Below, piece after piece: positions 1 through 64,000 of a stretch of DNA of 64,000 bases. Under the pieces are notes generated by a model. That model had not been told where the DNA came from. It did not search any database and saw only the letters and a program-made list of their open reading frames with translations. The translations under genes were made by a program, and so were the position numbers. The stretch comes from Ramlibacter lithotrophicus (GTDB lineage: Bacteria; Pseudomonadota; Gammaproteobacteria; Burkholderiales; Burkholderiaceae_C): positions 1 to 64,000 of the forward strand of contig NZ_VTOX01000004.1 of NCBI RefSeq assembly GCF_012184415.1, written 5' to 3'. Each line of letters begins with the position of its first letter. Positions within the stretch are counted from its first letter, which is position 1.

Positions 1-69
1 CCCCGGCGCCGTCGCCAGCCTGACCGCCTCACGCTTGAATTCGTCCGTGTAGTGCTTCCTTGAAGCCAT
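1..69 (-). CDS. IS3-family transposase OrfA, N-terminal 23 residues
   Basis: The start codon at 69-67 is preceded by AGGAGA at 75-80. The 23 visible residues begin MASRKHYTDEFKREAVRLA, which is the usual opening of IS3-family OrfA helix-turn-helix proteins (the YTDEFKREAV signature). OrfA binds the terminal repeats and, by frameshifting, normally forms the OrfAB transposase. The rest of the gene runs off the left edge, so neither its integrity nor the exact IS group can be judged here. Confidence 0.75.
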   Translation of the reverse strand, partial: MASRKHYTDEFKREAVRLATAPG

Positions 70-127
70 TTCGATCTCCTGAACACATGTTGCCATTCAA
101 TGTGTCCGGGAAATCGGGGGCAGCCCA
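1..127 (-). mobile_element. End of an IS3-family insertion sequence (partial)
   Basis: The window opens inside an insertion sequence whose body lies to the left. Its visible end at 103-127 reads, inward from the flank, TGGGCTGCCCCCGATTTC and on to about 25 bp, with the TG start and C-rich run typical of IS3-family terminal repeats. A transposase OrfA start follows directly, reading away from this end. The flank beyond 127 is the broken sulfatase gene, so the element appears to have inserted into it. The opposite end and any target duplication are outside the window. Confidence 0.7.
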
Positions 128-786
128 GAACCGGTCCTGAAGTCCAGCGGGCTCGCCACCCGCAGCGGCACTCCGCACTGGGTGGCCACCATGCCGGCAA
201 TGGTCCAGGTCGCCCCCGGTGCCGGGCGGTAAGTCGCAAAGCTCGTGCCGCCGATGCTGCGCAGCGGCTGAAGCAGATCACGGCCCCAGAGTCCGGCATC
301 GCCATACGTCTCCTCCAGGCTCTCCACGTACACCAGGACCAGGTTCTTCGGCGCATGCGCCGTAAGTCGCGTCGCATCGGGGGGGACGTATTCATGCGCA
401 AAACGATCTTCGGCGAAGTGATAGCCGATCCAGGAGAACACCGACAGCTGCACCATCAACCCCACCGCGCCCGACGCGGCTGCAATCGACGGCAGAACCA
501 TGCCTCGCAGCAGGCGATGCGCCCTGGGACTCGGCACGACCAGCCGGCTCGCAACCCCCTGGAGGGCGGTCGCGCACCCACCGAACAGCAGCGGGAAGAC
601 AAGACATTCGGCGAAAAACGTCGAGAAGAAGATCCGCCCCATGGCAACACCGGCGCTGTCGCTGTAGTACAGGTGATAGAGGATCTGGTCGAACGTGGGA
701 TCGTCGAAGTTGTAGCCCAGCCACCGGCCGAGCGCGAACAGCGCCAGCCCCATGAAATAGGCGACAAACACCGACCAGGATTTCAT
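128..786 (-). pseudogene. LTA synthase/MdoB-like sulfatase, 3' part cut off by an IS
   Basis: The start ATG at 786 has GGAGG nine bases upstream. The first ~220 residues are membrane-spanning (MKSWSVFVAYFMGLALFALG, then further hydrophobic segments), then enter the alkaline-phosphatase-superfamily domain with KNLVLVYVESLEETYG, where the catalytic metal-binding start lies, and ATQCGVPL. This matches phosphoglycerol/phosphoethanolamine transferases that decorate envelope glycans. The insertion sequence begins at 127; the frame then runs about ten codons into IS sequence and stops at 97. The remaining two thirds of the catalytic domain is missing here and, if present, lies beyond the IS. It sits at the end of the glycan cluster, so loss may alter surface glycan modification. 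Confidence 0.7.
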
Positions 787-896
787 GCGCAGGAGACCTC
801 CGCGAAAAGATGAGCAGACCGGAGGCTGACACGATCGGCCGGGAACGACAAGCACTGGGAGCCGGGCATTTGTCACGCCCGGCGCTCGGACCCCGA

Positions 897-2519
897 TCAG
901 CGAGTCGCCGGTCCGCGGTAGCGGGTGGCCCAGGCGGCATATGCCTGCGGAAAGGCAGCGCGGAAGCGCGCCAGGTGCAGCAGCACTTCGTCCTCGCGGC
1001 CCAGCGCCAGGGCGCTGTCCAGGAGCTTCTCGATCACCGCCGGCTCGGGCGAGTAGTGCAACAGGTCGGCCGCGTCGTCGTACAGCCGCGCGGCGTTCCC
1101 GCGCGTGACCGGCGTCAGCGTCAGTTCCGCGAAACGGACCTGGCTGCCGAACAGCCATGAGCCGCCGAGGCGTGCCAGCGGATCGCTCTGCCAGCCGGGC
1201 GCACGCCGTTCCGGGGGCAGGTAGACCTGGCTGGCGCGGAAATAATCCCAGGCCGCGTACGCCGCCGCCGTCAGCAGTCCGAGCGCGAGGAGTGAAGTGC
1301 CGAGACGGCTCGCCACCGGTCCAGCCGCGTTTGATTCCGTCGCAGGTGCCGGCCAGAGAAGCCCCAGCGCCAGTCCCAGTGCCATCTGGAACGGCCCATA
1401 CCAGAGCGGATATTCCAGCAGGCTGTGCACGCCGAGCACCAGCAGCACGGCCCATGCCAGTTGCCGGACGTCGTCGCGTTCCCGCCATGGGCGGCCGCTC
1501 CACACGCCGGCAACGATCGCCCCGCACAGCACGAGGGCCGCCGGAAGCCCCAGTTCCACCGCGAAGTGCAGCGGCAGCGAGTGGGCGTTGTCCAGGATGT
1601 CGCAGAAGCGCGGCCCGGCGTACAGCGTGGCGTAGTGCGCGAAATCCAGTTCACCCCAGCCCCAGCCAAGCCACCGCCGCTCGGCGATCAGCGTGAGCAC
1701 GTTCGACCAGAGGACGATGCGGCTGCCGCAGGACTCGCTGCTGCTCACGCGTCCCCACAGGGAGTTGGCCGGCTCGCCCGTCAGCAGCTCGGCCAGCCAG
1801 GGCAGCGCCACCGCGGCAGCGACGTAGGCCGCGAGTCCGAGCAGCCACAGGCGCATGCGGGGCGACCGCGGTCCGGCCCACCAGGACGTGGCGATACCGA
1901 GCAGCAGCAGTTCCAGCAATCCGGTGCGCGAGGTGGTTACCGCGTTTCCGGCGGCCAGCCACGCCATCGCCACCAGCGCGGGCCAGCGCATCGCGCCTCG
2001 CGCCGCCAGCCACAGGATCGCTGCCATGCCGATCACCGTGAGCGAGGCGAACTGGTTGCGCTGGCGCAGGTTGGCGTAGGCCTCGCCCGCGGCCGACTGG
2101 TTCACCCAGGGCGCCAGCCAGTCGGCGGCCCCGAAGTACTGGAGCAGCGCGGCGGCCGTGCTCGCCGCCGCCGCGGCGGCCCAGGCCGTCGCGATCAGCC
2201 GGACCAGCCGGTCGCGGTCGGGTGCCGCGGCCGTGATCGCGGCCATCATCCAGACCAGCAGGCAGGCTGCCGCCGCAGCCAGCGTCTCAGGAGACCACCC
2301 CGTGCGCAAGATGGCCCAGCCGCCGATGCCGCCCAGGACGGCCGCCACCGGCCACCGCGGCCCGCCGTGTCCCTGCAATCCGAATGCGAGGGCGGCGCAC
2401 GTGGCGCTGAACAGCCAGGGTCCGACCCAGGACGAGGGGCCTGGGGCGAATGGATTCAGCCAGGGCAGGGCAACGAGCACGCTCACCGCCGCAAGGCGTG
2501 GGGACACGAACGCCGTCAC
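897..2519 (-). CDS. O-antigen ligase / PglL-type O-oligosaccharyltransferase family membrane protein
   Basis: A 540-residue polytopic inner-membrane protein with about ten hydrophobic segments and a soluble C-terminus. The GTG start at 2519 overlaps the TGA of the upstream heptosyltransferase (GTGA), so the two are translationally coupled; a longer in-frame extension into that gene is a shadow. The Wzy_C-type region contains LGWGWGELDFAHYATLY and DNAHSLPLHFAVELGLPA, a large periplasmic loop with conserved Arg and His as in WaaL and PglL. Family members move lipid-linked glycan onto lipid A core or onto pilin. The type IV pilin gene 8 kb away in the same cluster makes pilin glycosylation a real alternative to O-antigen ligation; sequence alone does not decide it. 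Confidence 0.75.
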   Translation of the reverse strand: MTAFVSPRLAAVSVLVALPWLNPFAPGPSSWVGPWLFSATCAALAFGLQGHGGPRWPVAAVLGGIGGWAILRTGWSPETLAAAAACLLVWMMAAITAAAPDRDRLVRLIATAWAAAAAASTAAALLQYFGAADWLAPWVNQSAAGEAYANLRQRNQFASLTVIGMAAILWLAARGAMRWPALVAMAWLAAGNAVTTSRTGLLELLLLGIATSWWAGPRSPRMRLWLLGLAAYVAAAVALPWLAELLTGEPANSLWGRVSSSESCGSRIVLWSNVLTLIAERRWLGWGWGELDFAHYATLYAGPRFCDILDNAHSLPLHFAVELGLPAALVLCGAIVAGVWSGRPWRERDDVRQLAWAVLLVLGVHSLLEYPLWYGPFQMALGLALGLLWPAPATESNAAGPVASRLGTSLLALGLLTAAAYAAWDYFRASQVYLPPERRAPGWQSDPLARLGGSWLFGSQVRFAELTLTPVTRGNAARLYDDAADLLHYSPEPAVIEKLLDSALALGREDEVLLHLARFRAAFPQAYAAWATRYRGPATR

Positions 2520-3631
2520 CTGAGCAACGAGCGCAATGCCGCGAGGACTTCGTCGACCTCGATGCGTTCCATGCAGTTCGCCGGACGCCCGGGATATTCG
2601 AACCCCAGGTGCAGGAACTCGCACGCAGCCGGCGGCGGCGGTGCCAGCGCGATGCTGCGGCTGCCAACAGGTCCCCAGCGCCGGCGGCTGGTCGGCCCGT
2701 GCAACGCCACCAGCGGCGCATCCAGCAGCGCGGCCAGGTGCATCACGCCGGTGTTGACGGCCACGACGGCGGCGGCCGCCTGCAGCACGGCGGCGAGCTC
2801 GGCCAGCGACACGTCCCCGGCAATGGAGCGCACCGGCAGTCCACCGGGGCAGCGCGCCACGAGGGCTGCCGCCCGGGGCCGGTCCGCCGGGCTGCCGGAC
2901 ACCAGCACTGCCATTCCCAGGGCGCACGTGCGCGCGATCAACTCGCTCCAGCGGGCCAGCGGCCATTCGCGCGATGCGAACCGGAAGCCGCTGGCCCAGG
3001 GGTGCATCACGACGTATGGCGTGCACGCGCCGATCGCGGCCGGCGGCCGTCCGACGGGCTTCAGCGCGCGCTCCGGCGGCAGCGGACTGGCGCCGGGAAT
3101 CGGTTCCAGCAGCCGCTGGAAATTCGCAAGCTCGTGCACGTCGCGGCCATGCGGGACTGCACGGTCATAGGCATAGTGGCGCCACTGTCCGGGCGTGGCG
3201 AAACCGATGGTGTACCGGCTGCGCGAGGCGGCGCACAGCAGCGCATACCAGCGCGGCCACTGGCCGATATCGAACATCACGTCGACGGCAATGCTCCTGA
3301 TCGCGGCGAATGCGTGGAGCGGCCTGGTCAAGGGCACGTCGACGACGGCGTCGATGCCCGCCAGCAGCGCCAGGACGCCGAGGTTGCCGCGCGATGCGAA
3401 GACGGTCACCCTGACATCGGGGACGCTTGCGCGCAGGCTCGCGATCAAGCTTGCGGCGAGCAGCGTGTCGCCGATCGTCTCGAACATCATCAGCCCGAAG
3501 TGCCGCGGCGCGGCTGGCGGCACGCGCGTGCGCCGGCAGGCACCCCACAGCCACAGCAACGGCGTGCCGGCCGCATGGTCGACGAGCCGCGGCAACGCGC
3601 TCTCTCGGATGGAGGACAGGGTGGACGGCAT
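2516..3631 (-). CDS. Glycosyltransferase family 9 (heptosyltransferase-like)
   Basis: A 371-residue cytoplasmic protein of the ADP-heptose:LPS heptosyltransferase family. The N-terminal Rossmann half has FETIGDTLLAASLIASLR, and the C-terminal half has the sugar-nucleotide signature VVAVNTGVMHLAALLDAPLV followed by HGPTSRRRWGP. It would add heptose or a related sugar to the core region or another lipid-linked glycan. It is divergent from the GT9 gene at 3694 across 62 bp and overlaps the ligase gene downstream by 4 bases. It resembles but is not identical to WaaC, WaaF or WaaQ, so the acceptor is unassigned. Confidence 0.8.
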   Translation of the reverse strand: MPSTLSSIRESALPRLVDHAAGTPLLWLWGACRRTRVPPAAPRHFGLMMFETIGDTLLAASLIASLRASVPDVRVTVFASRGNLGVLALLAGIDAVVDVPLTRPLHAFAAIRSIAVDVMFDIGQWPRWYALLCAASRSRYTIGFATPGQWRHYAYDRAVPHGRDVHELANFQRLLEPIPGASPLPPERALKPVGRPPAAIGACTPYVVMHPWASGFRFASREWPLARWSELIARTCALGMAVLVSGSPADRPRAAALVARCPGGLPVRSIAGDVSLAELAAVLQAAAAVVAVNTGVMHLAALLDAPLVALHGPTSRRRWGPVGSRSIALAPPPPAACEFLHLGFEYPGRPANCMERIEVDEVLAALRSLLR

Positions 3632-3693
3632 TGGCTGCAGGGCGATTGTGCCAGCGCGCCGGGCGACCTTCGGTCCTCTATAGTGGAACGTCT

Positions 3694-4710
3694 ATGGTGT
3701 CACCATGCGACCGCGCCCGCGAGCCGAAGGCCGTCCTGCTCTGGAAGATCGGCGCGCTGGGCGACGTGCTCATGACGACGCCGCTGCTGCGCCAGCTGCG
3801 CCGGCAACTGCCCGCCGCACGGATCGACTATCTCGTCGGAAGCGGCTCGCGCGCCGTGGTCGAAGGCAATCCGCACCTCGATGCCGTGCGCACTTTCGAC
3901 GAATCCATCCTGTTTCGCCGGCAAGCGACCCGGCTTGGCGACGTGCTCGCGCTGCTGCGGGGCTACGACACCGTGTTCGTCCTCGACAAGCACTGGATCT
4001 TCGGCTGGCTCGCCAGGCTGTCCGGCGTTCCGCGGCGCATCGGCTTCCGGCGCCGGTCCGTCGAAGGGTGGCCCCACACCCGCGCCGCGCCCTATGGCGC
4101 GCTGCGCCACGAGATCGATTGCTACCTGGACCTGGCCGAGACGGCCGGACTGGCCGTCGACCGGGCCGACCGGGCGCCGGAGCTGCCCGGGCGCGAGCGG
4201 TTCCTGCTGCCCGATGAACCCTACACCGTCGCGATCAACAGCGGCGGCAGCAACCCGGGTGAAGCTTCGCACGTGCGCAAGCTGCCGGCCCCCTTGTTTG
4301 CCAGCCTGGTCGAGGCGCTGAAGGCCAGGGGCGGCGTCGTGTTCCTTGGATCGCCACAGGAGCACGCCGCGTATGAGCCGCTCGCGCGCCGGTACGGGGG
4401 CCGGAACCTGTGCGGCAGCACCAGCCTGCGCCAGGCTTGGGACGTACTGGCCCGCGCCCAGGCTGTCTACACCACCGATACCGGCTTGATGCACATGGCG
4501 GGCGCCGTGTCGAGTCCGGTGGTGGCCGTGTTCGGCCCGACCCACCCCCTGCGCAAGTGTCCGCCGGGCGCGCACTGGGTCTGGAAGGACGATGCGCTCT
4601 ATGACCCGGCGTATGAAGTGTTCGGCCGCAGCCCGGACGGCCAGTACTTTCGCACCTTGCGGCTCGACGACATCCTGCGGGCGCCGACGCAGGCGCGCGC
4701 ACGGATATGA
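3694..4710 (+). CDS. Glycosyltransferase family 9 (heptosyltransferase-like)
   Basis: A 338-residue GT9 enzyme. Motifs are VLLWKIGALGDVLMTTPLLR at the N-terminus (the family's phosphate-loop-like start) and VYTTDTGLMHMAGAVSSPVV plus FGPTHPLRK near the C-terminus. I chose ATG 3694 because homology begins at residue 12. No Shine-Dalgarno is visible, but TATAGT at 3679-3684 lies just upstream, so the transcript may have a very short leader. The stop overlaps the next ATG (ATGATG at 4707), giving a two-gene unit with the GT2 enzyme. It would act on the cytoplasmic face during core or surface glycan assembly. Confidence 0.8.
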   Translation: MVSPCDRAREPKAVLLWKIGALGDVLMTTPLLRQLRRQLPAARIDYLVGSGSRAVVEGNPHLDAVRTFDESILFRRQATRLGDVLALLRGYDTVFVLDKHWIFGWLARLSGVPRRIGFRRRSVEGWPHTRAAPYGALRHEIDCYLDLAETAGLAVDRADRAPELPGRERFLLPDEPYTVAINSGGSNPGEASHVRKLPAPLFASLVEALKARGGVVFLGSPQEHAAYEPLARRYGGRNLCGSTSLRQAWDVLARAQAVYTTDTGLMHMAGAVSSPVVAVFGPTHPLRKCPPGAHWVWKDDALYDPAYEVFGRSPDGQYFRTLRLDDILRAPTQARARI

Positions 4711-5519
4711 TGGCCGTCCTTTCTCGCATGCCGCTCCTGCGGACCAGAACCGTGTCAACCAAGGTCTCCGTCGTCATCGCGACGTACAACTCGGCGGCGA
4801 CGCTGCGGGACGCGCTCGAGTCGGTCGTGAGGCAGTCGGTCCCCGTCGAGCTCGTGGTGATCGACGGCAACTCGCAGGACGGAACGCTCGACATCCTGCA
4901 ACGGTATCGAGCGCATGTGGCCTGGCTGGTCTCGGAGCCGGATCGCGGCGTCTACGACGCACTGAACAAGGGCGTGGCGCTCGCCAGCGGCGAGTACGTG
5001 TACGTGCTGGGCAGCGACGATGTGCTCGCCCACGAGAACGCGTTGGCCGAACTGCTGGCGGCCGGCGCCCACGATGTCATCTACGGCGATGTCTCGGTCA
5101 GGCTGGAAAGTGGTCGCGTGGTCCCGGCGTCGACGGCGCCGCTGGCCAGTTTCAAGTACCACATGCCATTCAGTCACCAGGGAGCCATCGTCCGGCGCGC
5201 GCTGGCGCTGCGGCATCCGTTCGGCACCTCGCTCGCGTCCGACTACCGTCACTTGTTCCAGCTCTATCTTGGAGGGGCCCGCTTCGCGAAAGTGGATGCG
5301 CGAATTGCCGTGTTCGCGCTCGGCGGCCTCTCCGACCGCAATGCCGTCCGCTCCACCGTGGACCGGCTGCGCATCAATTTCGAACTCAGGGGATGGCGCG
5401 GCCTGGACGTGCTGCCCTATTACGCACTGCAGGTCCTGGTGTGTGCCGCGAAGCCCCGCCTGCTGCGCATGCTTGGCCGCGCAGCGGCGGCGCCAGTGAT
5501 GCGGCGGGACGCGCGCTAG
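4707..5519 (+). CDS. Glycosyltransferase family 2
   Basis: A 270-residue soluble GT2 enzyme with a GT-A fold. It has VSVVIATYNSAATLRDALES at the N-terminus, then ELVVIDGNSQDGT, EPDRGVYDALNKGVALASGE and the DXD-type metal motif in VLGSDD. This subset resembles WcaE/PGL-type transferases that use nucleotide sugars in polysaccharide assembly. It overlaps the upstream GT9 gene by 4 bases, so both are probably translated from one message. Its TAG stop lies within the left arm of the palindromic element at 5517, which may trim or terminate the transcript. Donor and acceptor are unknown. Confidence 0.8.
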   Translation: MMAVLSRMPLLRTRTVSTKVSVVIATYNSAATLRDALESVVRQSVPVELVVIDGNSQDGTLDILQRYRAHVAWLVSEPDRGVYDALNKGVALASGEYVYVLGSDDVLAHENALAELLAAGAHDVIYGDVSVRLESGRVVPASTAPLASFKYHMPFSHQGAIVRRALALRHPFGTSLASDYRHLFQLYLGGARFAKVDARIAVFALGGLSDRNAVRSTVDRLRINFELRGWRGLDVLPYYALQVLVCAAKPRLLRMLGRAAAAPVMRRDAR

Positions 5520-5790
5520 TGCCCTGTCCCAAAAATATCTGTACTCTCGTTCGGATGGATGCGGGGATGATCGGTGGTTGGCCAGAGCGGGTCCAGACTG
5601 GACGTCTGGACCCGCTTTGGACGGCCGCCGAGCGCCCCGCAGGCGCCGAACCCTCCGGGCTGGCTCGTAGCGGGCCGCATGCCGCGTTACGGTCACCGGC
5701 CAATACGTCAAGTATTGGCCGGCGCCCGCGCCTTGCCTGCGGCCCGCTACGAACCAGCGAGAGCACAGATATTTGTGGGACAGGACACTA
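5517..5790. mobile_element. 274-bp palindromic MITE-like element without coding capacity
   Basis: Outer arms at 5517-5549 and 5758-5790 are inverted repeats matching at 30 of 33 positions; the outer 5' end reads TAGTGYCCTGTCCCA on either strand. Inside are a perfect 12-bp stem at 5587-5598/5604-5615 with a 5-base loop, a 20-bp inverted pair at 5660-5679/5738-5757 with one mismatch, and a perfect 11-bp stem at 5696-5706/5712-5722. It contains no convincing gene. Size, terminal repeats and nested hairpins suggest a non-autonomous miniature transposable element. It lies between the convergent GT2 and GT4 genes and carries the GT2 stop codon in its left arm, so it could also work as a two-way terminator. 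Confidence 0.7.
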
Positions 5791-5797
5791 GCCTGCT

Positions 5798-7063
5798 TCA
5801 GCCGGGAGCAAGCGTCATGCCGAGGAGATCGGCCGCCACGCGAAGGCATTGCGCGGCACTGTCCTTCCACAGGAACGGGGGCATGCGGCCGCAGCGCGGC
5901 CTGGCGTCGGCCCGCGCGTGCTCCACGAGGCGTTCGCGCAACGCCGCGGCCGAATGGCGCTCATAGAGGAACACGCCGCCGTCGCCGAGTTCGGCGAAGA
6001 CCGGCAGGTCGCTGGCGATCACCGGGCATCCTTGCGTCCTCGCCTCCACCAGCGGCAGCCCAAAGCCTTCCATCAGCGACGGAAAGACCAGCGCGCGGCA
6101 GTGCTCGTAGATCCGGGCGATTTCCGTGTCGGTCGCGTCGAACACGGCCAGCAGACGGGTGCCGTGCTCGGGGTGTTCCTTCATGCGCCGCACCAGGTCC
6201 ATGCACTCTGCGGTCGCACGGCCGGCGATCAGGAGACGCAGGTCCAGGCCGTCTGCCCAGAGCCGCTCGAAGGCGTCCAGGAGGAACGCGTAGTTCTTCT
6301 TCGGCTCGACCGAGCCGACCGCCGCGAAACACGGCTCGCTTCCCATGAGGAAGGATTCGATCTGCGGGCGGGCGGCACGGTCGCCTGGAAGGCAGGGCAG
6401 GTCGGCGCCGAGACGGAACCATCCCGTCGGCGGCAGCACGCACCCGGCTTCCCGCGCCCACTGCCGGAGATCCTGTTCGGTCGCCGCCGAGTTGCAGATG
6501 ACCGCATCGCCGGCGCGCACCATTTCTTCGAACCAGCGGCCATAGATGCGCACCAGCTCCGGCGCGCAGAACTCGGGGTGCCGGATGGGCATCAGGTCGT
6601 GCACCATGAATGCCAGGCGGGCTCCGCCGGCACGCGCCCTGCCAACCGCCGTCCACGCGGCGTAGTTCCACGACGCGTCGCACAGCAGCACGGCATCGCC
6701 GGGCCGGAAGTCCGCGGCGGGAGCGCCGTGGCACGAGGAGCCGTAGGCCCGGCCCGTTCCGTATTCCCACAGCGGTCGCAAGATCGGCCACGGGAGCCGG
6801 GTGAGCTGCGTCACGGCGAACTTGCCGGGACGCGAAGTTGCGAGCCTGAAGGTGAGGCCGGCCGGAACGCGATGGGAAACCGGCTCCGGGCTGGCCGACG
6901 CCACCTCGCGAAAACGGCCGCCGCCATACGCGATCGCCTGGACCGGAACGGCGTCCTGTTCTTCCAGCTCGTGGAACAGGCGGCGTACCGTGCGCGTGAT
7001 CCCCACGGCCCCGCGCTGCGTCCGTGTATACGTGGTGTCGAAGAACAGCCGGCTCATGCGCAT
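5798..7063 (-). CDS. Glycosyltransferase family 4 (GT1/GT4 group)
   Basis: A 421-residue retaining glycosyltransferase of GT-B fold. It opens LFFDTTYTRTQRGAVGITRT, has the linker VGSVEPKKNYAFLLDAFERL, and the donor-binding signature LVFPSLMEGFGLPLVEAR with the E-x7-E glutamates. Such enzymes transfer mannose, rhamnose or similar sugars to lipid-linked acceptors. The first of two in-frame ATGs (7063 and 7057) is used because a GGAGG-like run lies upstream. It is last in the minus-strand run from the GT2/membrane genes and ends 8 bases before the palindromic element. Confidence 0.8.
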   Translation of the reverse strand: MRMSRLFFDTTYTRTQRGAVGITRTVRRLFHELEEQDAVPVQAIAYGGGRFREVASASPEPVSHRVPAGLTFRLATSRPGKFAVTQLTRLPWPILRPLWEYGTGRAYGSSCHGAPAADFRPGDAVLLCDASWNYAAWTAVGRARAGGARLAFMVHDLMPIRHPEFCAPELVRIYGRWFEEMVRAGDAVICNSAATEQDLRQWAREAGCVLPPTGWFRLGADLPCLPGDRAARPQIESFLMGSEPCFAAVGSVEPKKNYAFLLDAFERLWADGLDLRLLIAGRATAECMDLVRRMKEHPEHGTRLLAVFDATDTEIARIYEHCRALVFPSLMEGFGLPLVEARTQGCPVIASDLPVFAELGDGGVFLYERHSAAALRERLVEHARADARPRCGRMPPFLWKDSAAQCLRVAADLLGMTLAPG

Positions 7064-7151
7064 CGGGCGCCAGCCTCCTCACGCGAAGGCCGCCGCGCCC
7101 AGGCAGCCGCGGACCCGACGCACGGCGACGTCCCGCGCAAGCGGGCAACGC

Positions 7152-8330
7152 TCATATCTCCCGTTCCCACGGCAGGCCAGACCGGCCGCGTACACGCTCG
7201 CAATCCATGCCGAAGGCGGGTGCCATGACGTCGGACACGCTGCCCAGGAGCACGGGATTGAGCGCCCGGAAGTACTTGTACCAGACACGCCCGTCCTCCA
7301 GCACATAGAGCTTGAAGTCGGAATCGAGGTAGCCACGCACGGCGCCGGCCGGGATGCGCAGGCTCACCGCCCCTCCAGGCGGAAAGATGCGGGGACAGAG
7401 CTGCTCCAGTTTTTCGAACACCCGCTCGGTGGCCGGCGGTATGGCTGCCGATTGCGCTATCTGCGTATTCGCCCGGCGCGCGAGCGGACACAGCCAGAAG
7501 CCGTGCACGGCCGCGGCGTCCTGCTGCGCCTGCGACTTCCGGTGCACGTCGAGCCTGGCCATGGTCGGCGAGGCAATCACCCGGCACGCGTCGGGTTCGG
7601 CGAGCGACAGCTGCTGACGCGCGAGAAGGCCGTCGATCGCTACGGCCAGCTCGGCATCCATGTGCCGGCCCTTCTGTCCGCCCGGCAAGGTCGGGAAGAT
7701 CGTGTAGAGCGGCCCCGGCGCGTCGATGACGGCCTGGGCGATGTCGGCTGTTCTCTGCGCCGCGCCATGCAGGTTGGCGATGTTGACCCAGCGCGAGCCT
7801 GGATGGAAGCTGGGCGCGATGAGCGAGTAGGAGATGCTGGACAAGGTGACGTAGGTGGCCGGCTGCGAGGCCACGTCCTGCGGCACCTGGAGCTGGAACG
7901 CCGGTCCGTCGCCCCAGGTGACGTGGCCCCAGGTGCCCCACGGCTCGATCAGGTGGATCAGGAACGCCTGGCACAACACCATTCCGGCGGCCGCGGTGAG
8001 CCGGAAGGCTCGCGTGAGCGGCAGCAGGTGCAGCAGGCCGATGCACAGCGGGCCGGCGATCAGCAGGAACGCCATGAAGTAGCGCCCGTTGCCCGTGGTG
8101 GCCAACCACGGCACGAACGCCAGGGCGGTGAGCGCGGCCAGCACGAGCGGCGGCGACCAGCGCCGCTCGCCGCGCCGCGCCAGCGCGGCCCAGGCCAGCA
8201 CCAGCAACAAGATGAAGGCGAAACGGAAATCCGGCGCGATGAGTTCCACGTAGACGCCGCCGTCGGGGGAAGCCATCGCGAGCGGCCGCATGACGGCTTC
8301 GCGCCAGTTGTCCGGCAGGAACCTGATCAT
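7152..8330 (-). CDS. Polytopic membrane protein, C-terminal half of a GT-C-like protein
   Basis: A 392-residue protein that begins MIRFLPDNWREAVMRPLAM and carries about five membrane segments before a ~200-residue periplasmic tail. The ATG at 8330 overlaps the stop of the gene at 8327-9145 by 4 bases and has GGAGGGG seven bases upstream. The first residues look like the middle of a single polypeptide: in family members a GNPIYPF-type loop is followed by a RFLP segment of this kind. The two genes may therefore be one GT-C-like protein split by a frameshift, or two coupled half-proteins. A role in moving a lipid-linked sugar is inferred from context only. Confidence 0.6.
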   Translation of the reverse strand: MIRFLPDNWREAVMRPLAMASPDGGVYVELIAPDFRFAFILLLVLAWAALARRGERRWSPPLVLAALTALAFVPWLATTGNGRYFMAFLLIAGPLCIGLLHLLPLTRAFRLTAAAGMVLCQAFLIHLIEPWGTWGHVTWGDGPAFQLQVPQDVASQPATYVTLSSISYSLIAPSFHPGSRWVNIANLHGAAQRTADIAQAVIDAPGPLYTIFPTLPGGQKGRHMDAELAVAIDGLLARQQLSLAEPDACRVIASPTMARLDVHRKSQAQQDAAAVHGFWLCPLARRANTQIAQSAAIPPATERVFEKLEQLCPRIFPPGGAVSLRIPAGAVRGYLDSDFKLYVLEDGRVWYKYFRALNPVLLGSVSDVMAPAFGMDCERVRGRSGLPWEREI

Positions 8331-9145
8331 TGGCCCCTCCGCCAGGCGCGCAGCGGCTCGAACCAGTGGTCGTGGAAGGGATAGATGGGGTTGCCGTAAT
8401 GGATCCACATCTGCCATCCCCACCAGCCGTACAGGAGCAGGAAGCCGGCCAGCGCGGCGAAGCTGCCCAACGCCACGTGGCCGAGCCGCTGTCGGACGGA
8501 CTGGCCGTGGAAGCCCCACAGGAAGGGCAGCAGGATCGCAAGCGGCCCGTTGCTCAGCTTGAAGGCGACCGACGCGCCGGCGCAGAGGCCGGAGAGCAGG
8601 ACGAGGGTCCGCGATCCGCTGGAGTCCTGCCGCCTGGGCACCATCGGCTGCACGCCCAGTGCCACGGCCCAGACGAGGGGGATGGCGGCCAGGACGTCGT
8701 TGGAGGTGGCGTCGAAGAGCGAAAGCACGACGCCGGTGAGAAACGCCAGGGCCACGCCAAGCCAGCGCATCGCGAGGCCGTACCAGCTCGCGTCCGGCAC
8801 GCCCGCTCGTGCCAGCAGCCACAGCGCAGGCACCGCGAGCAGGTTGAGGGATACCAGGACCACACCCCCCGTCGTGCCGCTCGATCCCGACGCGAACAGC
8901 TTGTAGAGCGGCCAGTACAGGTAAGGGTACTGGAACGACTGGTTGGAGGCGGCGAGGAAGTCGCGATCGAAGCGTGGCTCGTCGGCGATCCAGCCGAGAT
9001 AGACATGGTGGTTCAGTGCATCCCAACCCAGCCCGATCCCGCCGAGCGCGAGCGGCACGCACGCGAACGCCAGTCCGGCGACCAGGACCAGCGCGGCGAG
9101 TTCCGCCGCCGGCGACGGACCGGAGAAGGCGCGGCGCGGGGCCAT
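8327..9145 (-). CDS. Polytopic membrane protein, N-terminal half of a GT-C-like protein
   Basis: A 272-residue protein with about seven hydrophobic segments. Between the first two is GGIGLGWDALNHHVYLGWIA, a periplasmic acidic loop of the kind that carries the catalytic Asp in GT-C enzymes, followed by FQYPYLYWPLYKLF. It ends with GNPIYPFHDHWFEPLRAWRR. It starts one base after the stop of the upstream GT2 gene and overlaps the next gene by 4 bases. It most likely works with the 7152-8330 product as one functional unit in the glycan pathway. No catalytic role can be assigned with certainty. Confidence 0.6.
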   Translation of the reverse strand: MAPRRAFSGPSPAAELAALVLVAGLAFACVPLALGGIGLGWDALNHHVYLGWIADEPRFDRDFLAASNQSFQYPYLYWPLYKLFASGSSGTTGGVVLVSLNLLAVPALWLLARAGVPDASWYGLAMRWLGVALAFLTGVVLSLFDATSNDVLAAIPLVWAVALGVQPMVPRRQDSSGSRTLVLLSGLCAGASVAFKLSNGPLAILLPFLWGFHGQSVRQRLGHVALGSFAALAGFLLLYGWWGWQMWIHYGNPIYPFHDHWFEPLRAWRRGQ

Positions 9146-9146
9146 G

Positions 9147-10349
9147 TCAGGCCACGCGCGCGGAGCGCCAGCAGAAATGCAGCGCGCCCGCGAAGAAGGA
9201 TCCGATCGCCGCCTGCATGCCGCAGGCCATCATCGTGATCGCGGGGATGGCATAGCGCATGGTTTCGAGCGGATCGAGCTGGCCGAAGCCGCGGCGGCCC
9301 CAGTCGAAGGTCAGCCAGAGCGACCAGAACAGGCCGGCGGTGAAGGTGGCAAGTCCGAGCATGAGGCCATTCTCGATGGTGAACGACGACGCCCAACGCG
9401 TCATCCACGGCGGCTCGGCCACCAGCCCCGCCAGGACCGCGATCCACTTGCTGAGAAGCGCGAACACGATGAACTGGACTCCGAGGATGGTGGCGCCGGC
9501 CAGGTACAGCAGCGTATGAATGCCGAAGGGCAGGGTGCCTGGCGCGGGCGGCGCGAGCACCCCCAGGCCGAGGCCCGCCAGCCCGGCGACCAGGAGCGCG
9601 ACCCCGGGGTAGAGGAACAGCCACCTCGGGCAGAACAGCAGCAGGAAGCGCAGGTGGCGCCAGCCATCGCGCCAGGTACGCAGATGCGAAGGCCTTCCGC
9701 GCCCGTCGGGCCGCAACGTGGTCGGCACCTCTTCGATCCGCAGCCTCGCGAGCGCAGCCTTGGCGACCAGCTCGCTGGCGAACTCCATGCCGGGCGTGAT
9801 GAGGCCCAGCCCGAGCACCGCATCGCGCGAGAAGCCGCGCAGACCGCAATGGAAGTCGCCGATGCGGGTGCGGAAGAAGACCCGCCCGACGAAGCTGAGG
9901 ACCGGATTGCCGAGATACCGGTGGAGGAACGGCATGGCGTTCGGGGCGATGCCGCCGCGGAACCGGTTGCCCATCACCAGGTGGGCACCGCCGCGCAGCT
10001 TCCCGAGGAATTCCGACAGCCTCGAGAAATCGTAGCTGTCATCGGCATCCCCCATGATCACGTAGCGGCCACGCGCCGCGGCCACGCCGGCGAGCAGGGC
10101 GGCGCCGTATCCGCGCTGCGCGACGTGCAGCACGCGTGCACCCGCTTCCCGCGCGATGTCGGGCGATCCGTCCTCGGAGCCGTTGTCGGCCACCAGAACC
10201 TCGCCGCGCACGCCCGCGCCCTCGATGAAGCTGCGCGCGGCGCGGACGCACGCTCCCACCGTCCGGGCCTCGTTGAGGCACGGCATCAGGACGGTCAACT
10301 CGGGTGCGGCGTCATCCACGGCGGCGGCAGGTCGAACTTCGATGAGCAT
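9147..10349 (-). CDS. Dolichyl-phosphate mannose synthase-like GT2 with membrane tail
   Basis: A 400-residue enzyme. The N-terminal ~230 residues are a GT2 catalytic domain (ELTVLMPCLNEARTVGACVR, GEVLVADNGSEDGS, and the metal motif in IMGDADDSYDF). The C-terminal part has about four membrane segments. This layout matches DPMS/GtrB-like proteins that charge polyprenyl phosphate with a sugar for use by a GT-C enzyme on the other face of the membrane. The adjacent membrane protein pair fits that partner role. I start at ATG 10349 rather than the upstream TTG at 10370, which lies inside the pilin terminator hairpin. Confidence 0.8.
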   Translation of the reverse strand: MLIEVRPAAAVDDAAPELTVLMPCLNEARTVGACVRAARSFIEGAGVRGEVLVADNGSEDGSPDIAREAGARVLHVAQRGYGAALLAGVAAARGRYVIMGDADDSYDFSRLSEFLGKLRGGAHLVMGNRFRGGIAPNAMPFLHRYLGNPVLSFVGRVFFRTRIGDFHCGLRGFSRDAVLGLGLITPGMEFASELVAKAALARLRIEEVPTTLRPDGRGRPSHLRTWRDGWRHLRFLLLFCPRWLFLYPGVALLVAGLAGLGLGVLAPPAPGTLPFGIHTLLYLAGATILGVQFIVFALLSKWIAVLAGLVAEPPWMTRWASSFTIENGLMLGLATFTAGLFWSLWLTFDWGRRGFGQLDPLETMRYAIPAITMMACGMQAAIGSFFAGALHFCWRSARVA

Positions 10350-10359
10350 CCAAATGAAA

Positions 10360-10379
10360 CGAGCGGCCAAAGCCGCTCG
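10360..10379 (-). terminator. Likely intrinsic terminator of the pilin gene
   Basis: An 8-bp perfect stem (CGAGCGGC and its complement) with a 4-base loop lies 32 bases after the pilin stop. On the minus strand it is followed by the short T-rich run TTTCATTT. Strong pilin expression with a terminator before the glycosyltransferase genes is a common arrangement. Confidence 0.6.
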
Positions 10380-10411
10380 CTCATCATCTCAGATGCCAGG
10401 CAACCGGGCTA

Positions 10412-10891
10412 TCAGGTACCGCGGCAGGAACCGGGCAGGAACTTGGGCGGCATCGGGGTCGTGGCGTCCGGACCGCAGACCCACTTGAACACCGGGGAAC
10501 CCATGTGGTTCGTCGTCGCCGGGTTCTTGGGGGTGCTGCCATCGTGGTACGGCGTCAGGTTGATCTTCTTGCCGTCGATGTTGGAGTCGCCGAAGCCAGT
10601 CGCCTCGACCGTGATCACGCCAGCCGTGCTGGTATGGATGCTCCTGACGTACTTGCTGGTCTGGTCCGTCGCCTCGCAGCCCCAGCCGTCGGCCGTCGGG
10701 GTCGACGAACCGGACTGATACACCTCGGTGATCGTCGTGCGGCAGGCGGACGCGGCCAGCACCACTTCGGACATCTTGGCCCGCTTCGTGTAGTCCTGAT
10801 ACGCGGGCAGCGCCACGGCGGCCAGAATGCCGATGATCGCAACCACGATCATCAGTTCGATAAGGGTGAAACCCTGTTGCATACGCTTCAT
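10412..10891 (-). CDS. pilA: Type IV pilin PilA
   Basis: A 159-residue prepilin. It has a 7-residue type III leader (MKRMQQG) cut before F8 in the motif [19 protein letters not shown], with Glu12 at mature position +5. The hydrophobic N-terminal helix is followed by a globular head with four cysteines; the last two bracket a C-terminal loop as in class IVa pilins. It would be the major subunit of a type IV pilus used in twitching, attachment or DNA uptake. I chose ATG 10891 because GGAGGT sits just upstream. It has its own sigma-54 promoter at 10927-10941 and follows a GspE/PilB-type ATPase gene on the same strand. Confidence 0.92.
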
Positions 10892-10926
10892 GTGACCTCC
10901 GAAAGTGAAAGAAGCCGGGTGGATTC

Positions 10927-10941
10927 GCAATAGCTGTGCCA
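10927..10941 (-). promoter_or_regulatory. Sigma-54 (RpoN) promoter of pilA
   Basis: On the minus strand the sequence reads TGGCAC-AGCTA-TTGC, which matches the sigma-54 consensus TGGCAC-N5-TTGC exactly. It lies 36 bases upstream of the pilA start, which puts transcription start about 25 bases before the ATG. Sigma-54 with the PilS/PilR pair is the established control of pilA in Pseudomonas and relatives; PilR itself is not in this window. Confidence 0.85.
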
Positions 10942-10950
10942 GCGCATGTT

Positions 10951-10968
10951 GTAGTTCCATGGAACTAC
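10951..10968. promoter_or_regulatory. 18-bp perfect palindrome next to the pilA promoter
   Basis: The sequence GTAGTTCCATGGAACTAC is a perfect 18-bp palindrome beginning ten bases upstream of the -24 element. Its position immediately behind the sigma-54 promoter, in the gap after the ATPase gene, suits a dimeric regulator site. It does not match the CRP consensus TGTGA-N6-TCACA. It could instead form a transcript hairpin at the end of the ATPase message, though no T-run follows. Confidence 0.45.
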
Positions 10969-11068
10969 TTTTCGGGTGCTTTGCTGGTCCGCGCTGCCCA
11001 AAAACGGCCGAGCTTCCCGCTCATCCGACATTTTTGTCATCGCTGGCTGCGTCGGCGCCCGGCGCGCC

Positions 11069-13477
11069 CTACTTGATGCAGACGGCGCGCACCTGCTTCA
11101 GGTCGGTCAGCCCCAGCATCACCTTCTCCATCCCGTCCATCTTCAGCGTGCGCATGCCGGTCTCGACCGCATGGGCGAACAGCGCCGCCACGCGGGCTCG
11201 CTCCTGGATCAGGCGCTTCATCTCGTCGTCCGCCACCAGCAACTCGTGCAGGCCCAGCCGGCCCTTGTAGCCGGTCTGGTTGCATTTGTCGCAGCCCACC
11301 GCCTTGTGGAAGCGCAGGTGGCCGCCCTGGCCGTAGAGCTTCAGCCAGCTCTCGTACAGCTTCTTCGCCTCCCCGGCGTAATCCGCCTTCCAGGCGGTGG
11401 TGTTGCGCAGTTCCTCGGCGTACTCGGCGATGAACAGCTTCACTTCTTCCTGGTCCGGCGCGTACTCCTGCTTGCAGTCGCACAGCTTCTTGGCCAGGCG
11501 CTGGGCCAGGATGCCGAGCAGGGCATCGGCGAAATTGAACGGGTCCATGCCCATGTCCAGCAGGCGCACGATCGACTCCGGCGCGGAGTTGGTGTGCAGC
11601 GTCGAGAACACGAGGTGGCCGGTCAGCGAGGCCTCCACGCCCATCGAGACCGTCTCGTGGTCGCGCGACTCGCCGACCATGATGATGTCCGGGTCGGCGC
11701 GCAGGAAGGCCCGCATGATGGTCGCGAAATCGATGCCCGCCTTCTTGTTGATCTGGACCTGGCGCAGCCCTTTCTGCGTGATCTCGACCGGGTCCTCGGC
11801 GGTCCAGATCTTGGTGTCCGGCGTGTTGAGGAATTTCAGGATGGAGTGCAGCGTCGTCGTCTTGCCCGAGCCGGTCGGACCGCACACGTAGAACAGCCCG
11901 TACGGCTTGCTCACGGTCTTCTCGAGCCGCTCGCGGTTGTGCGGCGTCAGGCCGAGCTTCTCCAGCGGGATCGGCTCGCCGGCGGCCAGGATCCGCATCA
12001 CCACGTCCTCGACACCGCCGGCCGACGGGATCGTGGCGACGCGCAATTCGATGTCGAGCGGGCCGAACTTCCTGAACTTGATCTTGCCGTCCTGGGGCTT
12101 GCGCTTTTCCGAGATGTCCAGGTCGCACATGATCTTCAGGCGCGTCACCAGGGCCTGCCGGAAATGCGACGGCACCTCGATGTAGGGCTGCAGGCTGCCG
12201 TCGATGCGGAAACGGATGCCCGTCTTCGACTTGCCGGGCATCGGCTCGATGTGGATGTCGGATGCCTTCTGCTGGTAGGCGTCGACGATGACCTTGTTGA
12301 CGAACTTGACCAGTTCGTTGTCGGCGGCCGCGCTCTCGAGGGCGGTTTCGTCGCCGTTCTCCTCCTCCAGCGCCCCGCCCATGTCGGCCAGCAGCTCGTC
12401 GATCGAAGCTTCCTTGTCGCCGCCGTACAGCTGGACCAGCGTTTCGTCGAATTCGGCCTGCGTGGTCACCCGGTACGTGAACTTCGTGAAGCGCGGGAAC
12501 ACCTGCGGCACGACGCGGGAGCCCCGCACCGCCTCCGGATCGGTGCACATGATCACGAGTCCTTCGGGCGACTCCTCCAGCGGGATCCAGCGGTGCTCCT
12601 GCACGAACTCGCGCTTGAGCGGTCCCTGGAGCTGCTCGGACCGGATGCGGCCGGCATTGAACGGCTCGTACGGCACCCCGAAGAACTTCGACAGCGACGC
12701 GCCGATCTGCCCCGGCCGGATCCTGAAGTTCTCCATCAGCATGCGCTCGACCGGCTCGCCCTGCTCGCGCGCCTTGCGGATGCACTCCTGCAGCTCCGCG
12801 GCCGTCATCACGCCATCGTTGACGAGCGCGTCGTATTTCGTTGCGCGGCGCCGCTGCTCGTCCGACGCCTTCTGCATGCGCTGGCGGATGGCCGTCGCCA
12901 GCGTCTTGCACAACTGGGTCGCACCCTCGACTTCCAGTTCGCCGAACGGCTGGTCGTTCTTGTTGTTGATCACCTGCAGCACGCCGTGCAGCTTCTCGCC
13001 GTCGGCGATCGGCAGCACCAGCATCTGCCTGGTCCGGTACCCCGAGCGCTTGTCCACTTCCTTCAGGAACATGAGCGATGGATTGATCCGCCGCAGCGCC
13101 TCCTCGTCGTACACGTCCGCGATGTTGAGGACCTGGCCGCTGAGCGCCACGTAGCCGGCGATGCTCTGCGCGCTGATCGGCAGCTTGAGGTCGCGGCTGG
13201 TGTTCAGGCCGGTCTTCACCTTGGAGATGATGGCGCTGCGGTCCTCGGTCACCGCGTACAGCGTCAGGCGGTCCGCATTGAGCAGCTTGCAGATGTCCTG
13301 GCTCGACTCGAGCATGATCTGCTCGACGTTCTCGGTGTCGTGGATGCGCGTGGTGACCTGCTGCAGCCGCCGGTAGAACAGCGCCTCGAAGGAGACGCCG
13401 CGCTTGTCGGGCGGCAGCTGCTGCGACTCCAGGAACGCCAGCTCGGAATCCGGCGGCCGCGGCAAGACCGCGCTCAC
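11069..13477 (-). CDS. GAF-domain GspE/PilB-family secretion/pilus ATPase
   Basis: An 802-residue hexameric AAA-type motor. Order: GAF domain (about 40-205), GspE/PilB N-terminal domain (about 225-350), then the ATPase core with Walker A GPTGSGKTTT at 533-542, an Asp-rich box around IWTAEDPVE, a Walker B region FLRADPDIIMVGE, and a tetracysteine zinc site (Cys666, 668, 729, 732) whose two halves are about 60 residues apart. GTG 13477 overlaps the stop of the upstream phosphodiesterase gene (GTGA). PilB-type enzymes usually carry MshEN/GspE-N regions; an N-terminal GAF is unusual and suggests control by a small ligand, possibly the cyclic nucleotide handled by its neighbours. Assembly of the adjacent pilin is inferred. 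Confidence 0.85.
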   Translation of the reverse strand: MSAVLPRPPDSELAFLESQQLPPDKRGVSFEALFYRRLQQVTTRIHDTENVEQIMLESSQDICKLLNADRLTLYAVTEDRSAIISKVKTGLNTSRDLKLPISAQSIAGYVALSGQVLNIADVYDEEALRRINPSLMFLKEVDKRSGYRTRQMLVLPIADGEKLHGVLQVINNKNDQPFGELEVEGATQLCKTLATAIRQRMQKASDEQRRRATKYDALVNDGVMTAAELQECIRKAREQGEPVERMLMENFRIRPGQIGASLSKFFGVPYEPFNAGRIRSEQLQGPLKREFVQEHRWIPLEESPEGLVIMCTDPEAVRGSRVVPQVFPRFTKFTYRVTTQAEFDETLVQLYGGDKEASIDELLADMGGALEEENGDETALESAAADNELVKFVNKVIVDAYQQKASDIHIEPMPGKSKTGIRFRIDGSLQPYIEVPSHFRQALVTRLKIMCDLDISEKRKPQDGKIKFRKFGPLDIELRVATIPSAGGVEDVVMRILAAGEPIPLEKLGLTPHNRERLEKTVSKPYGLFYVCGPTGSGKTTTLHSILKFLNTPDTKIWTAEDPVEITQKGLRQVQINKKAGIDFATIMRAFLRADPDIIMVGESRDHETVSMGVEASLTGHLVFSTLHTNSAPESIVRLLDMGMDPFNFADALLGILAQRLAKKLCDCKQEYAPDQEEVKLFIAEYAEELRNTTAWKADYAGEAKKLYESWLKLYGQGGHLRFHKAVGCDKCNQTGYKGRLGLHELLVADDEMKRLIQERARVAALFAHAVETGMRTLKMDGMEKVMLGLTDLKQVRAVCIK

Positions 13478-14265
13478 AGCTCGAATTCCTGGCCGGCGCG
13501 CAGCCACCGGATGTCGTGCGCGACGTTGTGGCCGAACGGCTGCGTCTGGTCGAAGCGCTGGATCTCGCTCATGATCAGGTCGGTTTCGGCCGGCTTGGTG
13601 TGCATGATGTAAATGGGGAAATTCTTGTTCCGGTCGATTCGATCCAGCTCGTTGGCAAGCACGTGCGGCGACAGGTGCAGGCTGCGCTCGGCGAGTTCCT
13701 TCTCGCGGTTGCTGAAGGCCGTCTCGATCACCAGCGCCGCGACGTCCAGCTCGTTCAGGCGGCGCCAGAAGGCGGGATTGCGCTCGGTGTCGCCGGTGAA
13801 AACCCAGCAGCCACCGCCCGCCGTGACGGCATAGCCGACGGCGGGGACCGTGTGCACCGCAGGCAGCACCTCGATGTGCTTGCCGCCGAGGTGCAGGGTC
13901 TCGCCGACGTGAAGCTCACGGAACTGCACGAACGGGGCCCGCTCCGAGGGAATCCGGGTGAAGTCCGGCCAGATCACGTCGTTGAACACGTGCGCCCTGA
14001 GGGCGGCGATCGTCCCGGCGAGCGCATGGACCTGCACCGGCCGGGCCAGCCCGGACGCGATCGCGTCGACCATCAGCGGCAGCGCGGCGACGTGGTCCAG
14101 GTGCGAATGCGTGAGCAGGACGTGCTCGATGCCGCGCATCTCGTCGAGCGTGAGGTCGCCCACTCCCGTGCCGGCGTCGAGCAGGACGTCGCGGTCGATC
14201 AGGAAGGACGTGGTCCGGCAGTCCTTCGCGATCGCGCCGGAGCAACCCAGCACCCGCACCTTCAT
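13474..14265 (-). CDS. MBL-fold 3',5'-cyclic-nucleotide phosphodiesterase candidate (class II type)
   Basis: A 263-residue metallo-beta-lactamase-fold hydrolase. The metal motif is THSHLDHVAALPLM, with further ligands in PAVHTVP, FTGDTE and the late HTKP. The set fits the class II cyclic nucleotide phosphodiesterase family (PDE1/CpdP), which hydrolyses cAMP. The location between an adenylate cyclase gene (27 bases upstream) and the GAF-ATPase gene (4-base overlap downstream) supports a signal-clearing role. A related MBL hydrolase with another substrate cannot be excluded from sequence alone. Confidence 0.7.
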   Translation of the reverse strand: MKVRVLGCSGAIAKDCRTTSFLIDRDVLLDAGTGVGDLTLDEMRGIEHVLLTHSHLDHVAALPLMVDAIASGLARPVQVHALAGTIAALRAHVFNDVIWPDFTRIPSERAPFVQFRELHVGETLHLGGKHIEVLPAVHTVPAVGYAVTAGGGCWVFTGDTERNPAFWRRLNELDVAALVIETAFSNREKELAERSLHLSPHVLANELDRIDRNKNFPIYIMHTKPAETDLIMSEIQRFDQTQPFGHNVAHDIRWLRAGQEFEL

Positions 14266-14292
14266 GTCAATCTCCGCCGAGCCATGGATTGC

Positions 14293-16542
14293 TCACTTGG
14301 TTTCGAACCTGCTCGTGCCGTCCCACTCCGGATCCAGCGGCAGCGTTCGCAGCGAGGCTACACGCTGGGCATAGAGTTCGTAAAGGTATTTTTTCGGGTT
14401 CATCCGCCGCAGCTCGGGCAACAGCAGGTCGCAGTGGTCCCAGTCCTGCGCGCGGTACGCCTCGAGGAACGTCGCCCAGGCCTGGAGCTCCTCCTGCGCC
14501 GCCCTGTCGATGCGCCCGGCCGGGGCGGCCGGCCAGTAGATGGCCACACTCTGCTCCTTTCCCTTGACCCGGACACGGTCAATTTCCTGCCAGGCGAAGT
14601 CCGGCGCCTGGCGGCGGGTGGCCTCGCTGGCCACGATGTCCACGCCGTACACCTTGGAGAGGCCCTCGAGGCGCGAGCCCAGGTTGACCGCGTCGCCGAT
14701 CACGGTGTAGCTGCGCCGGATGTCGGAGCCCATGTCGCCGACGAACATCATCCCGGTGTTCAGGCCGATGCCGACGCCGATCTCCGCCCTTCCCCTGGCG
14801 CGCTGCTCCTCGTTGATCCGGCGCACGGCGTTGGCCATCTCCAGCGCGCACTTGACGGCATAGTGCGCGGGCTGCTCGATCTCGACGGGCGCGCCCCAGA
14901 AGGCCATCACGCAGTCGCCCATGTACTTGTCGATGGTGCCCCGGTTGCTGCGGATCACGTCGGTGAGCCGGTTGAACAGCGTGTTGAGAAGTTCCTGCAC
15001 CTGCGCGGGCTGCAGCTGTTCGGACACCTTCGTGAAATTGCGCATGTCGCAGAACATCACCGTCAGTTCGCGGCTGGCGGCCTTCATGCTGTAGCTGTCC
15101 GGGTCCTTCACCATCTCGTCGACCAGTTCCGGCGGCACGTAGGTGCCGAACAGGTTGGCCAGTTCGCGCTTGCTGCGGCTCTCGACGAAATAGCCATAGC
15201 TCATGTTGAGCGCCGACGTGACGATGGCCATCCCCAACGCGGCGGCGAGCGGCAGCACCAGGCCGGCGCCCGTGTACAACGCGAAATTCAGCGCCACGAT
15301 GCCGGCGATCACCACCGCGCTGAGCACCAGCGCCCGGCGCGCGGTGAGCAGCGGCAATGCCAGGGCGAGCACGAGGCCGGCCAGGAGCAGGACCACGAGG
15401 TCGAATCCCCTCGCGTAGTCGGGCTGCACCAGCATGCGGTTGTCCAGCAGCCCCGACAACAGGTTCGCGTGGATCTCGACGCCCGAATACGTCTCCCCGA
15501 CCGGCGTGACGCGATGATCCAGCAGGCCGGGGGCCGTCGTTCCCACCAGGACGATCTTGCCCTTGAGCGTGCCGGGCGGGATGCGCTTGGCGATCAGGTC
15601 CGACGCCGAGACGTACCGGAACGAGCCGCCCTCGGGACCGCCCGGTCCGCGAAACGGAACCAGCGTGGTCACGGCCTCGGCCACGGGAATCGCGAAGATC
15701 TTCTGTCCGAGCCGCAGCCGCACGCTCTCCAGGTTCTGGTATTCGCCGGGCACGGTACCTTCCGGAGGAAACCCCGGCTCGACGGTGGGCAGACCCATCA
15801 GCAGGCGGAACACCGCCAGCGACAGCGACTCGTAGTAGCGGTCCTGGTACTCCGCGATCAGCGGAACGGAACGGACCACGCCGTCCGGGTCCACGGCGGG
15901 ATTGAAGAACCCGCCCATGGTCGTGGCGCCGGCGATCGGCGCGATGTTGGCGCCGAAACCGTTCCAGCTCGTGACCTTGATCGGCAGGCCGCGCAGCGCG
16001 CCCTTGTCCATCACCGGGGGCGGCAGCACCCCCGCCGTGCGCCCGCCCCGGTCACTCGTGAAGTAGTAGCCCAGCACCACCGGCCGCTGCCGCAGGGATC
16101 TTGCGAACAGCGCGTCGTAATCGAGGGAGCCCTGCAGCTGCTGCAGCTTCTGGACGAAACCGGGCTCGTCCTTCAGGTCGCCGCTCGCCAGCCGCCGCAG
16201 CTGCTGCAGTCCGGAGGTGTCGTCCTCCTCGGGAAACACGACGTCGAAGCCGACGACGCTGACCTGCTGGCGATCGAACAGCTCGTCCATCAGTTCGGCG
16301 AGCCGGACACGGGCCCATGGCCAGTGCCCCACCTCCGCCAGGCTCTTTTCGTCGATGTCGACGACGACGATCCGCTCGTCGAGCGTGCGGGGCATCGTCC
16401 AGCGCAGCCGGGCATCGTAGATGATGCTGTCCAGCCGCTGCAGCACGCCGATCGGCAGCGCGTCGGTGGCATGCAGCAGGGCGAACAGGAGCGGCACGAG
16501 CGCGATGGCGATTCGCGCTCCGTGTCTTCGTAGGGCTTTCAT
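14293..16542 (-). CDS. CHASE2-domain class III adenylate cyclase
   Basis: A 749-residue inner-membrane sensor enzyme. An N-terminal membrane segment leads to a ~320-residue periplasmic CHASE2 domain (VVDIDEKSLAEVGHWPWARV, VVGFDVVFPE, GKIVLVGTTAPGL), then three membrane helices, then a class III cyclase domain at about 480-660. The metal-binding Asps are in VMFCDMRNFT and KYMGDCVMAFWG. The purine-selecting pair is Lys (in IDKYMGD) and Thr (in YTVIGDAVN), as in cyanobacterial CyaB1-type adenylate cyclases, so ATP is the likely substrate. A helical tail follows. It lies 27 bases before the phosphodiesterase gene and 40 bases after the FHA gene, so maker and breaker of the signal are in one operon. 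Confidence 0.88.
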   Translation of the reverse strand: MKALRRHGARIAIALVPLLFALLHATDALPIGVLQRLDSIIYDARLRWTMPRTLDERIVVVDIDEKSLAEVGHWPWARVRLAELMDELFDRQQVSVVGFDVVFPEEDDTSGLQQLRRLASGDLKDEPGFVQKLQQLQGSLDYDALFARSLRQRPVVLGYYFTSDRGGRTAGVLPPPVMDKGALRGLPIKVTSWNGFGANIAPIAGATTMGGFFNPAVDPDGVVRSVPLIAEYQDRYYESLSLAVFRLLMGLPTVEPGFPPEGTVPGEYQNLESVRLRLGQKIFAIPVAEAVTTLVPFRGPGGPEGGSFRYVSASDLIAKRIPPGTLKGKIVLVGTTAPGLLDHRVTPVGETYSGVEIHANLLSGLLDNRMLVQPDYARGFDLVVLLLAGLVLALALPLLTARRALVLSAVVIAGIVALNFALYTGAGLVLPLAAALGMAIVTSALNMSYGYFVESRSKRELANLFGTYVPPELVDEMVKDPDSYSMKAASRELTVMFCDMRNFTKVSEQLQPAQVQELLNTLFNRLTDVIRSNRGTIDKYMGDCVMAFWGAPVEIEQPAHYAVKCALEMANAVRRINEEQRARGRAEIGVGIGLNTGMMFVGDMGSDIRRSYTVIGDAVNLGSRLEGLSKVYGVDIVASEATRRQAPDFAWQEIDRVRVKGKEQSVAIYWPAAPAGRIDRAAQEELQAWATFLEAYRAQDWDHCDLLLPELRRMNPKKYLYELYAQRVASLRTLPLDPEWDGTSRFETK

Positions 16543-16582
16543 CCGTTCAGGCCTCGGCCGCCGGCGAGCCGCGGCAACGGCG

Positions 16583-17272
16583 TCAGTTCTGGACGAACTG
16601 CATCTGCGTCCCGGCCAGTTCCAGCAGGTCCCCGTGGCGCAACGGCACCGGGTCGGCGCCGATCACCGTCCCGTTCACGCTGGCCCGGTTCGCGCCCTCC
16701 ACGTGCGCCACCACGAAGCCCTGCGGCCGCTTGGTGATGGAAGCGACGGCGACGCCGGGCTTGCCGATGGTCGTCACCACCTTGACCAACGCCACCTCGC
16801 GGCCGGCGGCCGCGCCCGAGAGCACCTTGATGCTGCCGTGCACATGGCTCATGTCGTACCCGGTCGCGCCGGCCGGCGCGGCCGGCGCCGTGGGCGGCGG
16901 CGCAGCGGGCCTGGCCTGGGCGGGAGCCGGCGGCGGCGTCGAGCCCGGCTTGATGATCATCGTCTTCTCGAAGCTGGCCGCCGGCGCTTCGTTGACGTAC
17001 TTGATCTTGTACTTGCCGATCTCGACGGTGTCGGCATTTTGCAACAGCTGCTTCTTCACCGCCTTGCCGTTGACGTACGTGCCGTTGGTGCTGTTGAGAT
17101 CCTCCAGGTAGACCTCGTTGCCGTTCATCAGCAGGACCGCATGCTCGCCGCTCACGGCGAGGTTGTCGATCACGATGTCGTTGTAAGGCCGCCGACCCAG
17201 CGTCGTGCGATCCTTGCTCAGCTGCACTTCCTTGATGACGACACCGTCGATCGAGACGATCATTTTCGGCAT
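16583..17272 (-). CDS. FHA-domain protein (one canonical, one degenerate FHA)
   Basis: A 229-residue cytoplasmic phosphothreonine reader. FHA 1 (about 20-90) has the core motif TLGRRPYNDIVIDNLAVSGEH and NSTNGTYVNG. A Pro/Ala linker with FEKTMIIKPG, which holds a threonine suitable for phosphorylation, leads to a second FHA-like region (about 145-229) lacking some core residues but keeping VNGTVIGADPVPLRHGD. In such operons FHA proteins are typical targets and adaptors of the neighbouring kinase. The start has AGGAG upstream. It lies 48 bases after the PP2C gene and 40 bases before the cyclase gene. Confidence 0.85.
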   Translation of the reverse strand: MPKMIVSIDGVVIKEVQLSKDRTTLGRRPYNDIVIDNLAVSGEHAVLLMNGNEVYLEDLNSTNGTYVNGKAVKKQLLQNADTVEIGKYKIKYVNEAPAASFEKTMIIKPGSTPPPAPAQARPAAPPPTAPAAPAGATGYDMSHVHGSIKVLSGAAAGREVALVKVVTTIGKPGVAVASITKRPQGFVVAHVEGANRASVNGTVIGADPVPLRHGDLLELAGTQMQFVQN

Positions 17273-17320
17273 GGTCCGCTCCTGTCTGTTTGGCTCATGG
17301 GATGTCCCAGTACGGTCGGG

Positions 17321-18121
17321 CTATTTTCCCAGCAAACGCGACATCAGCCCGCGCTTTTTGGAACCCTCGCCCGCCAGCGCCAGCAGAACGGAGATGTTGT
17401 CGCGGCCGCCGTTGGCGTTGGCCGCTGCCACCAGCTGCGTCACCTTGTCCTCCAAGCTGCCCTCCTGTCGCAGGATGTTCGCGATCCCCTCGTCGTTCAC
17501 CATATCAGACAAGCCGTCGGAGCACATCAGAAAGAGGTCCCCCGGCTCCACCTTCTGCTCGGTGACTTCAAGCATCACGGTGTCCTCGACGCCCAGGGCG
17601 CGGGTGACGAGGTTCTTGTTCGCTGAGGTTGCGGCCTGGGCCGCCGTGATCAGTCCGGCGTCGATCTGCTCCTGCAGCAGCGAATGATCCTTCGTCACCT
17701 GCGTCAGCTCCGCATCGCGCAGCCGGTAGCAGCGGGAGTCCCCGATGTGGCCCAGCATCAGCCGCGCGTCCTGGAACACTCCCAGCACGAGGGTCGTTCC
17801 CATGCCGCTGTAATGCGGGTTGGAGTTCGCCGCGTTGAAGATCGAGCGGTTGGCGTTGTCGACGCAGATTTCCATGGCGCGCCGCACTTCGCGCGCGTTC
17901 GCATGGCGGCCGGCCTGGGACAGCCAGCGCCCCAGTTCCGACTTGATGAACGTGGTCGCCATGCCGCTGGCAATCTCGCCGGCGTTGTAGCCGCCCATCC
18001 CGTCGGCCAGGATGGCCAGCCGGGTGGCCTCGTCGACGGCGACGGAATCCTCGTTGTTCTCCCGCGCGAGGCCCGGGTCCGTCCGAAAGCGAAACTCGTA
18101 GTTCATATCTTCCCGGGTCAT
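17321..18121 (-). CDS. PP2C-type Ser/Thr protein phosphatase
   Basis: A 266-residue PPM-family phosphatase. All metal motifs are present: RENNEDS near the N-terminus, ILADGMGGYNAGE, LGHIGDSRCYRLRD, LFLMCSDGLSDMV and GGRDNISVLLA. It removes phosphate from Ser/Thr and is the natural counterpart of the adjacent kinase. The ATG at 18121 overlaps the kinase stop by 4 bases (ATGA); a second ATG at 18106 is possible. No membrane segment is seen, so it is cytoplasmic. Confidence 0.9.
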   Translation of the reverse strand: MTREDMNYEFRFRTDPGLARENNEDSVAVDEATRLAILADGMGGYNAGEIASGMATTFIKSELGRWLSQAGRHANAREVRRAMEICVDNANRSIFNAANSNPHYSGMGTTLVLGVFQDARLMLGHIGDSRCYRLRDAELTQVTKDHSLLQEQIDAGLITAAQAATSANKNLVTRALGVEDTVMLEVTEQKVEPGDLFLMCSDGLSDMVNDEGIANILRQEGSLEDKVTQLVAAANANGGRDNISVLLALAGEGSKKRGLMSRLLGK

Positions 18122-20847
18122 GGCTCCAGGTCGCTTGGCCGGTCCCCACCGGGCCGGGCGCCGGAGGCGGACGGCGGGCCGGCCCCCTCGGCGCTGGCGA
18201 AGCGCGCGTTCGCGCCATTGCTGGCGCTCGGGGCCGCATCATATCCGGGCGCCTGGGGCGGCGCGGCGGCAGCCTGGACCACCGTTCGGCCGAAGTCGGG
18301 CGCCGCGGCCTGCGTGCGGGAAGCGGCCGCCGGCAGCTCGTCGAGCGCCACGCGCAGATCGGCCGCGAACTGCTCCCCGCTCTGGTAGCGTGCTTCCGGC
18401 GCCTTGGCCAGCGCCAGGGCGACCACGCGCGCCAGCCGTTCGGAGAGTTCGGGCCGCAGCACGCGCACGTCGGGCGCTTCCTCGTTGGCGATCCGGTACA
18501 TCAGCTCCGCCATCGACTCGCCGCGGAACGGCAGCACGCCGGTGAGCATCTGGAACAGCATCACGCCCAGCGAATACAGGTCGGAACGGCCGTCCACCTT
18601 CTTGCCGGCGATCTGCTCGGGCGACATGAAGCTCGGCGTGCCCAGCACCAGCCCGGTCTTGGTCTTGCTGGAATCCGTGATGCGCGCGATGCCGAAGTCG
18701 GTCACCTTCACGACGTCGCCGTCCGGCTCGTACATGATGTTGGCCGGCTTGATGTCCCGGTGCACGACGTTCTGCCGGTGCGCGTAGCCGAGCGCATCGG
18801 CGACGCGGGCCGCGATGCCGAGCACGCGCGGCAGGGGCAGCAATTGCCCCGGCTTGCAGAAGTCCGCCAGGTCGCTGCCCTTGAGGAATTCCATCGCGAT
18901 GTACGCCAGGTCGTGCTCCTCGCCGGCGTCGAAGATGGTGACGATGTTCTGGTGCTGCAGCCGGCCTGCGGTTTCGGCTTCGCGGAAGAAGCGCCCGCGG
19001 GCGTCGACCAGCTCGTCGCCCGCGAACTCCTGGCCGAGGGCCATCGTCTTGATCGCGACCACGCGGCCGATCTTCGGGTCCTTGCCGAGGTACACCACGC
19101 CCATCGCGCCCTTGCCCAGTTCCTTTTCGAGCTGGTAGCGGCCCAGCATCGGCTTTTCGACCGCGCCGCCTTCGAGCAGGATGGTGCCGCCGGGATGCGA
19201 GCCGCCGCCGCCGAGGATCACGGTCTCGGACAGGTTCCTGGCGCGATTGAGCTTGGACTTCACGTCCTTGAACCCGGCGTCCCACGCGGCCATGTGCTCG
19301 TACACCGTCTGCGCCTTGTTGAACTGGCGCTTGCGCTCGAAGTCCAGCGCCAGGTGGTACAGGTTCTCCATCAGCGCGTCGCCCATCGGCACGCGCCGGA
19401 ACCGGTCGAACGCCATGTCCAGCTGGCCCTGTCCCTGCAGCGCGAGCCCCATCATCCGATTGGTCTCGGCCGACTCGTCGTCGGACTTCAGCTTGCCGGC
19501 CTCGGTCACGACGTAGCGCTTGGTCGTGAGCGCGAGGTGCCCGATCAGCAGCAGCGTCGCCGGGAACATCAGCTGCAGCCACAGGGCCGCCCCGGCGAGC
19601 AGCCCGAACTCGCTGCCCGCCAGCAGGAGCAGCAGGATGGCGGTGGCGGCGGCGCCCTTGCCGGCCGAGAGGCGGGGCAGCAGTGCGACGAGGTAGGCTG
19701 CCACGAGCAGGAAGACACCGAACTCGGCCAGGCCCGCCCATGACGGCCGCACCAGGAAGTGCTCGCCCAGGATGCTCGACGTGATGTGCGCGATCAGCTC
19801 CACCGGCGACAGCCCGGCGTAGCCTGGCACCGGGAACTGCGTGCCCACGCCTGCGGCCGTCGCGCCGACCAGCACGATCTTGCCGGCGTATTTCGACGGC
19901 GGGATCTTTCCGTTCAGCACGTCGTAGAAGGAATCGACCGCGAAGGCCGGGCCGCCCTGGCGGCCCTTGTAGAACTGCGGCAGCAGGCGCGCCTCCTCCG
20001 AGGTGCGGATCCTCAGCCGGCCCAGTTGCACGGCTTCGCCCGGCTGCAGCCGCAGGTCGCCCGGACCGAGGTTGAGGCTGCGCGCCGCCGCCAGCAGGGC
20101 CATCGACGGCACCGCCTTCCCGTAATAGTTGATGAGCAGCGCCTCGTCGCGCACGGCCCCGTCGGCGTCGTGCAGCTGGTTCAGGTGGCCCACGCCCGCG
20201 GCCGCCTGGCCGAGGGCCGGCAGCGGGTACTGGCCGCGCACCGCCGGGATCGAATAGCCGTGGGTCTCGTCGACGGCGTGGCGTGCCACGTAGGCGGGCA
20301 GAGGCTGATCCGGCTTGCCGCGCGGCTCGCCGACCACGTAGACGGCCGGGAGCAGCACGTTGCCGGCACGGGCGATGCTCGCCGCCAGCAGGGCATCGGT
20401 GTCGAGGGTGCGCTCAGCCTCTTCGATCACCTGTTGCGCCGCGGCACCGGCCTCCTGGTCGGGCAGTGCGGCGAGGGCATCCCTGATCCTGCGAATGAAC
20501 GCCAGGCCGCGGTCCGTCTGCGGCTCGAAGAAGAACGTGGTGTAGACGATCGTCTTGGCCTGCGCGGCGGCCAGCTTGTCGATCAGCTGCGCGTGCACGT
20601 CGCGCGGCCAGGGCCAGCGCCCGATGTTCGCCACGCTCTGGTCGTCGATCGCGACGACGGCGATGCGGTCGGACGGCCGGGGCGCGCCGCTGGTGCTGCC
20701 GAAGTCGTAGAAGCGGCGCTCAAGGGAGCCGATCGCGTCGGTGCCCTGGTGCAGGCTCCATACCGCCAGCACGATCACCAGGGCGACGAACCAGTCCGCA
20801 CGCCAGAAGGCAGCCCGCCTCGTCGATGATGAAGTGCCCACTGACAC
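18118..20847 (-). CDS. CHASE2-domain Hanks-type Ser/Thr protein kinase
   Basis: About 909 residues. A membrane segment (ADWFVALVIVLAVWSLHQG) is followed by a periplasmic CHASE2 domain (about 45-380), three membrane helices (about 385-455), a short helical/TPR-like linker, and a kinase domain at about 570-835. Catalytic features: glycine loop GKGAMGVVYLGKD, Lys600, HRDIKPAN with Asp698, and DFG Asp717. A disordered Pro/Ala/Ser tail ends the protein. The GTG at 20847 (or GTG 20841) lies just behind GAGGGG; the longer frame upstream lacks coding character. It is first in a six-gene operon. Kinase and cyclase share the same sensory domain type, suggesting that both read a similar periplasmic cue. 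Confidence 0.87.
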   Translation of the reverse strand: MSVGTSSSTRRAAFWRADWFVALVIVLAVWSLHQGTDAIGSLERRFYDFGSTSGAPRPSDRIAVVAIDDQSVANIGRWPWPRDVHAQLIDKLAAAQAKTIVYTTFFFEPQTDRGLAFIRRIRDALAALPDQEAGAAAQQVIEEAERTLDTDALLAASIARAGNVLLPAVYVVGEPRGKPDQPLPAYVARHAVDETHGYSIPAVRGQYPLPALGQAAAGVGHLNQLHDADGAVRDEALLINYYGKAVPSMALLAAARSLNLGPGDLRLQPGEAVQLGRLRIRTSEEARLLPQFYKGRQGGPAFAVDSFYDVLNGKIPPSKYAGKIVLVGATAAGVGTQFPVPGYAGLSPVELIAHITSSILGEHFLVRPSWAGLAEFGVFLLVAAYLVALLPRLSAGKGAAATAILLLLLAGSEFGLLAGAALWLQLMFPATLLLIGHLALTTKRYVVTEAGKLKSDDESAETNRMMGLALQGQGQLDMAFDRFRRVPMGDALMENLYHLALDFERKRQFNKAQTVYEHMAAWDAGFKDVKSKLNRARNLSETVILGGGGSHPGGTILLEGGAVEKPMLGRYQLEKELGKGAMGVVYLGKDPKIGRVVAIKTMALGQEFAGDELVDARGRFFREAETAGRLQHQNIVTIFDAGEEHDLAYIAMEFLKGSDLADFCKPGQLLPLPRVLGIAARVADALGYAHRQNVVHRDIKPANIMYEPDGDVVKVTDFGIARITDSSKTKTGLVLGTPSFMSPEQIAGKKVDGRSDLYSLGVMLFQMLTGVLPFRGESMAELMYRIANEEAPDVRVLRPELSERLARVVALALAKAPEARYQSGEQFAADLRVALDELPAAASRTQAAAPDFGRTVVQAAAAPPQAPGYDAAPSASNGANARFASAEGAGPPSASGARPGGDRPSDLEP

Positions 20848-20895
20848 GCCCCTCGTGCAGCCTGACCGGTGCCAGGCACTCCGCGGCACTGGCAG

Positions 20896-20919
20896 GTGCC
20901 CGCTGCTGCGAGCGGGCAC
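20896..20919. other. Hairpin in the leader of the kinase operon
   Basis: A perfect 9-bp inverted repeat (GTGCCCGCT and complement, 6-base loop) lies between the terC-family stop and the kinase start. No T-run follows on the minus strand, so it is not a standard terminator. It could be a transcript hairpin or a protein site; nothing else is recognisable in 20848-21002. Confidence 0.35.
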
Positions 20920-21002
20920 ACAACCGTCAGGACGTTAGCAGAGGCTCACCGGAGGGACAAGTAACTTCTTCACGCGGTGCATACATTTGGTTGCAGCCAT
21001 CG

Positions 21003-21710
21003 TCAGGCAGGCTCGGACTGGCCGTTGCGCCGCGCCGCCAGCAGCTTGCTGATCGCCAGCACGAGGAGCGCGCCCGCCGCGGCGGCGACGTATTCCCAGG
21101 TCTTGCTTTCGGGCAGGTACGGCCGCACGCCCGGGTCGGTGAACGCCATCTGGCCCGCGATCCACCCGAGCAGCATCGCGCCCAGGGTGATGATGATCGG
21201 GAACCGGTCCATCAGTTTCAGCACCAGCTGGCTGCCGGCCACGATGATCGGAATGCTCACCAGAAGGCCGAAGATCACGAGCGGGATCTGGTGCGAGCCG
21301 GCGCCGGTCGCGGCGCCGGCGATCGCCAGGACGTTGTCGACGCTCATCACGAGGTCGGCCACGATCACGGTCTTGACGGCGCCCCAGAGCTTGTCGCTGG
21401 ACCCGATGTTGCTGTGATCGTCATCGTCGTGCTGGGGCGACAGCAACTGCACGCCGATCCACACCAGCAGCGCGCCGCCGACGAGCTTCAGGTACGGAAT
21501 CGACAGCAACGCCAGCGCGAAGGCGATCAGGATCACCCGCAGGACGATGGCGCCGGCCGTTCCGTAGATGATGCCCAGCTTGCGCTGCTTGGGCGGCAGC
21601 CCCCGGCACGCAAGCGCGATGACGACCGCGTTGTCGCCCCCAAGCAGGATGTCGATCAGGATGATCTGCCCGACGGCGATCCAGAAGGGGGCGGTCAGCA
21701 ATGCGTCCAT
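21003..21710 (-). CDS. TerC/YjbE-family integral membrane protein
   Basis: A 235-residue inner-membrane protein with about seven membrane helices. The first has the family signature ILIDILLGGDNAVVIALACRG, repeated in ADLVMSVDNVLAIAGAATG; the intramembrane Asp-Asn pairs probably bind a metal. TerC-family proteins are linked to manganese export and metal loading of secreted proteins. A His/Asp-rich loop (PQHDDDDHSNIG) sits between helices 3 and 4. I saw no yybP-ykoY-type manganese riboswitch upstream. It lies between sucD and the kinase operon on the same strand. Confidence 0.85.
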   Translation of the reverse strand: MDALLTAPFWIAVGQIILIDILLGGDNAVVIALACRGLPPKQRKLGIIYGTAGAIVLRVILIAFALALLSIPYLKLVGGALLVWIGVQLLSPQHDDDDHSNIGSSDKLWGAVKTVIVADLVMSVDNVLAIAGAATGAGSHQIPLVIFGLLVSIPIIVAGSQLVLKLMDRFPIIITLGAMLLGWIAGQMAFTDPGVRPYLPESKTWEYVAAAAGALLVLAISKLLAARRNGQSEPA

Positions 21711-21753
21711 GCAGGAGTCTCGGTGCGGATGGTCGGTGGAGGAACACCCATTG

Positions 21754-21778
21754 TCCGCGAACCGCGGGGGCTCGCGGA
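21754..21778 (-). terminator. Possible terminator after sucD
   Basis: TCCGCGA and its complement form a 7-bp stem at 21754-21760/21772-21778 within a G/C-rich loop, downstream of sucD on the minus strand. There is no clear T-run, so it may be a weak or factor-assisted terminator between sucCD and terC. Confidence 0.35.
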
Positions 21779-21803
21779 TTGTGGATAACCGTAATCCCGT
21801 CCG

Positions 21804-22697
21804 TTACAGCAGCGTCTTGAGCAGCTTGCCCATCTCGGAGGGATCGCGCGTCACCTTGAAGCCGCACTCTTCCATGATGGCAAGCTTGGCCTCGGCCGTG
21901 TCGGCGCCACCGGAGATCAGCGCGCCGGCGTGGCCCATGCGCTTTCCCGCGGGGGCGGTGACGCCGGCGATGAAGCCGACGATCGGCTTCTTCATGTTCG
22001 CCTTGCACCAGCGCGCGGCGTCGGCTTCGTCGGGGCCGCCGATCTCGCCGATCATGATCACCGCGTCGGTGTCGGGATCGTCGTTGAACGCCTGCATCAC
22101 GTCGATGTGCTTGAGGCCGTTGATCGGGTCGCCGCCGATGCCCACGGCGCTCGACTGGCCCAGGCCGATCTCGGTGAGCTGCGCCACCGCTTCATACGTC
22201 AGCGTGCCGGAACGGCTCACGACGCCGATGCGGCCCTTCCTGTGGATGTGGCCCGGCATGATGCCGATCTTGATCTCGTCGGGCGTGATGAGCCCCGGGC
22301 AGTTCGGCCCGAGCAGCAGCGTCTTCTTGCCGCCCCTGGCTTCCTTGGCCTTCATCTTCGCGCGCACTTCCAGCATGTCCCGCACGGGAATGCCTTCGGT
22401 GATGCAGATGGCCAGGTCGAGGTCGGCCTCCACCGCTTCCCAGATCGCCGCGGCGGCGCCCGCCGGCGGCACGTAGATCACCGACACCGTGGCGCCGGTC
22501 TGGCCGGCGGCTTCCTTCACGGAGGCGTAGATCGGGATGTCGAAGATCTTCTCGCCGGCCTTCTTGGGATTCACGCCGGCCACGAAGCAGTTCTTCCCGT
22601 TCGCGTACTCCTGGCATTTCTGCGTGTGGAACTGCCCGGTCTTGCCGGTGATGCCCTGCGTGATGACCTTCGTGTCTTTGTTGATGTAGATGGACAT
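21804..22697 (-). CDS. sucD: Succinyl-CoA synthetase alpha subunit
   Basis: A 297-residue protein that pairs with SucC to convert succinyl-CoA, ADP and phosphate to succinate, CoA and ATP in the citric acid cycle. It opens with the CoA-binding GITGKTGQFHTQKC, has LLLGPNCPGLITPDE and IGEIGGPDEADAARW, and carries the active-site phosphohistidine in GKRMGHAGALISGG. Length is normal. It follows sucC by 34 bases with AGGATC as ribosome site, so the two form an operon. Confidence 0.96.
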   Translation of the reverse strand: MSIYINKDTKVITQGITGKTGQFHTQKCQEYANGKNCFVAGVNPKKAGEKIFDIPIYASVKEAAGQTGATVSVIYVPPAGAAAAIWEAVEADLDLAICITEGIPVRDMLEVRAKMKAKEARGGKKTLLLGPNCPGLITPDEIKIGIMPGHIHRKGRIGVVSRSGTLTYEAVAQLTEIGLGQSSAVGIGGDPINGLKHIDVMQAFNDDPDTDAVIMIGEIGGPDEADAARWCKANMKKPIVGFIAGVTAPAGKRMGHAGALISGGADTAEAKLAIMEECGFKVTRDPSEMGKLLKTLL

Positions 22698-22731
22698 GGG
22701 TGTGATCCTGATCGTTTGGCGCGGCGGGCTG

Positions 22732-23895
22732 TCAGGCCTTGACGGCCGCCACCACCTTCTGGGCCGCCTGGGCCATGGTGTCGGCGCTGATGATCGGCAG
22801 GCCCGACTCGGCCAGCAGCTTCTTGCCGAGTTCCTCGTTCGTGCCCTTCATGCGCACGACCAGCGGCACGTTCAGGTTCACGGCGCGGCAGGCGGCGATG
22901 ACGCCCTCGGCGATCGTGTCGCAGCGCATGATGCCGCCGAAGATGTTGACCAGGATCGCCTTGACCTTGTCGTTCTTCAGCATGATCTTGAACGCCTCGG
23001 TGACCTTCTCCGGCGTGGCGCCGCCGCCGACGTCGAGGAAGTTGGCCGGCTCGGCCCCGAACAGCTTGATGGTGTCCATCGTGGCCATCGCGAGGCCGGC
23101 GCCGTTCACCAGGCAGCCGATGTTGCCGTCGAGGCTGATGTAGGCAAGGTCGAACTTGCTCGCCTCGATTTCCGCGGGGTCCTCTTCGTCGAGGTCGCGC
23201 AGGGCCACGATCTCGGGATGGCGGAACAGCGCGTTCGAATCGAAGTTGAACTTCGCGTCCAGCGCCCTGATGTTGCCGTTGCCTTCGAGGATCAGCGGAT
23301 TGATCTCCACGAGCGTGGCGTCGGTCTCCATGTACACCCGGTACAGCTTCTTGAACACGTCGACGGCCTGCTGCGTCGAGCCCGCCGGAACGCCGATGCC
23401 GTCGGCCAGCTCCTTCGCCTGCGCGTCGGTGATGCCTTCGATCGGGTCGACGAAGACCTTGATGATCTTCTCGGGGGTGGCATGCGCCACTTCCTCGATG
23501 TCCATGCCGCCTTCGCTCGACGCCATCAGCGCGATCTTCTGCGAAGCACGGTCGGTGACGACCGACGCGTAGTATTCCTTCTTGATGTCCGCGCCTTCCT
23601 CGATCAGCAGGCGCCGCACCTTCTGGCCCATGGGCCCGGTCTGGTGCGTGACCAGCTGCATGCCGAGGATCTGGCCGGCCAGCGCCTTGACTTCGTCGAC
23701 CGAGCGCGCCAGCTTGACGCCCCCGCCCTTGCCGCGGCCGCCGGCGTGGATCTGGGCCTTCACGACCCAGACCGGGCCGCCCAGCTTCTGCGCAGCTTCG
23801 ACTGCTTCCTGCACGGTGAAGGCCGGGATGCCGCGCGGCACAGGCACACCGAAGTTGCGCAAGATTTCCTTGCCTTGGTACTCGTGAATCTTCAT
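22732..23895 (-). CDS. sucC: Succinyl-CoA synthetase beta subunit
   Basis: A 387-residue ATP-grasp subunit beginning [20 protein letters not shown]. It has [16 protein letters not shown] for nucleotide binding, [11 protein letters not shown], the [20 protein letters not shown] segment that receives phosphate, and [16 protein letters not shown] at the C-terminus. I chose ATG 23895, not the longer frame to 24006, because homology starts exactly there. It is first of the sucCD operon, divergent from argC. Confidence 0.96.
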
Positions 23896-23990
23896 CAGGT
23901 GTCTCTCGAGGAACGGGCTGGGCCCGAAGACGGGCGGCGCCGATGGCAGACGGCGAGACCGCCTGCAGATGTCGGCCATGAACTGTATCA

Positions 23991-24005
23991 TGGTGCATCG
24001 CACCA
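23991..24005. promoter_or_regulatory. Inverted repeat between sucC and argC
   Basis: TGGTGC-ATC-GCACCA is a perfect 6-bp inverted repeat with a 3-base spacer, in the 161-bp region between divergent sucC and argC. It could be an operator for either gene. No regulator can be named and no strong -35/-10 pair was found around it. Confidence 0.35.
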
Positions 24006-24056
24006 ATTGCGCCTCGCCCCCGCGCTGCGTGGGATGCTTTGCACAGGATCAAACAG

Positions 24057-24977
24057 ATGGCGAAAGTATTCATCGACGGCGAAGCCGGCACCACCGGACT
24101 GCAGATCCGCGAGCGGCTCGAGCAGATGCCGCAGGTCGAACTGGTCAGCATCGCGCCCGAGAAGCGCAAGGACGCGGTGGCCAAGCGCGAGCTGATGGCC
24201 GAAGTCGACCTCGTCATCCTGTGCCTGCACGACGACGCGGCCCGCGAGTCGGTGAGCACGATCGACGAGATCCGCCGCGGCGAAGGCCGGGCACCGCGGG
24301 TGATCGATGCCTCGACCGCGCACCGGACGGCCGACGGCTGGGTCTTCGGCTTTCCGGAACTGGCGGCCGGACAGCGCGAAGCAGTCGCGCGGGCGGACCG
24401 GGTCAGCAATCCAGGGTGCTATGCGACCGGGGCCATCGCCCTGCTGCGCCCGCTGGTGGACGCCGGCCTGCTGCCGCGCGACTTCCCCGTGGCGCTGCCG
24501 TCGGTCAGCGGCTATTCGGGCGGCGGCCGCGCCATGATCGAGGCGTACGAGAAAGGCGAGGCGCCGGCGTTCGAACTGTACGCCCTGGGCCTGAAGCACA
24601 AGCACCTGCCGGAGATCATGAAGTACACCGGCATGACGCGCCGGCCGATCTTCATTCCGTCGGTCGGCAACTTCCGGCAAGGCATGCTGGTGCAGCTGCC
24701 GCTGCACCTGGACACCCTGCCCGGCAGGCCCCGGGCGGCCGACCTGCACGACGCGCTGGCGCGGCATTACGCCGGCAGCGAATGGGTGACCGTCGAGGCG
24801 CCGACCGACAGCGGCAAGCTCGACGCGCTGGCGCTGAACGACACCAACAGGATGGAACTGCGGGTGTTCGCGAACATGGATCACCACCACGCGGTGCTGG
24901 TGGCGCGGCTCGACAACCTGGGCAAGGGCGCGAGCGGGGCGGCGGTGCAGAACCTGAAACTGATGCTGGGTCTCTAG
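24057..24977 (+). CDS. argC: N-acetyl-gamma-glutamyl-phosphate reductase (class 2)
   Basis: A 306-residue NADPH-dependent enzyme of arginine synthesis that reduces N-acetylglutamyl phosphate to the semialdehyde. It opens [19 protein letters not shown] with the dinucleotide loop, has the catalytic cysteine in [17 protein letters not shown], and [20 protein letters not shown]. About 310 residues is the size of the shorter class 2 ArgC, the form with the GEAGTTG loop. I chose ATG 24057; the upstream in-frame TTG at 24039 has no support. It stands alone, divergent from sucC and convergent with the small gene at 25006. Confidence 0.93.
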
Positions 24978-25005
24978 GCGACGCGCACGACGCGGCCGGC
25001 CGGGA

Positions 25006-25299
25006 TCAAAGCCGGAACGTCAGCCACTCGGTGAGCTGGCCCGCGTAATCGGGCGGGCAGCCGCCGTCCTTGAGCGCCCAGAGGAACGCGTTGGCCAGCT
25101 TGCCCTTCTTGTAGAAGTTCATCCGCTCCCGGGCCGTGAACTGGCGCACGCGCAGGTCGGCGCGGATGAGGGCTTTCTCCGCCTTCGCGCTGAACTTGGA
25201 TTCCTTCTTCGCGGCCGACGCGGAGAGCTCGTCCAGCACGAATGCGGCAAGTTCCTTTCCGAACCGCTCCGACTCGGCCGCGGAAAACCATCCACCCAT
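25006..25299 (-). CDS. Conserved small protein of unknown function
   Basis: A 97-residue soluble protein beginning MGGWFSAAESERFGKELAAF, with a Lys/Ala-rich helical middle (KKESKFSAKAEKALIRADLR) and a C-terminal FLWALKDGGCPPDYAGQLTEWL. AGGAG lies seven bases before the ATG, and codon use matches neighbouring genes. I do not recognise a characterised family. It overlaps no other likely gene and is convergent with argC 28 bases away. Confidence 0.65.
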   Translation of the reverse strand: MGGWFSAAESERFGKELAAFVLDELSASAAKKESKFSAKAEKALIRADLRVRQFTARERMNFYKKGKLANAFLWALKDGGCPPDYAGQLTEWLTFRL

Positions 25300-25376
25300 C
25301 GACTTGCTCCTGCTACCGGCGACCGGGACACCCGGTCTGCTGGGCCGTATTCTGCCTCGGTCGCGCCGCCGCCCGG

Positions 25377-27284
25377 TCAGGTGGCGCGCTCCCGCCAGGC
25401 GCGCTCCAGGGCTGCTTCGAACGCAGCGGTGAACGCTTCCTCGTCCATCAGCGGCGACGAACGCAGCCGCTCGCGCAAGGTCCGGCGCAATCGCGCGATT
25501 TCGTCGACGCCGGCCGCCCGCTCGATGGCGAGCGCCTCATACTGGTCGATCCCCGGGGCGATCCATTCGTCCAGGCCCAGCGCCTCGAGAATGCTGGCCG
25601 CGCTGCGGGAAGCCGGCAGCTCGCCGGTGGCGGTGAGCACCGGGACCCCCATCCACAGCGCGTCGAAAGTCGTCGTTCCGCCGCCATACGGATAGCTGTC
25701 GAGCGCGATGTCGACGCGGTCCATCAGCCGGTAGTAGGCGTGCAGATCCACGCGCGGGGCGAACTCCACCCGGTCGGCGGCGCCGCCTCCCTCGACGATC
25801 GCCGACAGCAGGGCGGCGCGCCGCTTGGCCGAGCCGACGTCGGCCACCAGCAGTCGCGCCGTCGGGAGCGAGTGCAGCAGGCGCCCCCAGCGCAGCGCCA
25901 GGCCGCGCGTCAGCTTCACCACCTTGTTGAAGGATCCGAACGTGACATGGCCGTTGCGCTCGCACGGCGCCGTGAGCGCCGGCTCCACGGTGACGAACGG
26001 CCGGAAACACCACTGGCTGTGCGGCAGCAGCAGCAGCTGCTCGCTGTGCCGCGGCTGCGACAGGTCGGGCGGATCGCAGCGCGTGTCCGACAGCCGGTAA
26101 TCCATCCTGGTCAGCCCGGTGGTGTTGAGGTAGCCAAGCCATGTGAGCTGCACCGGCGCCGGCTTGCCGACGAAGACACCCAGGCGCACATCGCCGCTGT
26201 GGCCGCCCAGGTCGATCAGCATGTCGATCGCGTCCGCGGCGATGGTCTCGGTCAGGCGCGCGTCCGTCCACTCGGCGACATCGATCCAGCGGTCGCTCAA
26301 TGCGCGGACCCGGCTCGTGAATTCATCCTGGTTGGCGGTGCTGCAATAGCAGAACACTTCGAAGCGCTCGCGCGTGAGGCGCTCGAGCACCGGCAGCAGG
26401 AACAGCGTGACCGGATGCGCCCTCAGGTCGCCCGACACGAGGCCGAGGCGCAGACGCGGCTTGCGCGGGTCGCGCGAGGGCAGGGGCAGTGCGGGGACGG
26501 CGGCCTCCACCTCGGCACCCAGCGCCCTATGCCGTTCCCACAGCTCCTGCACCCCGGTGCCTTCCACGAGGTTCAGCAGGAACAGCTCGTTCGAGCGCAG
26601 GTCGAACCGGTGCGGCTGCAGCGCGATGGCGCGGCGCAGAGGCTCGAGTGCCTGCTCCGCGAAACCCTGTGCCGCCAGCAGGGCGCTGTGCAGGCCGAGG
26701 TACTGCGGCTCCGGAGCCAGCGCGATCGCCCGGGCCACTGCCGCCTCCGCCTCGTCCAGGCGCCCGAGCCGGCGCAGGATGGTGGCCTGGTTGTAGAGGG
26801 CGCCCGCGTAATCGGGCTTGCGCGCCAGGGCCTGCTCGATCGCCTCGGCCGCTTCGCCGGTCTTGCCCCGGGCGTCGAGCACGTTCGAGAGCAAGACCCA
26901 GGCGTCGGTGAAGTCCGGCTTGCCGGCCAGCGCCTGCCGCAGCAGATCCTCCGCGGGGCCAGGCCGGTGTTCCACGAAGTGCAGCTTGGCAAGGTTGTAG
27001 GCGCCGAATGGATGGCCCGGCTCGAGGGCCAGCACCTGTTCGTATGAAGCCTTCGCGCCAGCGGCATCGCCGAGCGCTTCACGGGCGATGCCCAGATTCA
27101 GGTGCGCCTTCGGCAGCGCGGGCGCGAGGGCGACGGCCTGGCGGTAGCAGGCGTGCGCCTCTTCGAGCCGCCCGGCGTCCTCCGCGGCATTGCCGGTGGC
27201 GATGAGATGCTCCGCCGCCTCGCCAGGCGCAGGGATGGGCGCCGGCTGGCCGACGTTCAATGTCTTCAGCAGGTTCTTGAACAT
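25377..27284 (-). CDS. TPR protein with OGT/SPINDLY-type glycosyltransferase domain (GT41-like)
   Basis: A 635-residue soluble protein. The N-terminal ~240 residues are five or six TPR repeats (for example YRQAVALAPALPKAHLNLG, IEQALARKPDYAGALYN). The C-terminal ~350 residues match the bacterial O-GlcNAc-transferase-like domain: LRLGLVSGDLRAHPVTLFLL, IDLGGHSGDVRLGVFVGKPA, PVQLTWLGYLNTTG, and the donor site DSYPYGGGTTTFDALWMGVP. Bacterial members glycosylate proteins such as flagellin, or other targets. No flagellar gene is nearby; the acceptor is unknown. It lies between a small orphan gene and recX. Confidence 0.85.
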   Translation of the reverse strand: MFKNLLKTLNVGQPAPIPAPGEAAEHLIATGNAAEDAGRLEEAHACYRQAVALAPALPKAHLNLGIAREALGDAAGAKASYEQVLALEPGHPFGAYNLAKLHFVEHRPGPAEDLLRQALAGKPDFTDAWVLLSNVLDARGKTGEAAEAIEQALARKPDYAGALYNQATILRRLGRLDEAEAAVARAIALAPEPQYLGLHSALLAAQGFAEQALEPLRRAIALQPHRFDLRSNELFLLNLVEGTGVQELWERHRALGAEVEAAVPALPLPSRDPRKPRLRLGLVSGDLRAHPVTLFLLPVLERLTRERFEVFCYCSTANQDEFTSRVRALSDRWIDVAEWTDARLTETIAADAIDMLIDLGGHSGDVRLGVFVGKPAPVQLTWLGYLNTTGLTRMDYRLSDTRCDPPDLSQPRHSEQLLLLPHSQWCFRPFVTVEPALTAPCERNGHVTFGSFNKVVKLTRGLALRWGRLLHSLPTARLLVADVGSAKRRAALLSAIVEGGGAADRVEFAPRVDLHAYYRLMDRVDIALDSYPYGGGTTTFDALWMGVPVLTATGELPASRSAASILEALGLDEWIAPGIDQYEALAIERAAGVDEIARLRRTLRERLRSSPLMDEEAFTAAFEAALERAWRERAT

Positions 27285-27332
27285 GAGGTCCGTGATGGGC
27301 GGCGCGTCGTTGATCGTGGGGATTCGGCCGAT

Positions 27333-27788
27333 TCATCCATTGTCGGATGCATCGAAGACCTTGCGCACCACGTCCCCGCCGAAACCGCGCGCCAGCAGGA
27401 ACCGCGCCTGCCGCGCGCGCTCCCTGGCGTCGGCCGGCATGGAGCCGAAGCGCCGCTGCCACACTTCGCGGGCGCGCTGCAGTTCGGTGTCGCGCAGCGC
27501 CGCCACGGCCTCTGCGATCAGCGGGGCCGGCAGGCCCTTGGCCTGCAGTTCCTGCCTGACGCGGGCCGCGCCCAGCCGCGGGGCGCGCCGGTGCAGCACC
27601 GAATCGACGACGCGGCGCTCGTCGATGAACCCCTTGGCCTGCAGATCGTCGAGGATCCGGGCCAGCTGCCCCGGCTCCTCCTCGTGCGGCGCCAGCTTGC
27701 GTTCGAGTTCCGCGCGCGAGTGCTCGCGGGTGCCGAGCAGGCGCAGGGCGCGGCCCTTGAGCGACAGCTGCGTGGCCGGCAGCGGCAA
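27333..27788 (-). CDS. recX: RecX, RecA modulator
   Basis: About 151 residues, the usual RecX length. The three-helix RecX repeats are visible in ALRLLGTREHSRAELERKL, LQAKGFIDERRVVDSVLHR and ARQARFLLARGFGGDVVRKV. RecX binds and limits RecA filaments. The start is uncertain: TTG 27788 has GGAG eight bases upstream and gives standard length, while ATG 27875 would add 29 residues encoded by the duplicated recA tail. It follows recA on the same strand, separated by that duplication, and probably shares the SOS-controlled transcript. Confidence 0.85.
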   Translation of the reverse strand: MPLPATQLSLKGRALRLLGTREHSRAELERKLAPHEEEPGQLARILDDLQAKGFIDERRVVDSVLHRRAPRLGAARVRQELQAKGLPAPLIAEAVAALRDTELQRAREVWQRRFGSMPADARERARQARFLLARGFGGDVVRKVFDASDNG

Positions 27789-27933
27789 GCGGCTTACTCC
27801 GCGTCGGCTTCCGCCGGCAGGAGCGGAATCCCCAGGGATTCCCGGACCTTGTTTTGGCTCCGGCCGGCCGCGCATGCGGCCTTCACGTGCGCTGCGCGCA
27901 CATGAGCCTGCGCCGAAACGGCGGTCCCGGCGC

Positions 27934-28995
<1,062 letters not shown>

Positions 28996-29036
28996 TGAAA
29001 TCTCCTTGAAAGCAACGTTTGTTTCGTCTGCATCCA

Positions 29037-29052
29037 CTGTCGTTCGGCACAG
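29037..29052. promoter_or_regulatory. LexA (SOS) box of recA
   Basis: CTGT-CGTTCGGC-ACAG matches the proteobacterial LexA consensus CTGT-N8-ACAG exactly. It lies 42 bases upstream of the recA ATG, in the 140-bp gap shared with the divergent MarR gene, and would repress recA until DNA damage. Confidence 0.88.
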
Positions 29053-29135
29053 CCTGGATGCTTGACCAGTACTCTAACGGTTCGCCTTGGAAAAAGTAAA
29101 CGCAATTTTTTGTCAGTTTGCCTTACGATCTACCG

Positions 29136-29630
29136 ATGAACGACGCCTGGCGGCTCACGCACCTCGGCCGGCTGCTTGGACATGCCATGCGTCGGTTCGA
29201 CGAGCGCGTGCTGCAGCTCATGGCGCACGACGTGGAAGTGCCGCTGGCGCTGTCGAACCTCGCCGCCCGCTCCCAGGTGAGCGCGGCGCATGTCCACATC
29301 ACGCGCCACCTCGCGCTGGACGGATCGCGGCTCACGGACCTCGCCCGCAGCGCCGGGATGAGCAAGCAGGCGATGGGCGATCTGGTCGACCAGTGCGAGG
29401 CCTGGGGGCTCGTGGCCAGGGAGGCCGACTCGCGCGACGCCCGCGCCCGCCTGGTGCGCTTCACGCCGACCGGCCTGGCGTGGCTGCAGGCCTTCCGTGA
29501 CGCCGTCGCCCAGGCCGAGGCCGAGTTCCGGGCCGAGGTCGGCCAGGACGTGGCCACCGTGGTGGCGATCGGCCTGGAAGCGTACGCGAGCGGGGGGCAG
29601 GAGGCGCCAGCCCGTCAGCCGCGCACCTGA
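29136..29630 (+). CDS. MarR-family transcriptional regulator
   Basis: A 164-residue winged-helix dimer. The DNA-binding part is ALDGSRLTDLARSAGMSKQA followed by MGDLVDQCEAWGLVAREADS and the wing DSRDARARLVRFTPTG. Family members respond to small phenolic or oxidising ligands; the ligand is unknown here. I chose ATG 29136 over the in-frame TTG at 29118; no Shine-Dalgarno is seen before either, so translation may be leaderless. It is divergent from recA, and its 3' end overlaps the convergent LysR gene by 16 bases. Confidence 0.85.
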   Translation: MNDAWRLTHLGRLLGHAMRRFDERVLQLMAHDVEVPLALSNLAARSQVSAAHVHITRHLALDGSRLTDLARSAGMSKQAMGDLVDQCEAWGLVAREADSRDARARLVRFTPTGLAWLQAFRDAVAQAEAEFRAEVGQDVATVVAIGLEAYASGGQEAPARQPRT

Positions 29631-30553
29631 GGGGCGACGTCCGCGTCAGCACAGCCCAGCAGCCAGCGGCGGAAGCAGGCGAGCGCGTGGCGCTGACTGC
29701 GCCCCTCCGGATAGCAGAACCAGTAGCCGAGCGCGCTGCGGTAGCCGCCATGGGGCAACGGCTCACGCACCAGCCCCGCGGTGATCTCGTCCTGCACCAG
29801 GCAGCGCGGGACCAGCGCCAGCCCCATGCCCGCCATGACGGCGCGGATCATGGTCTGGAACTGGTCGAACTGCGGACCCGAGAACGGATCGATGCCACGC
29901 ACTCCGTGGGCTTCACTCCAGCGCTGCCATGCCTCCGGCACCGTCACATGGCGCAGCAGCGCGTAACGGCCGACGTCCTGCGCCGCCGCGATCGGCCAGT
30001 CGGCCACGGCGGAGCGCGGCGCGATCAGCGCCACGTCCTTGCCGGTGAGGTAATGCGCCTGCGCGCCCGGCCAATGGCCCTCGCCGAAGAGGATGGAGCA
30101 ATCGAGGTCAGGCCGGTGGAAGTCGTAGCCTTCGACGTAGGGCACGAACTGCAGCGAGATCTGCGGATGCAGTTGCTGGAACGACGGCAGCCGCGGGATC
30201 AGCCACTTCGCGCCCAGCGTCGGCAGGCTCGACAGGTGCAGGACGCCGGCACCGTCGTCGCTGGTGATCAGCTCCAGCGTCGCCGCCTCCAGCTGCGCCA
30301 GCAGCGAGCGCACGCTCTTTTCGTAGTGTTCCCCGGCCGGCGTCAGCGCCAGGCGCTTGCGCGCGCGGCCGAACAGCGGCACGCCGACCCAGGCTTCGAG
30401 CTCCTTGATCTGCTTGCTGACGGCGCCCTGCGTGAGGTGCAGGGCCTCGGCCGCCCGCGACACCCCGCCGAACTGCACGACAGCGGAGAACGAGCGCAGC
30501 AGGTGCACGGGCGGAGCGAGGCGGCGCAGCGACATGGGTCCCTGATGGTTCAT
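29615..30553 (-). CDS. LysR-family transcriptional regulator (GcvA-like)
   Basis: A 312-residue LTTR. The N-terminal helix-turn-helix reads LLRSFSAVVQFGGVSRAAEA then LHLTQGAVSKQIKELEAWVG. The effector-binding domain (about 100-300) has LPTLGAKWLIPRLPSFQQLH, typical of GcvA/AmpR-like members. It is divergent from the Bug receptor gene at 30650 across 96 bp that contain an inverted repeat, the usual layout for a LysR protein controlling its neighbour. Start is ATG 30553, with ATG 30535 as an alternative. Confidence 0.87.
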   Translation of the reverse strand: MNHQGPMSLRRLAPPVHLLRSFSAVVQFGGVSRAAEALHLTQGAVSKQIKELEAWVGVPLFGRARKRLALTPAGEHYEKSVRSLLAQLEAATLELITSDDGAGVLHLSSLPTLGAKWLIPRLPSFQQLHPQISLQFVPYVEGYDFHRPDLDCSILFGEGHWPGAQAHYLTGKDVALIAPRSAVADWPIAAAQDVGRYALLRHVTVPEAWQRWSEAHGVRGIDPFSGPQFDQFQTMIRAVMAGMGLALVPRCLVQDEITAGLVREPLPHGGYRSALGYWFCYPEGRSQRHALACFRRWLLGCADADVAPQVRG

Positions 30554-30555
30554 GA

Positions 30556-30572
30556 CATTCCTGGGTGGAATG
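30556..30572. promoter_or_regulatory. Candidate LysR operator
   Basis: CATTCC-TGGGT-GGAATG is a perfect 6-bp inverted repeat with a 5-base spacer, three bases upstream of the LysR start and 78 bases before the Bug receptor start. It has the dyad form of LysR sites and lies where autorepression and divergent activation are usual. Confidence 0.5.
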
Positions 30573-30649
30573 TTATCAGCTCCATCATTCGATTTTCAAG
30601 AGGCGAAAAGTACAATACCCTTCGCTGTACTCTCGGAGGAATCCACCGC

Positions 30650-31615
30650 ATGCAACGTCGTACCGTCCTCTCCGGCCTGGCCGCTCTTACTGTCGCTCCC
30701 GGAATATCCCTGGCCCAGGAGGGCAAGCCCCTCAACGTGATCGTGCCGTTCCCGCCCGGGGGCGCCACCGACATCACCGCCCGCAGCCTGCAGGACCCGC
30801 TCTCGCGCATCCTGAAGCAGCCGGTCATCCTCCTGAACCGCGGCGGCGCCGGCGGTTCGATCGGCATGGCGGAAGCCGCGCGCGCGACGCCGGACGGCCT
30901 GACGGTCGCCGTCGCCACCTTGTCGACCCACGGCGTCAACCCCGCGGTCTATCGCAAGCTGCCGTACGACCCGATCAAGGACTTCATCGGCGTCACCGAG
31001 ATCGTCAAGGCACCGGGCCTGATGGCCATGAACGCCAGCGCCCTGCCGGTCAAGACCTTCCAGGAGATGGTCAAGTACCTCAAGTCCAACCCCGGCAAGG
31101 TGTCCTACGCCACTCCCGGCAACGGCACCATCGGCCACATGTGGGGCGAGCTGTTCAAGAGCAGCACCGGTACCTCGATGGTCCACATCCCGTACCGCGG
31201 CACCGGCCCGGCCATCAACGACGTCCTGGGCGGCCAGGTGGCGGTGTACTTCGACCAGGTCGCGTCCTCGCTGCCGCACATCAAGGCCGGCAAGCTGCGT
31301 GCCCTGGCCGTGTCGTGGCCCAAGCGCCTGGACGTGCTGCCGGATGTCCCGACCTACGCCGAACTGGGCTTCCCGATCAACAACGATCCGTCCTGGTTCG
31401 GCCTGGTGGCACCGGCCGGCACGCCGGCCGCGGCCGTCAACCGGATCCAGCAGGCCGTGGTACAGGCCCTGCAGGAGCCGGCCGTTCGCGAGCGCCTGGC
31501 CGGCCAGGGCCTCTATCCCTCGGGTTCGACCCCGGCCGAATTCTCGGCGCAGGTCCAGCGCGAGATCGCGAAGATGAAGAAGGTCGCGGCCTACGCCAAG
31601 GTTTTCCTCGACTGA
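30650..31615 (+). CDS. Bug-family periplasmic receptor (tripartite tricarboxylate transporter type)
   Basis: A 321-residue secreted solute receptor. The signal peptide MQRRTVLSGLAALTVAPG carries an Arg-Arg pair and could use Tat. The mature protein has KPLNVIVPFPPGGATDITAR, YATPGNGTIGHMWGELF, VHIPYRGTGPAINDVLGGQV and ALAVSWPKRLDVLPDVPTYA, all standard for TctC/Bug proteins, which bind organic acids or related solutes. No TctA/TctB membrane genes are nearby; this family is greatly expanded in Comamonadaceae and most members are such orphans. The ATG at 30650 lies 9 bases after GGAGGA. Confidence 0.9.
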   Translation: MQRRTVLSGLAALTVAPGISLAQEGKPLNVIVPFPPGGATDITARSLQDPLSRILKQPVILLNRGGAGGSIGMAEAARATPDGLTVAVATLSTHGVNPAVYRKLPYDPIKDFIGVTEIVKAPGLMAMNASALPVKTFQEMVKYLKSNPGKVSYATPGNGTIGHMWGELFKSSTGTSMVHIPYRGTGPAINDVLGGQVAVYFDQVASSLPHIKAGKLRALAVSWPKRLDVLPDVPTYAELGFPINNDPSWFGLVAPAGTPAAAVNRIQQAVVQALQEPAVRERLAGQGLYPSGSTPAEFSAQVQREIAKMKKVAAYAKVFLD

Positions 31616-31646
31616 TTTCCGGGGCCCCGCGGGCCCCGCTTCCGCC

Positions 31647-32573
31647 TTGCACGCAGCACTGAAATTGATCCATCAACGATTCGACGCCGCAGCGCCGGCG
31701 GCGGCCGGCGTCGCCCGTGGCGCGGAGCCGGTCCGCATGGTCACGCGGATCGCGGGTACCACGCCCCTGGTGCTCGATTCGCCGCACAGCGGCACCCACT
31801 ACCCCGACGACTTCCGCGCCGCCTGCGACCTGCCGGTCCTGCGCCGCGCCGAGGACACCCACGTCGAGAAGATCTACGACTTCGCGCCGGCCCTCGGCGC
31901 GGCCTGGATCGAGGCGCACTTCCCGCGCATCTATCTCGACGCCAACCGCGACACGCTGGAGCTCGACACCACGCTGCTGGACGGCGAGTGGCCCGAGCCC
32001 GTGGCGACCGACCCGGGCCAGCTCTCCAAGATCCGGCTCGGCAAGGGCCTGATCTGGAAGTTCACCGACGACGGCGTCCCGGTGTACCAGCGCCGGCTCA
32101 CCGTGGCCGAAGTGCGCGCGCGGATCGACCGCTGCTGGCGCCCCTACCACGAGGCCGTGCGCCAGGCGATAGCCGCCGCGCACGCCCGCCACGGCTACAG
32201 CATCCACATCAACTGCCATTCCATGCCGGCCGTCTCGGGCAGCCACGCGACCGACTTTCCCGGGCTGGTCCATCCCGACTTCGTCGTGGGCGACCGCGAC
32301 GGCAGCACGGCGAGTCCGGCGCTCTCGCAACTGATCTGCGACCACCTGCGCGGCCGCGGCTACAGCGTGGCCTACAACCACCCGTACAAGGGCGTGGAAC
32401 TGCTGCGACGCTACGGCGACCCCGCGCGCCACCGCCACAGCATCCAGATCGAGCTCAATCGCGAGATCTACATGGACGAGGAAACGCTCGCCATCAAGCC
32501 GGACGGCATGGCGCGCCTGCGCCACGACCTGCAGGACCTGGTGCGGCTGCTGCTGGCGACCGACCCGCGCTGA
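31647..32573 (+). CDS. N-formylglutamate amidohydrolase family protein
   Basis: A 308-residue zinc hydrolase with LVLDSPHSGTHYPDDF, EDTHVEKIYDF, YSIHINCHSMPAVSGSHATD and RHSIQIELNREIYMDE, the motif set of HutG-type N-formylglutamate deformylases (histidine breakdown). No hut genes are near, so the substrate could be another N-formyl or N-acyl amino acid. The start is unsure: TTG 31647 gives a GC-rich, coding-like extension, whereas ATG 31737 has GGAG upstream and fits the family's usual N-terminus. It follows the Bug gene by 31 bases and may be co-transcribed with it. Confidence 0.8.
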   Translation: MHAALKLIHQRFDAAAPAAAGVARGAEPVRMVTRIAGTTPLVLDSPHSGTHYPDDFRAACDLPVLRRAEDTHVEKIYDFAPALGAAWIEAHFPRIYLDANRDTLELDTTLLDGEWPEPVATDPGQLSKIRLGKGLIWKFTDDGVPVYQRRLTVAEVRARIDRCWRPYHEAVRQAIAAAHARHGYSIHINCHSMPAVSGSHATDFPGLVHPDFVVGDRDGSTASPALSQLICDHLRGRGYSVAYNHPYKGVELLRRYGDPARHRHSIQIELNREIYMDEETLAIKPDGMARLRHDLQDLVRLLLATDPR

Positions 32574-32653
32574 CCCTTGCCGCGCCGGCGCTGCCGGCCG
32601 GCTTCCCTAGAATGTCCGGCAGGGGCCCGCGCCAGTGCCCCGGGAGGGCCGCC

Positions 32654-33328
32654 GTGCGCATTCTCATTGCCGAAGACGACCAGGTACTCGCCGACGGGCT
32701 GCTGCGAAGCCTGCGCGCGTCGGGCGCCGCGGTGGACCACGTGGCCAGCGGCACCGAGGCCGATGCGGCCCTGATGACCAACACCGAGTTCGACCTGCTG
32801 ATCCTCGACCTCGGCTTGCCGCGCCTGCACGGGCTGGAAGTGCTGCGCAAGCTGCGCGGCCGCGGCTCCGCCTTGCCGGTCCTGATCCTCACCGCCGCCG
32901 ATGCGGTGGAAGAACGCGTCCGGGGCCTCGACTACGGCGCCGACGACTACATGGCCAAGCCGTTCAGCCTGCAGGAACTCGAAGCCAGGGTGCGCGCCCT
33001 CACCCGGCGCGGCGCCGGCGTCTCCAGCAGCACGATCCGGCACGGCCCGCTGGTCTACGACCAGGCCGGGCGCGTGGCGTCCATCGACGGCAAGCTGCTG
33101 GAGTTGTCGGCCCGCGAACTCGGGCTGCTGGAAGTGCTGCTGCAGCGGGTCGGCCGGCTGGTGAGCAAGGACCAGCTGGTCGAACACCTGTGCCAGTGGG
33201 GCGAGGAAGTCAGCAACAACGCGATCGAGGTGTACATCCACCGGCTGCGCAAGAAGATCGAGAAGGGCCCGATCCGCATCGCGACCGTGCGCGGCCTGGG
33301 CTACTGCCTGGAAAAGCTCCAGCCCTGA
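32654..33328 (+). CDS. OmpR-family response regulator (TctD/QseB-like)
   Basis: A 224-residue regulator. The receiver has acidic residues Asp8 and Asp9, phosphoacceptor Asp52 in LILDLGLPRLHGLE, and Lys102 in YMAKPFSLQE. The winged-helix output has VEVYIHRLRKKIE-type recognition (AIEVYIHRLRKKIEKGPIRI) and TVRGLGYCLEK. The GTG start at 32654 has GGGAGG six bases upstream. It is followed 122 bases later by its likely partner kinase. Relatives of this pair control tricarboxylate uptake (TctD/TctE), which fits the nearby Bug gene, but the target is not shown. Confidence 0.9.
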   Translation: MRILIAEDDQVLADGLLRSLRASGAAVDHVASGTEADAALMTNTEFDLLILDLGLPRLHGLEVLRKLRGRGSALPVLILTAADAVEERVRGLDYGADDYMAKPFSLQELEARVRALTRRGAGVSSSTIRHGPLVYDQAGRVASIDGKLLELSARELGLLEVLLQRVGRLVSKDQLVEHLCQWGEEVSNNAIEVYIHRLRKKIEKGPIRIATVRGLGYCLEKLQP

Positions 33329-33343
33329 GTCATGGTGCCCCCA

Positions 33344-33401
33344 CGCTGCCTACGTTCGCTGCCCCCCGAGGGGGCCCTGGCCTCCTTCGGGGCGGCCCGG
33401 C
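33344..33401. repeat. G/C-rich intergenic repeat of the Comamonadaceae type
   Basis: The segment contains CGCTGCCCCCCGAGGGGGCC followed by a G-rich block GGGGCGGCCCGGC. I recall near-identical 50-60 bp blocks in intergenic regions of many Comamonadaceae genomes. It forms a strong stem (GCCCCC/GGGGGC) between the response regulator and histidine kinase genes, where it could tune relative expression. Only one clear copy was noticed in this window. Confidence 0.5.
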
Positions 33402-33450
33402 AGGAGGCCCGATGAACTCCCACCGCTTCCCGGCGCCTGGCGGAGGCTGA

Positions 33451-34932
33451 ATGAAGGTCTTCCAGCGCGAGCAACGCTCGCTGTTCGGCGAGATCCTCGA
33501 CTGGATGCTCACGCCCCTGCTGCTGCTGTGGCCGGTCAGCCTGGCGCTGACCTGGGTCGTCGCGCAGAGCATCGCGGGCAAGCCGTTCGACCGCGCGCTC
33601 GAGTACAACGTGCAGGCGCTGGCGGCCCTGGTCGGCGTGCAGCAGCAGCGGGTGGTCTTCAACCTGCCGCAGCCCGCGCACGAACTGCTGCGCGCCGACG
33701 ACTCGGACCTCGTGTACTACCAGGTGCTGGGCGCGCGCGGCGAACTGCTCTCGGGCGAGCGCGACCTGCCGCTGCCGGCCGAGGGCGAAGCGCCGGAGCC
33801 GGGCGCGGTGCGGCTGCGCGACGGCGAGATGCGCAACCACGAGGTGCGAATCGCCTATACCTGGGTCAGGCTGGACCTGCCCGGCGCCCAGCCGGCGCTG
33901 GTGCAGGTGGCCGAGACCCGCGGCAAGCGCTCGGTGCTGGCCACGGAGATCATCAAGGGCGTGATGCTGCCGCAGTTCGTGATCCTGCCGTTGGCGGTGC
34001 TGCTGGTGTGGCTCGCGCTGGTGCGCGGCATCAAGCCGCTGTCGCAGCTGGAAGAGCGGATCCGCGCCCGCAAGCCCGACGACCTGAGCCCGCTCGACGA
34101 GAAGACGGTGCCGCTGGAAGTCGTGCCGCTGGTGTCGTCGGTCAACGACCTGCTCACGCGGCTGAAGGACTCGATCGCGACCCAGAAGCGCTTTCTCGCC
34201 GACGCCGCCCACCAGCTCAAGACGCCGCTGGCCGGGTTGCGGATGCAGGCCGACCTGGCGCAGCGCGAGGCCGCCAATGCGGAGGAGCTGAAGCAGTCGC
34301 TCAAGCAGATCGGCCGCTCCAGCATGCGCGCGACGCACACCGTGAACCAGCTGCTGGCGCTGGCCCGCGCCGAAAGCGGCGGCCAGGTCATCGCCCGCCA
34401 GCCCTGCGACCTGGCGCGGCTGACCATCGAAGCGGTGCGCGACTCGGTGCCGCGCACGATGGACCGGCACATCGACCTCGGCTACGACGGCCCCGAGCCC
34501 GGCTCTCCCGGCGTGCAGCTGGAGGGCAACCCCACGCTGCTCAAGGAGATGATCCGCAACCTGCTGGACAACGCGATCAACTACACGCCGTCCAGCGCGC
34601 AGCACCCGGGCGTGATCACGGCGCGCATCCTGGCCGATCCGTTCGGCCAGGTGCTGCTGCTGCAGGTCGAGGACTCCGGGCCGGGCATCCCGCCGCACGA
34701 GCGCGAACTGGTGTTCCAGCCCTTCTACCGGACGCTCGGCACCAACGTCGACGGCTCGGGGCTGGGCCTGCCGATCGTGCTGGAGATCGCCCGCCAGCAC
34801 CGCGCCGAGGTCGCACTCGAGGACGCCCGCCCGGGGCAACCGCAACCGGGGACGCGCGTGATCGTGCGGTTTGCGCTGGGCGACGGCGCGACCCGCGGCG
34901 AGCGCACCGAGACAGACGCTCAGGCCGCCTAG
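33451..34932 (+). CDS. Sensor histidine kinase (TctE-like)
   Basis: A 493-residue inner-membrane kinase. A first membrane segment (about 20-42), a ~125-residue periplasmic sensor region of the 2CSK_N type, a second segment (about 168-192), a HAMP-like linker, then the H-box FLADAAHQLKTPLAGLR with His254. The ATPase part has the N-box LLDNAINYTP, G1 VEDSGPGIPPHE and G2 GSGLGLPIVLEIA. GGAGG precedes the ATG at 33451. It pairs with the upstream response regulator. The TAG stop is the first contact with the MITE-like element that starts at 34932. Confidence 0.9.
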   Translation: MKVFQREQRSLFGEILDWMLTPLLLLWPVSLALTWVVAQSIAGKPFDRALEYNVQALAALVGVQQQRVVFNLPQPAHELLRADDSDLVYYQVLGARGELLSGERDLPLPAEGEAPEPGAVRLRDGEMRNHEVRIAYTWVRLDLPGAQPALVQVAETRGKRSVLATEIIKGVMLPQFVILPLAVLLVWLALVRGIKPLSQLEERIRARKPDDLSPLDEKTVPLEVVPLVSSVNDLLTRLKDSIATQKRFLADAAHQLKTPLAGLRMQADLAQREAANAEELKQSLKQIGRSSMRATHTVNQLLALARAESGGQVIARQPCDLARLTIEAVRDSVPRTMDRHIDLGYDGPEPGSPGVQLEGNPTLLKEMIRNLLDNAINYTPSSAQHPGVITARILADPFGQVLLLQVEDSGPGIPPHERELVFQPFYRTLGTNVDGSGLGLPIVLEIARQHRAEVALEDARPGQPQPGTRVIVRFALGDGATRGERTETDAQAA

Positions 34933-35204
34933 GGAAGCTCTGAACAAATCCCGCCGTGCGCGACGGTGCTTTTCCGGGATGAGATGCAAGGCGGCAGACC
35001 CAAGGCAAGCCTGGACGGCTTGCCTGGTCTGGCAACGCGGCAGGTCGCCCGGAAAAGCGCCGTCCCTACGGGCTCGGGCAACAACGGGCGCTTTGCGCAC
35101 CAAGTTCCTGGCCGGTGCGTCCAGCACCGGCTGCGAAACGTTGGCGCACAAATCATCCCGTTCTTGCCTCGAGCGCGCGCGACGCGATTTGTTCAGAGCT
35201 TCCC
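34932..35204. mobile_element. 273-bp MITE-like element with 19-bp perfect terminal repeats
   Basis: The ends are GGGAAGCTCTGAACAAATC at 34932-34950 and its exact complement at 35186-35204. Inside are further inverted pairs, including GACGGTGCTTTTCCGGG with a near-complement ending about 35064, AGGCAAGC with GCTTGCCT, and CCGGTGC with GCACCGG. It holds no transposase. The termini resemble those of IS5-like elements as I remember them, but this is not checked. It lies between the convergent histidine kinase and glutathione transferase genes and provides the last codons and stop of the latter. Confidence 0.75.
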
Positions 35205-35852
35205 AAAGACGTTCAGCTGCAGCCGCTCGCGCTCGATGGCGCGGGCCACGGGCGGCAGCGCGGCGACGCGCTGCACGTGCGCCCACAGGGCCGGGAACCG
35301 CTGCGGGTCGTGGCCGGCGAAGCCGCCCCAGCGCAGCAAGGTGAGCGCGTAGGCATCGAGCGGGCCGAACGAGGCGCCGCCGAGGAACGCGCGTCCGCTT
35401 TCCGCGGCACGGCTCGCCATCGCGTCGATCTCGCCCAGGATGGCGCCGAAGGCCGAGGCCGCCTGCGCCTTGATCTCGGCCTGCGCTTCGGGGCCGGCCG
35501 CGAACTTGTGCGGCATGAACACGTGGGTGAAGGTCGGGTGCGCCGTGTTGTTCATCCACGCCAGCGTTTCCAGCACGCGCACGCGCTCGAGCGGCTCGCG
35601 CGGCAGGAAGCCAGCCTGCGGGAAGCGGTGGTCCAGCCAGGTGACGATCGCCAGGATCTGGGTGATCACCTCGCCGTCATCGACGAGCACCGGCACCTGG
35701 CCGCGCGGATTGAGCGACAGGTACTGCGCGCTCTGCTGCTCGCCCTTGTGCAACTTGACCAGCACCGGTTCGAAGGTCGCGCCGGCCGCCTCCAGCAGGG
35801 CGTGCGGCACGAACGAGCAGGCGCCCGGGGCGTAGTACAGCTTGAGCGTCAT
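35193..35852 (-). CDS. Glutathione S-transferase family protein
   Basis: A 219-residue cytosolic GST. The thioredoxin-like N-domain begins MTLKLYYAPGACSFVPHALLE and has the cis-Pro signature NPRGQVPVLVDDGEVITQ; the all-helical C-domain follows (TWLDHRFP, AWMNNTAHPTFTHVFMP). It conjugates or reduces substrates with glutathione. AAGGAA precedes ATG 35852. The final residues GKL and the TGA are encoded by the terminal repeat of the MITE-like element, so the native C-terminus was probably replaced by the insertion. Confidence 0.87.
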   Translation of the reverse strand: MTLKLYYAPGACSFVPHALLEAAGATFEPVLVKLHKGEQQSAQYLSLNPRGQVPVLVDDGEVITQILAIVTWLDHRFPQAGFLPREPLERVRVLETLAWMNNTAHPTFTHVFMPHKFAAGPEAQAEIKAQAASAFGAILGEIDAMASRAAESGRAFLGGASFGPLDAYALTLLRWGGFAGHDPQRFPALWAHVQRVAALPPVARAIERERLQLNVFGKL

Positions 35853-35865
35853 GGGAAGTTCCTTT

Positions 35866-36090
35866 TCAGCGGAGAGTCGATGCTGCGGCAGGCGGCGCCG
35901 CGTCCGGGGCCAGGCGCCGCAGCTCCTCCTCGCGCAGGATGCGCAGCGCCTCGGGCTTGATCTGCTGGCGCAGCCGCTGCGGCTCGCCGGTGGCGGCGGG
36001 CGCGAAGCCCCAGGCTGCGAGCAGCCCCTGCGACCACGCGAAGTAGCCGGCATTGGCCAGGACGAGCAGCAGGACCACCAGGCGCAACAT
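35866..36090 (-). CDS. Small membrane-anchored protein of unknown function
   Basis: 74 residues. An N-terminal membrane segment (LRLVVLLLVLANAGYFAWSQ) leads to a short charged periplasmic tail with PEALRILREEELRRLAPD. Proteins of this form occur next to birA in Burkholderiales, in some cases as longer SPOR-domain proteins; here the SPOR domain is absent. It starts 3 bases after the birA stop and ends 13 bases before the GST start, so it is in the birA operon. Confidence 0.65.
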   Translation of the reverse strand: MLRLVVLLLVLANAGYFAWSQGLLAAWGFAPAATGEPQRLRQQIKPEALRILREEELRRLAPDAAPPAAASTLR

Positions 36091-36093
36091 GGG

Positions 36094-36906
36094 TCAGGCG
36101 GCGGGGCGCACGCTCACTTCGGAGCTGGTGACGGTCTTCACGGCGCCCGCAGTATGCACCAACAAGGCCCCTTGCTCGTTGGTGCCGGCCGCGGTGCCGG
36201 CGGTGCCGTCGCTCAGGACGATGGCGTTGCCCCGCAACGCGTCGCGGTCATCGAATCGCGCCCGGAAGGCCGCAAAGCCGGCGCGCTCGAACAGCAGCAG
36301 CGCCTCCACCAGGGGCGCCGCCAGCTGCAGCAGGACCTGCCCCGGCTGCACCTGCGGCAGCAGCTCGCCGAGCCATGCCGGCGGCGTCGCCAGGCCCTCG
36401 GCGGAAGGCGGCGCGAGGTTGATGCCGGCGCCGATCACCGCGTAACGGGCGCCGCCGGGCTCGGCCCCGGTCGAGGCGGTCTCGATCAGGATGCCTGCCA
36501 GCTTGCGCCCGTGCAGCCAGAGGTCGTTGGGCCACTTCAGCCGGATCCGGGGATGCAGGCTCTCGGCCAGTGCCACGCCGACGGCCAGCGACAGGCCGGA
36601 CCAGTCGGCCGGCGCGAGCGGCAGGCCGAGCGAGAAGGTGAGGGCGGTGCCGGCTTCGGCATGCCAGACGCGCCCCAGGCGCCCGCGGCCGGCCGTCTGG
36701 CGCTGCGCCACCAGCAGCACGGGATCGGCGCGGCCGGACCGGGCCCGCCGCATCAGCTCGCTGTTGGTCGAATCCAGTTCCGGCACCACCTCCACGGTGA
36801 ACCCGGGGAGCAGCGGGGCCACCGCCTCCCGGATCGCTTCCGCGACCCCGGGCAGGTCCGCGCCGGCACCGGCGGCGGGGCCGCGCGCGCCGGTGCCGCC
36901 GCTCAC
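36094..36906 (-). CDS. birA: Biotin--[acetyl-CoA-carboxylase] ligase
   Basis: A 270-residue ligase without the N-terminal DNA-binding domain of E. coli BirA. It has VVPELDSTNSELMRRAR, the biotinyl-AMP loop QRQTAGRGRLGRVWHAE and LKWPNDLWLHGRKLAGILIE, and the C-terminal GINLAPP plus a small beta domain. It activates biotin and attaches it to acetyl-CoA carboxylase. The GTG start at 36906 overlaps the stop of the SET gene (GTGA), so upstream extension is not used. Confidence 0.92.
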   Translation of the reverse strand: MSGGTGARGPAAGAGADLPGVAEAIREAVAPLLPGFTVEVVPELDSTNSELMRRARSGRADPVLLVAQRQTAGRGRLGRVWHAEAGTALTFSLGLPLAPADWSGLSLAVGVALAESLHPRIRLKWPNDLWLHGRKLAGILIETASTGAEPGGARYAVIGAGINLAPPSAEGLATPPAWLGELLPQVQPGQVLLQLAAPLVEALLLFERAGFAAFRARFDDRDALRGNAIVLSDGTAGTAAGTNEQGALLVHTAGAVKTVTSSEVSVRPAA

Positions 36907-37436
36907 TTGCGCCGCCCGCGCTTGGGCGCCAGCAAGGTGCCGCGACAGTTCTTCGAGCCGCACCAGCAGGGGTATTCCGCCTTGAGCTTGGGCGTGTACG
37001 GCTCGTCGATGATCAGGCCGTAGTCGTAGCTGAGCTCCTCGCCCGCCTCGATATTGCGCAGGGCCTTGATGAACACCCGGCCGTCGTCCTCGTCCGCCTC
37101 GCAGTTGGGGTCGCACGAGTGGTTGATCCAGCGCGAGGCGTTGCCGCCGTGCTTGGCGTCGATCACGTGCTTGTCGTCGACGTGGAAGTAGAAGGTGTGG
37201 TTGGGATCCTGCGGATCGTGCGGGTGGCGGCGCTGCGCCTCCTTCCAGGTGATCACCTCGCCCACGTACTCGACGATCCGCTCACCCTCGGCGATCGGCT
37301 GCAAGGCGAACACGCCCTTGCCGTGCACGCCAGAACGCCGGACCTGGATCCGGCGTCCGGAGGCCGGGGACGCACCGGCGGAGGCCGCGCCCCGGGAGGC
37401 GCCGGCCCGGGGGCCGGCAGCTGGTTTTTCTGCCAT
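36903..37436 (-). CDS. SET-domain protein (lysine methyltransferase fold)
   Basis: A 177-residue protein. After a ~28-residue Ala/Pro-rich leader comes the SET domain: IQVRRSGVHGKGVFALQPIA, SRWINHSCDPNCEADEDDG (AdoMet and pseudoknot motif) and AGEELSYDYGL, then a post-SET zinc motif CWCGSKNC. These are the features of protein lysine methyltransferases of eukaryotic type, found in some bacteria. The substrate is unknown. The ATG at 37436 overlaps nothing; its 3' end overlaps birA by 4 bases. Confidence 0.88.
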   Translation of the reverse strand: MAEKPAAGPRAGASRGAASAGASPASGRRIQVRRSGVHGKGVFALQPIAEGERIVEYVGEVITWKEAQRRHPHDPQDPNHTFYFHVDDKHVIDAKHGGNASRWINHSCDPNCEADEDDGRVFIKALRNIEAGEELSYDYGLIIDEPYTPKLKAEYPCWCGSKNCRGTLLAPKRGRRK

Positions 37437-37557
37437 GGGTGAAAGTCTGTTAACTTGAATGTGCACACGTGCGCGCGCGCACGCGTGAGGAAGCGCCGAT
37501 TGTAAGGAGGGCGCCGCCCGCCGGCGGCGCCGGGAACGACTGGACCAGACAGTGAGC

Positions 37558-40524
37558 ATGAAGACACTCGTGATTGCCGAGAAGCCGTCCGTGGCACAGG
37601 ACATCGTGCGCGCGCTGACGCCGGTCGCCGGCAAGTTCGAGAAGCACGAAGACCACTTCGAGAACGACAAGTACATCGTCACCAGCGCGGTGGGCCACCT
37701 GGTGGAGATCCAGGCGCCCGAGGAATTCGACGTCAAGCGCGGCAAGTGGAGCTTTGCCCACCTGCCCGTGATCCCGCCGTATTTCGACCTCAAGCCGGTG
37801 GACAAGACCAAGTCGCGGCTGAATGCGGTGGTGCGGCTGGCCAAGCGCAAGGACGTGGGCGACCTTGTCAATGCCTGCGACGCCGGGCGCGAAGGCGAGC
37901 TGATCTTCCGGCTGATCCAGCAGTTCGCCGGCGGCGGCAAGGCCTTGCCCAAGCCGGTGCGGCGCCTGTGGCTGCAGTCGATGACGCCGCAGGCGATCCG
38001 CGACGGCTTCGAGCAGCTGAGATCCGACCGGCAGATGGAAGGCCTGGCGAATGCCGCGCGCTCGCGGTCCGAGGCCGACTGGCTGGTGGGGATCAACGGC
38101 ACGCGCGCGATGACCGCGTTCAATTCGCGCGACGGCGGCTTCTTCCTGACCACCGTCGGCCGGGTGCAGACGCCCACGCTCGCCGTGGTCGTCGAGCGCG
38201 AGGAGCAGATCCGCAAGTTCGTGAGCCGCGACTACTGGGAGATCCACGCGACGTTCCTCGCCGAAGCCGGCGAGTACCAGGCGAAATGGTTCGACCCGAA
38301 CTGGCGCAAGAACCCCGACGACGCCGAGCAGAAGGCCGACCGCGTCTGGTCGCAGCGCGACGCACTCGCCATCGCCGACGCCGTGCGCGGCAAGGCCGCC
38401 ACGGTCACCGAGGAATCGAAGCCGACCACGCAGGCGTCGCCGGGACTGTTCGACCTCACATCCCTGCAGCGCGAAGCCAACGGCCGCTTCGGCTACTCGG
38501 CCAAGACGACGCTCGCGCTGGCGCAGAGCCTGTACGAGCGGCACAAGGCGCTGACCTATCCGCGGACCGATTCGCGCCACCTGCCCGAGGACTACCTGCC
38601 GGTGGTGCGCAACACCATGGGCATGCTGGCCGGCAGCGGCATGCGCCACCTCGCGCCGTTCGCCCAGCAGGCGATGGACGAGGGCTATGTGAAGCCGACG
38701 AAGCGCGTGTTCGACAACGCGAAGGTCAGCGACCACTTCGCCATCATCCCGACGCTGCAGGCGCCCAGCGGCCTGTCGGACGCCGAACAGCGGATCTACG
38801 ACCTGGTGGTGCGCCGCTTCCTCTCGGTGTTCTTCCCCAGCGCCGAATTCCTCGTGACCACGCGCATCTCGCAGGCGGTCGGCCACAGCTTCAAGACCGA
38901 GGGCAAGGTGCTGGTCAAGCCGGGCTGGCTCGCGATCTGGGGCAAGGAGGCGGCCAGCGAGGTCGAGGGCGCGAAGGAAGGCGACAAGGGCCAGAGCCTG
39001 GTGCCGGTCAAGCCGGGGGAGATGGTGCGGGCCGAGAACGTCGAGGCGCGCGGGCTGAAGACGCGTCCGCCGGCGCGCTACAGCGAGGCAACGCTGCTCA
39101 CGGCGATGGAAGGCGCCGGCAAGTTCATCGAGGACGACGAACTGCGCGAGGCAATGCAGGAGAAGGGCCTGGGCACGCCGGCCACGCGCGCCGCCATCAT
39201 CGAAGGGCTGATCAACGAGAAGTACATGATCCGCGAGGGGCGCGAGCTGATCCCCACGGCCAAGGCGTTCCAGCTCATGACGCTGCTGCGCGGCCTCGGG
39301 GTGGAGGAACTGTCCCGGCCCGAACTCACCGGCGACTGGGAATACAAGCTGGCCCAGATGGAACACGGCCGGCTCTCGCGCGACGAGTTCATGCGCGAGA
39401 TCGCGGCGATGACCGAGCGCATCGTGCGCAAGGCCAAGGAGTACGACCGCGACACCGTGCCGGGCGACTATGCGACGCTGACGACGCCTTGTCCGAACTG
39501 CTCCGGCGTGGTCAAGGAGAACTACCGGCGCTACACCTGCACCGGACCGACCGGCGACGGTGAGGGCTGCGGCTTCTCGTTCACCAAGATTCCGGCCGGC
39601 CGCGCCTTCGAACTCGCAGAGGTCGAGCAGTTCCTGCGCGACCGGAAGATCGGCCCGCTGGAAGGCTTCCGCTCCAAGGCCGGCTGGCCGTTCACGGCCG
39701 AACTGGCGCTGAAATACAGCGACGAAGACCGCAACTGGAAGCTGGAATTCGACTTCGGCAAGGAGGACAACCCGGCCGAAACCGGCGAACTGGTGGACTT
39801 CGCCGGCCAGGAGCCGCTGGGCGCCTGCCCCAAATGCGGCGCGCGCGTGTTCGAGTGGGGCAGCAACTACGTCTGCGAGAAATCGGTGCCGACGGCGCAG
39901 CAGCCCACGCCGAGCTGCGACTTCAAGACCGGCAAGATCATCCTGCAGCAACCGGTCGAGCGCGAGCAGATGGCCAAGCTGCTGGCCACCGGCAAGACCG
40001 ACCTGCTCGACAAGTTCGTCTCCATGCGCACGCGGCGGTCGTTCAAGGCCTTCCTCGCATGGGACGCCGAGGCGGGCAAGGTGAATTTCGAGTTCGAGCC
40101 GCGCGCGTCGAAGTTCCCGCCGCGCAAGGCGCCCGCCGGCAAGGCCGCCCGCGAGCCGGCGGCGAAGTACTCGCCGGCCGCGAAGGCAGCGAAGACCGTG
40201 GCCGGCAAGACGGCCGCGAAGAAGGCGCCGGCGAAGAAGGCGCCGGCGGCGAAAGCCGCCCCGGCGAAGAAGGCGGCGCCGCGCAAGACCGGCCCCGGGC
40301 TCAAGCCCAGCCCGCAACTCGCGGCGGTGATCGGCACCGAGCCGGTGGCGCGCACCGAGGTCATCAAGAGACTGTGGGACTACATCAAGGCCAAGGGCCT
40401 GCAGGACGCGAAGGACAAGCGCGCCATCAACGCCGACGACAAGCTGCTGCCGGTGTTCGGCAAGCCGCAGGTGACGATGTTCGAGCTGGCCGGGATCGTC
40501 GGCAAGCACCTCTCGGCAGAATAA
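37558..40524 (+). CDS. topB: DNA topoisomerase III with C-terminal SWIB domain
   Basis: 988 residues. TOPRIM domain with MKTLVIAEKPSVAQDIVRAL and NACDAGREGELIFRLI; catalytic Tyr334 in ALTYPRTDSRHLPEDYLP. Two zinc-ribbon regions follow (CPNC...CTGPTGDGEGCGF at about 645-675, CPKCG...C at about 760-790). Then an Ala/Lys-rich linker with repeats of KKAPA (about 850-910) and a SWIB/MDM2-type domain (about 915-985; VIKRLWDYIKAKGLQD and LLPVFGKPQVTMFELAGIVG). It relaxes and decatenates DNA via a 5'-phosphotyrosine. ATG 37558 is preferred; GTG 37552 is possible. Confidence 0.93.
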   Translation: MKTLVIAEKPSVAQDIVRALTPVAGKFEKHEDHFENDKYIVTSAVGHLVEIQAPEEFDVKRGKWSFAHLPVIPPYFDLKPVDKTKSRLNAVVRLAKRKDVGDLVNACDAGREGELIFRLIQQFAGGGKALPKPVRRLWLQSMTPQAIRDGFEQLRSDRQMEGLANAARSRSEADWLVGINGTRAMTAFNSRDGGFFLTTVGRVQTPTLAVVVEREEQIRKFVSRDYWEIHATFLAEAGEYQAKWFDPNWRKNPDDAEQKADRVWSQRDALAIADAVRGKAATVTEESKPTTQASPGLFDLTSLQREANGRFGYSAKTTLALAQSLYERHKALTYPRTDSRHLPEDYLPVVRNTMGMLAGSGMRHLAPFAQQAMDEGYVKPTKRVFDNAKVSDHFAIIPTLQAPSGLSDAEQRIYDLVVRRFLSVFFPSAEFLVTTRISQAVGHSFKTEGKVLVKPGWLAIWGKEAASEVEGAKEGDKGQSLVPVKPGEMVRAENVEARGLKTRPPARYSEATLLTAMEGAGKFIEDDELREAMQEKGLGTPATRAAIIEGLINEKYMIREGRELIPTAKAFQLMTLLRGLGVEELSRPELTGDWEYKLAQMEHGRLSRDEFMREIAAMTERIVRKAKEYDRDTVPGDYATLTTPCPNCSGVVKENYRRYTCTGPTGDGEGCGFSFTKIPAGRAFELAEVEQFLRDRKIGPLEGFRSKAGWPFTAELALKYSDEDRNWKLEFDFGKEDNPAETGELVDFAGQEPLGACPKCGARVFEWGSNYVCEKSVPTAQQPTPSCDFKTGKIILQQPVEREQMAKLLATGKTDLLDKFVSMRTRRSFKAFLAWDAEAGKVNFEFEPRASKFPPRKAPAGKAAREPAAKYSPAAKAAKTVAGKTAAKKAPAKKAPAAKAAPAKKAAPRKTGPGLKPSPQLAAVIGTEPVARTEVIKRLWDYIKAKGLQDAKDKRAINADDKLLPVFGKPQVTMFELAGIVGKHLSAE
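40216..40245 (+). repeat. Tandem 15-bp repeat in the topB linker
   Basis: Two exact copies of GCGAAGAAGGCGCCG lie side by side, with looser copies on both sides to about 40290. They encode the KKAPA repeats of the basic linker between the zinc ribbons and the SWIB domain. Such Ala/Lys tails resemble histone H1-like DNA-binding sequences. Confidence 0.8.
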
Positions 40525-40581
40525 GGGGAACGCAGGGAGCAGGCAGTACGGGCCGGCGGAGCGGCCCCGAGGAGGGAAGTC

Positions 40582-43500
40582 ATGAAGGACAGGGCCTGCC
40601 GGCAGGCAGTGCGATGGCTGGCTGCGGCCGGTCTCCTTTGGTCGGCGCAGGCGACCGCGGCACTGCCGGCCGGGGCCGCGGCGGAGATCCTGACGCTCCA
40701 GGGCAGCGGCGAGCAGCGCACCGGCAGTGCGCCGCAATGGCGTCCCGCCCGCATCGCCCAGGCCCTCGCCGCCGGCGACTTCGTTCGCACGGGCGAGGCG
40801 TCGCGCATGGCCCTGCTGTTTGCCGACCAGACGCAGGTGCGGCTGCACCAGAACACCGTCCTGCAGGTCAAGGGCGTCGCGACGCCGGCGCAACCGCTCA
40901 CCACCATGCTGCTGGAGATCGGCCGGGCCTGGGCGCAGACCCGGCGCGTGCCGGACAGCCGGCTCGAGCTGCAGACGCCGGCGGCCACCGCCGGCATCCG
41001 CGGCACCGACTGGGACATCGAGGTGGAGCCCGGCGGCCGGACGCTGCTCACCGTGCTGTCCGGCACCGTCACGCTCTCCAATCCGCAAGGGACGGTCGTC
41101 GTCGGCAGCAACGAAGCCGCGCTGGCCGAAGTCGGCAAGGCGCCGGTGCGCATCCAGCTGAGCCAGCCCGCCGACCGCGTGCAGTGGGTCAATGCGCTGG
41201 TCGCGGAGCCGCTGCGGCACCTGCCGTCCGGCGCGGTGCCGCCCGCGCTGCTGCCGGCGCGTGCCGCCCTCGCCAGTCGCGACGCCGCCGCGCTGGAGGC
41301 CGCGCTGGCCGCCGTGCAGGCGCAGCCCGAATGGGTCGCCGTGTTCCAGGCCGCGCTCGACATGCTCGGCGGTCGCAGCGGCGATGCCGGCCGACGCCTG
41401 GCCGCGCTGCTGCGCGGCACCGACGCGCCGGTGGCCGCCTACGGCATGCTGGCCGACCTGCAACTGGTCGACGGGGACAACGCGCAGGCCCAGTCCACCC
41501 TGCGCGGCGGCCTCGCGCGCTGGCCTGGCACGCCCGTTCTGCGCGCGCAGCTCGCCCAGGCGCAGTTGCTCGCGGGGCACACCGACGAGAGCGCCCGTAC
41601 GCTGGCGCCGGTGCGTCCCGAGGACCCGGCCGACCTGTGGCTCGCGCGCGGTGCGCTGGCGCGGCGCGAAGGCGACGTGCGTGGCACCGTCGACGCCTAC
41701 ACCCGGGCGACGCGGCTCGCGCCCGGGGACGATCGCGGCTGGTTCGGCCTGGGCAGCGCGCACACCGAGCGGGAAGACACCGTGCCGGCGCGCGCGGCGC
41801 TGCAGCAGGCGTTGCAGCTCCATCCGCACGGCCCCGGCTATCGCGGCGAGCTCGGTACCCTGGAGACCTTGCGCAACGCGATGCCGCACGCGCACGCCGC
41901 CTTCGACGCGGCCCTGGCCGACGATCCCGGCGACTACGTGGCGCTGACCGGCCGCGGGCTGCTGCGCCTGAAGGAGGGCGAGCCGCAAGCGGCGCTCGAC
42001 GATCTGCTGCGGGCCGGGGTCATGGAGCCGCGCTACGCCCGGGCGAAGGCCTACACGGCCGTCGCGTACTGGCAGCTGGGACGGCACCAGGATGCGATCG
42101 CGACCCTGGAGCAGGCGGCCGCGCTCGATGACAAGGACCCGCTGCCCTGGCTGTTCCTGGCACAGATCCATACCGACCTGTTCCGCGCCGGAGATGCGGT
42201 GCAGGCCTCGCGCCGGGCGGTGGAGCGGATGCCGTACCTGAAATCGCTGAACCAGCTCGCCAACGACCAGCAGGGGCGCGCGAACTTCGGCGCTGCGCTC
42301 GCGTTCTTCGGCATGGAGGAGTGGGCGCTGGAACTGGCGCAGCAGGGCTACCACCCGTACTGGGGCGGCAGCCACCTGTTCCTCGCGGACCGCTATCCCG
42401 GCGAGTTCAACAAGAATTCCGAGCTGTTCCAGGGCTTCCTGGCCGATCCGCTGGCCTTCGGCGGCAGCCCGCGCTTTTCCACGCTGCTGCAGCGACCGGG
42501 CGCGTACGGCGTGGTGGGCGCCACGCATGACCGGGACTTCTACCGGCTGTCGGCGCCGTCGTTCGCGGTGAACGGGCTCGCGCATCCTGGCTATCCGCTC
42601 GCCTTCTTCGCCAAGGGCCAGCGGGCCAACGTTTCCGGCATGCCGGTGGAGATCGGCGCCGGCAGCGAAGACTACGACGCCCGGGCGCGGGTGGACACCA
42701 TCGCGGTGGGCGCCCGCCCCACCGAGCGGCTGGGCGCGCTGATCTATCTCACGCAGACCGACATCGGCCTGGGCGGGCGCCGCGAGCTGGACTTCTTCGG
42801 CGACGGCACGCTCGGGACGAGCCGGATCGACAACACCACCAGGCAGGCCACGTTGGGGCTTTCGTACCGCTGGTCGCCGACGGCGCAGACCTGGCTGAAA
42901 CTGGGCTCGGCGACCGACGACTCCGAGTTCTACGGGCTGCAGTCGCCGTTCGCCGACGAGTGGTCGTCCGGCTCGCTGGGGCTGGTCGGCATCCTCAGGA
43001 AGCGCGTCGTCGACCTGCAGCTGCGCCACACGAGCGATCCGGATGCGGACACGCGCCTCGCGCTGGGCATCGAGCACGTCAGGGAAGCGCAGGACAACCA
43101 GGTCGGCGGGATGGGCCCGGTCCGCATGGAGTTCCTCGGCGAGTCGTTCACCGACACGATGGTGTTCACCGGCTTCAACGACATTGCGCGGCGCTTCTCG
43201 GCGGTGACCCTCGCCGGGGAGCGCCGCCTGTCGCCGGCGGTGCGGCTGGACGCGACACTGGTTGCCAATTGGCTGCGCCAGGACGTTCACGGCCGCAACA
43301 GCATCGGCTTCCTGGCGCTGGGCGCGGCCGACGGCGCCGACGCGAACGAACGAGGCACCCAGCGCGCGCTGACGCCGCGTGTCGGCTTCGTGTTCCAGCC
43401 GCGTCCGCAACTCACGCTGCGCGCCGCCTACCAGGACTGGTTGCGCCCGCTCAGCGTGAGCACGCTTGGCAGCGTGCAGACCGCCGGCATCCCGGTCGAG

Positions 43501-44145
43501 GACCGCCTGGTGGAGGCCGGCGGGCGGCACCGCCGCGTCGTCGCCCAGGCCGGCGCCACGCTCGGCGAGAACACCTTCGTCGCCGGCCGCGTCGAGCGGC
43601 TGCGCGTCGACAACCCGGCGTCGCCGGGCGTCGACCTGCGCACCCCGAGCCTGCCGTTCCTCGAGGAGTTGCGCAACGCACAGGTGGTGAACCTGTCGAC
43701 CACCGACCTGCTGGAGGGCACGCCCTCGTTCCGCCGCGGCACGCTGCGCGCGGCGACGGTCGGCATCAACCACATGTTCAGCCGGCACGCGAGCGGCTAC
43801 GCCAAGGTGCTGCACCAGGACAGCAGCAGCAGCCTCGACGGCGCGGACGCCGACGCCGCGGGCAAGCGCATCCCCTACCTGCCGCGCTGGACGGTGGCGC
43901 TCGGCGCGACCTGGGCCAGCGACGCCCGCGTCTACCTCAGCGCCCGGCTCGTGCACCGCTCGCTGCGCTACGAGGACCAGGAAAACCGCAAGGTCCTGGC
44001 GGGCGGCACCACCATGGACCTGATGGGATTCCGGGAGACCGCCGACAAGCGCTGGGTGATCGGTGCCGCCGCGCTCAACCTGCTGGGCGGCAAGTCCGAG
44101 CGCCAGAGCCGGCGCTACATCGTCGATGTCCGCTACCGCTTCTAG
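40582..44145 (+). CDS. FecR-TPR-outer-membrane beta-barrel fusion protein
   Basis: 1187 residues. A signal peptide (about 1-27, ending ATAA) exports it. A FecR domain (about 45-150) has LLFADQTQVRLHQNTVLQV and TPAATAGIRGTDWDIEVEPG. A long TPR array (about 230-560) follows, e.g. YTAVAYWQLGRHQDAIATLE. The last ~540 residues have alternating polar/aromatic strands of an outer-membrane barrel and end in Phe (YIVDVRYRF). FecR domains normally relay signals in the periplasm. Its stop overlaps the CHASE2-cyclase start by 20 bases, strongly coupling the two. I infer an envelope-spanning receptor that reports to the cyclase; barrel homology is by strand pattern only. Confidence 0.78.
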   Translation: MKDRACRQAVRWLAAAGLLWSAQATAALPAGAAAEILTLQGSGEQRTGSAPQWRPARIAQALAAGDFVRTGEASRMALLFADQTQVRLHQNTVLQVKGVATPAQPLTTMLLEIGRAWAQTRRVPDSRLELQTPAATAGIRGTDWDIEVEPGGRTLLTVLSGTVTLSNPQGTVVVGSNEAALAEVGKAPVRIQLSQPADRVQWVNALVAEPLRHLPSGAVPPALLPARAALASRDAAALEAALAAVQAQPEWVAVFQAALDMLGGRSGDAGRRLAALLRGTDAPVAAYGMLADLQLVDGDNAQAQSTLRGGLARWPGTPVLRAQLAQAQLLAGHTDESARTLAPVRPEDPADLWLARGALARREGDVRGTVDAYTRATRLAPGDDRGWFGLGSAHTEREDTVPARAALQQALQLHPHGPGYRGELGTLETLRNAMPHAHAAFDAALADDPGDYVALTGRGLLRLKEGEPQAALDDLLRAGVMEPRYARAKAYTAVAYWQLGRHQDAIATLEQAAALDDKDPLPWLFLAQIHTDLFRAGDAVQASRRAVERMPYLKSLNQLANDQQGRANFGAALAFFGMEEWALELAQQGYHPYWGGSHLFLADRYPGEFNKNSELFQGFLADPLAFGGSPRFSTLLQRPGAYGVVGATHDRDFYRLSAPSFAVNGLAHPGYPLAFFAKGQRANVSGMPVEIGAGSEDYDARARVDTIAVGARPTERLGALIYLTQTDIGLGGRRELDFFGDGTLGTSRIDNTTRQATLGLSYRWSPTAQTWLKLGSATDDSEFYGLQSPFADEWSSGSLGLVGILRKRVVDLQLRHTSDPDADTRLALGIEHVREAQDNQVGGMGPVRMEFLGESFTDTMVFTGFNDIARRFSAVTLAGERRLSPAVRLDATLVANWLRQDVHGRNSIGFLALGAADGADANERGTQRALTPRVGFVFQPRPQLTLRAAYQDWLRPLSVSTLGSVQTAGIPVEDRLVEAGGRHRRVVAQAGATLGENTFVAGRVERLRVDNPASPGVDLRTPSLPFLEELRNAQVVNLSTTDLLEGTPSFRRGTLRAATVGINHMFSRHASGYAKVLHQDSSSSLDGADADAAGKRIPYLPRWTVALGATWASDARVYLSARLVHRSLRYEDQENRKVLAGGTTMDLMGFRETADKRWVIGAAALNLLGGKSERQSRRYIVDVRYRF

Positions 44146-46090
44146 GGAGCGCCTGGCCGGCGTGGCCGCCGCGCTCGCGGCGGCGCTGGCGCTGTGGCTG
44201 CTGTCGCTGACCCCGGGCGGCCGGCTGGCGGAAGCGAAGGCGTTCGACCTGTTCACGACGCTGGCCGCGCCCCGCGCCAGCGCAGCGCCCATAGTCATCG
44301 TCGCGGTCGACGAGCCGACTTTCCAGGAGCTGCGGCTGCAATGGCCGTTCCCGCGCAGCATGCACGCCCGGTTGCTGGAACGGCTGCAGGCCGACGGCGC
44401 CGCCGCCGTCGGCTTCGACGTGGTGTTCGCCGAACCGACGACGCCGGCCGAAGACGGCGCCTTCGCCCGCGCCATCGCCAACTCGCGCGCCGTGGCACTG
44501 GCGTCGGCCCGCGAGATGCTGGACGGCGGCAACGCGACCATGTGGACCGAGGTCCAGCCCCTGCCCGAACTGCTGGCGGCGGGCGCCGTGGCCGGCGACA
44601 TCGGGGTTCGACCCGATGCCGATTACGTCGTCCGGCAGCGGCCCGAAGGCGGCGAGACGATGGCGGCCCAACTCGCAGGGCGCCTCGGCGCGACGGCCGC
44701 CGGTCCGCGCGGCGAACTGATCGAGTACCTCGGCCCGCGCGGCACGATCGACACGCGCTCGTATTACCAGGCGGTGTTGCCGGGCCTGCTGCCGCCGGGG
44801 TTCTTCAGCGGCAAGATCGTGCTGGTCGGGCGCACCAGCCGCAGCGCCGCGGATTTGCGGCAGGCGCGGTCGGACATGTTCAACTCCCCGTTCGTGCTCG
44901 GCGGCCAGGGCGACAGCGCGTTTCCGGGGGTCGAGATCCAGGCCACGCTGCTGGCCAACCGGTTGCAGGGCGGGGGCGTGGTCGCCGTGGCGCCCCAGTG
45001 GCGCCTGGCGCTGGTGCTCGGCCTGGCCGCCTTGCTCGCCCTCGCGAGCGCGTCGCTCCATCCGGCGCTGGCGGCCGGCGCGAGCGCCGCCGCCGCCGCT
45101 GGCGTGGTGGTCCTGTCGTGGTCCCTCTTCGCCGGCGCGCGCTGGTGGTTGCCGCCCGTGGGACCGGTCGCGGCGCTCGCCGCCGCCGCCGCCGCGACCG
45201 GGCTGCTGCACTTCGTGTCCGTGCGCCGGCGCAGCCGGCGGATGCGGGGACTGTTCGCGCAATACGTGCCGGCGGAGGTCGTCGCGCAACTGGTGGAACA
45301 GCCCGGGCTGGTGCGCCTGGGCGGCGAGGCGCGCGAGGTCACGGTGATGTTCACCGACCTCGCCGGTTTCACGGGCCTGTCGGAGCGGTTGAGCGCGGAG
45401 CAGACGGTGGAGGTGCTGACCGCCTACTTCAACGCGATGACGCCCGTCATCCACCGGCACGGCGGCACCGTCGACAAGTACATCGGCGACGCGATCATGG
45501 CCTTCTGGGGCGCGCCGCTGCCGGATCCGGCGCACGCGGAACATGCCGTGCGCGCCGCGATCGAGATGCAGGAGGCCATGCACCCGCTGGCCGGGGAACT
45601 GGGCGAGCGCGGGCTGCCGCCGATCACGATGCGCATCGGCCTGCACAGCGGCACGGCCGTCGTCGGCAACGTCGGCTCCGACCTCCGCTTCTCCTACACC
45701 GCCGTGGGCGACACCGTGAACCTCGCGGCGCGGCTGGAAGGTGCCAACAAGGCATTCGGCACCGGCATCCTGCTGTCGGACGCGACCGCGGCGCGGCTGC
45801 CGCCGGGCCTGCCGCTGCGCGTGCTCGACGTCGTCGTGGTCAAGGGCAAGTCCGAGCCGGTGCGGGTGTTCACGCCGTGCGACGACGACGAGCTGCGCGA
45901 GCACAGCGCCGCCGCGCTGGCGGCCTTCGGCGCCGGTCGCTGGCAGCAGGCCCAGGAGCACCTGCAGGCGCTGCTGCGGCGCGAGCCGCGGGACCCGGCC
46001 GCCTTGCGGCTGCTCGAGCGGGTCGATCAGGCCCGCGCGCTGCCGGCGGGGGCCGACTGGTCGCCCGCGCTCGCCCTGGACAAGCTGTAA
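44126..46090 (+). CDS. CHASE2-domain class III adenylate cyclase
   Basis: A 654-residue inner-membrane enzyme. N-terminal helix (about 8-28), periplasmic CHASE2 domain (VIVAVDEPTFQELRLQWPFP; GFFSGKIVLVGRTSRSAADL), three membrane helices (about 290-375), then a cyclase domain at about 415-590. Metal Asps lie in VMFTDLAGFTGLSE and KYIGDAIMAFWGAP; the purine pair is Lys (VDKYIGD) and Thr (YTAVGDTVN), indicating ATP. A short TPR-like helical tail follows. The ATG at 44126 overlaps the FecR-barrel gene by 20 bases. It shares architecture with the 14293 cyclase but is clearly divergent, so the cell has two such sensors within 30 kb. Confidence 0.87.
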   Translation: MSATASRERLAGVAAALAAALALWLLSLTPGGRLAEAKAFDLFTTLAAPRASAAPIVIVAVDEPTFQELRLQWPFPRSMHARLLERLQADGAAAVGFDVVFAEPTTPAEDGAFARAIANSRAVALASAREMLDGGNATMWTEVQPLPELLAAGAVAGDIGVRPDADYVVRQRPEGGETMAAQLAGRLGATAAGPRGELIEYLGPRGTIDTRSYYQAVLPGLLPPGFFSGKIVLVGRTSRSAADLRQARSDMFNSPFVLGGQGDSAFPGVEIQATLLANRLQGGGVVAVAPQWRLALVLGLAALLALASASLHPALAAGASAAAAAGVVVLSWSLFAGARWWLPPVGPVAALAAAAAATGLLHFVSVRRRSRRMRGLFAQYVPAEVVAQLVEQPGLVRLGGEAREVTVMFTDLAGFTGLSERLSAEQTVEVLTAYFNAMTPVIHRHGGTVDKYIGDAIMAFWGAPLPDPAHAEHAVRAAIEMQEAMHPLAGELGERGLPPITMRIGLHSGTAVVGNVGSDLRFSYTAVGDTVNLAARLEGANKAFGTGILLSDATAARLPPGLPLRVLDVVVVKGKSEPVRVFTPCDDDELREHSAAALAAFGAGRWQQAQEHLQALLRREPRDPAALRLLERVDQARALPAGADWSPALALDKL

Positions 46091-46158
46091 CCGGCTGGCT
46101 GGACCGCCATCGCGGTTCCGTTGCATGATCTGGCCCCCGACCCGTACAGGAGAACCGC

Positions 46159-46656
46159 ATGGCATTCACCTTGAGCAGTCCCGACCTGCAGCCCGACACG
46201 ATGATGCCCAGGAGCTTCGAGTTCAACGGCTTCGGCTGCTCCGGCGACAACCAGTCGCCGGCGTTGCGCTGGAGCGGCGCGCCGGCCGGCACGAAGGCTT
46301 TCGCCGTCACCTGTTTCGATCCCGACGCGCCGACCGGCTCCGGCTGGTGGCACTGGAGCGTCGTGAACATCCCGGGCGACGCCACCGAACTGCCGCGCAA
46401 TGCCGGAGCCGAAGGCGACGCCAACCTGCCCGAGGGCGCGAGCCATGTGCGCATCGACTACGGCGTGAAGGCCTGGGGCGGTCCGTGCCCGCCGCCTGGC
46501 GACAAGGCGCACCGCTACGTGTTCACGGTGCACGCGCTCAAGGACCGGCTGGAACTGCCGCCGGACGCAACGGCGGCGCTGGCCGGTTTCATGATCAACG
46601 CCAACACGCTCGAGAAGGCATCGTTCACAGCGCTGTACGGGCGCCCAGCGCAATAG
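46159..46656 (+). CDS. YbhB/YbcL-family Raf-kinase-inhibitor-like protein (PEBP)
   Basis: 165 residues of the phosphatidylethanolamine-binding-protein fold. Motifs: SPALRWSGAPAGTKAFAVTC, FDPDAPTGSGWWHWSVVNIP and the second ligand-site strand YGVKAWGGPCPPPGDKAHRY. Bacterial members are cytosolic or periplasmic; no signal peptide is seen here. The physiological ligand is not known. AGGAGA lies before the ATG. It follows the cyclase gene by 68 bases. Confidence 0.9.
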   Translation: MAFTLSSPDLQPDTMMPRSFEFNGFGCSGDNQSPALRWSGAPAGTKAFAVTCFDPDAPTGSGWWHWSVVNIPGDATELPRNAGAEGDANLPEGASHVRIDYGVKAWGGPCPPPGDKAHRYVFTVHALKDRLELPPDATAALAGFMINANTLEKASFTALYGRPAQ

Positions 46657-46690
46657 GGCGGCCGGGGCGCGTGCGGTTGGCGCAGCATCC

Positions 46691-47650
46691 ATGACGTCGC
46701 GCAGGCGTCCCCCGGCGGGCGCGGCCGAGCCGCGCGCGGGCGCGCCGGACGAGGCGTCCGGCATCCGCACGTACCGGATGGTCGACCGGTCGGACCGGCT
46801 CGACTTCGAGATCCGCGACCACACCGTCCGGCCGCCGGTGGTCATGCCGCACCGGCACGAGTTCTTCCAGATCGAGGCCAACGTCAGCGGCGAGGCGCAC
46901 CACGTGCTGGCGGGCAAGCGCTGCCGCTACCCGGCGCGCTCGCTGATCTTCATCCTGCCGTACCGGGTGCATTACGCGGCGCACGAACCAGGCGCCTCCG
47001 AGTACTACGTCATCAACTTCGCCACCAACTTCCTGCGCCACGACTTCGACCTGTCGCCGCTGGACATGGAAGAGGCGTCGATCGCCGAGTACCCCGAACT
47101 GACGCCGTTCCTGTACGAAGGCCACGTCGATTTCGTCTTCGGCGAACGGGATTTCCGCCACGTGCTGGCCTTGCTGCAGCACCTCGCCGTGCTCCACCGG
47201 GACCGCAAGCTCGGCACCATAGAGCGCATCCGCGGCGCACTGCTGGAGCTGATCGGCTTTACCGTGGAGCGCTACGCCGACGAACTGGAGGCGCTCTCGG
47301 GCCGCCGGGTCTACATGCAGGGCCGCACCGACGCCCTGCGGCGCGTGCTGAAGTTCATCGACGAACACCTGCAGCGGGACATCTCGCTCAACGAAGTGGC
47401 CGAGGCCGCATTCCTGTCGCCGAACTACCTCTCGCAACTGCTCAAGAAGCAGACCGGCATGGCCTTCGTCGAGTGGCTCACCGCGCGCCGGATGGAACGC
47501 GCGCAGCACCTGCTGTCGCACACCGGCGAGCGCATCTTCGCGGTGGCGAACGCGGTGGGCTTCGCCGACGAGGCGTATTTCACGCGGCGGTTCCGGCAGC
47601 GGTTCGGCCAGTCGCCGAGCGGGTACCGCAAGGCGATGCGGGGATCGTGA
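46691..47650 (+). CDS. AraC-family transcriptional regulator
   Basis: 319 residues. The N-terminal cupin ligand domain includes VVMPHRHEFFQIEANVSGEA. The C-terminal double helix-turn-helix has DISLNEVAEAAFLSPNYLSQ and IFAVANAVGFADEAYFTRRF, then RFRQRFGQSPSGYRKAM. It faces the seven-gene catabolic operon, whose last gene ends 26 bases from its stop, and is the only regulator close to that operon. Control of that operon is plausible but the convergent layout does not prove it. Confidence 0.88.
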   Translation: MTSRRRPPAGAAEPRAGAPDEASGIRTYRMVDRSDRLDFEIRDHTVRPPVVMPHRHEFFQIEANVSGEAHHVLAGKRCRYPARSLIFILPYRVHYAAHEPGASEYYVINFATNFLRHDFDLSPLDMEEASIAEYPELTPFLYEGHVDFVFGERDFRHVLALLQHLAVLHRDRKLGTIERIRGALLELIGFTVERYADELEALSGRRVYMQGRTDALRRVLKFIDEHLQRDISLNEVAEAAFLSPNYLSQLLKKQTGMAFVEWLTARRMERAQHLLSHTGERIFAVANAVGFADEAYFTRRFRQRFGQSPSGYRKAMRGS

Positions 47651-47675
47651 ATTCGGGAACCAACAGCCGTCCGTC

Positions 47676-49142
47676 TTAAAACAGCCGGGTCTTCACGAAC
47701 TTCGCCTCCAGGTAGTCCCGGATGCCCAACGGGCCGCCTTCCCGGCCCATGCCGCTGTCGCCCACGCCGCCGAACGGCATCTCGGCGCTGGCGATGGCCA
47801 GTTCGTTCACGCCGACCATGCCCGCCCGGATCGCTTCGCTCGCCAGCGTGGCGGTCTTCAGCGACCGCGAGAACAGGTACGACGCCAGTCCGTAACCGGT
47901 GCTGTTGGCCTTGGCGATCGCCTCGTCGAAAGTCGCGAACGCCGCGATCGGTGCCACCGGGCCGAACGGCTCCTCGCGCATGATCAGCGCCTGGTCGGGT
48001 ACGTCCGCGAGCGCCGTCGGCGCGAAGTAATAGCCTTTGCCGCCCGCGATGTGCGCGGGCCGGCCGCCGCCGGCGATCAGGCGCGAGCCGCGCTCGACCG
48101 CGTCGGCCACCAGCCGCTGCGTGTTCTCCAGGCCGCGCCGGTTGGCCAGCGGCCCCATGTGCGTCTCCGGGTCCAGCCCCGGTCCGACCTTGAGGCTGTT
48201 GGCCACCGCGGCGAACTGCTCGCAGAAGCGTGGATAGATGCTCTCGTGCACGTAGAAGCGGGACGGGGACGCGCAGACCTGGCCCGCATTGCGGTACTTG
48301 AAGCGGGCGCACTGTTCGGCGGCATGGTCGACGTCGGCATCCTCGAACACCAGCACCGGCGCATGGCCGCCCAGTTCCATCGAGACCCGCTTGATGCCGT
48401 CGGCGGCCAGGTGCAGCAACTGCCGGCCCACGGCCGTGGAGCCGGTGAGGCTGATCTTCGCCACGGCCGGCGAGCGCACCAGGTACTCGGAGATGAACCG
48501 CGAGTCGCCGGTGACGAGGTTCACCACCCCGGCTGGACAGCCCGCGTCCGCCAGCGCCTGCACCACCGCCATCGCGCTGCCGGCCGCTTCGCTGGCCGGC
48601 TTGACGATGATCGAGCAGCCGGCGGCCAGCGCCGCCGCGATCTTGCGCGAGGGCAGCAGCGCGGGGAAGTTCCAGGCGGAGAAGGCGGCCACCACGCCCA
48701 CCGGCTCCCAGCGGATCTGCATCCGCACTTCGGGCACCCGGGCTTCGATGGTCTGGCCGTAGATGCGCTGCGTCTCGCCGGCGTACCACTCGAACTGGTC
48801 CGCGGCGTCGCGCGTCTCGCCGCAGGCCTGCACCAGCGGCTTGCCGGTTTCCTGCGACATGAGGCGGCCGATGTCCTGCTCGCGGGCCCGGATCAGGTCC
48901 GCCGCCTTGCGCAGCACGGCCGCGCGCTCCCACGGCGAGGCGCGCCGCCAGGTTTCCAGACCTTGCCGAGCGCTCGCCAGCGCCGCGTCCAGGTCCGCCC
49001 GGGAGGCGACCGGGATCCAGCCGAGGATCTCCTCCGTGGCCGGATCGATCACCTCGCGCGCGCCACCGTCCTCGGCCGCACGCCAGGCGCCGCCGATGAA
49101 CAGGCCCCAGCCACGGTACAACCCGAAGTCCTCTCGCTTCAT
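47676..49142 (-). CDS. NAD(P)-dependent aldehyde dehydrogenase (succinate-semialdehyde dehydrogenase-like)
   Basis: 488 residues. Catalytic Glu in SMELGGHAPVLVFEDAD and catalytic Cys in RNAGQVCASPSRFYVHES; cofactor residues in WNFPALLPSRKIAAALAAG and LTGSTAVGRQLL. The closest relatives by motif are succinate-semialdehyde and other omega-semialdehyde dehydrogenases. The start ATG 49142 lies 13 bases after the ThDP enzyme's stop, with GGAG upstream. As the last gene of the operon it would oxidise the aldehyde acid made by the preceding ThDP enzyme; the true substrate is unknown. Confidence 0.87.
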   Translation of the reverse strand: MKREDFGLYRGWGLFIGGAWRAAEDGGAREVIDPATEEILGWIPVASRADLDAALASARQGLETWRRASPWERAAVLRKAADLIRAREQDIGRLMSQETGKPLVQACGETRDAADQFEWYAGETQRIYGQTIEARVPEVRMQIRWEPVGVVAAFSAWNFPALLPSRKIAAALAAGCSIIVKPASEAAGSAMAVVQALADAGCPAGVVNLVTGDSRFISEYLVRSPAVAKISLTGSTAVGRQLLHLAADGIKRVSMELGGHAPVLVFEDADVDHAAEQCARFKYRNAGQVCASPSRFYVHESIYPRFCEQFAAVANSLKVGPGLDPETHMGPLANRRGLENTQRLVADAVERGSRLIAGGGRPAHIAGGKGYYFAPTALADVPDQALIMREEPFGPVAPIAAFATFDEAIAKANSTGYGLASYLFSRSLKTATLASEAIRAGMVGVNELAIASAEMPFGGVGDSGMGREGGPLGIRDYLEAKFVKTRLF

Positions 49143-49155
49143 TCCTGCTCCCCGG

Positions 49156-51066
49156 TCAGATCGCCATGCCCTGGTAGCGCCGCTGCACGTCGTCGCACCA
49201 GTTGCCCACGTTCCACGAGCCATACGCGCCGAGCCCGCCTTCGGGCGCAGTGCCGGCGTAGACCGGCACGTGCACGACCGAAACGCCGTGGTGCGCGTGC
49301 GCCTCGCGCAGCGCGGCGTCCAGCGACGCCGCCGTGTCGCCGCCCCACACGGCCTTGACGCCGGCGACGCTGGAGGCGAGCCGCACGTAATCCACGGCGA
49401 CGCCGTCATTCGTGCGGAAGTCGGCGCCGTACTGCGCGTGCTGCAGGCCGGAGATCGCGGCCATGCGGCGGTTGTCGAAGATCACGATCATCCCGCGCGC
49501 GCCATGTTCAACCGCGCTGATCAGCGCCTGCGGATTCATCATGAACGAGCCGTCGCCCGTGAAGGCCACGCCGTAGCGCGGTTTGGCGGCGAGACCGGAC
49601 GCGACCAGCGCGCAGGTGGCGAAGCCCATGTACGAAGCGCCGGTCTCCGTGAAGGTCTCGAACGGCCGGTCGTCCTCCACGGTCTGGAAGCCGTTGGCCT
49701 GGACGTCGCCGGCGTCGAAGTACTTCACGGCGTCGATCGCCTTGGCGAAGTCGCACACCTTCTTGATCGCCGCCGGCTGCGTCAGCACCGGCCGCTGCCA
49801 CACGGGATCCTCCAGGCCGGCCAGCGACTGCCGCTGCGCCAGGAACGCCTTCCACTCGCGTTTGGCGCGCGCGCAGTCCTCCAGCCACGCCTGCCGCTGC
49901 GGCGAATCGACGGGCTGTTCGCCGATGGCTTCGAGCAGTTGCCCGATCACCATGGTGATGTCGCCCGCCAGCGCCAGCGTGTTGTTGTAGTGGGTCGCGT
50001 CGGCGAGGTCGGCGTTGATGTTGATCACATGCCGTGCGTTGGGGTAGCCGACGCCGGAACAATCGGCCTGGCAGACGGCGCGCGTGCCGATCGCGACCAG
50101 CAGCTCGCCGTTGGCCATCGCGTGGTTGCCGCTGATCGAGCCCTTGCTGCCGCCGACGTGCATGTTCTGCAGATGCGCGTCGGGCAGCACGCCGGTGGAA
50201 CCCGGCGACAGCACCACGGCCGCGCCGGTCCGCTCGGCCAGCGCGCGGATCGCACCCGCGGCCTCGCGGCCGCCGCCGCCCACCTTCATCACGATCCGCG
50301 GCGACTGCGCGATCAGCGCCGCCGCCCGCGCCAGCAGTTCGCGGTCGCCGATGGCGGCGCGGGGCACCTGCAGCCGCTCGGGAAGCGCGGCGATGTTCAG
50401 GTCCTGGATGGTCCTGGGCTGCGTGTTCAGCGGCAGCAGCAGGTAGTACGGCCCGGCCTTGTACGGGTGGTGCACGCATTGCGTGCCGCGCCGCAGCGCG
50501 TCGCGCAGCGCCTCGGGCGTGTGCAGCACGTACGACTGCCCCATCACCGCCGTCAGCTGGCCGTACAGGCCCTGCAGCGGCTTGGGGATCTGCTGCATGT
50601 TGTAGCCTTCGCCGTGCGTGGTTTCGTCGCCGTAGATGTGGTACACGCCGACGCCGTTGCTGGCGGCCGCCAGCGAGCCCGCCATCGCCTGCAGCCCGCC
50701 GGGGCCGATCGAGGTCACGACGGCGCACGTCTCCCGGTACACCCACGCGAGTGCCGTGCCGGCATGCGCCATCTCCACTTCGTTGCGGAAGTTGAAGACC
50801 TGGGTCACGCCCGCGTCGGTGTAGACACGCAGCACTTCGGCCAGGTCGGTCGACCCGTGGCCGAAGATCGCCAGGTACTTGGTCACGCCCTGGCGCAGCA
50901 GCCCCAGCACCAGCCCTTCGGACAGCGAGACGCTGGCGCGCGCCGGCAGCAGCCCTTGTTCCAGGGCCGCGGCGAGCGACCCGGCACGGGCGATGGCGGT
51001 GGCGCGCATCTGCTGGCCCGCGACGCCGGGCAGTTCCGCCAGCGGGATGTCTGCAATCTGGTTCAT
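49156..51066 (-). CDS. ThDP-dependent enzyme (IolD/acetolactate-synthase-like)
   Basis: 636 residues in the three-domain layout of ThDP enzymes. The PYR domain has FNFRNEVEMAHAGTALAWVY, with the cofactor-activating Glu, and SIGPGGLQAMAGSLAAASNG; the PP domain has FTGDGSFMMNPQALISAVEH for Mg-diphosphate. The NE-x-x-MAHA form resembles IolD (trihydroxycyclohexane-dione hydrolase) and related ring-dione hydrolases more than acetolactate synthase. Two histidines lie in the short loop and helix near YLAIFGHGSTDLAEV and VEMAHAG. A C-C bond cleaving or decarboxylating role is secure; the substrate is not. It sits between the Bug and aldehyde dehydrogenase genes. Confidence 0.75.
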   Translation of the reverse strand: MNQIADIPLAELPGVAGQQMRATAIARAGSLAAALEQGLLPARASVSLSEGLVLGLLRQGVTKYLAIFGHGSTDLAEVLRVYTDAGVTQVFNFRNEVEMAHAGTALAWVYRETCAVVTSIGPGGLQAMAGSLAAASNGVGVYHIYGDETTHGEGYNMQQIPKPLQGLYGQLTAVMGQSYVLHTPEALRDALRRGTQCVHHPYKAGPYYLLLPLNTQPRTIQDLNIAALPERLQVPRAAIGDRELLARAAALIAQSPRIVMKVGGGGREAAGAIRALAERTGAAVVLSPGSTGVLPDAHLQNMHVGGSKGSISGNHAMANGELLVAIGTRAVCQADCSGVGYPNARHVININADLADATHYNNTLALAGDITMVIGQLLEAIGEQPVDSPQRQAWLEDCARAKREWKAFLAQRQSLAGLEDPVWQRPVLTQPAAIKKVCDFAKAIDAVKYFDAGDVQANGFQTVEDDRPFETFTETGASYMGFATCALVASGLAAKPRYGVAFTGDGSFMMNPQALISAVEHGARGMIVIFDNRRMAAISGLQHAQYGADFRTNDGVAVDYVRLASSVAGVKAVWGGDTAASLDAALREAHAHHGVSVVHVPVYAGTAPEGGLGAYGSWNVGNWCDDVQRRYQGMAI

Positions 51067-51113
51067 TCCGGTTCTCGCGAAAAGTCAGGACTGGCGCCGC
51101 CCGGCGCCAGCGG

Positions 51114-52097
51114 TCAGGGCGTCTTCTTCAGGCCGGCCTTTTCCATGGCCCTGGCCAGCAGCTGGTCGTCGGCGGCGATGGTCGGACCGAAGTCGGTCGC
51201 CGGCTGGAAAGCCGGCGCGAACCCCAGCTTCTCGCCCTGCGCCTTGAACTCCGGCGTACCGACGGCGGCGCGCACGGCCTGTTCCAGTTTCGCGACCACC
51301 GGCTTGGGCGTACCCTTGGGCACCGCGATGCCGCGCCACATGTCGGCCTGGAACTTCATGCCCTGCTCGATGGCGGTGGGGACGTTGGCGAAGGCCGGCT
51401 CGCGCTGCGATGCCAGGACACCCAGCACCTTCAGGTTGCCGGCGCGCACCAGCGGGGCCAGGGCGCCGGGCAGTTGCACGATGGCGTCGATGTGGCCGCC
51501 CATGAGGCTGGTGACGACCTGCGCCGCGCCGAACGGCACATGGCTCACGTCGACGCCCTGGTCGTTGAAGAAGCCGACGCCGGTGATGTGGGTGTGGCTG
51601 CCGATGCCGGAGTTGCCGACCTTGAGCTTGCCGGGATTCTTCCTGGCGTAATCGGCCAGCTCCTTCAGGTTGTTCCACGGCGCGTCGCCCTTGACGGCGA
51701 TCACCGGCAGTTCGACGGTGACGCGCGCCACCGGGTCGAACGCCTTGTAGTCGAACGGCGTCAGCCCGGAGTAGTGCACCGTGGAAATGGAGTTCGAGTT
51801 GAACACCATCGAGTAGCCGTCCGGCTTTTGCGCCTGCACGTGCTTGTAGCCGATGGCACCGCCGGCGCCGGGCCGGTTCACTACCGTCACCGGCTGCCCG
51901 AGCTGCTTGGCCATGCCGTCGGCCAGTACGCGCGCGACGACGTCCGCGGAGGAGCCGGCCGGGAACAGCACCGTGAGCTCCACCGGCCTGGCCGGGAACT
52001 CCTGGGCCGCCACATGCAAAGAGACGCCGGCCACGATGGCCAGCGTCCAGAGCTTGATCGAGAGGAACCGCCTGCCGGCGGTCGATGCGAGGTTCAT
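51114..52097 (-). CDS. Bug-family periplasmic receptor
   Basis: 327 residues with a signal peptide (about 1-33; basic N-terminus, LWTLAIVAGVSLHVAA). Mature motifs are VELTVLFPAGSSADVVARVL, VVNRPGAGGAIGYKHVQ and VGNSGIGSHTHITGVGFF, standard for TctC/Bug receptors. It probably binds the growth substrate of this operon. I chose ATG 52097, preceded by AAGGAGA, instead of the longer frame. It lies between the molybdenum hydroxylase and ThDP genes; no transport membrane subunits are close. Confidence 0.88.
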   Translation of the reverse strand: MNLASTAGRRFLSIKLWTLAIVAGVSLHVAAQEFPARPVELTVLFPAGSSADVVARVLADGMAKQLGQPVTVVNRPGAGGAIGYKHVQAQKPDGYSMVFNSNSISTVHYSGLTPFDYKAFDPVARVTVELPVIAVKGDAPWNNLKELADYARKNPGKLKVGNSGIGSHTHITGVGFFNDQGVDVSHVPFGAAQVVTSLMGGHIDAIVQLPGALAPLVRAGNLKVLGVLASQREPAFANVPTAIEQGMKFQADMWRGIAVPKGTPKPVVAKLEQAVRAAVGTPEFKAQGEKLGFAPAFQPATDFGPTIAADDQLLARAMEKAGLKKTP

Positions 52098-52169
52098 GTC
52101 TGTCTCCTTGTGATTCGTTGTCGTGCAGGCCACCGGCGCATTCTGGCGCGCGCCGGGTGTTCCGGTGCT

Positions 52170-53186
52170 TCAGGCGACCTTGCGCAGCGGCGGCCGCGCT
52201 GCCCGCTTCTCGCGCAATGCCGCCATGATCCGTTCCGGCGTGGCCGGCAGCCGCGTCATGCGCACCCCCACGGCGTCGTGGATCGCGTTGATGATCGCCG
52301 CCGCGGTAGGCGTGATCGCCGGCTCGCCGATGCCCTTGACGCCCAACGGGGTCTTCGGGTCCGGCTCGGTGATCAGCACCGAGGTGACCTTGGGCACGTC
52401 GAGGGCCGTCGGCAGGATGTATTTCGCGAAGCCGGGCGTGGCGGTGCGGCCTTCCACCTGGATGTAGTCCTCCATCAGTGCGTGGCCCAGCGCCATGACG
52501 ACGCCGCCTTCGATCTGCCCTTCCACCTGCTGCGGGTTGACGACCCGGCCGACGTCGTGCGCCGCCCAGACGCCCAGCACCTGCACCTCGCCGGTGTCGT
52601 CGTCCACTTCCACCTCGGCGATCTGCGCGCCGAACACGTAGCTCTGCCAGGGCGTCGCCTCGCCGGTCTCGGCATCGAGCGCGGTGTGCTTCGAGGTGAA
52701 CAGGCCGCTGCCGACGATCACGACGCCGCGTTCCTTCTTGAGCACGTGCACGGCGTGCGCCATCGTCATGCGCTTCGTGCTCGATCCTTCCACCCACACC
52801 TCGCCGGCGAACGCCTTGATGCTCTCCGGCGCGACGCCCCAGTACTCGCCCATGGCCGCGCGGAACTTGCCGAAGGCCTCGCGGCAGCCCACCGCCACGG
52901 CGTTGCCGATCATGTAGGTCATGCGCGTGGCGCCGGCGTGCGCCGCTTCGGGCACCCGGGCCGTGTCGTTGTCGCCGAGCACGATGTCCTCGGGCCGCAC
53001 GCCCATCTCCTCGGCGGCGATCTGGGCCAGGCCCGTCAGCACGCCTTCGCCGATCTCGGTGACGCCGGTGGCGATCTTCACCGTGCCGCCGTCGTCGAGC
53101 TCCACCCAGACCGCCGCGCGGTCCATCGCCGCCGTGCGGGCGATGCCGTACCAGCCGCAGGCGACGCCGCGTCCTCTATGCTTCAT
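52170..53186 (-). CDS. Molybdenum hydroxylase, C-terminal half of the molybdopterin subunit
   Basis: 338 residues equal to the second half of a xanthine dehydrogenase-family large subunit. It begins MKHRGRGVACGWYGIARTAA and carries AHDVGRVVNPQQVEGQIEGG and GVKGIGEPAITPTAAAIINA, whose Glu is the catalytic base of the family. AAAGGAG lies six bases before ATG 53186, and its start overlaps the upstream gene by 11 bases, so it is a real separate gene and not a frameshift product. It must associate with the product of the 53176-55098 gene to form the molybdenum site. Confidence 0.85.
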   Translation of the reverse strand: MKHRGRGVACGWYGIARTAAMDRAAVWVELDDGGTVKIATGVTEIGEGVLTGLAQIAAEEMGVRPEDIVLGDNDTARVPEAAHAGATRMTYMIGNAVAVGCREAFGKFRAAMGEYWGVAPESIKAFAGEVWVEGSSTKRMTMAHAVHVLKKERGVVIVGSGLFTSKHTALDAETGEATPWQSYVFGAQIAEVEVDDDTGEVQVLGVWAAHDVGRVVNPQQVEGQIEGGVVMALGHALMEDYIQVEGRTATPGFAKYILPTALDVPKVTSVLITEPDPKTPLGVKGIGEPAITPTAAAIINAIHDAVGVRMTRLPATPERIMAALREKRAARPPLRKVA

Positions 53187-55098
53187 GGGGTTCTCCTTTG
53201 GCAACGGCCTGGGGCGCCAGCCGCGCGCCCAGCGCGCACGGCTCGCGGGTGCCGGGGCCGCCGACGTCCTGCCGCGGCGCGAGGCCCCTCGCCTGGCGAT
53301 GCGGCACGCCGGCGTCCCAGCCTGCCGCCTCGATCACGGCTTCCAGGCAATCGACGGCCAGCACGCGATCGAGCTGCTGGCGGGTATGCGTCGTCGCGCC
53401 ATCGCGCATCAGGTTGATCATGCGCAGCTGCACGGGGTCCATGCCCAGGCGCTCGGCGGCCAGGTCCAGGTGGGCCTCGGTCGCGAATTCGGACTGGAAC
53501 GCGCCGAAGGCACGCATCGCGCCGCTCGGCGTGTTGTTGGTGTAGACGCCGATCGCGTCGACCCACACGTTGGGGATGGCGTACGGCCCCGGCCCCAGGA
53601 TCGCCGACTTGTTCATCACGCCTGGCGTGGACATCGCATACGCGCCGCCGTCGGCGACCATCACCATCTTCGTCGCGACGATGCGGCCGTCGCGCTTGAG
53701 GCCCATCGTGTAGCGGATCTTGAACGGATGGCGCTTGGCGGTCGCCGCGAAGCTCTCCTCGCGCGTGAACACGTAGCGCACCGGGCGCCGGGTCCTGATC
53801 GCCGCCAGCGCCAGCATGCCCTGGTAGATCATGTCCTCCTTGCCGCCGAACCCGCCGCCCACCGTGCTCATGATCATGCGCACCTTGTTGATGGGACGGC
53901 CCAGGATCTTCGCCAGCATGTGGCGGTGGTGCGTGATGTTCTGGCTGGGCGACTGCACGGTGACGCAGCCGTCCGGCTCCAGGTAGGCCAGCCCGGCCTC
54001 CGGCTCCAGGTAGGCGTGCTCGATCGGCGCCGTCTGGTAGGTCTCCTCGACCACCACGTCGGCATCCTTCAGCGCCGCGTCCACGTCGCCCTTGCGGATC
54101 CTGGTGTGCTTGCAGACGTTGCCCGGGGCGAAGTCGTGCAATTGCACGGCCCCGTCCTGCAGCGCCAGCTCGGGGTCGAACACGCCCGGCAGCACCTCGT
54201 ACTCGACCTTGATCGCGCGCACCGCGGCCCGGGCGATCTCCACGGTCTCGGCGGCGACGGCGCAGACCGCTTCGCCGACATAACGCACGACACCGCGCGC
54301 CATGATCGGCTGGTCTTCGATGAAGACGCCGAAGTTGTCGACGCCGGGCACGTCGTCGCTGGTGATCACGCATTCGACGCCGGGCATCGCCTTGGCGGCC
54401 GTGGCGTCGATCTTCAGGATGCGGGCATGCGGGTGCGGGCTGCGCAGCACCTGCAGGTGCAGCATGTTGGCCATCCACAGATCGGCCGCGTACTTGATGG
54501 CGCCGGTCACCTTCGCGGGGGCGTCCAGGCGCCGCGTGCTGGCGCCGATGAAGCTGCCCGCCGCGTCCTCGTCGAGCACGGATTCCGGCTTGCTGCCATT
54601 GAGCACGTCGCGCGCGAGTTCCACCGCGTCGAGGATCTTCTGGTAGCCGGTGCAGCGGCAGATGTTGCCTCCGAGACCCTCCCGGATCTCGTCGATCGCC
54701 GCATGCGGATTGCGCCGCAGTGTCGCCGTCGCGGCCATCACCATGCCGGGGATGCAGTAGCCGCACTGGCTCGAGCCGCTCTTGTGAAACGCCCGCTGGA
54801 TCACCGTCATTCCGTTGTCGCGGTCGAGGTCGTCGACGGTCTCGATGCGCGCGCCTTCGATCTTCTGCACCGGCGTCAGGCAGCTCTTGACCAGCTTGCC
54901 GTCGACGAACATCGAGCAGGTGCCGCACTCTCCGGCGCCGCAGCCCTCCTTGTTGCCGGTGAGCTTGAGCTCCTCGCGCACGAAGTCGATCAGTCGGTAA
55001 TGCACGGGCACGTGGCGCGTGACCGTGCGGCCGTTCACCGTCGCCGTGATCGCGGTGAGCGACGGGCGGCCGGAATGCTGCGTGGCCGCTTCAGGCAT
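53176..55098 (-). CDS. Molybdenum hydroxylase, [2Fe-2S] domain fused to N-terminal half of the molybdopterin subunit
   Basis: 640 residues. Residues about 15-175 form the two [2Fe-2S] clusters: CGAGECGTCSMFVDGKLVKSC (plant ferredoxin type) and CGYCIPG with GNICRCTGYQKI. A short linker then leads into the first half of the molybdopterin subunit (RRLDAPAKVTGAIKYAADLW; VGGGFGGKEDMIYQGMLAL; SGAMRAFGAFQSEFATEAHL). In most relatives the small iron-sulfur and large molybdenum subunits are separate and the large one is unbroken. ATG 55098 has AAGGAGG nine bases upstream and overlaps the FAD gene by 8 bases. The substrate is unknown; typical members hydroxylate heterocycles or aldehydes. Confidence 0.87.
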   Translation of the reverse strand: MPEAATQHSGRPSLTAITATVNGRTVTRHVPVHYRLIDFVREELKLTGNKEGCGAGECGTCSMFVDGKLVKSCLTPVQKIEGARIETVDDLDRDNGMTVIQRAFHKSGSSQCGYCIPGMVMAATATLRRNPHAAIDEIREGLGGNICRCTGYQKILDAVELARDVLNGSKPESVLDEDAAGSFIGASTRRLDAPAKVTGAIKYAADLWMANMLHLQVLRSPHPHARILKIDATAAKAMPGVECVITSDDVPGVDNFGVFIEDQPIMARGVVRYVGEAVCAVAAETVEIARAAVRAIKVEYEVLPGVFDPELALQDGAVQLHDFAPGNVCKHTRIRKGDVDAALKDADVVVEETYQTAPIEHAYLEPEAGLAYLEPDGCVTVQSPSQNITHHRHMLAKILGRPINKVRMIMSTVGGGFGGKEDMIYQGMLALAAIRTRRPVRYVFTREESFAATAKRHPFKIRYTMGLKRDGRIVATKMVMVADGGAYAMSTPGVMNKSAILGPGPYAIPNVWVDAIGVYTNNTPSGAMRAFGAFQSEFATEAHLDLAAERLGMDPVQLRMINLMRDGATTHTRQQLDRVLAVDCLEAVIEAAGWDAGVPHRQARGLAPRQDVGGPGTREPCALGARLAPQAVAKGEPHEA

Positions 55099-56005
55099 GG
55101 ACAGGTTCCTCCTTGGGCAGGCGGGTGAGCGCCACGCCGGCATGGCCGAGCGCGGCCACCAGCGCCCGCTCGACGAAATTCACCAGCACCTCGCGCCGGT
55201 ACTCCTGGCGGCTGCGCGAAGCCACGCGGTCGGCCACCAGGCCGGCCGCGTGGCGCACCAGCTCGCTCGTTGGCGCCTGGGTGTTGAGCGCGCGCTCAAC
55301 GTCCGGCAGCCGCTGGGGCACCGGCCCCACGGCGCCGATCGCGATGCGGCAGTCCTCGATCCGGCGCCTGGCCCAATCGAGTTTCACGAGCGCTGCCAGG
55401 CACACGGTGGAGATCACGAGCGAGCGCCGGTGGCCGACCTTCTCGAACGCGGCGCCGTGGCCCGGCACGGCGTCCAGGTCGATGCGCGTGAGCAGCTCCT
55501 GTGGCCGCAACGCCGTCTGGCCGGGCCCGACGATGAAGTCGGCCAGCGGCATGCTGCGCTGCGCGATCGCTCCGCCTTCGCGCCGCGCCAGGGTGACGGA
55601 CGCGTTCATCGCCAGCAGGGCGGGCTGCGAATCGCCCGCCGGCGACGCGTTCACCAGGTTGCCGCCGACGGTCGCCTGCTCGCGGATCTGGTCGTCGGCG
55701 AACCAGACGGCGCAGCAGCCCAGCACCGGGGCTTGCCGCTGCAGCAGCTCGTCGTTCTGGAACGCGGCGATCGGCGTGGCCGCCCCCATGCGGATGCGGC
55801 CCTGCTCCAGCGCCACGCCTTGCAACTGGGGAATGCGCGTGACGTCCACCAGCGCCGGCAGGTGCACGTCGCCGGCGCGGCCTTCGCGCGCCCAGGGCAA
55901 CAGGTCGGTGGCGCCCGCGACGACGCGCGCGCCGGGAATCCCCTCGAGGGCGTCGAACGCTTCCCCGAGCGTGGCGGGCGTGAGGTACTGCTCGTAGGTC
56001 AGCAC
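55091..56005 (-). CDS. Molybdenum hydroxylase FAD-binding subunit
   Basis: 304 residues of the CoxM/XdhB type. The FAD motifs are RVVAGATDLLPWAREG near the N-terminus and ATVGGNLVNASPAGDSQPAL in the middle, followed by the CO-dehydrogenase flavoprotein C-terminal domain. It passes electrons from the iron-sulfur clusters to NAD or another acceptor. It starts 4 bases after the alcohol dehydrogenase stop and overlaps the next subunit by 8 bases. Confidence 0.9.
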   Translation of the reverse strand: MLTYEQYLTPATLGEAFDALEGIPGARVVAGATDLLPWAREGRAGDVHLPALVDVTRIPQLQGVALEQGRIRMGAATPIAAFQNDELLQRQAPVLGCCAVWFADDQIREQATVGGNLVNASPAGDSQPALLAMNASVTLARREGGAIAQRSMPLADFIVGPGQTALRPQELLTRIDLDAVPGHGAAFEKVGHRRSLVISTVCLAALVKLDWARRRIEDCRIAIGAVGPVPQRLPDVERALNTQAPTSELVRHAAGLVADRVASRSRQEYRREVLVNFVERALVAALGHAGVALTRLPKEEPVHA

Positions 56006-56009
56006 AAGA

Positions 56010-57158
56010 TCAATATCCCTCGGAATGGTTCATCTTGACGACCACCTTGATCGCGTCGTCGATCCGCTCGCGCGCATAGCGCAGCGCGGTGGGCACTTCC
56101 TCCAGCGGGAAGGTGTGGGTGTGGATCATCCTGGCGTCGAAGCGCTTCTGCGCCATCAGCGCCGCGGCGCGGTGCGTCGCGCTCTTGCCTTCGCCGCGGA
56201 TGCCGTACAGGTAGATGTTGTTGCGCACCAGGTTGGCGATGTCCACCGGCACCGGCTCGGACGGGAACGCCGCCAGGCAGATGCGGCCGCCGCGCTTGAG
56301 CATCTTCGCGGCATCGTTGACGGCGTTGGGCGCGCCAGAGCACTCCAGCACGTAATGAGCGCCGCCGTTGGTGTAGCGACGCACGGCCTCCACAGAGTCT
56401 TCCTTCGTCACGTTGACGGTGTAGTCGGCGCCCAGCTTGCGGCCCATCTCGAGACGGTTGTCTCGGGTGCCGGTGAGGATCACTTCGCTGGCGCCAAGCG
56501 CCTTGGCCACCGCCACGCCCATCAGGCCGATCGGCCCGGGCCCCATCACGACGACCGACTGGCCGGCGATCAGGCCGGCCGTCACGTCGAGGCCGTACAT
56601 CGCCGTGCCGGCCGTGACGATCAGCGTCGCCTCCTCGTCGCTCATGTCCGCGGGCACGTGGGCCAGCGTGTTGATGCTGTTGATCGCGTACTGGGCGAAG
56701 CCACCGTCGGTCGTGAAGCCGTTGGCGCGGTGGCCCTTGTCCATCTCGCCGTAGTTCTTGCCGTAGTTGAGGCAGGCGGTGTACATGCCTTCGCGGCAGC
56801 GCTCGCAACGCCCGCATCCGGCGTGCACTTCCACCGTGACGCGGTCGCCCACCTTGTACTCGTCGACGCCGGGCCCGAGCTTGACGACGGTGCCCATGTA
56901 CTCGTGGCCGGGCGTGAAGTTCTTGTTGAACGGCAACCCGCCCTGGATCTGGGCCGGCGGGCCTTTGTGGATGATCTCCAGGTCGGTCGCGCAGACGGCG
57001 ATCGCGTCGATGCGCACCAGCACCTCGGCCGCGCCAGGCTGCGGCACCGGCTTCTCGACCAGGCTCAGCTGATCCGGATCGCCCAGCACCCAGGCCTTCA
57101 TCTTCTCGGGAATCCTGAAAGCCTTCTGGCGGAAAGGCGCTTCGGTCACTGCATTCAT
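56010..57158 (-). CDS. Zinc-dependent medium-chain alcohol dehydrogenase
   Basis: 382 residues of the MDR family. Catalytic zinc ligands lie in AVCATDLEII and GHEYMGTVV; structural zinc ligands in CGRCERCREGMYTAC; the dinucleotide loop is VVMGPGPIGLMGVAVAKALG. Members near this sequence oxidise polyols, threonine or cyclic alcohols. As first gene of the operon it may open the pathway by oxidising a hydroxyl group. The upstream 252 bp to 57410 hold no gene and are the likely promoter region; I found no convincing motif there. Confidence 0.88.
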   Translation of the reverse strand: MNAVTEAPFRQKAFRIPEKMKAWVLGDPDQLSLVEKPVPQPGAAEVLVRIDAIAVCATDLEIIHKGPPAQIQGGLPFNKNFTPGHEYMGTVVKLGPGVDEYKVGDRVTVEVHAGCGRCERCREGMYTACLNYGKNYGEMDKGHRANGFTTDGGFAQYAINSINTLAHVPADMSDEEATLIVTAGTAMYGLDVTAGLIAGQSVVVMGPGPIGLMGVAVAKALGASEVILTGTRDNRLEMGRKLGADYTVNVTKEDSVEAVRRYTNGGAHYVLECSGAPNAVNDAAKMLKRGGRICLAAFPSEPVPVDIANLVRNNIYLYGIRGEGKSATHRAAALMAQKRFDARMIHTHTFPLEEVPTALRYARERIDDAIKVVVKMNHSEGY

Positions 57159-57410
57159 TGGCGGTCTCCTGATGTTCGAATGTCGCTGCGGAGCGGGCGC
57201 GCCTGCGCACCCGCGAGGAGCCGATTACAGGACCTGCGCGGCGCCGGTTCAAGGGCGCGACGCCAGTTTCTTGGATCCTTGCAAGACTTGAGTGGATTTG
57301 TCCAAGGTCCCGCCGCCAGGCTCATCGGTACGGCCCCCCGCCCACTGGGGGAACCCTGGGAAAGCGCCGGGACGAACCGCGTGGCGCAGGACGGGACCGC
57401 CCGGAGCTTC

Positions 57411-57830
57411 CTAGCGCGCGCCGCCCTGGGTCGCCTTGACCGCCGCCAGGACGCCGGCGTGCTTGTCCGTTTCCGCGAGCAGGCGCCGCACGCATGCCCG
57501 GATCGCGTCCGCGTCGCAGGCACCGACTTTCGACGTGAGGTAGCCGTCGTCGGCAATGCCGCCGAAGGTCCAGGTGGCCGAATAGATCGTGGTGCCCTCA
57601 TGGTGCATCGTCGCGAGATAAAGGCCGATCCGCTCGTGCGACTCCTTCACCAGCTTCAGGCGCCTGCTGGCGCCGAGCTCCGTTGCGAGCGATGCCGCGA
57701 GGCGTTTGCCGAGGCCATCGGTGCCGGTGTGGCTGATGGTCACGTCCACGCGGCCGTCCCCGGCGGCGGTCGCCGGCCACGGTGCCACGAGCAGGACCAG
57801 TGTCGCCGCGAGGCATTGCACGAATCGCAT
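57411..57830 (-). CDS. Secreted protein of unknown function
   Basis: 139 residues with a signal peptide (MRFVQCLAATLVLLVAPWPA, cleavage near ATAAGD). The mature part has DVTISHTGTDGLGKRLAASL, a central SATWTFGGIADDGYLTSKVG and two cysteines (in GACDAD and RACVRR) that could form a disulfide. I do not recognise the family. ATG 57830 is favoured over the frame start at 57851 because the signal peptide begins there. It is 79 bases downstream of the MFS gene on the same strand. Confidence 0.65.
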   Translation of the reverse strand: MRFVQCLAATLVLLVAPWPATAAGDGRVDVTISHTGTDGLGKRLAASLATELGASRRLKLVKESHERIGLYLATMHHEGTTIYSATWTFGGIADDGYLTSKVGACDADAIRACVRRLLAETDKHAGVLAAVKATQGGAR

Positions 57831-57909
57831 GGACTTCTCCCTTGCCGGCACCGGTGGGTGCGCGTCACGCTGCGGCCATTGTGTGGCAAACGGCGTGCGC
57901 CGTGGGCGC

Positions 57910-59130
57910 TCAGCGCGCCGGCACAGCCAGCCGCTGCAACCCGCCCATGCGCGAACCCAGGATCACCCACGCCTGCACCACGAAGCCGGCCAGCGCGAGC
58001 CACAGGCAAGCCGGCTCGCCCCAGGCCGCGCCCACCCAGCCGCCAAGCGCCGCTCCGACCGGACGCGCTCCGGCGTTCACCGTGAGGAACACGGAAGAAG
58101 CGCGCCCGAGCATGGCGCCCGGCGTCACGCTCTGGCGCAAGGTCGTCGTCGTGATGGTCCACACGATCGGCCCCACGCCGAACAGGAAGAACGAGGCGGC
58201 CGCCAGCACGCCGCTGGGCAGCACCAGCGTGGCCGCCATCGTCGCCGCCGCCAATACCGAAACGGCCGGGCCGAGCTGGACGGCGCGGCCGAACGGCAAC
58301 GCGGCCGTCACCCGCCCGGCCAGCAGCGCGCCCACCACCATTCCCGCGCCGTAGGCGGCCAGCGTGAACCCCACCGACTGGGCGCCCAGGCCCAGCACCC
58401 GCACCGCATACGGCACGTAGACCGCCTGCAGCACGAACCACGAAATGTTCCAGGCAATGCCCGTCAGCAGCATGGGCCGCAGCAGTTCCTGGCGCCAGAC
58501 GAACAAGGCGCCGTCCCTGATCTCCAGCAGCGGATGCCGACGCGGCGCCGGAGCTCGCGCCGGCTCCACCAGCCGCCACAACAGCAGCGCGGCGGCGCCG
58601 GACAGCACGGCGGCCAGCACGAACGCTGCAGGCGCGCCGGCCCAAGCGACGAGGGCGCCGGCCAGGGCGGGACCCGCCGCGAACGCGGCGCTGCGCGCCA
58701 GTTCGAGCCGGCCGTTGGCCATCCCGAGCAGCCGGCTGGGGACCAGCGACGGCACAAGCGCGGGCGCCGCGACGCTGAAGCCCACCGTGCCGACGGCGCC
58801 GGCAAAGCCGAGCACAGCCAGCCAGGCGATGGAGAGCCGGCCCGTGAGCACCATCGCCAGCATGGCCAACAGCGACAACGCGCGGAGCGCTTCCGCCGCC
58901 ACCATCAGCCGCCGCCGCGACACGCGGTCGGCCAGCAGTCCCAGCGGCATCGCCAGCAGCAGGAAGGGGAGCGTCTGCACGGCCGCCAGCGTGCCGATCT
59001 CGCCCGGCCCGGCGCCGAGCGCGAGCACCGCCACCAGCGGCACCGCGGCCAGGCTCAGTTGTTCGGCGGATTGCGCTGCCAGGTTGGACCAGGCGAGTGC
59101 GGCGAAGGGACGGGGCAGCGTGGACGGCAT
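57910..59130 (-). CDS. MFS transporter
   Basis: 406 residues, about twelve membrane helices. The loop after helix 2 has LGLLADRVSRRRLMVAAEAL, the MFS motif A form, and the family-typical second half begins around LLTGIAWNISWFVLQAVYVP. It is closest in style to the MFS_3/enterobactin-exporter-like group, suggesting efflux, but no substrate can be given. It lies 76 bases from the SDR gene on the same strand. Confidence 0.83.
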   Translation of the reverse strand: MPSTLPRPFAALAWSNLAAQSAEQLSLAAVPLVAVLALGAGPGEIGTLAAVQTLPFLLLAMPLGLLADRVSRRRLMVAAEALRALSLLAMLAMVLTGRLSIAWLAVLGFAGAVGTVGFSVAAPALVPSLVPSRLLGMANGRLELARSAAFAAGPALAGALVAWAGAPAAFVLAAVLSGAAALLLWRLVEPARAPAPRRHPLLEIRDGALFVWRQELLRPMLLTGIAWNISWFVLQAVYVPYAVRVLGLGAQSVGFTLAAYGAGMVVGALLAGRVTAALPFGRAVQLGPAVSVLAAATMAATLVLPSGVLAAASFFLFGVGPIVWTITTTTLRQSVTPGAMLGRASSVFLTVNAGARPVGAALGGWVGAAWGEPACLWLALAGFVVQAWVILGSRMGGLQRLAVPAR

Positions 59131-59206
59131 GAAGGCCGCATTGTCGGCGGGCGCCCGTCGGTGGCTCGCCGTTTCCGGACCTGCGAAGCTGCCGGCGGCG
59201 GCCGCC

Positions 59207-59980
59207 TCACAAGGTGCTGACGAGATGGCCCCCGTCCACCGGAATCACGGCGCCCGTCATGTAGCTGGACGCGTCGGAGGCGAGCAGCAGCAGCGGTCCG
59301 TCCAGTTCCGGGAGCTGGCCAGGGCGCTTCTGCGGCACCCGGCCGATGATCGCCTGTCCCGCCGCCGAGCGCAGCAGGTCGCGGTTGATGTCGGTCTCGA
59401 AGTAGCCCGGCGCGATCGCGTTCACCCGGATGCCGTGCTCCGCCCACTCCAGGGCCAGCGCCTTCGTCAGTTGCACGACGGCGGCCTTCGTCGCCGCATA
59501 TGCCGCGACCTGCGCGCGCACCCGCAGCCCCAGGATCGACGCGATGTTGATGATGCTGCCGTGCTGGCCGGCCCGCACCATCTCGCGCGCCGCCGCCTGC
59601 GCCACCCGGAACACGCCCGACAGGTTCACGTCGACGACGTCCCGCCAGTCCTCGTCGCGCAGCTCGATGCTGGGCGCCCGCGCCACCGTGCCGGCGTTGT
59701 TGACGACGATGACGGGCACGCCCATGTCGGCGGTAACACGCTCGAAGGCCCGGCCCACGCTGTCGGCGCTGGTGACGTCGCATTCATAGGCACGCACGTC
59801 CTGCGGCCGGCCCGCCGCGCCGCCCAGCTCGCCGGCGACGATCCGCCCCAGCTCGATGCGGCGGCCGACGATGGCCACCCGCGCGCCGTGGTGCGCGAGT
59901 GCCTGCGCGAAGTGGCGGCCCAGCCCGCTGAAGCCGCCGGTGACGAGCGCCGTGCGCCCGTGCAGGTCGAATGTGATCAT
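59207..59980 (-). CDS. Short-chain dehydrogenase/reductase
   Basis: 257 residues. Cofactor motif ALVTGGFSGLGRHFAQALAH, NNAGTVARAPSIELRD, catalytic Ser region IINIASILGLRVRA, and YAATKAAVVQLTKAL with Tyr and Lys. The basic residue after the glycine motif (VGRR) suggests NADP use. It could serve fatty-acid, sugar-alcohol or xenobiotic metabolism; the neighbours (MFS transporter, amidase) do not decide. It is divergent from the amidase across 102 bp. Confidence 0.88.
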   Translation of the reverse strand: MITFDLHGRTALVTGGFSGLGRHFAQALAHHGARVAIVGRRIELGRIVAGELGGAAGRPQDVRAYECDVTSADSVGRAFERVTADMGVPVIVVNNAGTVARAPSIELRDEDWRDVVDVNLSGVFRVAQAAAREMVRAGQHGSIINIASILGLRVRAQVAAYAATKAAVVQLTKALALEWAEHGIRVNAIAPGYFETDINRDLLRSAAGQAIIGRVPQKRPGQLPELDGPLLLLASDASSYMTGAVIPVDGGHLVSTL

Positions 59981-60082
59981 CTTGTCTCCGTTGGGTCGCC
60001 GGCAAGATTAGCGCAGCCGCTCCGGCGGTGACACCGCGTTCACCCGCATGCCGCCTATCATGGCCGCTCCCCCTCGCACCTG

Positions 60083-61528
60083 ATGACGATGCCAGCTCCC
60101 ACCCCGTCCTCGATCACCGACCTCGACGCCACCGCCTTGTCGTCCGCCATTCACGCCGGCCAGGTTTCCTGCCGCGAGGTCATGCAGGCGTACCTCGACC
60201 GAATCACCGAGGTCAACCCGCGGTTCAACGCCATCGTGAGCCTGCAGGATCCGCAGGCCCTCTTGCGCCAGGCCGACGAGCGCGACGCCCAGCTCGCCCG
60301 AGGCGAGTCCATGGGCTGGTTGCACGGGATCCCGCAGGCGATCAAGGACCTGGCGAACGCGGCCGGCCTGCCGACGACGCTCGGCTCGCCGCTGATGCGC
60401 GACTTCGTGGCGAAGACCGACGGCCTCATGGTGCAGCGGATGAAGGCCGCCGGCTGCATCGTCGTCGGCAAGACCAACACGCCGGAATTCGGGCTCGGCT
60501 CGCACACCTTCAACGAGGTGTTCGGCGTCACGCGCAGTGCCTGGGATCCGTCGCGCTCCGCCGGCGGCAGCAGCGGCGGCGCCGCGGTGGCCCTGGCGCT
60601 GCGCATGCTGCCGGTGGCCGACGGCTCCGACTTCATGGGCAGCCTGCGCAATCCGGCCGGATGGAACAACGTGTTCGGCCTGCGGCCGAGCCAGGGCCGC
60701 GTGCCGTCCTGGCCGGTGCAGGACGTCTGGGTGAGCCAGCTGGGCACCGAAGGCCCGATGGCGCGCAGCGTGCGCGACCTGGCCCGCCTCCTGGAGATCC
60801 AGGCCGGCCACGACCCGCGCGTGCCGCTCTCGCTCGGCGAGCCGGCACACTTCCCGCTGGAAGCCGAGCGGCTCGACCCCAGCACGGTGCGCATCCGCTG
60901 GCTCGCGGATCTGGACGGCTACCTGCCGATGGAGCCGGGCATCCTCGACGTGTGCTCGGAGGCGCTGCGCCGTTTCGAACGCCTCGGTTGCGCCGTGACG
61001 CCGCTCGCGCTCGGCACGTCGCCGGCCGCGGTGTGGGAGGCCTGGCTGGTGTGGCGTCGCGCGCTGGTAGCCACCCGCATCGCACCGTTCCTGGCGAACC
61101 CCGCCAACCGGTCGCAGGTCAAGGCCGAGGCGCTATGGGAGTACGACCAGTCGCGCAGCCTGACCGGGCCCGAGTTCCTCGCCGCCAGCGTGCAGCGCAG
61201 CGCCTTCTACCAACACATGCTGTCGCTGCTGGAGCACCACGATGCGCTGGCGCTGCCGGCGGCGCAGTGCTGGCCATTCGACGCGAACGAGCGCTGGCCG
61301 AAGGAGATCGCCGGCCGGACGATGGACACCTACCACCGCTGGATGGAAGTGGTGATCTACGCCACCTTCGCCGGGCTGCCATGCATCAGCGTGCCGGCGG
61401 GCTTCGACGAACGCGGTTTGCCGATGGGCCTGCAGCTGATCGGCAAGCCGCGCGGCGAACTGGCGCTGCTGCGGCTGGCGGCGGCGTACGAGGAGGCGGC
61501 CGCGGACGTTCTCATGCGGCGGCCGTAA
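60083..61528 (+). CDS. Amidase signature family hydrolase
   Basis: 481 residues. The catalytic Ser-cisSer-Lys triad is visible: Lys88 in GIPQAIKDLANAAG, Ser163/164 in SAGGSSGGAAVALA, and Ser187 in GSDFMGSLRNPAGWNN. The MLPVADGSDF-type segment is typical of stand-alone amidases rather than GatA of the transamidosome. It hydrolyses a carboxamide; the substrate is unknown. It is convergent with the aldehyde dehydrogenase gene across a strong hairpin repeat. Confidence 0.88.
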   Translation: MTMPAPTPSSITDLDATALSSAIHAGQVSCREVMQAYLDRITEVNPRFNAIVSLQDPQALLRQADERDAQLARGESMGWLHGIPQAIKDLANAAGLPTTLGSPLMRDFVAKTDGLMVQRMKAAGCIVVGKTNTPEFGLGSHTFNEVFGVTRSAWDPSRSAGGSSGGAAVALALRMLPVADGSDFMGSLRNPAGWNNVFGLRPSQGRVPSWPVQDVWVSQLGTEGPMARSVRDLARLLEIQAGHDPRVPLSLGEPAHFPLEAERLDPSTVRIRWLADLDGYLPMEPGILDVCSEALRRFERLGCAVTPLALGTSPAAVWEAWLVWRRALVATRIAPFLANPANRSQVKAEALWEYDQSRSLTGPEFLAASVQRSAFYQHMLSLLEHHDALALPAAQCWPFDANERWPKEIAGRTMDTYHRWMEVVIYATFAGLPCISVPAGFDERGLPMGLQLIGKPRGELALLRLAAAYEEAAADVLMRRP

Positions 61529-61537
61529 GAAGACCCA

Positions 61538-61665
61538 ACAGCCGGACGCAGAAGCCGCAGAAAAGTCAGAAGAATGAATGGAAGAAAAAACCTCCTTCTT
61601 CCCTTCTTTTCTTGGATTCTTTTGCGGCTTCTGCGTGTCCTTCGCGCCTTCTGCGTTCGGCTGTC
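61538..61665. terminator. Long inverted-repeat hairpin between convergent genes
   Basis: ACGCAGAAGCCGCA at 61546-61559 is exactly complementary to 61623-61636. A second, alternative pairing joins ACAGCCGGACGCAGAAG at 61538-61554 with 61649-61665 at 16 of 17 positions. The loop is A/G-rich then T/C-rich (GGAAGAAAAAACC and its partner), which adds stem and offers T-runs on both strands. It resembles a dispersed CGCAGAAG-type repeat I have seen in other Burkholderiales genomes and is well placed as a two-way terminator. Confidence 0.65.
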
Positions 61666-61674
61666 CGCATTCCT

Positions 61675-63048
61675 TCAAGCGGCCCGCAGGTGCCAGGCCC
61701 GCGGCCGCGTGAACGCCTGGATCCCGTACTTCGAAAGCGTCAGTCCCACGCCCGAATCGCCATAGCCGCTCCACGGCAGGCGCGGACTCACCCGGTCGCA
61801 GCAGTTCCAGTACAGGCTGCCGGCATGCAGCTGCGCCAGCAGGCCGCGCGCCCGCTCGGCGCTGGGCGTGTAGACGCCGGCCGTGAGACCGTAGCGGCTG
61901 TCGTTCATGAGGGTCACGGCCTCCTCGTCGCTCTTCACCTTCTGGATGCCGATGATCGGGCCGAAGCTTTCCTCGCGCATCAGCGCCATCCGGTGATCCA
62001 CGTTGCCGAACACCGTCGGCTCGTACCAGTTCCCGGGACCGCGCAGCCGGTGGCCGCCGAGATGCAGGACGGCGCCCTTCGCCTTGGCCTCGGCGACCTG
62101 GGCGTCCAGGACGTCGAGTTGCGCCGCGCGCGTGATCGCGCCGATGTACGTGTCCTCGCTCATCGGGTCGCCGACCTTGAAGCCTTGCACGGTTTCCACG
62201 AACGCTGCGACGAACGCGTCGTGGATGCGCTCGTGGACGTAGATCCGCTCGACCGAGCAGCAGCTCTGGCCGGTGTTGTACATCGCCCCATCGGCCAGCG
62301 ATTCGGCGGCCATGCGCGGATCGGCGTCGTCGCAGACATAGGTCGGGTCCTTGCCGCCGAGCTCCAGCTGCAGCCGGATGAAGCGCGATCCCACCGCCTG
62401 CGCGATCCGCTGGCCGGTGGCGTGGGAGCCGGTGAAGAAGATCCCGTCGACGGCCTGCTCCAGCAGCGCGGCGCCGACGTCGCGGCCACCGACCAGCGGC
62501 ACGAATACGTCTTTCGGAACGCCTGCCTGGTGCAACAGGCGGGCGATCTCCAGCCCGGTGAGGCTGGCGAGTTCGGACGGCTTGTACAGCACCGCGTTGC
62601 CCGTCAGCAGCGCCGGCAGGATCACGTTGCAGCCCACGAACCACGGGTAGTTCCAGGCGGAAATATTGCCGACGACCCCCAGCGGCACATGCTCGATGCG
62701 CTCCTTCATGCCGCCTTCGTCGAGCACCGTCTCGGTGGCGACCGCCCGGTCGACCTCCTTGAGGAAGAAGTCGATGCGCGGCAGCAGCCCGTTCAGTTCG
62801 TTGCGTGACATGCGGATCGGCTTGCCGGTTTCGCGGGTCATCGTCACGGCCAGCGCCTCCAGGTCGCGCACGACGCCGTCGCGAAAATGCCCGATGCAAG
62901 CCTTGCGCTCCTGCAGCGAAAGCGCGGCCCAGCCGGGCTGCGCCGTGCGCGCGGCGCGGGCCCTGGCCGCCACCGAGGCCGCGTCGTCGGCGGGCAGTTC
63001 GGCGATGCGCTCGCCGGTGGCGGGGTCGTGGACGGCAAGCTGGGTCAT
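61675..63048 (-). CDS. NAD(P)-dependent aldehyde dehydrogenase
   Basis: 457 residues. Cofactor segment AWNYPWFVGCNVILPALLTG, FFTGSHATGQRIAQAV, catalytic Glu in QLELGGKDPTYVCDDAD and catalytic Cys in NTGQSCCSVERIYVHE. The ATG at 63048 overlaps the upstream hydrolase stop by 4 bases. Together with the class I amidotransferase-like hydrolase and the iron alcohol dehydrogenase it makes a small catabolic unit, possibly for an amine-derived aldehyde, but the substrate is not determined. About 30 residues shorter than the common 485-500 residue form. Confidence 0.86.
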   Translation of the reverse strand: MTQLAVHDPATGERIAELPADDAASVAARARAARTAQPGWAALSLQERKACIGHFRDGVVRDLEALAVTMTRETGKPIRMSRNELNGLLPRIDFFLKEVDRAVATETVLDEGGMKERIEHVPLGVVGNISAWNYPWFVGCNVILPALLTGNAVLYKPSELASLTGLEIARLLHQAGVPKDVFVPLVGGRDVGAALLEQAVDGIFFTGSHATGQRIAQAVGSRFIRLQLELGGKDPTYVCDDADPRMAAESLADGAMYNTGQSCCSVERIYVHERIHDAFVAAFVETVQGFKVGDPMSEDTYIGAITRAAQLDVLDAQVAEAKAKGAVLHLGGHRLRGPGNWYEPTVFGNVDHRMALMREESFGPIIGIQKVKSDEEAVTLMNDSRYGLTAGVYTPSAERARGLLAQLHAGSLYWNCCDRVSPRLPWSGYGDSGVGLTLSKYGIQAFTRPRAWHLRAA

Positions 63049-63839
63049 GCTCGTTTCCGCACGGCACGTGCCGCGGCGAGAAAGTCGTCCAGCAGCGCCG
63101 CGTCGTCGAGGGTGTCGGAGTCCGGCAGATGGAACTCGGGATGCCACTGGACGGCGGCGGCATACGGCCTGGCCGGGTCGGCGCGGCGGATCGCCTCGAC
63201 CAGCCCGTCCTCGTTGCTGACGGCTTCGGCGGCGAAGCCGGGCGCGAGCTGCTTGATGGCCTGGTGGTGGATGCTGTTCACCTTGAACGGCCCGGTCGGC
63301 GGATAGAGCTGCGCGAGCCGCGTGTCGGGCAGCACGCTGATGGTGTGGAAGTTGCGGTCGTACACGGAGGCATCGCGGTGCACCAGGGCCTGCGGCAACT
63401 GGGTCTGGATGTCCTGGTACAGCGTGCCGCCGTAGGCGACGTTGAGCAATTGCAGCCCGCGGCAGACGCCGAACACCGGCTTGCCGCGCCGCTCGAACGC
63501 CGCCACCAGTTCGATCTCGTACTCGTCGCGCAGCTTGTCGCCCGACCAGCGCTCCTCGATCGGTTGCTCGCCGTAGCTCAGCGGCGAGACGTCGGCGCCG
63601 CCGTGCAGCACCAGCCCGTCCAGCCACTGCGCGTAGTGGTCGAGCGTCACGTCGCCGCGGCGGGTCGCGCCGGTGGGGCTGGGGATCATCACCGCCAGCG
63701 CGCCGGTCGACATCACCCAGTGGGTGATGGACTGCTCCACGTACTGCAGCGTCTTGCCGGTGAACAGCGCCCGCGCCGGGTCGGGGTGCATGAAGCACGC
63801 CGAGATCCCGATCTTGAGCCGTTCCGCGTCGCTCGCCAT
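63045..63839 (-). CDS. Gamma-glutamyl-GABA hydrolase-like class I glutamine amidotransferase (peptidase C26)
   Basis: 264 residues. The nucleophile elbow is FGVCRGLQLLNVAYGG with catalytic Cys; the His-Glu of the triad are in AAVQWHPEFHLPD. DGLVLHGGADVSPLSYGEQP forms the oxyanion region. PuuD-type members cleave gamma-glutamyl-GABA in putrescine breakdown, where an aldehyde dehydrogenase is also used, and both are adjacent here; other gamma-glutamyl substrates are possible. It overlaps the aldehyde dehydrogenase by 4 bases and starts 3 bases after the stop of the iron dehydrogenase gene. Confidence 0.84.
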   Translation of the reverse strand: MASDAERLKIGISACFMHPDPARALFTGKTLQYVEQSITHWVMSTGALAVMIPSPTGATRRGDVTLDHYAQWLDGLVLHGGADVSPLSYGEQPIEERWSGDKLRDEYEIELVAAFERRGKPVFGVCRGLQLLNVAYGGTLYQDIQTQLPQALVHRDASVYDRNFHTISVLPDTRLAQLYPPTGPFKVNSIHHQAIKQLAPGFAAEAVSNEDGLVEAIRRADPARPYAAAVQWHPEFHLPDSDTLDDAALLDDFLAAARAVRKRA

Positions 63840-63842
63840 GGC

Positions 63843-64000
63843 CTACATCGCCGCTTCGAAGAACGCGTGGAAGTCGTCGCGCGTGCAGGGACGCGGATTG
63901 GTCTGGTGGCAGCCGTCGGCAAACGCGACGTCGACCAGCTTCGGGATGTGTTCGAACGTCACGCCATGCTCGCCGAGCTTGCCCTGGATGCCGATGCGGG
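63843..64000 (-). CDS. Iron-containing alcohol dehydrogenase, C-terminal end (partial)
   Basis: The last 51 codons of a gene that continues beyond the right edge. It ends with IPKLVDVAFADGCHQTNPRP then CTRDDFHAFFEAAM and TAG. The DGCHQTNPRP stretch is the characteristic C-terminus of group III iron-dependent alcohol dehydrogenases. It precedes the C26 hydrolase by 3 bases, so the three right-edge genes form one operon. Confidence 0.8.
   Translation of the reverse strand, partial: RIGIQGKLGEHGVTFEHIPKLVDVAFADGCHQTNPRPCTRDDFHAFFEAAM

Follow-up and report, generated by a model that had tools for sequence, protein, structure and literature searches.

A conserved gene array of Ramlibacter lithotrophicus carrying a predicted Ser/Thr phosphorylation switch and a putative cyclic-nucleotide arm beside a PilB-family ATPase

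The question raised by this locus is whether a tightly packed array of kinase, phosphatase, FHA, cyclase, phosphodiesterase-like and ATPase genes, lying just upstream of a pilin gene, encodes one signalling unit acting on a pilus-type motor or only separate modules that share a neighbourhood. The window analysed is the whole stretch of 64,000 nucleotides at the start of contig NZ_VTOX01000004.1 of R. lithotrophicus, in which the array spans positions 20919 to 11069 on the minus strand:

18118..20919, minus strand: KIN, CHASE2 sensor with Ser/Thr kinase (CHASE2 176.7 bits, Pkinase 173.9 bits); its start may be 20919, 20847 or another position
17321..18121, minus strand: PP2C, Stp1/IreP-type Ser/Thr phosphatase (NCBIfam NF033484, 252.4 bits, cut-off 230)
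16583..17272, minus strand: FHA protein with an N-terminal FHA domain, a disordered linker and a C-terminal degenerate FHA-like domain (Pfam, hhalign, structure model)
14293..16542, minus strand: CYC, CHASE2 sensor with class III nucleotidyl cyclase (Pfam)
13474..14265, minus strand: MBL, class II cyclic nucleotide phosphodiesterase-like protein (PDEase_II 46.9 bits, cut-off 23.7 bits)
11069..13477, minus strand: PILB, PilB-like ATPase with GAF, MshEN-like and T2SSE parts (Pfam); most likely start GTG at 13477

A first-pass annotation had described six same-strand genes separated by -4 to 48 bases, and all six were found open on the minus strand where it had placed them, with, on reading of the sequence, four-base overlaps between KIN and PP2C (ATGA) and between MBL and PILB (GTGA) and gaps of 48 (PP2C-FHA, the largest), 40 (FHA-CYC) and 27 bases (CYC-MBL). 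The gene identities that it had assigned also held in Pfam (CHASE2 and Pkinase for KIN, PP2C, FHA, CHASE2 and Guanylate_cyc for CYC, Lactamase_B_2 and PDEase_II for MBL, GAF, MshEN and T2SSE for the ATPase), as did its claim of two sensors that share CHASE2 and differ in output, Pkinase in KIN and Guanylate_cyc in CYC. Upstream of the array lie terC (Pfam) and a frame which we take to be sucD; pilA lies downstream. A search for sigma-70-like sites within 10300-21800 returned none, a result of little weight in such G+C-rich DNA.

Conservation of the gene set beyond chance had been set beforehand as a check. Of 120 genomes sampled across the taxonomic order of the host, 78 had MBL relatives, the closest named relatives by MBL being Ramlibacter, Polaromonas and other Comamonadaceae. 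From 88 MBL matches, including the genome's own, 80 wide neighbourhoods were taken (MBL loci without one: G001, G096, G051, G078:C178, G074, G059, G020 and the genome's own locus, which lies in the window). Together with 80 stretches from named relatives and the window this made 161 stretches, which were reduced to 159 with an MBL frame, 158 after removal of one duplicate, 117 with enough flank, and finally 100 with one or more cluster genes on the same strand, the 17 dropped having none on that strand. The two stretches without a separate MBL frame are the fusion loci L066 and L089, which stand outside the counts. Deduplication was based on identical MBL C-terminal sequences only, so that loci may share genomes; a gene was considered present when a reading frame covered more than 70% of the query, partial genes being scored as absent.

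All six genes occurred together in 44 of the 100 loci, with their order kept, and chance co-occurrence was excluded. The order KIN-PP2C-FHA-CYC-MBL-(CNB)-PILB-(GAF-HD-GYP)-PILA, judged by gene midpoints with the window included, was kept in 99/100 loci and in 44/44 complete sets. Presence was 65 for KIN, 87 for PP2C, 81 for FHA, 67 for CYC and 72 for PILB among the 100 loci, frequencies that are conditional on the presence of MBL because the loci were sampled through that gene. KIN and CYC co-occur at these loci (p 1e-6). Some loci hold PP2C-FHA without KIN or CYC and others CYC-MBL without the remaining genes; KIN-PP2C-FHA-CYC-MBL is kept without the ATPase in both Acidovorax loci, in one of the five Hydrogenophaga loci and in Ramlibacter ginsenosidimutans, and the remaining four Hydrogenophaga loci also lack the ATPase, three of them lacking the cyclase too. 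The N-terminal part of PILB was matched in 57 of the 120 genomes of the order (two of the matches being short) and in 5 of 228 other genomes of a class-wide sample, there at 30-32% identity. The operon is thus a real, widely conserved signalling unit, and no description of an operon of this kind was found in the literature searched, whose coverage left out most subscription papers.

In other orders of the class (loci L240-L269), the MBL relative often adjoins ffh, with neither cyclase nor ATPase beside it. Several of these loci have an FHA gene nearby, sometimes with PP2C or KIN: PP2C-FHA lies near MBL in L245 and L268, and KIN is also present in L268. The MBL-FHA neighbourhood outside the order may be older than the association of MBL with the cyclase.

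The residues expected of a phosphorylation switch are intact in almost all orthologues. The catalytic K, the HRD R and D, the N and the DFG D of KIN are kept in 75/75 orthologues, the five motif Asp of PP2C in 104-105 of 105, and, among the pThr-binding residues of FHA, R, S and N are kept in 99/100 and H in 100/100. Two conserved threonines lie next to these domains:

19222..19224, minus strand: Thr566 of KIN, in the juxtamembrane motif SETVIL immediately N-terminal of the kinase domain (87% of 75 orthologues have T; flanks average 0.46)
16961..16963, minus strand: Thr104 of the FHA protein, in the linker motif FEKTM[VI][LI] just after the FHA domain (T in 86/100 orthologues; flank conservation 0.19)

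The region of Thr104 has a pLDDT below 50 in the predicted model and appears there as a disordered linker. Beyond the linker, comparison of the C-terminal half of the protein with its FHA half by hhalign gave 96.9% (E 1.5e-10), 20 column shuffles reaching at most 2.45%; this profile comparison identifies a degenerate FHA-like domain in the second half. The closest solved sequences to the FHA protein are GarA and OdhI, and in a fold comparison of residues 1-100 Rv0020c, GarA and OdhI were tied. The tails of OdhI and GarA carry a threonine that is the target of a kinase, and their FHA domain closes on its own tail. The protein studied here resembles this actinobacterial switch in having both pThr-binding residues and, in a flexible tail, a conserved Thr that is a likely kinase target; it thus has the sequence features of the OdhI/GarA type. 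It differs in the position of the Thr, C-terminal of the FHA domain, and in the degenerate FHA-like domain that follows. A second FHA protein of the same genome (C1:59104-59397) is 53% identical to it over the first 97 residues.

The two threonines were compared by alignment column in the 68 loci that have both proteins, lineages being treated as independent: both proteins had Thr in 58, the kinase alone lacked it in 7, both lacked it in 3, and the FHA protein alone lacked it in none. All three FHA proteins without the Thr therefore adjoin a kinase without it, 10 of the 68 kinases lacking it in total (one of these has Ser). A version of this co-loss test based on regular expressions, which overlooked the motif where proteins had long starts, was not significant (p 0.15). 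Of 32 FHA proteins whose locus has no full kinase gene, 19 keep the FHA motif, and another kinase may serve there. A tie between the kinase and the FHA protein through the conserved Thr motifs is thus supported, and a predicted KIN/PP2C/FHA phosphorylation switch is well supported by sequence. Gene order is the sole tie between this arm and the cyclase or the ATPase.

For the second arm, class III adenylate cyclases are recognised by two metal-binding Asp, a substrate-binding Lys plus Thr/Asp and a transition-state Asn/Arg pair. The two metal Asp, N and R of CYC are conserved in 86/86 orthologues and its K and T in 85/86, so that CYC is probably an adenylate cyclase. MBL has the sequence features of class II phosphodiesterases (an MBL fold with HxHxDH and the PDEase_II profile) and shares one further stretch with a yeast enzyme:

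13960..13992, minus strand: HVFND-IWPDF stretch of MBL, common to yeast PDE1 (sequence comparison)

Residues F94, N95, W99, P100, D101 and F102 of this protein are invariant in the 18 rows of alignment A1, and MBL is a candidate PDE1-like cyclic nucleotide phosphodiesterase. The other reading, in which MBL would be an RNase Z-like or other phosphodiesterase that works with the FHA module and is not a cyclic mononucleotide eraser, appears improbable. The putative cyclic-nucleotide arm is well supported by sequence. Two other CHASE2 genes were seen in the genome: a second CHASE2-cyclase gene in the window (44063-46090, plus strand), adjoining an AraC-type regulator at 46691-47650, and a third CHASE2 protein (C3:324104-327126, a frame of 1087 aa) less than 2 kb from a cNMP-binding protein (a frame of 684 aa on the opposite strand).

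The candidate reader of this arm is the GAF domain of the ATPase:

12887..13324, minus strand: GAF domain of the ATPase, cyclic-nucleotide (CyaB2/PDE) class (profile comparison)

Among solved structures this domain matches 1ykd best (2e-28), an adenylate cyclase which we take to be CyaB2, then an HD-GYP protein (4mcw, ranking among the PDE GAFs) and PDE GAFs, and three other GAFs of the same genome, chosen as controls from 11 other GAF hits, matched nothing. By profile, the domain is thus of the cyclic-nucleotide class, closer to cNMP GAFs than to other GAFs. NKFDE is the signature motif of cNMP GAFs; here its N and F are conserved, and its K and D are not. The closest solved relative is the tandem GAF of cyanobacterial CyaB2, which regulates the cyclase on its own polypeptide, whereas the GAF studied here sits on a motor ATPase.

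By its T2SSE match (385.5 bits) and by the Walker A K, Walker B E and His-box H kept in 90/90 orthologues, the ATPase is assigned to the PilT/PilB/GspE superfamily. PilB (TIGR02538) is its best NCBIfam model, with a score of 476.5 bits that is below the cut-off of 675.65; it is also below the GspE cut-off, and another gene of the genome reaches the PilB cut-off (708.3). It is hence named a PilB-family ATPase and not PilB; where the first-pass annotation saw the pilus motor, we see a PilB-family paralogue and putative pilus motor, the canonical PilB being encoded elsewhere. The MshEN receptor of c-di-GMP consists of two 24-residue motifs, and in the MshEN-like part of the ATPase (PF05157, 35.8 bits) the motif positions look degenerate by eye.

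Whether cyclase and ATPase belong together was examined at two scales. Over the 100 loci, the association of CYC with PILB was not significant (p 0.098), nor was that of CYC with any GAF output (p 0.46). Genome-wide, among the 78 MBL genomes, 43 had both cyclase and GAF-ATPase, 11 only the ATPase, 9 only the cyclase and 15 neither (p 0.0005, kinship ignored). Eleven of the 54 MBL genomes with the GAF-ATPase thus have no cyclase match at the threshold used, and eight genomes that keep MBL and the ATPase have a cyclase match away from the locus, 41-46% identical to CYC of the window in six of the eight regions. In the cyclase tree these have end branches of 0.35-1.2, against at least 5 for the two other CHASE2 proteins of the genome that were tested. 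Only one of six (L217) nests among the cluster cyclases with full support, the others lying outside or in poorly supported positions, so that the cyclases away from the locus may be relatives rather than moved orthologues.

Extra genes in related loci were found by clustering of reading frames, with Pfam run on representatives. A GAF-HD-GYP gene is present in 51/100 loci, and in 47 of the 48 loci that also have PILB it follows that gene at a distance of no more than 400 bases; its GAF is related to that of the ATPase, and both belong to the CyaB2/PDE class. A cNMP-binding/rhodanese gene follows MBL, mostly before the ATPase, in 15/100 loci (for example L041, 3408-4496), 14 of the 15 having CYC and 14 having PILB. 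In L066 (9515-11893) and L089 (9418-11832) MBL is fused to GAF-HD-GYP, a fusion which, by its domain matches, joins a cNMP phosphodiesterase-like to a c-di-GMP phosphodiesterase-type domain. The window locus has neither extra gene. In the rest of the genome, a search for the GAF-HD-GYP protein at E 1e-10, run without a positive control, gave no match, and one for the cNMP-binding/rhodanese protein gave only matches of 26-30% identity. FecR-type genes were also seen in L037, L038, L056 and L060 and SlipAM/TPR-type genes in L037 and L056 (clustering with L056 representatives), between MBL and the ATPase where the latter is in the stretch.

The pilin gene and the sequences before it are as follows:

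10412..10891, minus strand: pilA, type IV pilin (Pilin 64 bits, N_methyl 40.5 bits; start about 10891)
10927..10941, minus strand: sigma-54-type -24/-12 site TGGCACAGCTATTGC before pilA (1 in the window, 0.22 expected)
11009..11023, minus strand: terminator-like hairpin between the ATPase gene and pilA (6 such hits in the region, 5.9 in shuffles)

pilA lies 177 bases downstream of the array. The hairpin is weak evidence, since such hits are about as frequent in shuffled sequence. A similar sigma-54-type site precedes 19 of 44 pilA-like genes, against 1 of 615 control upstream regions, and 18 of the 19 sites lie 68-104 bases before the leader cleavage motif. pilA is therefore probably a separate transcription unit with its own predicted sigma-54 promoter, and its own site weakens the case for placing it at the end of the operon. 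In 34/100 loci the stretch contains a pilA-like gene on the same strand.

The gene set, its order, the intact catalytic residues, the GAF class, the PDE1-type stretch and the Thr motifs are read directly from the sequence, and the reading that we prefer, with a probability of about 0.58, is that of a motor ATPase under the control of a two-branch signalling operon. In one branch, the CHASE2 kinase would autophosphorylate its juxtamembrane SETVIL motif and phosphorylate the KTM[VI][LI] motif of the FHA protein, the FHA domain would read both phosphothreonines, either bound to KIN or folded onto the tail of its own protein in the manner of OdhI/GarA, and PP2C would erase them. In the other, the CHASE2 cyclase would make cAMP, MBL would hydrolyse it, and the GAF of the PilB-family ATPase would read it directly and so set motor activity; in many relatives the GAF-HD-GYP protein would read the same messenger and lower c-di-GMP. 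We infer the phosphorylation events, the identity of the ligand, the direction of the effect on pili and the crosstalk between branches. Joint control of the pilus motor by both arms, to which gene order and one domain class point, is the likeliest reading. Candidate writers, erasers and readers for two signals, proposed in the first-pass annotation, are borne out by the conserved set, the Thr motifs and the cNMP-class GAF. Its further idea, that two linked messengers could set pilus assembly, stands only in part, the ATPase being below the PilB cut-off, pilA being probably separate and the arms being linked by gene order only.

The locus could instead hold two independent modules, a kinase-phosphatase-FHA switch with a target of its own and a cAMP cyclase-phosphodiesterase pair feeding a CRP-type regulator, the GAF-ATPase answering another ligand or being only co-transcribed. 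The loci with PP2C-FHA without KIN or CYC, those with CYC-MBL alone, the 19 cNMP-binding hits elsewhere in the genome and the lack of a significant CYC-PILB association at the locus fit such a division; the co-occurrence of KIN and CYC, the invariant order, the cNMP class of the ATPase GAF and the genome-wide association of cyclase and ATPase argue against it, and we consider it unlikely. The scores below the PilB and GspE cut-offs, the canonical PilB elsewhere and the promoter-like site of pilA would also suit an ATPase that works as a type II-secretion-like motor, or as that of a minor pseudopilus, and plays no part in PilA pili, a reading which we hold to be rather unlikely, given the same-strand pilA-like gene in about a third of the loci and a best NCBIfam model that is PilB.

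The two-branch reading has partial counterparts in known systems. In the Pseudomonas Pil-Chp/CyaB/Vfr system, type IV pili also respond to cAMP that an adenylate cyclase produces, and this cAMP acts through the transcription factor Vfr and a chemotaxis system (PMC11656802). In the array studied here a cNMP-class GAF is part of the motor-family ATPase itself, and a Ser/Thr kinase module is encoded beside it; the main text of that review nowhere uses the term GAF. MshE and PilB likewise read a second messenger through the N-terminal domain of an extension ATPase, MshEN, that messenger being c-di-GMP (PMC11656802); the messenger class differs here, and the MshEN-like part looks degenerate. CHASE2 adenylate/guanylate cyclase signalling is shared with CyaD1/CyaD2/CyaK of Sinorhizobium meliloti, where the reader is the CRP-family protein Clr; a partner of the Ser/Thr kinase, FHA or pilus motor type is not mentioned in the accessible part of the report (PMC13001267).

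A more specific claim is made tentatively, at somewhat less than even odds: the cyclic-nucleotide GAF of a pilus-family motor ATPase would let cAMP gate it directly, and one operon would encode it together with the cyclase, the phosphodiesterase and CHASE2 kinase/FHA/PP2C. Such an operon would be a self-contained device with two inputs, widespread in one order (nearly all named relatives point to Betaproteobacteria), and its GAF-HD-GYP partner would pass the cAMP state to c-di-GMP in many lineages. If this is true, the effect of cAMP on a pilus-type motor would be direct and not transcriptional, and the same locus would also encode Ser/Thr phosphorylation and, in many relatives, the breakdown of c-di-GMP. 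The set is frequent within one large order, and its proteins yield predictions that can be tested: the ligand of the GAF, the substrate of MBL and the two phosphothreonines.
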